DNA of 36,621 bases from Mycobacterium sp. (GTDB lineage: Bacteria > Actinomycetota > Actinomycetes > Mycobacteriales > Mycobacteriaceae). Position numbers and translations under genes: made by a program. The notes under the pieces were generated by a model that was not told where the DNA came from, did no database searches, and saw nothing but the letters and a program-made list of their open reading frames with translations. Positions 1-36,621 of this stretch are shown one piece after another. Each line of letters opens with the position of its first letter. Position 1 is the stretch's first letter. The stretch is taken from NCBI GenBank assembly GCA_025965975.1, contig JAOPVX010000097.1, positions 1-36,621 of the forward strand, read 5' to 3'.

Positions 1-90
1 TTGGGACCCACCCGGATGGACTATCCGGGAACTATCGCTAATGTCGCTGCGGTTGCTCTCTATATCGGTGAAGTCTTGGGCAGCCGCTAG
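1..90 (+). CDS. hrcA: Heat-inducible transcriptional repressor HrcA, C-terminal end (partial)
   Basis: The first 90 bases read in frame 1 as 29 codons ending in TAG at 88-90; the 5' part lies outside the window. The translation ends in YIGEVLGSR and contains GPTRMDYP, which I recognise as the C-terminus of actinobacterial HrcA, the repressor that binds CIRCE operators upstream of chaperone genes. The next gene is dnaJ2, 20 bases downstream on the same strand, which is the usual hrcA-dnaJ order. Only 29 residues are visible, so the name rests on this tail and the neighbour. Confidence 0.85.
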   Translation: MGPTRMDYPGTIANVAAVALYIGEVLGSR

Positions 91-110
91 GGCTGGTTGA
101 AAGGTAAGGC

Positions 111-1253
111 GTGGCACGCGACTATTACGGGCTGCTCGGAGTGGGCAGGGGTGCGAGTGATTCGGAGATCAAGCGCGCCTATCGGAAGCTGGCTCGTGAG
201 CTGCACCCCGACGTCAACCCCGACGAAGCGGCGCAGGCTCGGTTCAAGGAGATCAGCGTCGCCTACGAGGTACTGAGCGACCCGGAGAAGCGCCGCATCG
301 TCGACCTGGGCGGCGACCCACTCGAGAACGTCGCAGCGGCCGGCAACGGCTTCGGCGGCTTCGGCGGGCTTGGCGACGTCTTCGAGGCCTTCTTCGGCGG
401 CGGGACGACATCCCGCGGCCCGATCGGGCGGGTCCGGCCGGGCTCCGACTCGTTGCTGCGCATGCGGCTTGACCTGGCTGACTGCGCCACCGGCGTGACA
501 AAGCAGGTGACCGTCGACACCGCGGTGCTGTGCGACCTGTGCCAGGGCAAGGGCACCAACGGAAACTCAACGCCGGTCGCCTGCGATACCTGCGGTGGGC
601 GCGGAGAAATCCAGACCGTCCAGCGCTCGCTGCTCGGCCAGGTGATGACGTCGCGGCCGTGCCCGGTGTGCGGCGGGGTCGGCGAGGTCATCCCCGACCC
701 GTGCCACCGCTGCGGCGGCGACGGCCGAATCCGGGCGCGTCGGGATATCAGCGTGAAGATCCCGGCCGGCGTCGGCGATGGGATGCGCGTGCGGCTGGCC
801 GCTCAAGGCGAGGTCGGCCCGGGTGGCGGACCGGCAGGTGACCTGTACGTCGAGGTCCACGAAAAGCAGCACGACGTGTTCGTCCGCGACAGCGATGACC
901 TGCACTGCACGATCTCGGTGCCGATGGTCGACGCGGCGCTGGGCACCACCGTCACTGTCGACGCGATCATCGACGGACCGACCGAGCTCACCATCCCCGC
1001 AGGCACCCAGCCCGGTTCGGTGACCACGCTGCGCGGGCATGGCATGCCGCATCTGCGCTCCGGGGTGCGCGGCGACCTGCACGCCCACATCGATGTCGTG
1101 GTGCCCTCACGGCTCGACCCCGACGACATCGAGCTGCTGCACAAGCTGAAGGAAAAGCGCATCCGCGACGTGGCCGAGGTTCGGTCAACCCAAAACGCGT
1201 CGGCGGGCAGCGGGTTCTTCAGCCGCTTGCGCGAAACCTTCACCGGCCGATGA
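111..1253 (+). CDS. dnaJ2: Chaperone protein DnaJ (DnaJ2 type)
   Basis: Co-chaperone that stimulates the ATPase of DnaK and delivers unfolded clients. The 380-residue protein has the full type I layout. A J domain at residues 1-70 carries the HPD tripeptide at 32-34, which contacts DnaK. A Gly/Phe-rich linker follows at about 77-97. A cysteine-rich zinc domain has four CxxCxGxG repeats ([32 protein letters not shown]), and the C-terminal substrate-binding domain is complete. The start is GTG at 111, preceded by a purine-rich GAAAGG about 10 bases upstream and giving the conserved [11 protein letters not shown] opening. It directly follows hrcA, so it is probably co-transcribed with the heat-shock repressor. 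All motifs are intact. Confidence 0.97.
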
Positions 1254-1259
1254 TCTTCG

Positions 1260-2027
1260 GTGACCCGCACTGATCGTCATGGCGCGGTCCACCACGCCGT
1301 CTTCTACGTCGATGCGCTTGCCGAGGTCGGTGAGCTCGCGGTCGTCGACGGTGACGAGGGTTTCCACGCGGCCAACGTCCGGCGCATCCGCCCCGGCGAG
1401 GAACTCGACCTGGGCGACGGCGAAGGGGCGGTGGCGCACTGTGTCGTCGAGGACGTCGCCAAGGGCCGCTTGACGGCGCGGGTGCTGGACCGCTGGACCG
1501 TGCCGGGAGCCGTCCCCGCGGTCACGGTCGTTCAGGCGCTGCCCAAGTCCGACCGTTCAGAGCTCGCTATTCAGCTGGCCACCGAGGCGGGAGCCGACGC
1601 GTTCGTCGCGTGGCAGGCCGCGCGATGCGTGGCCAGGTGGGAATCCTCGGCGAAGGTCGACAAGGGTCTGCGCCGCTGGGGTTCGGTGGTCCGGTCGGCG
1701 GCCCGCCAATCGCGGCGCGCGTACATTCCGGCGGTCACCGGTGTGGTGTCGACGGCCGAGCTGGTGCAGCGGGTGTGTGACGACGGCGCGACGGCGGTCG
1801 TGCTGCACGAGTCGGCCGCTGTCAGGATGACGGAACTGCCGATGGGGCAGGCGGATTCGCTGATGCTCATTGTCGGGCCGGAGGGCGGGATCGCCGACGA
1901 CGAGGTGGCCGCGCTGTCCGAGGCGGGGGCGACACCGGTGCGGCTGGGGCCAACGGTGCTACGGACGTCGACTGCCGCCGCCGTTGCTCTCGGCGCAGTC
2001 GGTGTGTTGACACCGCGGTGGGCCTGA
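1260..2027 (+). CDS. rsmE: 16S rRNA (uracil(1498)-N3)-methyltransferase RsmE
   Basis: SPOUT-family methyltransferase that uses S-adenosylmethionine to methylate N3 of U1498 in helix 44 of 16S rRNA. At 255 residues the length is normal. An N-terminal PUA-like part (about 10-75, with [12 protein letters not shown]) precedes the SPOUT domain. The trefoil-knot cofactor site is visible as VGPEGGI (G206-G210) and the C-terminal [23 protein letters not shown] and AARQSRRA are further family blocks. I take GTG at 1260, six bases after the dnaJ2 stop; the extra N-terminal residues before HHAVFYVD are not conserved in the M. tuberculosis protein as I recall it, so a slightly later start is possible. 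It follows dnaJ2 in the same transcription unit. Confidence 0.95.
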
Positions 2028-2048
2028 TCTGCGCTGCAGGCTTAACCG

Positions 2049-2078
2049 TTGGGACGCGCTGGTACCCGGCGGTAAACT
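2049..2078 (+). promoter_or_regulatory. Possible promoter for phoH
   Basis: The 108-base gap between rsmE and phoH contains TTGGGA at 2049-2054 and TAAACT at 2073-2078, separated by 18 bases, a reasonable SigA-type arrangement. It would leave a leader of about 50 bases before the phoH GTG. This is pattern recognition only. Confidence 0.35.
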
Positions 2079-2135
2079 GGGAATTCCAGAACCACCACCC
2101 AGGCAAAAGCCCAGAAAGCAGGCAGAAAGCCCCAC

Positions 2136-4193
2136 GTGACGCCCCGCGAGACGAACGCTGACTCGGACGCACCGGTTCGCAGCAGCATCAATGTTCCGCC
2201 CGACCACGTCGTGGGCCTGCTGGGTTCCGCCGACGAGAATCTGCGCACACTCGAGCGCATCCTGGCCGCCGATGTTCACGTGCGTGGTAACGCGCTCACG
2301 CTGTCCGGCGAGCCGGCTGACGTCGCGCTGGCCGAGCGGGTGGTTTCCGAACTGATCGCGATCGTGGCCAGCGGCCAGAGATTGACACCCGATGCGGTCA
2401 AGCACAGCGTCGCGATGCTCACCGGCACCGGCAGCGAGTCACCGGCCGAGGTGCTCACTCTCGACATCCTGTCGCGGCGCGGCAAGACGATTCGGCCGAA
2501 GACGCTGAACCAGAAGCGCTATGTCGACGCGATCGACGCCCACACCATCGTGTTCGCCATCGGGCCTGCAGGCACCGGCAAGACTTACTTGGCAATGGCG
2601 AAGGCGGTCAACGCATTACAGACCAAGCAGGTCAACAGGATCATCCTCACCCGGCCGGCCGTGGAGGCCGGTGAGCGCCTTGGCTTCTTGCCCGGCACAC
2701 TTAGCGAGAAGATCGATCCCTATCTGCGGCCGCTGTATGACGCGCTGCACGACATGATGGATCCCGAGCTGATCCCAAAGCTGATGAGCGCCGGGGTGAT
2801 CGAGGTTGCGCCGCTGGGGTACATGCGGGGCCGGGCGCAGCCGTTGTTCACCAAGGTGTTGACGCCGACCGGTTTCCGGTCAATCGGTGAGCTGCAGATC
2901 GGCGATTTGGTGATCGGCTCGGATGGACATCCGACGGAAGTCCTTGGCGTCTATCCGCAGGGCTTCAAAGAGATCTACCGGGTTTACACCCAAGACGGGT
3001 CGTCGACACTTGCGTCCGGCGACCACCTCTGGCCGGTGTACACCCGCGCTGATCGGCGTCGCGGCAAGCCGGCACAGGTGTTGCAGACAAAGGAAATGGT
3101 CGGCAACCTTCGCGCGGCTCATTACCATCGCTACGAGTTGCCGCTGCTCAGTGCGCCAGCGAGCTTCGAGTGCCGGCCAGTGCCGCTCGATCCATATGCC
3201 CTCGGCTTGCTACTGGGTGACGGGTGTTTCTCGTGCCGGGCCACACCGACATTCGCAACGGCCGATCCTGAGCTCGCTGACGTGCTGAATCGGATCACCA
3301 CGCCCGGTGAGGTCATCGCGATCGAGAACCCGGTTACGGGCGCCATGCGTCGACTGGGGCTTGCGGGTGCGAAGTCGAACGCCAAGTTTGTTCCCGACGA
3401 TTACCTATTCAATTCGCCCGATGTGCGGCTCGCAGTTCTCCAGGGTCTGTTGGATTCCGACGGTGGTCCGGTAACGCAGCACGGGCGGACCAGCCGTGTT
3501 CAGTTCACAACCGTTTCCGATCGACTGCGGGACGACGTCGTTTTCCTCGTTCAGTCGCTCGGCGGTGTCGTGTTTTGCCAAACGGGGAAAGCAGAAGGCC
3601 GGAAACCTGGAAGGGCGCGCGGGCGAGAGGTACATCATCGCTCCGACGCACACCTCCTCGACATCCGCCTGCCTGAGGGCTTTGCTCCATTTCGGCTGGC
3701 TCGCAAGGCCGCGAAGTACGACGCCGTAGGCGGCGGGCGTCCGATCCGTTTTATCGACCGCATCGAGTCCGCTGGAACCGAGGAAGCCGTGTGCATCCAA
3801 GTCGCGGCTGCTGACTCGCTGTATGTCACCGAGGATTTTCTGCTTACCCACAACACGTTGAATGATGCGTTCATCATTCTCGACGAGGCACAGAACACCA
3901 CCGGCGAGCAGATGAAGATGTTCTTGACTCGCTTGGGCTTTGGCTCGAAGGTCGTCGTCACCGGCGACATCACGCAGGTGGATCTGCCCGGCGGCGCAAC
4001 CTCTGGCCTGCGTGCGGTGATGCAGATCCTCGACGGCATCGACGATATCCACTTCGCCGAACTCACCAGCGCCGATGTCGTGCGGCATCGGCTGGTTGCC
4101 GAAATCGTCGACGCTTACGAAAAGGCGGAAGCAGGCGATCCCTTGATGAATCGGGCGCAGCGGCGAGCTTCCGGCAGCCGTCCCCGGCGGTGA
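2136..4193 (+). CDS. phoH: PhoH-family ATPase precursor interrupted by an intein
   Basis: PhoH-family P-loop ATPase, probably a nucleic-acid-dependent ATPase; the cellular role is poorly defined. The precursor is 685 residues. Removing the intein (A234-N573) leaves 345 residues, a normal PhoH1 length. There is no PIN domain, so this is not the PhoH2 toxin type. Extein features are Walker A GPAGTGKT at 143-150, [15 protein letters not shown] before the intein, and Walker [10 protein letters not shown] plus [11 protein letters not shown] after it. Spliced sequence reads GYMRGR|TLNDAF, which restores the family block exactly. The start is GTG at 2136. The gene lies between rsmE and ybeY, and ybeY begins four bases after its stop. 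The reading frame is open throughout, so this is an intein and not a disrupted gene. Confidence 0.95.
2835..3854 (+). other. Intein with LAGLIDADG homing endonuclease, class 3 (WCT) signature
   Basis: In-frame 340-residue insertion inside phoH between R233 and T574, in the loop between Walker A and Walker B. The first residue is Ala ([14 protein letters not shown]), not Cys or Ser. Block A reads [10 protein letters not shown]. Block B reads ASGDHLW, with His at intein position 64 and Trp at 66. Two endonuclease motifs follow: ALGLLLGDG (block C, precursor about 355) and LQGLLDSDG (block E, about 435). Block F has Cys at intein position 320 (AVCIQVA), and the C-terminus is LLTHN followed by Thr+1. 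Ala1 with Trp at B:12, Cys at F:4 and Thr at G:5 matches the class 3 WCT pattern. Those inteins use the block F cysteine as first nucleophile. The splice sites are seen directly; the mechanism is inferred from the motif. Confidence 0.92.
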
Positions 4194-4197
4194 CACC

Positions 4198-4734
4198 ATG
4201 AGCATCGAGGTGTCCAACGAGTCGGGCATCGACGTTTCCGAAGAGGAACTGGTCAGCGTCGCCCGGTTCGTCATCCGCAAGATGAAAGTGCATCCCGCGG
4301 CCGAGCTTTCGATGGTGCTGCTCGACACCGCGGCCATGGCCGACCTGCACATGCGCTGGATGGACCTGCCCGGCCCGACGGATGTGATGAGCTTTCCGAT
4401 GGACGAGCTCGAACCCGGCGGACGACCGGACGCGCCAGAGCCTGGGCCGTCGATGCTCGGCGACATCGTGCTGTGCCCGGAATTCGCTTCCGAGCAGGCC
4501 GCCGCTGCCGGCCACACGCTGGGGCAGGAGCTCGCGCTGCTGACCGTGCACGGCGTGCTGCACCTGCTGGGCTATGACCACGCCGAGCCGGACGAGGAAA
4601 AAGAGATGTTCGCCCTGCAGCGTCAACTACTCGAGGAGTGGGTGGCCGACCAGGTCGAGGCTTATCGCCAGGACCGCCAGGCCGAGAAGGACCGGCGGCT
4701 GCTGGACAAGTCCCGATTCTTCGACGAGCCGTGA
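4198..4734 (+). CDS. ybeY: Endoribonuclease YbeY (rRNA maturation)
   Basis: Zinc-dependent single-strand endoribonuclease of the UPF0054 family, involved in 16S rRNA 3' maturation and 70S quality control. The 178-residue protein carries the diagnostic metal motif [11 protein letters not shown] at about residues 117-127, whose three histidines bind zinc, and the upstream block [10 protein letters not shown]. The C-terminus is charged and extends past the catalytic fold. The ATG start at 4198 is four bases after the phoH stop, and the stop overlaps the GTG of the next gene (GTGA at 4731-4734). This phoH-ybeY-corC-era order is widespread in bacteria and suggests one ribosome-assembly operon. Confidence 0.96.
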
Positions 4735-6002
4735 CCGGCTTAGCCCCGCTGCTGGGCGCGATCGCGCTCATCGGTCTCGGCGGGCTTTTCGCGGCGATCG
4801 ACGCCGCCATCAGCACGGTGTCGATGGCGCGCGTCGAGGAACTCGTCCGCGACGAACGCCCAGGCGCGGTGCGGCTGGTGCGCTTGATGGCCGACCGTCC
4901 GCGCTATATCAATCTCGTTGTGCTGCTGCGGATCACGTGCGAGACCGCGGCCACCGTACTGCTGGTCGCGTTTCTCTACGAGCACCTCGTCCTGAAATGG
5001 GCACTGTTTGCCGCGGCGGCCATCATGGTGGTGGTCAGCTTCGTGGCGATCGGTGTCGGCCCGCGAACCGTCGGCCGGCAGAACGCATACACCATCTCAT
5101 TGCTGGCCGCGCTTCCGCTGCAGGCGATCTCGGTGCTGCTCACTCCGATCAGTCGGCTGCTGGTCCTGATCGGTAACGCGTTGACGCCCGGTCGTGGGTT
5201 CCGCAACGGACCGTTCGCTTCCGAGATCGAGCTGCGCGAGGTCGTCGACCTGGCCCAGCAGCGCGGTGTGGTGGCCGACGACGAGCGTCGGATGATCCAG
5301 TCGGTGTTCGAGTTGGGTGACACCCCTGCCCGCGAGGTGATGGTGCCGCGCACCGAGATGGTGTGGATCGAGGCCGACAAGACCGCCGGGCAGGCCACGT
5401 CGTTGGCGGTGCGCAGCGGCCATTCCCGGATCCCGGTGATCGGGGAGAACGTCGATGATGTGGTCGGCGTGGTTTACCTGAAAGACCTTGTGCAGAAGAC
5501 CTACTACTCGACCAACGGCGGTCGCGACACCAAGGTGGCCGAGGTGATGCGCCCGGCGGTGTTCGTGCCGGACTCCAAACCGCTCGACGCGCTGCTGCGC
5601 GAGATGCAGCGCGACCGCGTCCACATGGTGTTGCTGGTCGATGAGTACGGTGCCATCGCCGGCCTGGTCACCATCGAGGACGTGCTGGAGGAGATCGTCG
5701 GCGAGATCGCCGACGAGTACGACACCGACGAGGTCGCGCCGGTGGAGGACCTGGGCGACAAGCATTTTCGGGTGTCGGCCCGGCTGCCCATCGAGGACCT
5801 TGGCGAGCTGTACGAGATCGAGTTCGACGAGGACCTCGACGTCGACACGGTCGGCGGCCTGCTGGCCCTCGAGCTTGGCCGCGTCCCGTTGCCGGGAGCC
5901 GAGGTGACCTGGGACGGGCTGCGGCTGCGCGCGGAGGGCGGTCCGGACGATCGCGGTCGGGTGCGAATCGGCACCGTGCTGATCAGCCCGACCGAACCCT
6001 AG
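4731..6002 (+). CDS. CNNM/CorC-type membrane protein with DUF21 and CBS domains
   Basis: Predicted inner-membrane protein of the hemolysin C/CorC/CNNM group, whose members are linked to divalent-cation (Mg2+/Co2+) transport or resistance; haemolysis is only a historical label. Of 423 residues, the N-terminal DUF21 region (to about 155) has four hydrophobic segments, including [21 protein letters not shown] and [19 protein letters not shown] linker with [29 protein letters not shown] follows. Then come two CBS domains (about 190-315), including the block [25 protein letters not shown]. The C-terminal CorC_HlyC domain occupies about 330-420. I choose GTG at 4731, which overlaps the ybeY stop, over an upstream in-frame start at 4638 that would lie wholly within ybeY. 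It is the Rv2366c-like gene of this operon. Confidence 0.93.
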
Positions 6003-6015
6003 AACAGGAGCGCGA

Positions 6016-6333
6016 ATGACCGAGCTCGACGCCGAGGACGCGAAGCTGGTGGTGCTGGCCCGTGGTGCGATGGGGCGGGCCGAGGCGTCCAGCGGCGCGG
6101 CGGTGCGCGACCTCGACGGCCGCACCTACTCCGGCGCCCCGGTCGCGCTGGATGCCCTGCAGCTGACCGCGCTGCAGGCAGCCGTCGCTGCGGCGGTGTC
6201 CAGTGGCGCGACCGGTTTGGAGGCCGCCGTGCTGGTCGGTGGCGCGGCCGACGACGCGGGCGTGGCCGCGGTGCACGAGCTGTCGGCCGGCGCGGCGATC
6301 GTCGTCACCGATCGGGCGGGCAGGGTGCAGTGA
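6016..6333 (+). CDS. Cytidine deaminase-like protein lacking the zinc site (Rv2365c-like)
   Basis: 105 residues, very rich in alanine. The overall pattern (SSGAAVRDLDGRTYSGAPV, then LQLTALQAAVAAAVSSGATGLEAAVLVGG) resembles the first half of the cytidine deaminase fold. However, the HAE/CAE motif and the PCxxC zinc ligands are absent: there is no cysteine or suitably placed histidine-glutamate pair. It is therefore unlikely to deaminate cytidine by the normal mechanism. The ATG at 6016 follows a purine-rich site (GAACAGGAGCG) and lies 13 bases after the corC-like gene. Its stop overlaps the era GTG (GTGA), so the two are translationally coupled. That points to a role alongside Era, but no function is known to me. 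Confidence 0.8.
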   Translation: MTELDAEDAKLVVLARGAMGRAEASSGAAVRDLDGRTYSGAPVALDALQLTALQAAVAAAVSSGATGLEAAVLVGGAADDAGVAAVHELSAGAAIVVTDRAGRVQ

Positions 6334-7229
6334 CCGAGTTCCGTTCGGGCTTCGTCTGCTTCGTCGGCAGGCCGAACACCGGAAAGTCGACGCTGACCAA
6401 CGCGCTGGTCGGCGCGAAGGTGGCGATCACGTCGAACCGCCCGCAGACCACTCGGCACACGATTCGCGGCATCGTGCACCGGGAGAACTTCCAGATCATC
6501 CTCGTCGACACCCCTGGCCTGCACCGGCCGCGCACGCTGCTGGGGCAGCGGCTCAATGACCTGGTGAAGGACACCTATTCGGAGGTCGACGTCATCGGGC
6601 TCTGCATCCCGGCCGACGAGAAGATCGGCCCGGGGGACCGGTGGATTTGCGAGCAGATCCGCACGATCGCGCCGAACACCACGCTGGTGGTCGTCGTGAC
6701 GAAGATCGACAAGGTATCCAAGGACCGGGTCGCCGTGCAGCTGCTCGCGGTCAGTGAGCTCGTCGGGCCCGACACCGAGATCGTTCCGGCCTCGGCGACG
6801 ACGGGCGAGAATCTCGATGTCTTGACCGACGTGCTCGCGGCACTGTTGCCGCCCGGCCCGGCGTTCTACCCCGACGGCGAGCTCACCGACGAGCCCGAGG
6901 AAGTTCTGATGGCCGAGCTGATCCGCGAGGCCGCGCTGGACGGCGTGCGCGACGAGCTGCCGCACTCGCTGGCCGTCGTCATCGAGGAGGTCAGCCCGCG
7001 CGAGGGTCGCGACGATCTCATCGACGTGCACGCCAACCTCTTCGTCGAACGTGAGAGCCAGAAGGGCATCGTGATCGGCAAGGGCGGCGCCAGGCTGCGT
7101 GAGGTGGGCACCGCCGCGCGCACCCAAATCGAGAAGCTGCTCGGCACCAAGGTGTACCTCGACCTACGCGTCAAGATCGCGAAGAACTGGCAGCGCGACC
7201 CGAAACAGCTCGGCCGGCTTGGGTTCTGA
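6330..7229 (+). CDS. era: GTPase Era
   Basis: Ras-like GTPase with a KH domain that binds the 3' end of 16S rRNA during 30S assembly. The 299 residues contain G1 GRPNTGKST near the N-terminus, G2 around TTRHTIRG, G3 DTPGL, and G4 TKID. The C-terminal KH domain has the signature VIGKGGARLREVG. The start GTG at 6330 overlaps the stop of the preceding small gene by four bases. It is the last gene of the + strand ribosome-assembly run. Its stop codon lies inside the first copy of a 33-bp tandem repeat, after which the accessory island starts. Confidence 0.97.
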   Translation: MTEFRSGFVCFVGRPNTGKSTLTNALVGAKVAITSNRPQTTRHTIRGIVHRENFQIILVDTPGLHRPRTLLGQRLNDLVKDTYSEVDVIGLCIPADEKIGPGDRWICEQIRTIAPNTTLVVVVTKIDKVSKDRVAVQLLAVSELVGPDTEIVPASATTGENLDVLTDVLAALLPPGPAFYPDGELTDEPEEVLMAELIREAALDGVRDELPHSLAVVIEEVSPREGRDDLIDVHANLFVERESQKGIVIGKGGARLREVGTAARTQIEKLLGTKVYLDLRVKIAKNWQRDPKQLGRLGF

Positions 7230-7312
7230 GCGCTTGCGCGAAGAACAATTCAGCGCTGTTGAGCGCTTGCGCGAAGAACAATTCAGCCTTCTTGAGCGCT
7301 TGCGCGAAGAAC
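7228..7312 (+). repeat. 33-bp tandem repeat, 2.6 copies, at the left edge of the accessory island
   Basis: Three direct copies start at 7228, 7261 and 7294, a period of exactly 33 bases. The shared core is GAGCGCTTGCGCGAAGAAC. The first two copies continue with AATTCAGC plus six variable bases; the third stops after GAAGAAC, where a luxR-like remnant begins. The first copy overlaps the era stop codon. Read on the minus strand it encodes FFAQAL repeats fused to the remnant. A fourth copy lies at 23229 in the same orientation at the other end of the island. There are no spacers of CRISPR type. Confidence 0.9.
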
Positions 7313-7629
7313 ACCACCGTCGTGCCCGCAGGTGCAGCCGTCAGCGATTCGATCACCCCGCGCACCAACTGAGCGGTGTCGGTGACACCCGAGTGCGCCC
7401 ACGCGGTGAGGGCGCCAAGCGGCAGTGTCTTCGCCACGGATGTGCCGACCGCCCGCCGCCCTTCGCATCCCCGCGACACGGCGGCCGACAACGCGTCGCG
7501 GGCGATCCGGCTCTTCCCAACACCTGCCGCCCCACAAATCACGATCCCGGAAACGTCCGAAGCCAAGATGGCGGCCTCGACGGCACGCATTTCTTCCGAG
7601 CGGCCGGTCAATGGCCACGACAGGCCCAC
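7313..7629 (-). pseudogene. Truncated N-terminal fragment of a LuxR-family ATPase regulator
   Basis: From a GTG at 7629, about 106 codons encode VGLSWPLTGRSEEMR... through Walker A GAAGVGKSR to SLTAAPAGTTVV. This aligns without gaps to the first 106 residues of the intact LuxR regulator at 20535 (MQLTWPFTGR..., GAAGVGKSR, SLTAGSADTTVV), with roughly 60% identity by eye. Homology ends after TTVV, immediately before Walker B in the intact copy. The frame then runs into the 33-bp repeat, giving a tail of FFAQAL units, and continues antisense to era. It keeps the P-loop but lacks the rest of the ATPase, the helical repeats and the DNA-binding domain. I read it as the relic of a second luxR copy cut at the repeat. 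It lies inverted relative to the intact gene. Confidence 0.8.
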
Positions 7630-7725
7630 CCAGAAGCCTAAGAGCACCGAATGCGCCAGGCAGAGCAAACGACTGCTTTGCGAAAGGCATTGCCCGATCG
7701 GTTCACTCGCGGGCTGGGTGATTCA

Positions 7726-7741
7726 GGCCGTTTGTGCGGCC
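7726..7741 (-). terminator. Weak hairpin downstream of the island operon
   Basis: GGCCG-TTTGTG-CGGCC forms a five-pair hairpin 42 bases beyond the last stop of the minus-strand operon. There is no T tract, so terminator function is only possible. The surrounding 7630-7782 stretch otherwise shows no coding signal. Confidence 0.25.
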
Positions 7742-7782
7742 AACTGACTGTGTCGGCGACGTCAGCGCCCGCCTTCCAACCC

Positions 7783-8412
7783 TCAGGACTCGCCGTCGCA
7801 CAGCTCGATTAGCCGACTCGCGGTCCACGCCGGGGTAACGCCGGGGGCACGCAACAGATAGCGCGCCCGCTCGTCGGCGGTCCAGCCGAACGCCTCGCCG
7901 AGTCCCTCGAGCATGGTGCGAAGGTAGGGCGCCGACGGCGGTGTCGGCTCGAGATCCAGCAGGCACGTGATCGTAAACATCGGCACGCCGGCCCGGTCAC
8001 CCACATGCAGGAGCGTCTCATAGGTGTCAGACGGAAGTGCCCATTGCCCGTCGGCTCCGCCAGTCAAGGCCAGGTCGGCATCGACTGGGCGCCAGACTTC
8101 CTGGGCGACAACATCACTCAGCTGTCCGAAGGTGAGCAGGTACGCCCGCGCCGCCAGCTCGCCGTCGGCATGCGGGTTATAGAACGCGATACCCCCGCCC
8201 CACACCTTGGACCTGCCCGCAAAGGCGACGCGGCCTATCAGATGTACTCCGACGTCCCCCTGCGGTGGTGACTGGTTACGGCATCCCAGGTAGGTACGAC
8301 TGCCGCCGCGGGGCCGTCCGCCGGAGATATAGCAATCGAAACGCGCCGCGCACATATTCGATCCGTAGGCCACGTACCAGACCAGATCCTCGGTTCCTAA
8401 ACGCAGGCTCAA
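7783..8412 (-). CDS. Gamma-glutamylcyclotransferase-fold protein
   Basis: 209 residues, last gene of the minus-strand operon. The N-terminus holds WYVAYGSNM (YGSN at 16-19), the phosphate/substrate loop that defines the gamma-glutamylcyclotransferase (GGCT) fold; members cleave gamma-glutamyl groups by cyclising them to 5-oxoproline. GGGIAFYNP and ARAYLLTFGQLSDVVAQE follow. Related actinobacterial proteins are, from memory, often labelled histone deacetylase, which nothing in this sequence supports. I could not assign the catalytic glutamate with certainty. The start is probably TTG at 8412, overlapping the ATP-grasp stop (TTGA); the next ATG would delete the YGSN loop. Coupling to an ATP-grasp ligase suggests the two act on the same amide- or gamma-glutamyl-linked product (inference). 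Confidence 0.75.
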   Translation of the reverse strand: MSLRLGTEDLVWYVAYGSNMCAARFDCYISGGRPRGGSRTYLGCRNQSPPQGDVGVHLIGRVAFAGRSKVWGGGIAFYNPHADGELAARAYLLTFGQLSDVVAQEVWRPVDADLALTGGADGQWALPSDTYETLLHVGDRAGVPMFTITCLLDLEPTPPSAPYLRTMLEGLGEAFGWTADERARYLLRAPGVTPAWTASRLIELCDGES

Positions 8413-9998
8413 CCGACGACGGATCCTTCCTCGAGCGCCAGCTCAGCCTCTCGCAGGAGCACGGACTGTGCCTCCGCGTAGATCTGCTGGGCATGTGCGG
8501 GGGAGTCTCCGACGGCGGTCAGCCCGACGCGACCACACTCGGTCAGGCAGCTGATCATGTGGAACACCACCCCGGTCCGGCGGGACTGGTCGAAATGCAG
8601 GCCGTGGTCGACGACGATGTCGAAGAGGTCCGTGACGGTCAGGCCCTTGAGCCGTTCGTCCTCGAGGTGGTCGGTCGCGACCAGGTACTTGGCGCTGCCA
8701 GTTGGGGTCAGGAAGACTCCATGCTCGCCGTCGTAGCTCCCGTCGGTCAGGAACTGCAGGGTCAGGAACGGATGAGTGGTCCCGCCCTTGCGCAGATTCA
8801 GCTCGATCGCGTACGGCGTCCACGCGCCGCTCTCGTCTTGCACCACAACGAAATCCACCGCGAAGCGGCCGAGCGTGCCGAGCTCCGCAAGACGCTGTCC
8901 GATCACCATAGCGGGCTCGGCGATGGCCGCGGCATAGGCGGGATCCGCAGGAAACACGCAGCCGAGGTACTTCTGTCCGCTCTTACCGCCGAGAAGCTGG
9001 TCGTGGGTGGACAGCAGCTCGACGGTGCCGTCCGGCAGTGCCCGCATCTGGACACTGGGACTGGTCAGCGCCACTCCGGTGATCCGTTCCTCGACGATGC
9101 CGCCGTGTTCCTCGAACGCGGCGAGATAGACGTCGAGAGCGAGGTTGTCGGCCTCCAGTTGCATGCCGAGGATGCGCTCAGCGATCGCCGCCGCCTCGTC
9201 CGGCGAACCCGAGGGCGGCAGTCCGCGCAGGTCCACCATGGCATTACCGGATCCCGAGACTCCCTCGTTGAGCTTCACGATCGCCTGACTCAGCGATGGT
9301 CGTCGTAATCGCATGCGCTGCACGCCGGCCACGATGTCGTCGACCGTGTGGAGGTCCTCCACGCCGACCGGGCACTGCACCCCCAACTCCTCGAACATCC
9401 GGCGGCAGCCGGTCTTGCTGCCGAGATCGGCCAGCCGGGGATCCGCGCCGTACATGGGGATACCGAGGGACAGCGCGACGTCGCGTTCCAGCGGTGTGGT
9501 GTTGTACGGGATCAGGTGACTTCGGTCGGGGTTGGGGATCAGGGACCGGATCTGCCGCAACAGCTTTGGTCGCGCCAGCAGCTTAGAGCTGAGCGAGCCC
9601 GGCGACGCGTCGCCGATCGGGATCAGGATGAGGCGGGCACGGGCGTGGCGCGGTATCACGCCGGGGAGCAACCCGAGGTAGTACTCCACGATCGATTCCG
9701 AGATCGGCTGCGAGGTCACGTAGATCATCCGTAGCCGCGGTTGGCGGAGCAGCAGCAACAGGAACAGCGCGCGTTCCTCCAAGGCCTGCGTGACGGTGCC
9801 GCTCTTGGGAGTTGGGCCCTCGATGCTGATCGAGGGTACGACGACGACGGATTCGTCGTCGAAGCCGAGCCGCATCGATTCCCATACGGTCGGCATCGCC
9901 CGTTGCAACTTGTCGAAGACGCGGAACCGCTCGTCTTCGCCGAGGTGCGACAGCGGCCGACCCGCGCCTCGGTGGTCGGGAGCCTGTAGTTGTGTCAT
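8409..9998 (-). CDS. ATP-grasp ligase, PGM1-related (carboxylate-amine/peptide ligase)
   Basis: 529-residue ATP-grasp enzyme, expected to activate a carboxylate as an acyl phosphate and join it to an amine. I recognise the family related to PGM1, the peptide ligase of pheganomycin biosynthesis. An N-terminal Rossmann-like part (about 40-200) has LRMIYVTSQPISESIVEYYLGLLPG and LGIPMYGADPRLADLGSKTGCR. The ATP-grasp core follows: the lysine and glycine-rich loop VKLNEGVSGSGNA (K242, E245), IVEERITG, and the metal-binding IELNLRKGGTTHP (E399, N401). These residues are present, so it should be active. The C-terminal part carries DQSRRTGVVFHMIS. The ATG at 9998 overlaps the cyclase stop (ATGA); the frame stays open upstream inside the cyclase gene without family similarity. 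Its substrates cannot be read from sequence. Confidence 0.85.
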   Translation of the reverse strand: MTQLQAPDHRGAGRPLSHLGEDERFRVFDKLQRAMPTVWESMRLGFDDESVVVVPSISIEGPTPKSGTVTQALEERALFLLLLLRQPRLRMIYVTSQPISESIVEYYLGLLPGVIPRHARARLILIPIGDASPGSLSSKLLARPKLLRQIRSLIPNPDRSHLIPYNTTPLERDVALSLGIPMYGADPRLADLGSKTGCRRMFEELGVQCPVGVEDLHTVDDIVAGVQRMRLRRPSLSQAIVKLNEGVSGSGNAMVDLRGLPPSGSPDEAAAIAERILGMQLEADNLALDVYLAAFEEHGGIVEERITGVALTSPSVQMRALPDGTVELLSTHDQLLGGKSGQKYLGCVFPADPAYAAAIAEPAMVIGQRLAELGTLGRFAVDFVVVQDESGAWTPYAIELNLRKGGTTHPFLTLQFLTDGSYDGEHGVFLTPTGSAKYLVATDHLEDERLKGLTVTDLFDIVVDHGLHFDQSRRTGVVFHMISCLTECGRVGLTAVGDSPAHAQQIYAEAQSVLLREAELALEEGSVVG

Positions 9999-11836
9999 GT
10001 GCCTGCCTGTCTTTCGTGTAGTGCACTGATGTTGTGGACCCGCACCGAGCGGCTGAATCCCTTGGGCTGCACGTCGCCGACGACTTCCGATTCGCATAGG
10101 TGCTCGATGGGCGCGAGCACGCGGTCGGTGACCAGTACCTGCCAGGGGCGTGCATCGGCACACAACCGCGCGGCCAGATTCGTCACGCTGCCGATCGCCG
10201 CGTAGTCGAAGCGGCCTTCGAAGCCGATCCTGCCGAGTGTCGCGAAGTTTTGGGCGATCCCGATTCCAAGGGCGAGGTCGTTCCCGTTGCGAAGCCAGCG
10301 GTCGGCGAGCGCGTGCACCGCGTCGCGGATGTCTAACGCCATTCGGACGGCACGCTCGGCCGGATCGTCGCACGGGATCGGGTCGTTGAAGAACACCATG
10401 ACGCCGTCACCGGTGAATCGCTCGAGTGTGCCGCCGTGTTCGTGCACCCGCGCCCCGATGGCCCGGTGATACTCGCGTAGCACTCCCATCACCTCCTCGG
10501 GCTCGCTGGCCTCGGCGAATGGGGTGAAGTTCCTGAGGTCGGTGAAGACAACGACTATCTCGCGGCGGTGGCTCTCCAGTAGCGTCTCGTCGCCAATGAC
10601 GAGATCGGCAAGCTGCGGTGAGAGGAATCGGCGTAAGCGGTTGGCGCGGTCGAGCTCGGCCACCTGGTGAGCGACTCGGGACTCGAGTTCGGTGTTCCAG
10701 CTCGCGAGCTCTCTGCTCTTGGTTTCGACCTCCCGGAACAAGCGCGCGTTGACGATGGCCAGCGCCGACTGACTGGCGAATGTCTGAAGAAGCTCGGTCA
10801 CGTCGGGGGGGAAGTTGCCTGTGCCTCGGCGGCGGATCACCAGCACACCGAGCATCTGTTCGCCGCCCAGGATGGCAACCGCCAGCACCGAGCGCCATCC
10901 GTCGCGGAACAGGATGTCCAGATAGGGATCGCGCTCCGCGTTGGCAAGGTCAGGAATCTCGAAAGGCTCGTGGGAGCCGGCGGTCCGACCGATGAGGGTC
11001 GACTCGCTGCCGATCGTGATCGCCTGCAACTGCTGAAGCAGGTCGTGGCTGCTGCCGAAAGCGTGGACGCGGAACGAGTCGCTCGCCTCGTGGTATTCCA
11101 GGATTGATCCGCCGTCGGTTCGCAGGGTGATGTCGCCGAAGCCGAGGTTGGTGAGCCGCACCGCGTTGCTGACGATGCGTTCCAGGACCTCATCGAGGTC
11201 CAGGCTCGAGCCGACCGCCTCGTCCACCTCCTGCAGCGCCTCGAGCTGCGCCACCTTGTTCGCCAGCTCGGTCCGTCGGGACTCGAGTGCACGCATCAGG
11301 TTGACCTGCCGCAAGACGATCGCGGCCTCTACGGCGAATTCTTCGAGGAGTGCGCGTTCGCGATCGTCGAACGGCGCCACGTCGGTGCGCCACATGGAGA
11401 GCACGCCGACGACCTCGTCCTGCAGCAGCATCGGCGTTGAGAGCAGGGTGCGGAAACCGGTGGCGCGCTGAAGGTCGCGCCGTCCATAGTCCGCGTCGGC
11501 GAGCACGTCGGGTATCTGGACCGTGCACCTGTCTTCGGCCGCGCGCCCGACCGTCGACGAACGGTTCCTAGCGATCGGCTGCTCCATCAGGTGTCGGCGA
11601 TAGTCCTCCGGGGTCTCGCCGGCGACCCGCGAGAGACGGAACACGTCACCGTCGAGGAGGAACAGTTGGGCTGCGCGCGCTCCGCACAGCCGCGCCGCGT
11701 ATTCGAGAACGGTGTCAAGGACTGCCCCGGGGTTGGCGACGTCGCGGCCGAGAGCCGCAAGAATCTCGCGGCTCGCTGCCGACTGCTCACGCGCGTCACG
11801 CAGCTCGTGGTCTGCATCGTCGGTCGGATCAGTCAC
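9995..11836 (-). CDS. GAF-GAF-class III nucleotidyl cyclase
   Basis: Predicted soluble adenylate/guanylate cyclase of 613 residues. GAF 1 lies at about 35-185 and GAF 2 at about 200-370. A coiled coil (VETKSRELASWNTELESRVAHQVAELDRANRLRRF, shown by ends about 372-406) leads to the class III cyclase domain at about 425-600. Both metal aspartates are present (VFTDLRNFT, D433; RFTGDGVMVFF, D477), and the transition-state Asn and Arg are in VTNLAARL. The two substrate-specifying positions are unusual: R473 aligns with the usual Lys, and A546 (DYAAIG) replaces the usual Asp/Thr. Substrate choice is therefore uncertain. GTG at 11836 overlaps the FHA gene by eight bases. In this operon it could turn kinase output or a GAF ligand into a second messenger (inference). 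Confidence 0.88.
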   Translation of the reverse strand: MTDPTDDADHELRDAREQSAASREILAALGRDVANPGAVLDTVLEYAARLCGARAAQLFLLDGDVFRLSRVAGETPEDYRRHLMEQPIARNRSSTVGRAAEDRCTVQIPDVLADADYGRRDLQRATGFRTLLSTPMLLQDEVVGVLSMWRTDVAPFDDRERALLEEFAVEAAIVLRQVNLMRALESRRTELANKVAQLEALQEVDEAVGSSLDLDEVLERIVSNAVRLTNLGFGDITLRTDGGSILEYHEASDSFRVHAFGSSHDLLQQLQAITIGSESTLIGRTAGSHEPFEIPDLANAERDPYLDILFRDGWRSVLAVAILGGEQMLGVLVIRRRGTGNFPPDVTELLQTFASQSALAIVNARLFREVETKSRELASWNTELESRVAHQVAELDRANRLRRFLSPQLADLVIGDETLLESHRREIVVVFTDLRNFTPFAEASEPEEVMGVLREYHRAIGARVHEHGGTLERFTGDGVMVFFNDPIPCDDPAERAVRMALDIRDAVHALADRWLRNGNDLALGIGIAQNFATLGRIGFEGRFDYAAIGSVTNLAARLCADARPWQVLVTDRVLAPIEHLCESEVVGDVQPKGFSRSVRVHNISALHERQAGT

Positions 11837-12455
11837 CAGGCCGCCTTTCGGACTTCACGACGGTGATCGTGGTCCACGCGCCAACGTGGACACGATCGCC
11901 GTCGGCGAGTTGGATCTCCTCGCCGTTTACCAGGAAGTCGTCGCTGTCGTTGAGGCTGGTTCCGTTGGTCGATCCCAGGTCGGTGATCGTCAGACCGGCG
12001 TCGCGGACCCGCAGCACCGCGTGTTGTGTGGATACGCCGCGGTCGGCTGGGTGGATGCCGAGGTCGATCTCGGGTTCCACGCCCTGGTCGCGGTTATGGC
12101 GTCCGATCAGTGCGTTGTCGCGCACGGTGATTCGGCGCTCGGGGAAGAACTCCGGGAATTCGACCGTGTCCGGGCCTCCGCTGGCGAGGACGCGTTCGTA
12201 GAACTCCCGGTCGGCGGCGACGACCGCGGTCCATCCGACGCTCTGTGGTGCGCTCGGTGACGGCGCTGGCACCGCCGAATCGTGTCCACACTCCTCGCAG
12301 AAGCGACCGGTGATCGGTGCCTGGCACGCCGGGCATGCCGTCACGCCGGCTGGCGGTGACGAAGTCGGTTGTGGTGCAGCCATTCCGATCGGTGACCCGC
12401 ACACGTCGCAGTAGTCCTCGGCCGCTGAGACGTGTCCGTCGGGGCAAGTCGGCAT
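11829..12455 (-). CDS. Double zinc-ribbon FHA-domain protein
   Basis: 208 residues. Two short zinc ribbons occupy the N-terminus: one with YCDVCGSP (C16, C19), the other with ACPACQAP and FCEECGHD (C41, C44, C53, C56). A Pro/Ser-rich linker (about 60-72) leads to a FHA domain at about 112-200. Its phosphothreonine-binding elements are in place: IGRHN (R119), GVSTQHAVL (S142, H145) and DLGSTNGTSLN (N164, G165). FHA domains bind phosphothreonine, so this is the likely reader of the neighbouring kinase, in the way GarA serves PknG. I see no GarA-like ETTS phosphorylation motif at the N-terminus. The ATG at 12455 shares one base with the vWA stop (TGATG). Confidence 0.88.
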   Translation of the reverse strand: MPTCPDGHVSAAEDYCDVCGSPIGMAAPQPTSSPPAGVTACPACQAPITGRFCEECGHDSAVPAPSPSAPQSVGWTAVVAADREFYERVLASGGPDTVEFPEFFPERRITVRDNALIGRHNRDQGVEPEIDLGIHPADRGVSTQHAVLRVRDAGLTITDLGSTNGTSLNDSDDFLVNGEEIQLADGDRVHVGAWTTITVVKSERRPGD

Positions 12456-13753
12456 CAGGGCTCCTTCCGCACTCGGACGGTTCTCGTCGAGCGTGCATCG
12501 AGGGCCATCTCGTCTGCCGCGGCGATCTGGGGTCGCAGCCGAGCCGTGCCGGTGTGCTCATCGACGTCGATGAATCGCTTGAGCAGCCTGGCTGTGGGGT
12601 CATGGCCCGATTCGACGGCGAGATCCAATGCGCGCTTCAGTTTCGCTGTTGCAATCTCGACGTCGCCGTTTTCGCGTGCACTCAACCCGTCCTGAATCGC
12701 CTGCGCCAGCTCTGCCTGGCCCGTATAGTGCGCCACGCGCCGGCTGATCTGCGCGCACAGCGCCGAGTCGGCCGTCCACATCGCCGTCATGAGCCCTTCG
12801 CCAAGGATCTCGTCCCCGGCGACGACAGTCACTCGGGCGGCCAGCTTCTCCCGTCCGACCCCCGCGGGTTCGACCTCGACCTGAACGTGGTAGTCACGCT
12901 CTTCGGTGCCCCACGCGCCAAGCGGGTATTCGCTGCGCTGATTTCCCGCGTCGACCCGCCGGTGGGTCAAGTCCTCGACGGTCGGCGCGACTTGCTTGAC
13001 GAACACGATGCGCGCGCTCGCCGGCGTCCATAGGCGCAGGGTCAGCGCCGGAATCGACCTACCCATCGATGCGCGCACCATCGCCGCGAAATCGTCGGCG
13101 AGATCGGCGGGATCGGCCACGATGTCCACGGTGCCCAGCAGAGCCGAGGAGATCGCCCGCAGTTCATCGACGCGCCAGTCGGTGCCGACTCCGCGACAGT
13201 CACAGCTGAATTGCCCCTCGCTCAGCGCGATTTCGCGCTGCAACTCGTCGGGGGTTTCGTGCTCATCTTTGCCGTCGGTGAGCAGAATCGCGTGGGTGAT
13301 AGCTTGTGGGTGCTGTCCGGCGATGCCGCGGACGTGAGCCAGCCAGGTGCCCATCGCGGTGCCACCTTCTGGCCGCAGACCGTCGAACGCGCGCGCGGCG
13401 GCCGCCCTGGTCGCAGCATTCGCCTGCGTCGGGGATCCGTCGGCTGGGTAGACAGGGCGCGCCTTGTTTGTCCCGGCGACGATTGTGAAGAAGGTGCCGT
13501 CGAGCAGTTCGTTGACCGCGGCGGTGGCGGCACGTTTGGCGGCCTCGAACTTGTCCACAGGTGTCAGCATCGAACTCGAGCAGTCGATGATGATCGCCTC
13601 GACCCGTTGCGGCGGTTCGACCGTCGTCGCGATGTCGCTTCCGGCGGCGATGGAGATGATCGCATCGAGTGTCCCGGCACCCTCGGCGAGATAGCGATTG
13701 TGATCGACGTCGACGGAAATACCGGAAATACCATGGTGCTCAGCCGAACTCAT
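12455..13753 (-). CDS. von Willebrand factor A domain protein
   Basis: 432 residues with no signal peptide or membrane segment, so cytoplasmic. A vWA domain at about 50-230 has a complete metal-ion-dependent adhesion site: DCSSS (D57, S59, S61), T132 in GGTAMG, and D160 in LLTDGKD. The rest is a beta-rich region (about 230-330) and a helical C-terminus (about 335-400, with AIQDGLSARENGDVEIATAKL). Such proteins are cytoplasmic scaffolds that often sit beside PP2C, FHA and kinase genes. Its start (13753) overlaps the phosphatase gene by 14 bases. Its partner is unknown. No MoxR ATPase or effector gene is present, so the well-known vWA-MoxR pairing does not apply here. Confidence 0.9.
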   Translation of the reverse strand: MSSAEHHGISGISVDVDHNRYLAEGAGTLDAIISIAAGSDIATTVEPPQRVEAIIIDCSSSMLTPVDKFEAAKRAATAAVNELLDGTFFTIVAGTNKARPVYPADGSPTQANAATRAAAARAFDGLRPEGGTAMGTWLAHVRGIAGQHPQAITHAILLTDGKDEHETPDELQREIALSEGQFSCDCRGVGTDWRVDELRAISSALLGTVDIVADPADLADDFAAMVRASMGRSIPALTLRLWTPASARIVFVKQVAPTVEDLTHRRVDAGNQRSEYPLGAWGTEERDYHVQVEVEPAGVGREKLAARVTVVAGDEILGEGLMTAMWTADSALCAQISRRVAHYTGQAELAQAIQDGLSARENGDVEIATAKLKRALDLAVESGHDPTARLLKRFIDVDEHTGTARLRPQIAAADEMALDARSTRTVRVRKEP

Positions 13754-14768
13754 GAAGCCCTCCGATCGGTATCACTGCGACAGTGACGTTGTCGTGGCCG
13801 CCGGCCTGCAGCGCATAGTCGACCAGCGCGCGCGCTGCCGCGGTTGGGTGCGTCCCGGTGCAGAACCGCGCTATGTCGTCGGCGTTGGGGAGGTAGTTCC
13901 ACAGCCCGTCGGTGCACATCACCAGGGAGCCCGGTCCGGCGGCGGTGATGGTGTGCACGCTGGATTCCGACCATGGCGTCGATTCGGCGTCCGCGCCGAG
14001 CCAACGGGTCAAGGTGTGCGCTCCGGCGTGCACGGCTTCCGAGTCGGCCGCAACACCGGCGGTGATGAGTTCCTGCGCCAGGGAGTCGTCGACGGTCAGC
14101 CGTTGGGCAGGCGCAGGCGGTTCGGGCAGCCAGTACACCCTGCTGTCGCCGACATTGCCGACGCTGATCTGCACCGTCCCCGTGGAGGTCCGAACGACTG
14201 TGGCCGCGGTGTAGGTGCATGACGGCGCGCTTGACGGATCCGTTCGCGCCGCCGCCGCCGCCTTCGCCGCATCGCCCAGCCCCGCCATCACCGCCGAGCG
14301 GGCCTTGCGGGAGGCTGCCAGTGCGGTAAGCATCGCATCTACACCGGCGGTCGAGGCCGCAACCGCGGCATTACGCGCATCACCGGAGGTGGAGACCCCG
14401 TCGCAGACAGCAACGGCTATCGCGTGGGGCCGCTCGCCGTCGCCGCCCGCCACGATCCCGGCTGCGGCGGCGTCCTCGTTGCGGACGTGTTCGAGACCGC
14501 GGTCGCTGATCAGCACGATCCCGGCGATTTCCATCTGATCGCGATCGGGCTCGGCGCGCCGATTACCGCAAACGGTGCAGTACTCGCCAACATGGGTCTT
14601 GTTGCCGCAGTCGGCGCAGGGTTCATCCGGACTCTCGGTGGCTCTCCGCGATCGAGGTATGGCGACTCGGCGGACCTCGGACAAAGGGGCGCCGCAGTTC
14701 TCACAGAACCGGTCGGTGCGCTGCACACTGGAAGCGCACCGCACACATGTCGCGACCGTCCCGCTCAT
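13740..14768 (-). CDS. Zinc-ribbon PP2C-type serine/threonine phosphatase
   Basis: 342-residue metal-dependent protein phosphatase. Two zinc-ribbon pairs come first: CVRC (C8, C11) with FCENCGAP (C22, C25), then CADC (C51, C54) with YCTVCGNR (C64, C67). The PP2C domain occupies about 82-340. Its metal-binding residues are all present: RNED (D99), VCDGVS (D123, G124), CTDGLW (D287) and GGHDN (D326); GNVGDSRVY is the usual central block. The ATG at 14768 overlaps the kinase stop (ATGA). The longer open frame upstream runs inside the kinase gene and adds no recognisable sequence. It is the obvious antagonist of the kinase encoded just upstream in the operon. Confidence 0.92.
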   Translation of the reverse strand: MSGTVATCVRCASSVQRTDRFCENCGAPLSEVRRVAIPRSRRATESPDEPCADCGNKTHVGEYCTVCGNRRAEPDRDQMEIAGIVLISDRGLEHVRNEDAAAAGIVAGGDGERPHAIAVAVCDGVSTSGDARNAAVAASTAGVDAMLTALAASRKARSAVMAGLGDAAKAAAAARTDPSSAPSCTYTAATVVRTSTGTVQISVGNVGDSRVYWLPEPPAPAQRLTVDDSLAQELITAGVAADSEAVHAGAHTLTRWLGADAESTPWSESSVHTITAAGPGSLVMCTDGLWNYLPNADDIARFCTGTHPTAAARALVDYALQAGGHDNVTVAVIPIGGLHEFG

Positions 14769-16963
14769 GTCCTGGTCCTCGGGCGAATCGTATTTGCCTT
14801 CTGCACCAACGCGATTCGCTCCCACATGTCGGTTGTATCGTGCGCAAGGGCGCGGTAGCACAGTTCCATTCCGGTCCGGATGCCGCGTTCGTCGAAGTCG
14901 GCGCCGAGCAGCCGCGGAGCCTTGGGTGCCTTCCCGGCGCGTAGCCACTCCAGTGCGGCGGCGAATACTCGCAGCCGGATCCCCGCCCGCTTGGCTGCTG
15001 ATTCCAGGGTCAATGCCGAGACGCGCTGATCGGCATCGACGAGCGTGTGCTCGTCCAGGCTGTCGGGTTTGCGCCCGTCGAGCAGGATCTCGATCGCGGT
15101 CGTGCCGGCTGGAGCGGAGTACGCCGTCGCGACGGGCACCCGGTCCAGCGCCGCTATCGCGTCGGCCCGGTTTCCCGCCCGCGCACGCTGCCTCGCGAGC
15201 CCGAATGCGGCGCTGACGTAGCTGTCATCTGTTCGCCACACCGTCTCGTAGTAGCGTTCCGCGTCAGCGCGGGAGCCGCGGAGTTCGGCGGTGGCCGCGA
15301 TCGCCACTTTGGGCGGGAGCTCTCCGGGCAGCGCGGCCAGCACTTCGTCGAAATCGGCGGCGGCCTTGTCGAAATCGCCTTCGAGCAGCGCGCATTGGCC
15401 GCTGTACCACGGCAGCCGCCAGTCTCCCGACAGCTGGGGACTCAATTCGGCAAGCCGCGTACGGGCGTCCGCGGGCGCACCGGTTTGCAGCGCAGCCCGG
15501 ACGAGGCGCAGCGGCACTTCGATGGAGGAACTGGTGCCTTGGTGCGCGCCGCTCCTGGCGAGTTTCAGCGCGTATTCGAGTTGGGCGGGTGGTGTGCCGC
15601 TCGTGGTGGCGAGTATTGCGGAGCCGGGGTCGTTCGGGTCGACGACGGGAACCGACAAGGCCGCGATCACCTCAGCGGGATCGATCGCCAGGTTCCGCCC
15701 CGCTCCGTAGACACCGCGCTGCGGGCTGAAGTGGTTTGACTTCTTGGGCGGCAAGGTCGCGCCGTCGGCGGCCGCGATCTCGTGCAGCACCCCGGTCAAT
15801 TGGTCGGCCATCTCCTCCATGGACGCGAATCGTCGTTGCGGTTCGGGGTCGGTAGCGCGAACGATGGCGCGATAAAGAGATTCGTGCTTCGCGAGTACCG
15901 GCGTGGTTGTGGGTCCGGGTAGCTGCTCGACGAATCGGCCGTTCTGCTGCGGGACGTCCATCACGAGAACGGCAAGTGTGCGCCCGACCGCGTACACGTC
16001 GGTGGCCACGGTGGCGCCGGTCCGGACGATCTCGGGTGCCAGGTAACCCGGGGTGCCGAAGATCGTGCTGTCGTCGTCGTCCATGGCGACGACGGCGCCG
16101 AGGTCGATGAGCTTGAGTTGCTCGTCGCTCTGCATCACATTGTCGGGTTTGAAGTCGCAGTAGGCGAATCCCTGCTCGTGCAGGTAGCCGAGTGCCGGTG
16201 CGATCTCGACTATGTAGGCGACGGCCCAGTCGGGAGGCAGGGCACCGTTGTTGGCTTTGCGGATCTGCTTCAGCGATGTTCCGTCCACGTATTCCATGAC
16301 TATGTAGCCGACTGGTATTCCGTCGGCGTCCACGTGCTCGACGAAGTTGTAGACCGAGACGATGTTGGGGTGTTGCACTCGGGCGAGGGCATGGGCTTCG
16401 GCAGCGGCGGTGGCCATGGCATCGGCATCGGCAGAGTTCACCAACCCCTTGAGCACCACCCAGCGGTTGTCCAACTTGCGGTCGATTGCCAAGTAGATCC
16501 AGCCGAGCCCGCCATGGGCGATACAGCCCTGCACCTCGTACTGGCCACCGACGAGGTCGCCGTGAGAAAGCTTGGGCACGAAGGAATATCGCGTACCGCA
16601 CTGCGTGCAGAAGCCCTGGGTCCGTCCCGGCGGTCCGTCGCCTCCACGTCCGACGGGCTTGCTGCATTGGGGGTTGCCGCAGAACCGGTGACGTTCCGGC
16701 ACCTGTGGATTGGTCAAGATCGCTGCGGCAGGGTCAGCGCGCGGTATGCGCGGTATCGCGACGACCCCCGCACCGAGGCGACCGCGTGCGCTGGCGGGAC
16801 TCGACGACTCGTTGCGCGCCGGTCGCCCTGATGGGTCGGGTGATCCGAGCGGTTGCGTCGCGGCAGGCAAGCTCTGTGGCGTAAAGGTTGCGGGCGCGGT
16901 CCCGCAGATGTCGCAGTAGCCGGCGACGACGGTTCCAGCGCACCCCGGTTCAGCGCAGCTCAT
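14765..16963 (-). CDS. PknG-like serine/threonine protein kinase with zinc ribbons and TPR tail
   Basis: 732 residues, close to the 750 of M. tuberculosis PknG and with the same architecture. An extra N-terminal zinc ribbon (CAEPGC with YCDICG) precedes a rubredoxin-like site: FCGNPQC (C95, C100, spacing CX4C instead of the CX2C I recall in PknG) plus CTQC (C119, C122). The kinase domain (about 140-390) has GCIAHGGLGW, VVLKG (K172), YCDFKPDNV (D270, K272) and IDLGAV (D287, with DLG replacing DFG, as in PknG). The C-terminal helical/TPR region spans about 440-730. Catalytic residues are intact. PknG adjusts glutamate metabolism through the FHA protein GarA; here GlnX- and GlnH-like genes lie upstream and a FHA gene downstream. 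It is a paralogue by context, since the usual pknG locus lies elsewhere in mycobacteria. ATG at 16963 overlaps the preceding stop. Confidence 0.92.
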   Translation of the reverse strand: MSCAEPGCAGTVVAGYCDICGTAPATFTPQSLPAATQPLGSPDPSGRPARNESSSPASARGRLGAGVVAIPRIPRADPAAAILTNPQVPERHRFCGNPQCSKPVGRGGDGPPGRTQGFCTQCGTRYSFVPKLSHGDLVGGQYEVQGCIAHGGLGWIYLAIDRKLDNRWVVLKGLVNSADADAMATAAAEAHALARVQHPNIVSVYNFVEHVDADGIPVGYIVMEYVDGTSLKQIRKANNGALPPDWAVAYIVEIAPALGYLHEQGFAYCDFKPDNVMQSDEQLKLIDLGAVVAMDDDDSTIFGTPGYLAPEIVRTGATVATDVYAVGRTLAVLVMDVPQQNGRFVEQLPGPTTTPVLAKHESLYRAIVRATDPEPQRRFASMEEMADQLTGVLHEIAAADGATLPPKKSNHFSPQRGVYGAGRNLAIDPAEVIAALSVPVVDPNDPGSAILATTSGTPPAQLEYALKLARSGAHQGTSSSIEVPLRLVRAALQTGAPADARTRLAELSPQLSGDWRLPWYSGQCALLEGDFDKAAADFDEVLAALPGELPPKVAIAATAELRGSRADAERYYETVWRTDDSYVSAAFGLARQRARAGNRADAIAALDRVPVATAYSAPAGTTAIEILLDGRKPDSLDEHTLVDADQRVSALTLESAAKRAGIRLRVFAAALEWLRAGKAPKAPRLLGADFDERGIRTGMELCYRALAHDTTDMWERIALVQKANTIRPRTRT

Positions 16964-18081
16964 TTCGTCCTCCGCTGCTTGTCGGCGAGCATCTGCTGAT
17001 ATTCCGTGATCGCGCGGGTCGCCGCAGGAAGATCGCAGGGTCGTCGTGACAGCAGGCCGGATGCGGCCCGGCCGGACGACATCAGGTCTGGATCCTTGCC
17101 AAGGCCGAGGCGTGCCGCCTTGGCCTGGTATGCCGTCAGTCGGCCGCGGAGTTCGCGGCGCCGGTCGAGCAGGCCCTGCGCGAGTTCCTCCTCGTCACGC
17201 ACGAGTTTCAGAGCCGACTCGATCAGGTGCTGCAGCGATCGCAGCGCCGCCGCGTCGGGTGTGTCGATCGACCGCAGGCGGGCGCGGAGGCTGGGTTCGG
17301 CGTCGGTGTGCATCGCAGGCAGGCCTGGCACCACGGCTTCCTTGGCGCGTGCACGAGTCTGAGCCACGTGCTGTGTCGCGTCCCTCAGCGCATCCAGACG
17401 TGAGGCCGTCGCAGCCACCGCCTCGGGCCAGTTCGCCTGAAGTGCAGCCAACTTGCCGATTACGAGGACGCGTTCTTCGACGTCGTGCGCGGTGAGGGAG
17501 AGGGGATCGCTCGCCGAGACCTGCAACAGGTCGGTGCTCTCCGTCGGAATGGTGCCGCCCGGTTCGTCGAGCCGTTTCAGCACCGGTGCGAGCCCTGCCG
17601 CGGTAAGGCAGTTGATCTTGTCGACGGCGTCGAGAAACTCGGCCACGGCCGGGTAGGCGTCACGCATCCGATCCGTCGTGTCGGGGAGGCCGGCATGATC
17701 GGTTGCGTCATCGGACCCGGCGATCATGTGCTGCGCCAGCGGGTTTCGCTGCCGCCAAACGTCGGGTGCACGATCACGCAGCAGTCCCGTCAGCTCAGCG
17801 CGGTCGAGGTCATCGAGCTTCGATCGGCGCTCCCGCACCGCCCGCGCGGATTGCAGAATCGACGTCATCCATCCCATGCCCTCCCACAGCTGTCCGATCG
17901 ATTCCTCGACGGGCACCCACCGCTGCGCTGTCACCCCGGTCGGCGGATAGCGACGCACGTGCTCGAGGCCGGGGTGGTTGTCCAGTTCCAGTAACGCCGC
18001 TGCGAATGAAGCGACTTCCGCTGTGCGGGTGGCGAGTTCGCGATCGATTTCGTCGGCTGTCAGAACATTCAGAACATTCAC
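16960..18081 (-). CDS. Unrecognised helical protein between GlnH-like and PknG-like genes
   Basis: 373 residues of no family I recognise. It is almost wholly predicted alpha-helical, rich in Ala, Leu, Arg and Glu. Likely coiled-coil stretches are at about 8-35 (ADEIDRELATRTAEVASFAA), 205-245 (around LAALQANWPEAVAATASRLD) and 285-330 (around EEELAQGLLDRRRELRGRLT). There is no signal peptide, membrane segment or catalytic motif. The start is probably GTG at 18081, overlapping the stop of the GlnH-like gene (GTGA); the first residues, MNVLNVL, contain a short repeat. Its place between the extracytoplasmic sensor and the kinase suggests an adaptor that passes the signal to the kinase. That is inference from position only. 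Confidence 0.8.
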   Translation of the reverse strand: MNVLNVLTADEIDRELATRTAEVASFAAALLELDNHPGLEHVRRYPPTGVTAQRWVPVEESIGQLWEGMGWMTSILQSARAVRERRSKLDDLDRAELTGLLRDRAPDVWRQRNPLAQHMIAGSDDATDHAGLPDTTDRMRDAYPAVAEFLDAVDKINCLTAAGLAPVLKRLDEPGGTIPTESTDLLQVSASDPLSLTAHDVEERVLVIGKLAALQANWPEAVAATASRLDALRDATQHVAQTRARAKEAVVPGLPAMHTDAEPSLRARLRSIDTPDAAALRSLQHLIESALKLVRDEEELAQGLLDRRRELRGRLTAYQAKAARLGLGKDPDLMSSGRAASGLLSRRPCDLPAATRAITEYQQMLADKQRRTK

Positions 18082-19055
18082 GGTTGGTCCTGATACCGCG
18101 GTGGCGGAGGACCAGGTGACGGCCCGAGGCTACTACTCAGCCACGTCTGGTAGATGCGTTCCCACGTTCCGTCGACCCGCATCCGATCGAGGGCACCGTT
18201 GACGAATCGAACCAGGTCCCCGTTCTCCTTCCTGATCCCGATGCCGTACGGCTCCTTCCCTAAGCTGGGACCGACCACCGCCACGTTCGGGTCCTGTTTG
18301 ACAAGCCCGGCCAACACCGCATCGTCGGTACTGACGGCATCGACCTGCCCCTGTTGCAGCATCACCAGACAATCGGTCCAGTTGGCCGCACCGACCACGA
18401 TGGGCTTGGGGTTCAGCGCGAGCAACGTCGGCAGTGAGGTCGTGCCCGATACCGCACACACCCGTTTGCCGCCAAGTGCCGCGGCAGAATCGATTCCCGA
18501 ACCCTTCACGGAGAGGATCTTTTGGTATGCGTCGTAGTACACCGTGGAAAAGGCCACGGTGTTCTTGCGCTCACAGGTGATTGAGTAGGTCCTGACGACC
18601 AGGTCAACCTGCCCCGAGGTCAACGCGGACTCCCGGTCTCTCGCGTCGACAACCCGCAGATCGATGCGGTCCGGATCACCCAAGATGGCGCGTGCGATCT
18701 CGCGGGCGAGGTCGATGTCGAATCCCTCCACACGATCCGTTGACGGATTCCGGAAGCCCCATAATTCGGTGTTCTGGTCCACTCCAACGATGAGTCGTCC
18801 GCGCTCGGCGATCGCCGCCATCGTCGAACCCGGCGGCATGGCACCCGGCGCAGGCTGCGGGCCGGGCCGCAGGCTGGCTTCGCGGTCGCAGTCCGTATTG
18901 CCGACAGCTGGCGGTGCGCTCGTAACCTCCGGCGCATCAGCAGGTTTGGCCTCGACCGGTGCGACCGTCACCGGTGCTGGCGGCGGCGGTGATGATCCAC
19001 AACCGGCGCCGATGAATGCACATGCCGCCAGCGCTACGACAACGTGTGCGTTCAT
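18078..19055 (-). CDS. GlnH-like amino-acid-binding lipoprotein
   Basis: 325-residue periplasmic substrate-binding protein of SBP family 3 (polar amino acids). The N-terminus has a lipoprotein-type signal; two cysteines could be lipidated, C12 (LAAC) or C20 (GAGC), followed by a Pro/Ala-rich linker. The binding domain (about 90-305) has LIVGVDQNTELWGFRNP, EGFDIDLAREIA, TSGQVDLVVRTYSITCERK and QGQVDAVSTDDAVLAG, all typical of Glu/Gln/Asp-binding proteins. There is no ABC permease or ATPase nearby, so it works as a sensor, not in uptake, as GlnH does for PknG. The ATG at 19055 overlaps the GlnX-like stop; the longer frame upstream lies inside that gene and lacks a signal peptide. Confidence 0.88.
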   Translation of the reverse strand: MNAHVVVALAACAFIGAGCGSSPPPPAPVTVAPVEAKPADAPEVTSAPPAVGNTDCDREASLRPGPQPAPGAMPPGSTMAAIAERGRLIVGVDQNTELWGFRNPSTDRVEGFDIDLAREIARAILGDPDRIDLRVVDARDRESALTSGQVDLVVRTYSITCERKNTVAFSTVYYDAYQKILSVKGSGIDSAAALGGKRVCAVSGTTSLPTLLALNPKPIVVGAANWTDCLVMLQQGQVDAVSTDDAVLAGLVKQDPNVAVVGPSLGKEPYGIGIRKENGDLVRFVNGALDRMRVDGTWERIYQTWLSSSLGPSPGPPPPRYQDQP

Positions 19056-20323
19056 AAGAACTCCTTGAGCCGCGGCCACAAGCCGGTGACTGCCGCCGCC
19101 GCCGCGACCACCATCAGCACAACCGACCCCGTGGGACTCCACGACAGTGCTATGCCTGCCGCCGAGACGCGGTCGCGCAGCGTGGCACGGGCGTGCTCGA
19201 TCTCGCTGCTCAAGCTGGATTCGACAACGGCGTACTGCGCAGCCGAGGCATCCGGATCGGGACCGATCGCCTGCGCGACTGCAGCCGGGTAGTCACCGCC
19301 AAGGTAGGCCTCGACCTGCTTACGGTGGCTCTCGGTCCATTTCCGCAGACCTTCGGCCGCAGCGGGCGGGCCCGCGCCAAGTGCCGTGGCCAGTTCGTCG
19401 ATGTGGCCGTAGAAATCCTTCTCGCCGGCTGTGAGGTCGCCGTGCGCGATGAGTTCAAGGGTTTCGTCGGTCCGAGCCTTGCTGGCGAGGATGCGGGCCT
19501 TTGCGAGCTGACCGAACCTGGTGGTCCCCTCGATTCGGCCGTGCTCGATATCGCCGACCGCGAAACGGGTGGCCACCACGATCCAGACGATGGCCACTGA
19601 CACCACAGCCGCCGCGACGACGAGCCCGATGTTGAACTGCCGGTTCGTGCGGGCGAGCATGATCGCCGAGGCGATGCCTATCGCAGCCAGGACCAGCCCC
19701 AACAGCACGAGGCCGACCGTCGGAGCTGATGCGACGCCGCGCTGGTCTTCATCGACCGAGCGAAGATCGGCGGCGTGGATCTTCTCCGCGCCGGGAAGGA
19801 GCTTGGTCTGCATCAACGACGACGCCTCTCGCAGATAGGCAGACCCAAGCGGAAATTGCTGCACGTTGTTGGCCCGTGCAGCCTCGACCAGGCCCGTGTA
19901 CGTGGCCAGTTGTTCAGATATTTCGGCGACCGAAGTGCGGGTATTGGTGTCGGTGGCCCCCGCTGTGGCGTCCGTCAACGCTGATGCCGCTCCGGCCAAG
20001 GCTTGCCGGTATCGAAGCCGCATCGAAGGGGTTTGGATCCCACCGGAAAGGAACGCTGATGCCGCGGCGGCATCGGCCGCCGACAAATCGGCGTACAGGT
20101 TCTGCGCCGCGTTGGTGAACGGCTCGGAACGGTCAAGGACCGCGTTGTGGTGCGCGATCCGCTCGTCTAGCTCGGCTGCACACACTATGCCGGCAACGAT
20201 GCACGTCGCCGCGACGGTGACCGCGACCAGCACGACGACACCCGGCGTCGTGCTGGCGAAGCGTCGCAACCACGCAACCCAAGCGCGCACGTCCCGTGCG
20301 TGAGTGAGGCCCGCCGCGTTCAC
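19052..20323 (-). CDS. GlnX-like four-TM membrane sensor
   Basis: First gene of the minus-strand operon: 423 residues with four hydrophobic segments at about 28-50, 200-222, 233-252 and 400-418. Two extracytoplasmic helical domains lie between TM1/TM2 and TM3/TM4; the first has LYADLSAADAAAASAFLSGG, like four-helix sensor domains of chemoreceptors. This topology and the pairing with a GlnH-like lipoprotein and a PknG-like kinase match GlnX, which relays ligand-bound GlnH to PknG. GTG at 20323 is preceded by a strong purine-rich site (GGGGGGAG, six bases upstream on the minus strand). All nine following genes are translationally coupled to it. Confidence 0.85.
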   Translation of the reverse strand: MNAAGLTHARDVRAWVAWLRRFASTTPGVVVLVAVTVAATCIVAGIVCAAELDERIAHHNAVLDRSEPFTNAAQNLYADLSAADAAAASAFLSGGIQTPSMRLRYRQALAGAASALTDATAGATDTNTRTSVAEISEQLATYTGLVEAARANNVQQFPLGSAYLREASSLMQTKLLPGAEKIHAADLRSVDEDQRGVASAPTVGLVLLGLVLAAIGIASAIMLARTNRQFNIGLVVAAAVVSVAIVWIVVATRFAVGDIEHGRIEGTTRFGQLAKARILASKARTDETLELIAHGDLTAGEKDFYGHIDELATALGAGPPAAAEGLRKWTESHRKQVEAYLGGDYPAAVAQAIGPDPDASAAQYAVVESSLSSEIEHARATLRDRVSAAGIALSWSPTGSVVLMVVAAAAAVTGLWPRLKEFL

Positions 20324-20534
20324 CGTCCAACTCCCCCCGTTTCAGACCAGCTTTCGCCGATGATTAGACTCCGCCAATTGTCGGGCCGGGCAATATCGGG
20401 CAATCGAGTAGTGGACCACTCGAATTTGAGCCGTGCACCACTTGCATGTCGGTGATGACTTGGCAGCCGTTGAACACCTCCGATGACCCACCGATGCGCT
20501 GCGCCACCCGCGCCTGCTCTCTTACGCTGTGAAG
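20324..20534. promoter_or_regulatory. Divergent control region with two GTG-N3-CAC sites
   Basis: This 211-bp gap separates the ten-gene operon from the divergent luxR gene. Two matching sites, GTGGACCAC at 20411-20419 and GTGCACCAC at 20433-20441, have centres 22 bp apart, about two helical turns. The first extends to an 11-bp inverted repeat, AGTGGACCACT. They are candidate operators for the LuxR-family protein. Toward luxR, TACGCT at 20523-20528 is followed by six bases and then ATG at 20535, consistent with a -10 element and a leaderless transcript. On the minus strand TAATCA (complement of 20361-20366) is a weak -10 candidate for the operon. Confidence 0.5.
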
Positions 20535-23159
20535 ATGCAGTTGACGTGGCCGTTTACCGGGCGCATTCGGGAGATGCGGTTCATCGAGGCCGCGGTGTCC
20601 GACCCCGGTCGGTCGGGCATAGTGATCTCCGGTGCGGCTGGGGTCGGTAAGAGCCGCATCACCCGCGAAGCACTCGATTCCGCCGCGTCGAAGGGCTGCG
20701 AGGCCCGCTGGGTGGTGGGCACGTCTTCGGCGCGAGGACTTCCGCTCGGCGCGCTGGCTTCGTGGGCTGGGTCGGTCGGCACCGACAGTCTCCACCTTGT
20801 GTGCGGCGTGATCGACTCGCTCACCGCCGGTTCCGCGGACACCACGGTAGTCGTGGGTGTTGACGACGCGCACCTGCTCGATGACCTGTCTATCTTCGTG
20901 TTGCATCAGATCGTGCAGCGGGGGGCCGCGAAGGTGGTACTCACAGTCCGTGAAGGTGAACCGATTCCCGTTGGGATACAGGAACTTTGGAAAGACGGTC
21001 AGTTCGACCGCCTTGATTTGCAGCCGTTGTCGACCGACGACACCACCGCACTGCTGTCGGCCACGTTGGCCGGATCACTGGATCCGCCGGCTGCCGACCG
21101 ACTGTGGCAGCTGACCCGCGGCAACGCACTGTATCTGCGCCACATCGTCGAGCAGGAGGTCGCCGATGGTCGGCTCGAAAATCAGCGTGGGTCTTGGCGG
21201 TGGATCGACGATCCGATCGTGCCAAGTGGCCTTCTCGATTTGATCGAGTCCCGCATTGGAGCCCTCCCCATGGCAGTCGGCTCCGTCATAGACACCCTCG
21301 CGATCGGCGAGCCTATCGAGTTGGGAGCGCTGCGACGCATCACCGAGCCGGGGGCCGTTGAAGAAGCCGACACCCGTGGCCTGATCAGCCTCGAGGACAC
21401 CGATTCCGGCCCGGAAGTCCGTCTGGCGCATCCGCTCTACGGTGAGGTGCGCAGACGGCGCGCGGCGCCCACCAGGCTACGACGGCTGCGTGGACTGGTC
21501 GCCGCCGAACTGGCCGCCGCCGATGATCGCGACGTGCGAGCCACGGTGCGGCGGGCGACGTTGAGCCTCGATTCTGACCTCCCGCCCGATGCCGACCTGC
21601 TCGTCAGAGCAGCTCAAGGCGCTATCTGCGTCGGCGATCTCGCCCTGGCCGACCGGCTCGCGCATGAGGCGGTGCGCGCCGCAGCCGGACCCGAAGCGCA
21701 GTTCATCCGCGCCCACGCGTTGTCGTGGCTGGGCCATGGCCGTGAAGCCGAAGAAGTGCTGGCCGACCTTGCGCTCGACCAACTGACCGAGAACGACCGG
21801 GCCAAATTCACCTATCTGCGTGCCAGCAACATGCTCTGGGCAGTGGGAGACCAAGAGCGCGCGAAAGAGATCATCGACAGCGCGTCGCAGATCACGGCTG
21901 GGAAGGCCCGCACCTGTATCGACGCAGTCAACACTGTGTACTGGTTTGCGACCGATCGGCCCGCCGCCGCCATGCGGGCTTCGCAGGGCCTGGTGTTGGA
22001 CGACCTGCCCGCCATCGTCGGGGCTGAGACAGCATGGGCACTCGCTGCCATCCGCGCGGACGCGGGATGCACGACAGAAGCTGTGGCGATGGTGGACGCC
22101 GGGTACACCGTAGCGACCCGCTGTTCCGACGCTCCGCAGATGAGATTCAACATCGCCGACGCACACATTGGCGCACTCCTGTTGTCCGGTCGTGTCGTCG
22201 ACGCGCTGGAGGTCGCCGAGCGCGTACGTCGCCAGTCAGCCGATCTCCCCGGGGCGGCTCGATTTCTCGGTATTGCCATCGCAGGGAGGGCCGCCCTTGG
22301 TGCCGGCCGCCTCGAAGACGCATGTTCGTTGCTGGGACAGGCAACAGCTGCGTTGTCCGCGTTGGGCCATGCGATGGGCTGGGGATACCGCTATCGCGTC
22401 CCGTACGCGACTGCGCTTGCCATGCGCGGCCTGACTGACGAGGCGGCCGCTGTGCTCTCTGCACTCGACACGCTGCATCGTCCGTTTCGGTCGCTGGACT
22501 ATGAGAGAAGCCTGGCACGCGCCTGGGTGGCGGCCGGCCAAGGCGCCGTCAGTGAGGCGATCACCGTTCTGAAGTCAGCCGCCGAGATGGCTTCGAAGAA
22601 TGGACGATTCGCCGCCGAGGTGGTCTGCTTACAGACGGCGGCGCAGTTCGGTGATCGTTCGTGTGCACCGCGGCTGCGCGAACTCGAAGCGATCGTCGAG
22701 GGGCCTCGTGTCGACCTGGCAGCCCAGTTGGCCGCTGCCGTGCACGATGACGATGCGGCTCAATTGGCAGTGGTCTCGCAAGATTTCGAGGAGTTGCGCG
22801 ACGGTATTGCAGCGGTGGATGCGGCCGCGCTGGCGGCCCTCGTGTACCGCGGCGAGGACTTGCGCGGCTCGGCGTTGGGATGTGCCGCACGGGCAGAAGC
22901 GCTGGCCGAACAGTACGGCGGCGCCGACACCCCGATGCAACGTCAGGCGCGCGAGCCGATGCCGCTGACCGATAGGGAACGCGAGATCGTGTTGCTGATC
23001 GGCCAGGGCTCGTCAAACCGCGATATCGCTGCGCGACTGCACCTGTCCGTTCGCACCGTCGAAGGCCACAATCACAGGGCGATGAAGAAGACTGGTACCA
23101 CCAGCCGCGAAGAGCTTGCGGCGCTGCTGTCTCAGCCGAGGCGCGCCGACGGCGACTAA
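20535..23159 (+). CDS. Large ATP-binding LuxR-family transcriptional regulator
   Basis: 874-residue LAL/MalT-type regulator. The N-terminal P-loop ATPase has Walker A GAAGVGKSR (33-41) and Walker B VVVGVDDAHLL (D110, D111). A long helical-repeat middle region (about 300-780) contains TPR-like segments. The C-terminal LuxR helix-turn-helix (about 811-870) reads LTDREREIVLLIGQGSSNRDI, shown to 20 residues or so, then VRTVEGHNHRAMKKTGTTSR. I choose ATG at 20535 over GTG at 20529 because the homologous remnant at 7629 aligns to MQLTWPFTGR and a possible leaderless -10 fits. It is divergent from the signalling operon and probably controls it. The ligand is unknown. Confidence 0.9.
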   Translation: MQLTWPFTGRIREMRFIEAAVSDPGRSGIVISGAAGVGKSRITREALDSAASKGCEARWVVGTSSARGLPLGALASWAGSVGTDSLHLVCGVIDSLTAGSADTTVVVGVDDAHLLDDLSIFVLHQIVQRGAAKVVLTVREGEPIPVGIQELWKDGQFDRLDLQPLSTDDTTALLSATLAGSLDPPAADRLWQLTRGNALYLRHIVEQEVADGRLENQRGSWRWIDDPIVPSGLLDLIESRIGALPMAVGSVIDTLAIGEPIELGALRRITEPGAVEEADTRGLISLEDTDSGPEVRLAHPLYGEVRRRRAAPTRLRRLRGLVAAELAAADDRDVRATVRRATLSLDSDLPPDADLLVRAAQGAICVGDLALADRLAHEAVRAAAGPEAQFIRAHALSWLGHGREAEEVLADLALDQLTENDRAKFTYLRASNMLWAVGDQERAKEIIDSASQITAGKARTCIDAVNTVYWFATDRPAAAMRASQGLVLDDLPAIVGAETAWALAAIRADAGCTTEAVAMVDAGYTVATRCSDAPQMRFNIADAHIGALLLSGRVVDALEVAERVRRQSADLPGAARFLGIAIAGRAALGAGRLEDACSLLGQATAALSALGHAMGWGYRYRVPYATALAMRGLTDEAAAVLSALDTLHRPFRSLDYERSLARAWVAAGQGAVSEAITVLKSAAEMASKNGRFAAEVVCLQTAAQFGDRSCAPRLRELEAIVEGPRVDLAAQLAAAVHDDDAAQLAVVSQDFEELRDGIAAVDAAALAALVYRGEDLRGSALGCAARAEALAEQYGGADTPMQRQAREPMPLTDREREIVLLIGQGSSNRDIAARLHLSVRTVEGHNHRAMKKTGTTSREELAALLSQPRRADGD

Positions 23160-23228
23160 CGCTGCGCCCGGGCCGCGTCGGGGTTGACTACAAAAACCAG
23201 CCGGACTCATTCACGGGGAACACGCGTT

Positions 23229-23255
23229 GAGCGCTTGTGCGAAGAACAATTCAGC
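23229..23255 (+). repeat. Single copy of the era-side 33-bp repeat at the right edge of the island
   Basis: The 27 bases GAGCGCTTGTGCGAAGAAC plus AATTCAGC differ from the repeat core at 7228 and 7261 by one base (T for C at 23238). Orientation is the same as on the left. It lies four bases beyond the stop of the convergent CAP-domain gene, just as the left copy touches the era stop. The two sets bracket the roughly 16-kb accessory block. The rest of the 23160-23228 gap shows no gene. Confidence 0.88.
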
Positions 23256-23259
23256 GGCG

Positions 23260-23757
23260 TCAAGCCGGCTGGCCGTAGACCGCGACGACGACACTGCGGT
23301 CCAGGCTGTTCACCGACCACACCCCCATCCGCGAGTTTGCGCAGTTCGACATGATCGCCATGTAGTCCGGCCGGTAGTACCACTGGTTCATGATCTCAAC
23401 GCCGCTGATCGCCAGCGCCGGGTTTATCGCGACCGTCTCGGCGACGGTGCCCTTGAAGCCGGCGGCGTTGGCGCGATCTTGCGGCGTCGATCCGTCGGAG
23501 CCGATGTCGCCGTCGAGCGCGCGATTGTTCAGCACGTCGTTGGTATGCCACTCGGCTGCCCGCTGCAGCTGCGGGTTGATCTTCACGTCGTTGGTACAGC
23601 CGGCCTGGTGCTGGACGGTGTAGACGTTGGCCACGACCCCGTCGTTGAGCCGCTTGTTGTCGGCGTTGGCAGCGGGAATGCCCGCGACCGCCGCGCCGAC
23701 TACCGCGACAACGGGTAGCACGCGTATACCGCGGTGTGCCAGATCGCTGACTGTCAC
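23260..23757 (-). CDS. Secreted CAP (SCP-like) domain protein
   Basis: 165 residues with a Sec signal peptide: a hydrophobic segment, LPVVAVVGAAVAGI, ends in PAANA, with likely cleavage before DNKRLNDG. The mature part resembles small CAP/SCP domains: NPQLQRAAEWHTNDVLNN, then ANAAGFKGTVAETVAI with a glutamate in the expected position, and a C-terminal CANSRMGVWSV. CAP proteins are secreted and of mixed function; this one is short and its role is unknown. The start is probably GTG at 23757, ten bases after the amiA2 stop on the same strand, so the two are likely co-transcribed. That makes it part of the conserved flank and not the island. Confidence 0.85.
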   Translation of the reverse strand: MTVSDLAHRGIRVLPVVAVVGAAVAGIPAANADNKRLNDGVVANVYTVQHQAGCTNDVKINPQLQRAAEWHTNDVLNNRALDGDIGSDGSTPQDRANAAGFKGTVAETVAINPALAISGVEIMNQWYYRPDYMAIMSNCANSRMGVWSVNSLDRSVVVAVYGQPA

Positions 23758-23767
23758 GCCAGGGACA

Positions 23768-25282
23768 TTACGCGACCTCGTCGGGGACCGGATGCTTCGC
23801 TGCGAGATTCTGCAATGCAGCCTCGGAAGCCAGCTCCGGGGTCGGCACGCGTTCAGTGCGGTCCCACCACACGTCGGGCTGCCGCATCACCCAGCCGTTG
23901 AGCGCTTCCAGCTCGGCGGCCAGCGAGATCAGCAGCGGCTCGCTGTTGGCCGGGCCCATCAGCTGAACGCCGATGGGCAGCCCGCCGTAGGTGAACCCGG
24001 CCGGCACATTGATCGACGGCCAGCCCAGCAGGTTCCAGGGCCAGGTCACCGGGCACGCGTGGATCATCGCGCGATCGGTCGACAGCCCGCCGCGGTGGTC
24101 AAAGTTCTTCACTCTCGGAGGGGGCTGCGCGGTCGTCGGCGCCAGCACGACGTCAACGAGGTTGAAGATCCATCCGATCCGGCGCTGCAATTCCGCTTCG
24201 CGAGCGCGGGCCTTGCGCAGTGTGTTCTGCGACAGCAGCCAACCGGTCCGCGCATTGGCCACCGTGCGTTTGTCCAGCGTTACATTCGGGCCGAGGCGAT
24301 CCACCCAATCGACCAGTCCCGATGTCGACCGGGACAGGAAGTTCCATGACATCCGCAGGTTGTAGTTCGGGTCGGCCGCCACGATGGTGTGCCCGAGCTC
24401 CTCGAGTTGGCCCGTGACGGTCTGCATCGCCGCCAGGATCTCGGGGTGCAGCTTGGCCCGGAAGAACGTGTACGGGAACTTCGTCGACATCGCGATCTTC
24501 AGCGGGCCTGGCGCTTGTGCAACGGAATCCGACACCCGCACCGGCGGCGGCTGATGCAGGTCGCCGGGGACGTTGCCCGACGCCGCGTCCAGCACCAACG
24601 CCGCATCGGTCACCGTGCGCGCGAGCACTCCGTTGACCGTGATGCCGTTGAACGCCTCGGGCAGCGGCCAGGTGGAGATCCGTCCCCGCTGCGGTTTGAT
24701 GCCGACCAGATGCGTCCACGCCGCGGGAACGCGCACACTGCCGGCACCGTCTGAGCCGATGGCCGCGGCCACCAACCCGGCCGCAACGGCCGCGGCGCTG
24801 CCGCCCGACGACCCACCCGGCGTGTGTTCGCTCGACCAGGGGTTGCGGGTGTGGCCGAACGCGGGGCCGCTGGTAAACGGCCATTGACCCAACTCGCAGG
24901 TGTTGGTCTTGCCGACGATCACCGCTCCCGCGGCCCGCAGCCGGCGCACCACCTCGGCGTCCTGCTGGGCCTCGCGGATGTTTCCGTCGGCGCCGAACCG
25001 GGTGGGTACGCCGGCGACGTCGACGTCGTCTTTGACCGCGATCGGGATGCCCAGCAACGGAAGTTGTTCGCCCGCCGCGCGTTTGCTGTCCGCCTTGGCC
25101 GCGGCTGCCACCGCCTGCTCGGTCAACACCACGCGGAACGCGTTGAGCGTCGACTGGCTCGCATTGATGGCATCGAGAGATCGCCGTACCAGGTCGGCGG
25201 ACGTTACGGTGCCGGCGGCGAGCTGGTAAAGCTGGTTGGTGATCGTGAGAAATCGGGCGGGGTTTCCAGAAGACTTGACCAT
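23768..25282 (-). CDS. amiA2: Amidase (AmiA2-like, amidase signature family)
   Basis: 504-residue amidase signature hydrolase, which cleaves amides to acid and ammonia or amine. The Ser-cisSer-Lys triad is complete: K84 in IAVKDDVDVAG, S158/S159 in TPGGSSGGSAAA, and S182 in GSDGAGSVRVPA. The C-terminal PAGFTYGGLPIGVQLMGP is also typical. The start is ATG at 25282, with an adjacent GTG codon just upstream. It is divergent from recO with 63 bases between them. In M. tuberculosis amiA2 lies between era and recO, so this gene marks the far side of the inserted block. The natural substrate is not predictable from sequence. Confidence 0.92.
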   Translation of the reverse strand: MVKSSGNPARFLTITNQLYQLAAGTVTSADLVRRSLDAINASQSTLNAFRVVLTEQAVAAAAKADSKRAAGEQLPLLGIPIAVKDDVDVAGVPTRFGADGNIREAQQDAEVVRRLRAAGAVIVGKTNTCELGQWPFTSGPAFGHTRNPWSSEHTPGGSSGGSAAAVAAGLVAAAIGSDGAGSVRVPAAWTHLVGIKPQRGRISTWPLPEAFNGITVNGVLARTVTDAALVLDAASGNVPGDLHQPPPVRVSDSVAQAPGPLKIAMSTKFPYTFFRAKLHPEILAAMQTVTGQLEELGHTIVAADPNYNLRMSWNFLSRSTSGLVDWVDRLGPNVTLDKRTVANARTGWLLSQNTLRKARAREAELQRRIGWIFNLVDVVLAPTTAQPPPRVKNFDHRGGLSTDRAMIHACPVTWPWNLLGWPSINVPAGFTYGGLPIGVQLMGPANSEPLLISLAAELEALNGWVMRQPDVWWDRTERVPTPELASEAALQNLAAKHPVPDEVA

Positions 25283-25345
25283 CACTTACGAGAATATCGG
25301 CGCTGCGCGCCGGTTTCTGTCAGTTTGCGGTGCGAGACTGTAACG

Positions 25346-26191
25346 ATGCGGCTGTACCGGGACCGAGCGGTGGTGCTGCGCCAGCACAAGCTCGGCGAGG
25401 CCGACCGGATCGTCACCCTGCTCACCCGTGACCACGGGTTGGTGCGTGCGGTGGCCAAGGGTGTGCGGCGCACCCGGAGCAAGTTCGGGGCGCGGCTGGA
25501 GCCGTTCGCGCACATCGACGTTCAGCTGCACCCCGGCCGAAACCTCGACATCGTCACCCAGGTGCAGGCCATCGACGCGTTCGCCACCGACATCGTCAAC
25601 GACTACGGCCGCTACACCTGCGCGTGCGCCGTGCTGGAAACCGCGGAGCGGCTGGCGGGGGAGGAGCGGGCCCCGGTGCCCGCGTTGCACCGGCTCACCG
25701 TGGCCGCGCTGCGGGCGGTGGCCGACGGCGGCAGGCCCCGCGAACTCGTGCTCGACGCTTACTTGTTGCGCGCCATGGGAATCGCGGGCTGGGCGCCGGC
25801 GCTGACCGAATGCGCCCGCTGCTCCACGCCGGGTCCGCACCGGGCGTTCCACGTCGCGGCCGGGGGCAGCGTGTGCGTGCACTGCCGCCCGTCCGGGTCG
25901 GTGACCCCGCCGCAGGGCGTGCTGGACCTGATGGCCGCGCTCCACGACGGCGACTGGGAGCAGGCGCAGGCGTCGCCGCAGTCGTACCGCAGCCAGGCCA
26001 GCGGGCTGGTCGCCGCGCACCTGCAGTGGCATCTGGAACGTCAGCTGCGGACATTGCCGCTGGTCGAACGGGCGTATCGGGTCGATCGCACGGTCGCTGA
26101 CCAGCGGGTGGCGCTATTCGGGCAGGATGTGGCCCATGGCAATCAGACGGGCGAGCAAGACCCAATACCCCCAATTGCCTCCGGCGCCTGA
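25346..26191 (+). CDS. recO: DNA repair protein RecO
   Basis: 281-residue recombination mediator that anneals single strands and, with RecR, loads RecA onto SSB-covered DNA. An N-terminal OB fold (about 1-80: [20 protein letters not shown], then [21 protein letters not shown]) is followed by a helical domain. A zinc site has [10 protein letters not shown] and [16 protein letters not shown] take ATG at 25346; the open frame upstream lies antisense to amiA2 and has no RecO similarity. The end overlaps the uppS start by about 56 bases in another frame, consistent with co-transcription. Confidence 0.95.
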
Positions 26192-27020
26192 CGACTATCC
26201 GACCTTTCCCGACACCTCGACGTGGCCCGTGGTGTTCCCGCAGCTGCCACCGCGCACCAACGGCAGGTTCGCCCGCCCGCCCCAGCACACCTCGAAGGCC
26301 GCAGCACCGAACATTCCCGCCGACCAGGTACCAAGTCACGTCGCCGTCGTCATGGACGGAAATGGGCGGTGGGCCACCCAGCGGGGGCTGGACCGCACCG
26401 ACGGCCACAAGATGGGCGAGGCGGTGCTCATCGACATCACCTGCGGCGCCATCGAAATCGGCGTCCAGCACCTCACGGTCTACGCGTTCTCCACCGAGAA
26501 CTGGAAGCGCAGCACCGAGGAGGTGCGCTTCCTGATGGGGTTCAACCGGGAGGTGGTCCGCAGGCGGCGCGAGAGCCTCAACGATATGGGCGTACGGATG
26601 CGCTGGGTGGGTTCACGGCCACGAATGTGGCGAAGCGTGATCAAGGAGTTCGACATCGCCGAGCAGATGACGGTCGGCAATGACGTCATCACGATCAACT
26701 ACTGCGTGAACTACGGCGGCCGCACCGAGATCGTCGAGGCCGCACGCGAGCTCGCGGAGGAGGCCGCGGACGGAAAGATCAATCCGGGCCGGATCAGCGA
26801 GGCGACGTTCGCCAAGCATCTGCACCGCGCCGACATCCCCGACGTCGATCTGTTCATCCGGACATCGGGGGAGCGGCGGGCGAGTAACTTCCTGCTGTGG
26901 CAGGCGGCGTACGCCGAGTACGTCTTCCAGGACAAGCTGTGGCCGGACTACGACCGCCGCGACCTGTGGGAGGCGTGCGAGGAGTACGTGAACCGCAACC
27001 GTCGCTTCGGCAGGGCCTGA
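26136..27020 (+). CDS. uppS: Polyprenyl diphosphate synthase (Rv2361c-type, decaprenyl diphosphate synthase)
   Basis: Cis-prenyltransferase of the UPP synthase family that extends an allylic diphosphate with isopentenyl diphosphate to make the long lipid carrier for peptidoglycan, arabinogalactan and LAM synthesis. At 294 residues it matches the M. tuberculosis enzyme I recall (296). Motifs are [12 protein letters not shown] (catalytic Asp), [10 protein letters not shown] and the C-terminal [15 protein letters not shown] with [11 protein letters not shown]. The N-terminal extension with [16 protein letters not shown] is characteristic of the mycobacterial protein. ATG at 26136 has CAGGA eight to twelve bases upstream; ATG at 26127 is an alternative. 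It overlaps recO. Confidence 0.95.
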
Positions 27021-27472
27021 TGACGTCCGGCGGGCAGGGGGACGACCCGGGGATGTCATTGCAGGAGCAGCTGGCCGCTGTCCTCGACGACATCCTGCCG
27101 ATCCAGCGGGAGGACGACGGCGCGGTCACCGTGCACCACGACGAGACGTTCGCCTCGCTGCGGGTGGTGACCATCGCCGAAGGCCTCGACATGGTGTCGC
27201 TCACCCAGATCCTGGCGTGGGATCTGCCGCTGGACAGCAAGACTCGTGCGAAGGTCGCCAAGCACGCGCATGACACGCTGCTGGGCACGGTGTCGCTGGT
27301 GGAAAAGAGCGCGGCGGCCAAACGCAACTCCAAGAAGACCGCGGATGTGCTGCTGCGCTACAACTTTCCCGCCGCCGGTCTGACCGACGATGCCCTGCGC
27401 ACGCTGATCCTCATGGTGCTGGCCACCGGCGCCGACATTCGTCGCGACCTCATCGCGGGTCCAGGCGCCTAG
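27020..27472 (+). CDS. Conserved hypothetical protein (Rv2360c-like)
   Basis: 150 residues with no transmembrane segment or recognised domain. Sequence blocks are LQEQLAAVLDDILPIQREDD, VHHDETFASLRVVTIAEGLD and ADVLLRYNFPAAGLTDDALR. The moderately acidic N-terminal half and helical C-terminal half suggest a small globular cytoplasmic protein. The ATG at 27020 shares a base with the uppS stop (TGATG), so it is translationally coupled to the prenyl synthase; a later ATG at the MSLQEQL segment is also possible. Position matches Rv2360c. Function unknown. Confidence 0.85.
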   Translation: MTSGGQGDDPGMSLQEQLAAVLDDILPIQREDDGAVTVHHDETFASLRVVTIAEGLDMVSLTQILAWDLPLDSKTRAKVAKHAHDTLLGTVSLVEKSAAAKRNSKKTADVLLRYNFPAAGLTDDALRTLILMVLATGADIRRDLIAGPGA

Positions 27473-27505
27473 CTCCCGGCAGGACCGCGCCGCGATCGCC
27501 ACCTG

Positions 27506-27997
27506 CTATGACGACTTGTCCGCGCAGTCGCCGCAGATGCCGAAGATCTCGATGGTGTGGCTGACGTCGGAGAAGCCGTGCTCGCGGGCCACCTCGGCGG
27601 CCCACGCCTCAACGTGACCGCCCTGGATCTCGACAGTCGAGCCGCAGGCACGGCAGACCAGATGGTGATGGTGGTGTTCGGAGCAGCGCCGGTACACCGA
27701 CTCGCCGGTGTCGGTGCGCAGTGTGTCGACGAGCCCGTTGGCGGCCATCGATTGCAGTGTGCGATACACCGTGGTCAGACCGATGCCCTCGCCACGGCGG
27801 CGCAGTTCGTCGTGCAACTCCTGGGCGGACCGGAACTCGTCGAGGTTCTCCAGCAGCGCCGAGATCGCGGCGCGCTGCCGGGTGGCCCGCACCCCGGAGC
27901 CGCCCGGCCGGCGACCTTCCACCCCGGAGCCGCCACGCCGGCGACCTTCCACCCCGGAGCCGCCAGGCCGGCGACCTTCCACGCCGGTAGTGCTCAC
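27506..27997 (-). CDS. zur: Zinc uptake regulator Zur (FurB) with repeat-expanded N-terminus
   Basis: Fur-family repressor that, with zinc bound, shuts off zinc uptake, ESX-3 and alternative ribosomal protein genes in mycobacteria. Of 163 residues, the winged helix (about 38-100: TRQRAAISALLENLDEFRSA, IGLTTVYRTLQSMAANGLVD) and dimerisation domain with metal ligands (CSEHHHHHLVCRACG, FGICGDC) are complete. Residues 5-34 are three copies of GVEGRRPGGS that I do not recall in the M. tuberculosis protein, which goes almost directly from its start to GVRSTRQR. GTG at 27997 overlaps the smtB stop (GTGA), the usual smtB-zur operon. The stop is 33 bases from the convergent Rv2360c-like gene. Confidence 0.93.
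   Translation of the reverse strand: MSTTGVEGRRPGGSGVEGRRRGGSGVEGRRPGGSGVRATRQRAAISALLENLDEFRSAQELHDELRRRGEGIGLTTVYRTLQSMAANGLVDTLRTDTGESVYRRCSEHHHHHLVCRACGSTVEIQGGHVEAWAAEVAREHGFSDVSHTIEIFGICGDCADKSS
27891..27980. repeat. 30-bp minisatellite, three units, inside zur
   Basis: Three direct units of 30 bases start at 27891, 27921 and 27951. Each begins ACCCCGGAGCCGCC and ends GCCGGCGACCTTCC, with one or two differences in the middle. A degenerate start of a fourth unit (ACGCCGGTAG) follows at 27981. The unit length is a multiple of three, so it adds ten residues per copy to Zur without a frameshift. Confidence 0.95.
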
Positions 27998-28356
27998 TCG
28001 CCGCCCTCGCCCGCATGGGTGATCGCGGCGACGACGATGTCGGTGAGGTGATGGTCGACCAGCTGGTACATCACTTCCCGCCCCGACCGTTCGCCTGCGA
28101 CAACGCCGGCAGCCTTGAGGATCCGTAGATGCTGGCTGACCAGCGGCTGAGACACTGCCAGGGCGTCGACGAGCTCGTGCACACAGCGCGCCGACTCACG
28201 CAGTTGCAGCACGATCGCGATCCGCACCGGTGCGGCCAGTGCCCGCAGCAGGTCCCCCGCGGTGTCGAGGACGTCGCGCGACGGCAGGTCGGGTAGCGGC
28301 GCCCCGCCGTGGTCGTGCACGCCTTCCCCGGCAGCCATAGTGGAAACGGTTTTCAT
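27994..28356 (-). CDS. smtB: ArsR/SmtB-family zinc-sensing repressor
   Basis: 120-residue winged-helix metalloregulator. The recognition region reads RCVHELVDALAVSQPLVSQH and LRILKAAGVVAGERSGREVM. The C-terminal helix has DHHLTDIVVAAITHAGE, whose Asp and His residues form the alpha-5 zinc site of SmtB/CzrA-type sensors. In mycobacteria SmtB represses the smtB-zur operon in low zinc and releases it when zinc binds, so Zur is made when zinc is plentiful. I choose ATG at 28356 because a near-ideal promoter lies just upstream; a second in-frame ATG at 28338 is possible. The N-terminus carries His-rich VHDHGG. Confidence 0.92.
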   Translation of the reverse strand: MKTVSTMAAGEGVHDHGGAPLPDLPSRDVLDTAGDLLRALAAPVRIAIVLQLRESARCVHELVDALAVSQPLVSQHLRILKAAGVVAGERSGREVMYQLVDHHLTDIVVAAITHAGEGGE

Positions 28357-28358
28357 TA

Positions 28359-28394
28359 TGCGCCTCACATTACATGCATGATCGCGCATGTCAA
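28359..28394 (-). promoter_or_regulatory. smtB-zur promoter with overlapping inverted repeat
   Basis: On the minus strand, TTGACA (complement of 28389-28394) and TAATGT (complement of 28367-28372) are separated by 16 bases, a good SigA promoter. The spacer and box edges hold an inverted repeat, ACATGC-N8-GCATGT (28372-28391), a candidate SmtB operator placed to block RNA polymerase. The start point would fall near 28359-28360, only about three bases before the ATG at 28356, so the mRNA may be nearly leaderless. A second near-palindrome, TGGAAACGGTTTTCA (28341-28355), overlaps the first codons and loosely resembles Zur-type A/T-rich boxes. Confidence 0.6.
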
Positions 28395-28563
28395 CGCATT
28401 CAGCGCATTCGCGGCAGGCCGCCTGCGCACGACGCCCGGTATCTCGTGAAACCCGTTGAGCACAGCGGGGTTTCGCGCTCATCGCAGACCGGCGCTGAAG
28501 GTTTGCTGAAGATGTTCTCGAGGCCACGGATCATTGCGTTTCGCGTTGCTACGGTTCTCCACG

Positions 28564-28600
28564 CCCCTTCTTCGTTCTTGGAAGCCCTTCTTCGTTCTTG
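28564..28600 (+). repeat. Short direct repeat upstream of the small secreted protein gene
   Basis: CCCTTCTTCGTTCTTG occurs at 28565-28580 and again at 28585-28600, a 20-base period, just ahead of the ribosome binding site of the next gene. It lies in the leader or promoter of that gene. The 28395-28563 stretch holds no gene that I can support. Confidence 0.75.
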
Positions 28601-28613
28601 AAAGGACCGCGTG

Positions 28614-28862
28614 ATGCAGATTTCCAAGCCGCAGCTTGCCGTTGCCGCAGTTCTCACGGCCGTTAGCTTCAGCTTTCTTGGCGCCGGCACCGCGTACGCG
28701 GTCCAACCGCACATGTTCAATGCCAGGGACGACCTCAACAACGCGCTCAACGAGTTGCAGCTGGCCATTCCTGACAAGGGTGGCCACCGGGTGACCGCGA
28801 TCGACCTGGTCAACCAGGCGATCGACCAGGTCAATCAGGGCATCCAGTTCGGCGCGCGGTAG
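28614..28862 (+). CDS. Small secreted protein
   Basis: 82 residues. A Sec signal peptide (LAVAAVLTAVSFSFLGAGTA, then YA) probably ends with cleavage at AYA|VQ. The mature part of about 55 residues is amphipathic helical: FNARDDLNNALNELQLAIPD and TAIDLVNQAIDQVNQGIQFG, with heptad-like Leu/Ile/Val. No cysteine or catalytic motif is present. The start is ATG at 28614, seven bases after AAAGGA; GTG at 28611 is the alternative. An intrinsic terminator follows the stop. I recognise it only as one of the short exported mycobacterial proteins of unknown function. Confidence 0.8.
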   Translation: MQISKPQLAVAAVLTAVSFSFLGAGTAYAVQPHMFNARDDLNNALNELQLAIPDKGGHRVTAIDLVNQAIDQVNQGIQFGAR

Positions 28863-28877
28863 CCGGACGCAGATAGG

Positions 28878-28901
28878 ACCGGCCGCAGGAGCCGGTGTTT
28901 T
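28878..28901 (+). terminator. Intrinsic-type terminator after the small secreted protein gene
   Basis: ACCGGC (28878-28883), a seven-base loop, and GCCGGT (28891-28896) form a six-pair GC-rich stem, followed by GTTTTC. It lies 15 bases after the stop of the small secreted gene and before glyS, so glyS probably has its own promoter. Confidence 0.6.
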
Positions 28902-28937
28902 CAGGTTTCGTGAATCGCGTCGTTACGCTGTTCACCC

Positions 28938-30317
28938 GTGGCGTCCATCATCGACACCGTCGCTAACCTGGCCAAGCGGCGTGGATTCGTGTTCCAGGCC
29001 GGCGAGATCTATGGCGGCACGAAGTCGGCGTGGGATTACGGACCACTCGGTGTGGAACTCAAGGAGAACATCAAGCGGCAGTGGTGGCGCGCCGTGGTCA
29101 CGAGTCGCGACGACGTCGTCGGCATCGACAGCTCGATCATCCTGCCCCGCGAAGTGTGGGTCGCGTCGGGGCACGTCGAGGTGTTCCACGATCCGCTGGT
29201 CGAGTCGCTGATCACGCACAAGCGTTACCGCGCAGACCATCTCATCGAGGCCTATGAAGCCAAGCACGGCCATCCGCCACCGAACGGGCTGGCCGACATC
29301 CGCGACCCCGACACCGGCGAGCCCGGCCAGTGGACCGAGCCGCGCGAATTCAACATGATGCTCAAAACCCACCTCGGGCCGATCGAAACCGAGGAGGGCC
29401 TGCACTATCTGCGGCCGGAGACCGCGCAGGGCATCTTCGTCAACTTCGCCAACGTCGTCACGACGTCACGTAAGAAGCCGCCGTTCGGCATCGGCCAGAT
29501 CGGCAAGAGTTTCCGCAACGAGATCACCCCGGGCAACTTCATTTTCCGCACACGCGAGTTCGAGCAGATGGAGATGGAGTTCTTCGTCGAGCCGGCGAGC
29601 GCCCCACAGTGGCACCAGTATTGGATCGACGCCCGGCTGCAGTGGTATGTCGACCTCGGCATCGATGCCGACAACCTGCGGCTGTTCGAGCATCCCAAGG
29701 ACAAGCTGTCGCACTACTCCGACCGCACGGTCGACATCGAGTACAAATTCGGGTTCCAGGGCAATCCGTGGGGTGAACTCGAAGGCGTCGCCAACCGCAC
29801 CGATTTCGACTTGTCAACGCATTCAAAGCATTCCGGCGTCGACCTGTCGTTCTACGACCAGGCCACCGACACCCGCTATGTCCCGTATGTGATCGAGCCG
29901 GCGGCCGGGCTGACCCGATCCTTCATGGCGTACTTGATCGACGCGTACGCGGAGGACGAGGCGCCCAACGCCAAGGGCGGGGTGGACAAGCGCACGGTGT
30001 TGCGGCTGGATCCGCGGTTGGCGCCGGTCAAGGCGGCCGTGTTGCCGCTGTCCCGGCATGCCGACCTGTCGCCGAAGGCGCGCGACCTGGCCGCCGAACT
30101 GCGCACGTGCTGGAACATCGAATTCGACGACGCGGGTGCCATCGGCAGGCGCTACCGCCGCCAGGACGAGATCGGCACACCGTTCTGTGTGACGGTCGAC
30201 TTCGACACGCTCGAGGACCAGGCGGTGACCATCCGTGAGCGCGACGAGATGACACAGCAGCGCGTCGCGATCGACGCCGTGAGCGACTATCTCGCGGCGC
30301 GGCTGAAGGGCTGCTAG
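28938..30317 (+). CDS. glyS: Glycyl-tRNA synthetase (dimeric, class II)
   Basis: 459-residue alpha2-type enzyme that charges tRNA-Gly using ATP and glycine. Class II features are visible: [20 protein letters not shown] at the N-terminus, motif 2 around [40 protein letters not shown], and motif 3 with [20 protein letters not shown]. The C-terminal anticodon-binding domain (about 350-455) has [20 protein letters not shown] and [20 protein letters not shown]. The start is GTG at 28938. TACGCT eight bases upstream could be a -10 for a very short leader. Length and sequence agree with the mycobacterial enzyme. Confidence 0.97.
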
Positions 30318-30353
30318 CCCCTCTGTGCTCGCGGGAAAGGGTGAGGGGGCTAG
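30314..30353. terminator. Bidirectional hairpin terminator between glyS and the TPM-domain gene
   Basis: CTAGCCCCTC (30314-30323) pairs with GAGGGGGCTAG (30343-30353, one bulged G) across a 19-base loop. Each arm contains the TAG stop codon of one of the two convergent genes (30315-30317 on +, 30350-30352 on -). The symmetry suits termination from both sides, though there is no long T tract. Confidence 0.6.
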
Positions 30354-32344
30354 AAGCGGCCGCCGCCGCCACCGCCCCAACCGCCTGAGGATCCCGAGCC
30401 GCCGAAAGACGTCGAACTCCACCCGCCGCCGACGCCGCCGCCCAGCCCACCGCGCAGCGCTCCGGACAGGATGTTGCCGATGACGATGCCGCCGATGACG
30501 GCACCCATGTTGGACCCGCCGGTGCTGCCGTACCGCCCGGTGTAGGCGCTTTGCGTTGCCCGAACGTCTGCGTTGGCCATCTCCTGCGCCTGCGCCGCCA
30601 GCATGGACGCGCCGTTGGCGTGCGCCAAGGCCTCGTTCAGGTTGACCGACTTGGTGCCTTGGGCGGCCTGAAGTTGGCGCACCGCCTCCGCGAGCCGGGT
30701 GCGAGCCTCCGGACCGATGCTGCCGCGGCGCGTGTCGATGTAGTCGGACACGCCCCGAACCCGTGATTGCGCGGTGAACAGGGCCTGGTCGAATGCGCGG
30801 CCGAGCCGCTCGGTGGCCTCGTGTTCCTCGGCAATGCTGGCCAGCAGCCGATCCAATTCGGCGTCGGCGTGCGTCAGCTTGGTGAACGCACCCAAAGGGT
30901 CTGCGGCGCCAGTGCTTTGAGCATCGGCCACGGCCTTGACCGCGGCGTCGCGGGCCGCGCCCAGCTGATCGGCGTGCGCCGTATTGCCCTGCGCCAGCAG
31001 CGTTCCCGCCTGGTTGATGCCATTTTGGATATCCGCGATCGACGCGGGCAGAGTAGCGACCGCGTGGTTGATGTCGGTGCCCGCATTGTCGATGGCGTCC
31101 AGCAGCGTGCGGGCCTGGCCCAGCGCCGATTCGGCCGCGTGAATCGAGTCGACCAGACCGGCCTGGCGTCCGGCAGGGCGGGCGACAAGGGTCCGGCCAT
31201 TGGTGATGTTCTGGTCGGCGAAAGCCAGGCGCTGCTTGGCCGTTTCGACATTGCCGGCCACCGATGCCAATGCCAAATCGGAGAACTGCTTGTGCAGCGC
31301 TGCGAGCGCTTGCTCCGACGACGCACACCGTGCGGTCACATCGACCATCTGCTGGGTCAGCGCGTCCAGCCGCGATGGGGCGTTGATGACCAGGTCTCGC
31401 AGTCCTTCGAACGCTTCGCGTTGCGCGTCGAGTTCACGGTCGGCCTTCGCCGCGGCGACCACAACCCGCGTCAGCAGGTCACGCCGCTGCTGCGGGGTCT
31501 CTGGCACGGCGTCGTCGAGGATCTGCCTCACGTTGAACGCCTGAGCCAGCGTGGTCTTGGCATTGGCGACCGCCTCGTTGAACGGCGCTGTCTGCTCGGG
31601 GCCGAATTCGTCGACCGCCAAACCCAATTCGTTGTCGCTGGTGCGGACGGCGTTGTCGACGTCGACGACGATCGACTTGGACAGGTCGTCGAGGGCCTCG
31701 ATTGGTACCGCCGCCAAGGCGTTCGGGTCGGCCGGATCGACGCGGCGGGCGGCCGCGAATTCCGCCTCGCGCCGCTTGCGGCGGCGCCGCCGGGTCCACA
31801 GCCACAGCAACAGCACCGCCAGGGCGAGCACGGCGAACGCCACAAGGACCCCGAACCACGAGGAGTTGGTGCCCGTCGCCGACGTCGTCGGGTTGAGCCC
31901 GGTGGCGGCGGCGATCGCGGCCCCGGCCCAGTCACTCTGGCGCAGCTTGGGTTCGATTTCGTTTACCCGCAGCGCGGTGACATCGAAACCGCTGGGCGCG
32001 CTGGTGGGTGGCAGAAACGCGTAGCCGCGGTCCTGTGTCGCGACCGCGAGAATCGCATCCTGGCCGCCGATGTCGCTGAGGCGCCTGGTCTGTTCGGTCC
32101 AGCTGACTGCGTCCTGCCCCGAGAAGGTGTCGGCGTAGACGACCCAGAGCCGGATGTGTCGGTCGTTGTACAGCTTGTCGACGGCCTGCTGCACGTCGGT
32201 GAACTCGGACCCGCTGAGCGCATTGGCGCCGTCGTTGACATAACTCGGCAGCCGGAACGGCGGCTGACCGGCCGCGGTCGGCGCCAGGAGAACGCAGGCT
32301 GTCAGGACCGCCAGCACGAGGCCGAGCAAACGGGCGATGCGCAT
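30350..32344 (-). CDS. TPM-domain membrane protein (Rv2345-like)
   Basis: About 664 residues. A signal peptide ([20 protein letters not shown]) precedes an extracytoplasmic TPM domain at about 30-150, with [20 protein letters not shown] and [17 protein letters not shown]; this fold is found in the photosystem II repair phosphatase TLP18.3 and in many bacterial envelope proteins. One transmembrane helix (about 162-182, [17 protein letters not shown]) is followed by a basic RRRRRKRR stop-transfer stretch. A long helical cytoplasmic region and a glycine-rich tail ([11 protein letters not shown]) complete it. I choose ATG at 32344, since the longer start adds residues before the signal. Divergent from dgt with a 34-base gap. 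Confidence 0.88.
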
Positions 32345-32378
32345 GGCCCACAATGTAGTACTGGCAGACTGTGCGTCG

Positions 32379-33635
32379 GTGGCTGTGATTGGAGATCCCT
32401 ACGATGAGTTCGACCGGCAGCGTCTGGTGGTCGAACCACGGAAGGGCGCCTTGCTGCCTGGCACCGACACCGAACACCGCACCGATTTCGCCCGCGACCG
32501 GGCCCGCGTCCTGCACAGCGCCGCCCTGCGCCGGCTGGCGGACAAGACACAGGTCGTCGGGCCACGCCAGAGCGAGACGCCGCGCACCCGGCTGACCCAT
32601 TCGCTGGAGGTGGCGCAGATCGGTCGGGGCATGGCCATCGGGCTGGGTTGCGATCCCGACCTCGTCGACATGGCCGGTCTGGCCCACGACATCGGGCATC
32701 CGCCGTACGGTCACAACGGCGAACGGGCCCTCGACGAACTGGCTGCTGAGCACGGCGGCTTCGAGGGCAACGCGCAGAACTTTCGCATCCTGACCAGGCT
32801 CGAGCCCAAAGTCCTTGGCCCCCAAGACCGCAGCGCGGGATTGAACCTGACCAGGGCTGCGCTGGATGCGGTGACCAAATACCCGTGGTGGCGCGGGCCC
32901 GAGAAGCGCAAGTTCGGCTTCTACGAGGATGACGCCGCCGCGGCGGACTGGGTGCGGTCGGGAGCCCCGCACGACAAGCCGTGCCTGGAGGCCCAGGTGA
33001 TGGACTGGGCCGACGACGTTGCGTATTCCGTACACGACGTCGAGGACGGCGTCGTCTCCGGCCGCATCGACATGCGGGTGCTCGCCGACGACGAGGCGGC
33101 CGCGGTGCTCGGGCGCCTCGGCGAGTCCAGCGGGGTGGGCGCCCGCCTGCGCGCCGACGATCTGGTCGCCGCCGCCGAGCGACTCTCGGAGTTGCCCGTG
33201 GTCGCCGCCGTCGGCAAGTACGACGCCACGCTGGCCGCGTCCGTCGCGCTGAAGCGGTTGACCAGCGAGCTGGTGGGGCGATTCGCGTCGGCCGCCATCG
33301 CCGCCACCCGGGAGACGGCAGGGCCAGGCCCGCTGGTTCGGTATGCGGCCGAGCTGCGGGTGCCCGAGCTGGTGCGCGCCGAGGTCGCGGTGCTGAAGAT
33401 CCTGGCGCTGCAGTTCATCATGTCCGACCCGCGGCATCTGGACCTGCAGGCGCGGCAGCGCGACCGGGTCCACCGCGTTGGCAAGTGGGTATTGGCGGGT
33501 GCACCGGCGACGCTCGACCCGATTTTCGTGCCCGCCTTCAACGACGCCGACGACGACGGCGCCCGGCTGCGGGTCGTCGTCGACCAGATCGCGTCGTTCA
33601 CTGAGGGCCGGTTGGAGCGCCTCGAACCCGCTTAG
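32379..33635 (+). CDS. dgt: Deoxyguanosinetriphosphate triphosphohydrolase-like protein
   Basis: 418-residue HD-domain dNTPase, converting dNTP to deoxynucleoside and tripolyphosphate; often allosterically activated by dNTPs. The HD metal site is intact: [29 protein letters not shown], and [37 protein letters not shown] at the N-terminus and [14 protein letters not shown] are family blocks. I choose GTG at 32379 ([15 protein letters not shown]), which gives a length near that of the mycobacterial family. GTG at 32385 is equally possible, and the ATG at 32343 would extend into the divergent gene. dnaG lies 31 bases downstream, so nucleotide pool control is next to primase. Confidence 0.92.
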
Positions 33636-33654
33636 CCGGCCCGCCGCACGCGCA

Positions 33655-33660
33655 TAGAAT
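33655..33660 (+). promoter_or_regulatory. Possible -10 element for dnaG (leaderless start)
   Basis: TAGAAT is followed by six bases and then the GTG of dnaG at 33667. The spacing places the transcription start on the first base of the start codon, as in mycobacterial leaderless genes. No good ribosome binding site is visible before this GTG, and I see no clear -35. Confidence 0.5.
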
Positions 33661-33666
33661 GACCCG

Positions 33667-35589
33667 GTGGCCGGCCGGATTCCTGATCGCGATATCGCGG
33701 CCATTCGCGAACGCACCCGGATCGAGGACGTGGTCGGCGACTACGTGCAGTTGCGCCGCGCTGGCGCGGATTCGCTGAAGGGGCTGTGCCCATTCCACGA
33801 CGAGAAGTCGCCGTCGTTTCACGTCCGCCCCAACCACGGGCATTTTCACTGCTTCGGCTGCGGCGAGGGCGGCGATGTCTACGCGTTCGTCCAGAAGATC
33901 GAGCACGTCAGCTTCGTTGAGGCCGTCGAGCTGCTCGCCGACCGGGTCGGCTACACGGTCACGTACACGGGTGCGGCTGCGACGAATGTGCAGCGCGACC
34001 GAGGCAGCCGCAGCCGGCTGCTTGGCGCCAACGCCGCCGCGCAGGAGTTCTACGCCGCGGCCCTGCAGTCCGAGGAGGCTGCGCCCGCGCGGCAGTATCT
34101 GCTCGAGCGCAACTTCGACGCGGAGGCCGCCGCGCATTTCGGCTGCGGGTTTGCACCGTCGGGCTGGGATTCGCTGACAAAGCATTTGCTGCGCAAGGGA
34201 TTTGAGTTCAAAGAGCTTGAGGCCGCCGGGCTGTCGCGCGAGGGCCGCCGCGGCCCGATGGACCGCTTCCACCGCCGCCTGCTGTGGGCGATCCGGGCCA
34301 GCGGCAGCGAGGTCATCGGCTTCGGGGCGCGACGCATCTTCGACGACGACTCGATGGAAGCGAAGTACATGAACACCCCGGAGACGGTGCTCTACAAGAA
34401 GTCGTCGGTCCTGTTCGGCCTCGATCTGGCCAAGCGCGACATCGCCAAGGGGCATCAGGCGGTGGTGGTCGAGGGCTACACCGATGTGATGGCCATGCAC
34501 CTCGCCGGCGTGACCACCGCCGTCGCCTCCTGCGGCACCGCGTTCGGCGATGAGCACCTGGCGATGCTGCGGCGACTTATGATGGACGACAACTTCTTTC
34601 GCGGTGAACTGATTTACGTCTTCGATGGCGACGCCGCGGGACGCGCGGCGGCGGTCAAGGCCCTTGAAGGCGAACAAAACCTCGCAGGGCAGTCGTTCGT
34701 CGCCGTGGCTGACGACGGCATGGACCCCTGCGATTTGCGGTTGAAGTCTGGCGAGGGGGCGCTACGCGATCTGGTGGCGCGGCGCACGCCGTTGTTCGAG
34801 TTCGCTGTTCGCACTGCGCTTGCCGACCACGACCTCGACAGTGCGGAAGGTCGGGTGTCGGCGCTGCGGCGGTGCGCGCCCATGGTCGCGCGGATCAAAG
34901 ACAGCATGTTGCGCGACGAGTACGCCCGCCGGTTGGCGGGATGGGTTGGCTGGGCGGATGTCGCCCAAGTGATCGGCCGAGTGCGCGAGGAGGCGCAGCG
35001 CAGCGGCACCCCGGACCGAAGCCGGCGGCGCCCCGCCACCGGCGAGTCGGCCCAGTCGCGACAGCACCGCGCCCAGAACGCAGCTGCGGCGCGTCCCGAT
35101 CCGGCGGATCCCACGCTGTGGCCTCAGCGCGAGGCCCTCAAGTCCGCGCTGCAGTATCCCGCGGTGGCCGGGCCGGTGTTCGACTCGCTGACGGTGGACA
35201 GCTTCACCCATCCCGGCTATTCGGCGGTCAGGTCGGCCATCGGGGGGGCCGGCGGGACGGCGGCGGGGCTGGCGGGCGCGCAGTGGATCGAGGCGGTGCG
35301 CGAGCAGACGGCGTCGCCGGCGGCGGCCAGCCTGGTCAACGAACTGGGCGTCGAGGCGATCAACGTCGACGATGACGACAGGCTGGTGCGCTATATCTCC
35401 GGGGTGCTGGCCCGGCTGCAGGAAGTGTGGGTCGGCCGCCAGATCGCCGAGGTCAAGTCCAAGCTGCAGCGCATGTCGCCGGTGGACCAGGGCGACGAAT
35501 ATCACGCATTGTTCGGTGACCTGGTGGCGATGGAGGCCTACCGGCGCAGCCTGCTCGAACAGGCCAGCGGCGACGACCTTACTGCGTGA
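33667..35589 (+). CDS. dnaG: DNA primase DnaG
   Basis: 640-residue primase that makes RNA primers at the replication fork. The N-terminal zinc-binding domain has CPFHDEKSPSFHV and HCFGCGEGGD (C41, H44, C62, C65). The RNA polymerase domain includes GRRGPMDRFHRRLLWAIR and the TOPRIM motifs VVEGYTDVMAMH and YVFDGDAAGRAA, with their metal-binding acidic residues. The C-terminal part (about 450-640), after a variable linker with RSRRRPATGESAQSRQHR, should bind the replicative helicase. The start is GTG at 33667, giving MAGRIPDRDIAAIRERT. It follows dgt on the same strand and is complete. Confidence 0.97.
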   Translation: MAGRIPDRDIAAIRERTRIEDVVGDYVQLRRAGADSLKGLCPFHDEKSPSFHVRPNHGHFHCFGCGEGGDVYAFVQKIEHVSFVEAVELLADRVGYTVTYTGAAATNVQRDRGSRSRLLGANAAAQEFYAAALQSEEAAPARQYLLERNFDAEAAAHFGCGFAPSGWDSLTKHLLRKGFEFKELEAAGLSREGRRGPMDRFHRRLLWAIRASGSEVIGFGARRIFDDDSMEAKYMNTPETVLYKKSSVLFGLDLAKRDIAKGHQAVVVEGYTDVMAMHLAGVTTAVASCGTAFGDEHLAMLRRLMMDDNFFRGELIYVFDGDAAGRAAAVKALEGEQNLAGQSFVAVADDGMDPCDLRLKSGEGALRDLVARRTPLFEFAVRTALADHDLDSAEGRVSALRRCAPMVARIKDSMLRDEYARRLAGWVGWADVAQVIGRVREEAQRSGTPDRSRRRPATGESAQSRQHRAQNAAAARPDPADPTLWPQREALKSALQYPAVAGPVFDSLTVDSFTHPGYSAVRSAIGGAGGTAAGLAGAQWIEAVREQTASPAAASLVNELGVEAINVDDDDRLVRYISGVLARLQEVWVGRQIAEVKSKLQRMSPVDQGDEYHALFGDLVAMEAYRRSLLEQASGDDLTA

Positions 35590-35644
35590 ACGCCCCCCGC
35601 AGGTTATGGTGTATGCGCTGTCGGGACCGTTGGAGAGGGAGCGC

Positions 35645-35947
35645 ATGAGATACCGAACTCGGCTGATCGCGGGCACGTTCGTCGCTGCTGCTGCTGTGGC
35701 CGTTCCGCTCGGTGCCGCGGCAGTGTCGACCGACACCGCTCAGGTCACGGCCACACCGGCTTGCCTGGCATGGTTCGGAAACAAAGACGACGGCAAGTGC
35801 CTGTCCTACTCGAACGGCAATGGCGTCAATGTCCAAAGTCCGAATTACGGTTATTGCCCTGGGGGCACCCCGCGCAACAACAGGAACTGCGGCGTGAACA
35901 GCGGCCCGCTGGCGCCGTCGCAGACCTGGACACAGCCGATCGGCTAG
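35645..35947 (+). CDS. Small secreted cysteine-containing protein (Rv2342-like position)
   Basis: 100 residues with a signal peptide (LIAGTFVAAAAVAVPLGAAA) probably cleaved near AAA|VST. The mature part has four cysteines (ACLAW, GKCLSY, GYCPGG, RNCGVN), suggesting two disulfides outside the membrane, and is rich in Asn and Gly. ATG at 35645 is preceded by GGAGAGGGAG at a good distance; an in-frame ATG at 35606 lacks such a site. It follows dnaG, in the position of Rv2342. Function unknown. Its stop codon overlaps that of the convergent gene in the sequence CTAG. Confidence 0.85.
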   Translation: MRYRTRLIAGTFVAAAAVAVPLGAAAVSTDTAQVTATPACLAWFGNKDDGKCLSYSNGNGVNVQSPNYGYCPGGTPRNNRNCGVNSGPLAPSQTWTQPIG

Positions 35948-36195
35948 CCGTCCTTCTCGGCCATCGTCTCAGGCTGCAGCACGTCGGTTTTGGAGTCGAT
36001 GGGCGTCAGCGTGACCAATGCCGGATCGGGTGATACCCGGTACGCGATCTTGCGGCGCCCGGCATCGATCACGGCCTTGGCGGCGGGACTCTCAGTGACC
36101 GCTTTGTAGGTCCCGGCGATCTGTTCATATCGGCGCCGGCCGGCCTTCGCGCCAAACACGTAGCCGACAGCCAGTACGACGAGATACCGGATCAC
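35944..36195 (-). CDS. Small conserved membrane-associated protein
   Basis: 83 residues. One N-terminal hydrophobic segment (IRYLVVLAVGYVFGAKAG) is followed by a basic RRRYEQIAGTYKAV stretch and a soluble tail ending ETMAEKDG. This Gly-containing helix plus GAKAGRRRYEQI pattern is common in small actinobacterial membrane proteins of unknown role. I prefer GTG at 36195, preceded by GGGAGGGG on the minus strand, over the longer frame to 36231. The gene is convergent with the secreted-protein gene and the two overlap by four bases. Confidence 0.75.
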   Translation of the reverse strand: MIRYLVVLAVGYVFGAKAGRRRYEQIAGTYKAVTESPAAKAVIDAGRRKIAYRVSPDPALVTLTPIDSKTDVLQPETMAEKDG

Positions 36196-36272
36196 AGGGC
36201 CCCTCCCAGACGATGGTGCGTTGCGTTCCATCCTGCCTCACAAAGCGCACCGCGCGCCGGGTCGGGCACGTA

Positions 36273-36303
36273 TTGGCGGCTCGAGCGGCGCGTGCGCTAA
36301 AGT
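36273..36303 (+). promoter_or_regulatory. Possible promoter of the tRNA-Asn gene
   Basis: TTGGCG at 36273-36278 and TAAAGT at 36298-36303 are separated by 19 bases and lie about 40 bases before the mature tRNA 5' end. The spacing is slightly long. The rest of the 36196-36343 gap shows nothing else. Confidence 0.4.
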
Positions 36304-36343
36304 CATCTCCTGGTTCGCGGCCGTGTCCGCGCGCAGACGTCGG

Positions 36344-36416
36344 TCCCCTGTAGCTCAATTGGCAGAGCATTCGGCTGTTAACCGACAGGTTGCTGGTTCG
36401 AGTCCAGCCGGGGGAG
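36344..36416 (+). tRNA. asnT: tRNA-Asn (anticodon GTT)
   Basis: Cloverleaf of 73 nt. The acceptor arm is TCCCCTG with CGGGGGA and discriminator G. The D loop has AGCTCAATTGGCAGAGC. The anticodon loop CTGTTAA has GTT at 36377-36379, and the T arm is GCTGG-TTCGAGT-CCAGC. The 3' CCA is not encoded. A tRNA-Asn just downstream of dnaG agrees with the mycobacterial order (asnT). The bases after it do not show a repeated tRNA end or an integrase within the window. Confidence 0.96.
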
Positions 36417-36549
36417 CACACGTCACCGCAGGTCAAAGGGTGTTTCGAGGTACTCGCCCTAGGCCCCGTGCCCTTCCCGTGTCTTCTCGGTCAAGCCGTC
36501 TCGTTTGTTCTTCGCTCGTCACAACCGACGACGAAAGAGGAACAGCAAC

Positions 36550-36621
36550 ATGACCACCACCACCACCACCACCCAGCTCCGCATCACGCGCACGCCGCTC
36601 CCGCCCGCGATCATCCCCGAC
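36550..36621 (+). CDS. Start of an unidentified gene (partial)
   Basis: An ATG at 36550 follows GAAAGAGG at a distance of nine bases and opens a frame that runs off the window end: M, seven Thr residues, then QLRITRTPLPPAIIPD. The threonine run comes from an ACC repeat. Only 24 residues are visible, too few to name a family. The 133 bases between the tRNA and this start hold no gene that I can support. Confidence 0.6.
   Translation, partial: MTTTTTTTQLRITRTPLPPAIIPD

Follow-up and report, generated by a model that had tools for sequence, protein, structure and literature searches.

A ten-gene mycobacterial cluster in which a paralogous PknG signalling module is joined with cyclase and BesA/PGM1-like ATP-grasp ligase genes

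The TerY-P triad unites a TerY-type vWA protein, a PP2C phosphatase and a kinase, and BesA is an L-propargylglycine--L-glutamate ligase that forms a gamma-glutamyl linkage in a natural-product pathway. The PknG literature, in the parts of it that were accessible, concerns the control of GarA/OdhI and of 2-oxoglutarate metabolism (PMC8546545, PMC9769921), and the ligand of Mycobacterium tuberculosis GlnH is reported to be bound by a T-x-S pair (PMC9769921). As far as the available text of two further papers goes, one case of a kinase-PP2C-vWA trio has been described (PMC7159879) and PGM1 works in a natural-product pathway (PMC8939145). Our literature search, covering titles and abstract openings, retrieved no paper on the ten-gene set presented here and none combining PknG and ATP-grasp.

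The window, i.e. the whole stretch of 36,621 nucleotides analyzed (contig JAOPVX010000097.1 of Mycobacterium sp.), carries ten minus-strand genes (20323-7783) whose neighbours overlap by 1-14 nt according to ORF coordinates. This layout and the protein types named by an earlier sequence-only reading were borne out by the coordinates and by domain and profile searches. The genes, the adjacent regulator and its candidate sites are the following:

19052..20323, minus strand: gene 1, GlnX-family four-TM signal transducer (NF058618, 381.5 bits, cut-off 250; four hydrophobic segments)
18078..19055, minus strand: gene 2, GlnH-like Asp/Glu-type binding lipoprotein (match to M. tuberculosis GlnH, 6h1u, at E 1.1e-87)
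16960..18081, minus strand: gene 3, helical protein of no Pfam/NCBIfam family (predicted model, pLDDT 88)
14765..16963, minus strand: gene 4, PknG paralogue with an extra N-terminal CxxC element, rubredoxin, kinase and TPR
13740..14768, minus strand: gene 5, PP2C phosphatase with a double zinc ribbon (domain searches, motifs)
12455..13753, minus strand: gene 6, vWA protein with MIDAS-type motifs (domain search, motifs)
11829..12455, minus strand: gene 7, zinc-ribbon FHA protein (domain search, motifs)
9995..11836, minus strand: gene 8, GAF-GAF-class III cyclase, in-frame fusion (domain search, DNA/protein alignment)
8409..9998, minus strand: gene 9, BesA/PGM1-like ATP-grasp ligase (Pfam/NCBIfam, alignment to 8yi6)
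7783..8412, minus strand: gene 10, predicted GGCT-fold protein with YGSN and an invariant Glu105 (predicted fold, motifs)
20529..23159, plus strand: divergent ATPase-LuxR regulator (Pfam GerE, plus AAA below cut-off)
20407..20420, no strand: candidate LuxR operator, a variant of the dyad AGTAGTGCACTACT, conserved, between the regulator gene and glnX
20429-20442, no strand: weaker copy of the candidate LuxR dyad

The contamination estimate of the assembly is 4.6%. The only match of era in the assembly at E 1e-30 lies on the window contig, which argues against a contaminant contig.

The explanation that we favour, and that we hold as a whole to be somewhat probable, is that the ten genes form a single operon composed of two joined modules, in which an Asp/Glu-sensing Ser/Thr-phosphorylation module would control the ligase. 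Module 1 comprises seven genes (GlnX, GlnH, the helical protein, the PknG paralogue, PP2C, vWA and zinc-ribbon FHA). Its GlnX-family membrane protein stands together with GlnH and PknG, as in the GlnX-GlnH-PknG pathway, and scores below the canonical GlnX equivalog cut-off (NF041460, 223.7 versus 780 bits). Alignment to 6h1u shows that the window GlnH keeps the T-x-S pair, and an acidic amino acid (Asp/Glu-type) is its presumed ligand. Gene 3 is retained in module 1 of mycobacteria and of some other actinomycetes, as locus comparison reveals, and a Foldseek search with its predicted fold returned nothing at or below E 0.001. The window PknG is not a PknG orthologue: in the kinase tree it groups with the module kinases in a clade of 24 rows (SH-aLRT 100) that is distinct from the genus-common PknG type. 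A second PknG, of the genus-common type, is encoded elsewhere in the genome. Motif inspection found the catalytic or binding motifs of the PknG-type writer, the PP2C eraser and the FHA and vWA readers to be intact, given the roles that we assume for these motifs in such proteins. GarA/OdhI was ruled out as the identity of the FHA protein (NF041660, 26 bits versus a 200-bit cut-off). The phosphoswitch with its own sensor that had been proposed at first is thus upheld for the writer, eraser and reader motifs and for the GlnH T-x-S pair, but not as one indivisible set.

Module 2 of the relatives combines a BesA/PGM1-like ATP-grasp ligase with a GAF-GAF hybrid histidine kinase and a receiver-cyclase, to which some loci add a lone receiver; in domain searches the relay reads GAF-GAF-HisKA-HATPase-REC plus REC-cyclase. 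By contrast, the window is devoid of the HisKA, HATPase and receiver domains, although the module 2 kinase and receiver domains are present in 20 other loci in view, and no close copy of the missing kinase part was found elsewhere in the genome. Instead, gene 8 directly fuses, in frame, the GAF pair of the histidine kinase to the cyclase domain of the receiver-cyclase. The blocks flanking the fusion are 76% and 78% identical in DNA to L016, a relative and not the true ancestor, and no off-diagonal match of more than 15 bases touches the junction in this comparison. An assembly artefact is not supported as the origin of the fusion, since the junction is in frame, the flanking blocks match L016 with no such off-diagonal match at the junction, and the kinase part has no close copy in the genome. 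Aligned to CyaB (3r5g), the cyclase belongs to class III, with the metal Asps and the Asn-Arg pair in FTDLR, TGDG and VTNLAAR, whereas it carries Arg and Ala instead of the adenine-selecting Lys/Thr; we take these residues to bind metal, to form the transition-state pair and to choose the base, respectively. As for the second messenger of the sequence-only reading, the cyclase of the relatives is run by a histidine phosphorelay that is absent in the window.

The ligase is an ATP-grasp protein with a PGM1_C domain (Pfam, 49.5 bits, cut-off 22.5). It aligns to BesA (8yi6) over residues 74-514 and retains VDFVV and E-x-NLRK, presumably the Mg-binding D/E/N segment motifs of ATP-grasp ligases; it gives 125.2 bits versus the 750 of the BesA equivalog (NCBIfam). 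The predicted GGCT fold of gene 10, its YGSN and its catalytic Glu would place it in the GGCT superfamily, and no curated GGCT Pfam/NCBIfam match was found up to E 0.1 among 14 members. An intact GGCT-fold gene follows the ligase in only six of the 23 ligase loci (among which L023 and L038, 99% identical over 2458 nt, occupy two rows), so that make-and-break is not the core function. The ligase is perhaps a gamma-glutamyl one, accompanied in the window by an enzyme that may cleave its product, and amide chemistry is a plausible output of the operon, given the BesA-like ligase and the GGCT fold.

The two modules are joined in 16 of the 20 loci whose upstream DNA could be inspected, i.e. in 15 besides the window. 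This count excludes L025 and L038, whose contigs start at the ligase or within the receiver-cyclase, and L040, which has just 0.4 kb of upstream sequence. A genome found in two collections enters the counts a single time: L098-L103 and L105-L109 duplicate or lengthen other loci, and L160 and L019 are two parts of one genome. The sequence-only reading would have been refuted had the two modules never occurred together elsewhere, which these 15 other loci show they do. The joined arrangements include the FHA gene or the PknG gene adjoining the histidine kinase and a LuxR gene lying in between, and the lone receiver is absent from all 13 other directly joined loci. The vWA gene is present in seven of the nine ligase-bearing genomes of the genus; it also occurs without the ligase in eight of 15 genomes, two of these eight being only about 70% complete, and the whole seven-gene module lacks the ligase in several mycobacteria. 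It is conceivable, if on the improbable side, that the modules are co-transcribed neighbours brought together by chance and by selection for compact islands, with the kinase module directed at other targets and the cyclase-ligase block being independent. Such a chance joining fits the separate occurrence of both modules: in four of the 20 loci no kinase module stands in the visible DNA before the ligase block, module 1 lacks the enzymes in all 13 class-level loci fetched (it takes a variable form in other actinomycetes), and genome G436 carries the two modules on different contigs. Repeated joining, in several arrangements, and co-occurrence across the genus argue against it. The ten-gene set first described is not a fixed unit, as its modules also occur apart and the GGCT gene is intact in a minority of loci.

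LuxR relatives lie beside the cluster or the module in nine other loci, and sequence comparison indicates that regulator and dyad accompany the locus across relatives; the regulator, which was missing from the sequence-only reading, probably controls transcription through the dyad. This association also speaks for a small specialised-metabolite locus in which LuxR and the sensors switch on a ligase whose gamma-glutamyl or peptide product is secreted or protective, an alternative to which we give a similarly limited probability. BesA and PGM1 both act in natural-product pathways, and two of the four distant ligase relatives whose chosen neighbours were scanned adjoin carrier-protein-bearing genes. 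However, the operon contains no other biosynthetic enzyme and its signalling content is heavy.

That the PknG paralogue merely duplicates the canonical route, acting on GarA/OdhI and 2-oxoglutarate metabolism, appears decidedly unlikely: the GlnX-GlnH-PknG order and motifs match the known system, but the kinase belongs to a separate clade, its own FHA protein is not GarA-like and the genus-common PknG is present elsewhere in the genome. A role as an anti-phage system built on a Pycsar-like signalling cyclase is extremely improbable. In its favour, PADLOC matches the cyclase domain to PycC at up to 63.5 bits and the kinase to PD-T4-6 models at up to 148.9 bits; against it, the matches listed cover the kinase and cyclase domains only, and none of the eight proteins scanned matched a Pycsar effector model (for the kinase, among the best 25 of 33 families).

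Under the favoured two-module explanation, GlnH and GlnX would sense an extracellular acidic amino acid and set the activity of the PknG paralogue; PknG and PP2C would write and erase phospho-Ser/Thr marks read by the FHA and vWA proteins, and the zinc ribbons common to PknG, PP2C and FHA may serve to dock these proteins to one another. The GAF-gated cyclase would produce a cyclic nucleotide, the BesA-like ligase would couple an amino acid (likely glutamate, via an amide bond) to an amine, and the GGCT-fold enzyme could cut such a product in this genome. In relatives, the histidine phosphorelay would feed the cyclase; with the relay deleted in the window, the inputs left would be module 1 and small molecules bound by the GAF pair. 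The sequence itself establishes the genes and their overlaps, the motifs, the joining of the modules, the fusion and the dyad; we infer the ligand, the phosphorylation targets, the coupling and the regulation of the two-module operon, as well as the substrates of the predicted ligase. Against this explanation stand the separate occurrence of the modules, the scarcity of intact GGCT genes, the BesA similarity of 125 versus 750 bits and the atypical base-choosing residues of the cyclase (Lys to Arg, Thr to Ala).

A bolder version, which we regard as unlikely, is a signalling type not described before: the sensor and Ser/Thr switch would be plugged into, and would here replace, a histidine phosphorelay over the cyclase and a glutamate-amide ligase, so that a regulated gamma-glutamyl make-and-break cycle reports outside glutamate/aspartate. 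If this is true, the lone receiver missing from the 13 other directly joined loci and the relay missing altogether from the window would be steps of a take-over. The arrangements (histidine kinase plus lone receiver and receiver-cyclase; histidine kinase plus receiver-cyclase; no relay) could also show how Ser/Thr phosphorylation comes to replace the histidine relay. More generally, a widespread switch made of an extracellular amino-acid sensor and a protein kinase stands in this environmental mycobacterium beside enzymes that probably form and cleave small amide bonds. Since this paralogous PknG has its own module, recurring in actinomycetes, and shares an operon with candidate output enzymes, the question of what else PknG-type sensing controls becomes directly testable.

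Compared with the GlnX-GlnH-PknG-GarA/OdhI pathway, the locus begins with matching component types in an order interrupted only by gene 3, and shares a predicted Asp/Glu-type binding protein and the rubredoxin-kinase-TPR architecture; it differs by its separate PknG clade, the extra CxxC element, gene 3, the dedicated PP2C, vWA and zinc-ribbon FHA proteins and the link to a cyclase and a ligase rather than to GarA. Like the kinase-PP2C-vWA trios, it has a zinc-ribbon kinase adjoining PP2C and a stand-alone vWA protein, but the kinase is PknG-type, GlnX/GlnH and an FHA reader are added, and the operon has no GTPase or tubulin genes; the TerY-P-like trio is analogous, vWA and PP2C having no PADLOC match at E 0.001. 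The ligase resembles BesA (8yi6) and PGM1 in its ATP-grasp alignment, E-x-NLRK segment and PGM1_C domain, and differs by its low equivalog score and by an operon devoid of other biosynthetic genes. Gene 10 shares with GGCT, ChaC and GGACT the predicted fold, YGSN and invariant Glu, whereas no Pfam or NCBIfam model matched it. Finally, the relatives of this operon contain full histidine-kinase/receiver-cyclase relays, of which the window keeps the fusion only.

The sequence-only reading took ten overlapping genes as one complete write-erase-read phosphoswitch with its own sensor and second messenger. The ten genes were correctly observed and the interpretation as a sensor with a write-erase-read module is well supported by the sequence, but the set does not hold as a single unit. 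Judged by sequence comparison, the locus is rather made up of two separable, often joined modules and an extra regulator, with, in the window's genome, a cyclase in stripped-down form:

20323-7783, minus strand: ten-gene operon, with a kinase module (GlnX, GlnH, helical protein, PknG paralogue, PP2C, vWA, zinc-ribbon FHA), a cyclase-ligase block and a GGCT-fold gene
20529..23159, plus strand: ATPase-LuxR regulator gene, divergent from glnX
2136-4193: phoH gene with an intein-like insert (side observation), giving a LAGLIDADG match above cut-off and a Hom_end-associated Hint match below cut-off

No description of the ten-gene set was found among the papers listed by the literature searches.

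The ligase query retrieved 22 loci from the genome collection, 18 in Mycobacterium/Mycolicibacterium (homologous loci L016-L032 and L036) and four in Gemmatimonadetes and cyanobacteria (L033, L034, L035 and L037). The ligase was found in 10 of 200 genomes of the order (E 1e-40) and nine of 198 of the genus, both counts including the window's genome and some genomes that are the same records as loci of the 22-locus set. The ligase tree (32 rows) contains one clade of 23 rows including the window (SH-aLRT 100), within which the window is closest to L016 (M. moriokaense) and L017. Since cyclase-bearing genomes are exactly the same nine of 198 genus genomes, cyclase and ligase form a firm pair; eight further cyclase-domain matches (27-37% identity) are present in the window's genome. 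The ligase relative in L033 (Gemmatimonadetes) has an M28 peptidase and a dehydrogenase of the glutamate/leucine type as neighbours, and distant ligase relatives in L041 and L042 (other families of the order) adjoin carrier-protein-bearing genes.

In the 23-row ligase clade, 20 loci show 2 kb or more of upstream sequence, and in 16 of these the cyclase-ligase block is preceded by parts of the kinase module. The full form, to the extent visible, occurs in ten (window, L016-L021, L026, L030 and L036): GlnX was observed in the window and, once additional stretches were included, in L018, L021, L026 and L036; L019 shows only PP2C, vWA and FHA, with the other module genes of that genome on a separate contig (L160). 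A short form, with GlnX-GlnH-PknG immediately 5′ of the histidine kinase, is found in four (L027, L028, L029 and L104), and LuxR sits between FHA and the histidine kinase in two (L022 and L031). The kinase module was not visible upstream in four loci, L024, L032, L023 and L039, the view being limited to 2-3 kb for the last two. Because the ligase was the search query, these counts are uninformative on ligase-free kinase modules. The vWA gene is present in 15 of 198 genus genomes, eight of which lack the ligase; for two of these eight (G386 and G440) completeness is about 70%, and the G440 contig stops within a histidine kinase located after FHA and LuxR. In three genomes (G437, G512 and G514), the seven-gene module is followed by a different histidine kinase. 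The vWA gene also occurs in seven of the nine ligase genomes (Fisher p 1.0e-7, kinship ignored); the remaining two, G416 and G427, have GlnX-GlnH-PknG with a kinase of the module clade, stopping at the contig end in G416. Kinase module and ligase block are on separate contigs in G436. Directly after the ligase, or after FHA if the ligase block is missing, L018, L020, L021, L036, L156, L175 and L176 encode a ~464-residue histidine kinase that looks like another exchangeable partner.

A vWA relative was detected in 36 of 197 genomes of the class, including the window's own. The 13 class-level vWA loci fetched (12 genomes) had, at the search threshold, PknG (13/13), FHA (11/13), PP2C (10/13) and GlnX (7/13), and none of the 13 had the cyclase-ligase block; L089 and L090 gave a receiver-only match at another place in the stretch. 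CxxC motifs occur in PknG, PP2C and FHA of all 16 mycobacterial modules scanned, and in 8/8 PknG, 5/7 matched PP2C and 7/8 FHA of the eight other loci scanned.

Each of the 98 scanned genomes of the genus has a match to the PknG rubredoxin model; three PknG copies are present in the window's genome. In a quick-search tree of 47 rows, drawn with a midpoint root and including some long branches, the module kinases form a single 24-row clade (SH-aLRT 100). Another clade (SH-aLRT 99) groups the so-called canonical type (three rows, including contig C405 of the window's genome), a label that refers here only to its being common in the genus, with a second three-gene paralogue (seven rows, including contig C363 of the window's genome). 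On C363 (L005), wax ester synthase/DGAT and glycerol-3-phosphate acyltransferase-like genes lie about 1 kb downstream of this paralogue on the same strand, and are possibly another PknG-type output.

At the cyclase region, relatives encode a GAF-GAF-HisKA-HATPase-REC protein and a REC-cyclase, with a lone REC in some. Residues 1 to ~367 of the window cyclase align to the GAF pair (70%) and those from ~370 to the REC-cyclase's coil and cyclase parts (65-67%); relative to L016, an in-frame stretch of about 1.5 kb is absent. The 20 other loci with this region visible give near full-length matches to both proteins, and elsewhere in the window's genome the missing kinase part has no close counterpart (best 31%). 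The lone REC is missing in 13/13 non-window loci with the kinase module directly upstream (kinship ignored) and present in the remaining 7/7 (L022, L023, L024, L031, L032, L039 and L040).

The large ATPase-LuxR gene is the eleventh part of the locus. Nine other loci have a relative of it next to the cluster or module. Five of these (L027, L029, L104, L107 and L160) place it divergently from glnX, three (L022, L031 and L151) have it flanked by FHA and the histidine kinase, and in L016 it lies downstream of GGCT. The dyad AGTAGTGCACTACT, noticed on aligning six divergent regions, is exact in L027, L029 and L109 (genome of L104) and present at ≤3 mismatches in 7/7 other luxR-side regions, of which the window, L107 and L160 belonged to the alignment that suggested it and four did not. 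Two of 300 shuffled palindromes also reached 7/7, about the number that would equal the original dyad by chance, and 233 kb of unrelated loci gave no match at ≤3 mismatches. However, single 3-mismatch matches also lie at places away from luxR in L026, L030, L032, L039 and L150, and one of the window's three matches (0.28 expected by chance in the window) is intragenic.

Only six of the 23 loci with the ligase have an intact GGCT gene (window, L016, L017, L022, L025 and L031), which disfavours ligase and GGCT as a fixed pair. The gene is broken into two frames in L038 and absent from the 99% identical relative L023, a pattern resembling ongoing gene loss.

The window cyclase retains the metal-binding and catalysis motifs, but its base-choosing residues are unlike those of CyaB. 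The ligase is alignable (5.7e-33) to BesA (8yi6, recorded as propargylglycine-glutamate ligase), which presumably forms a gamma-glutamyl bond. Together with the GGCT-fold protein, this likeness suggests that a glutamyl amide may be made and broken, consistent with an Asp/Glu sensor.
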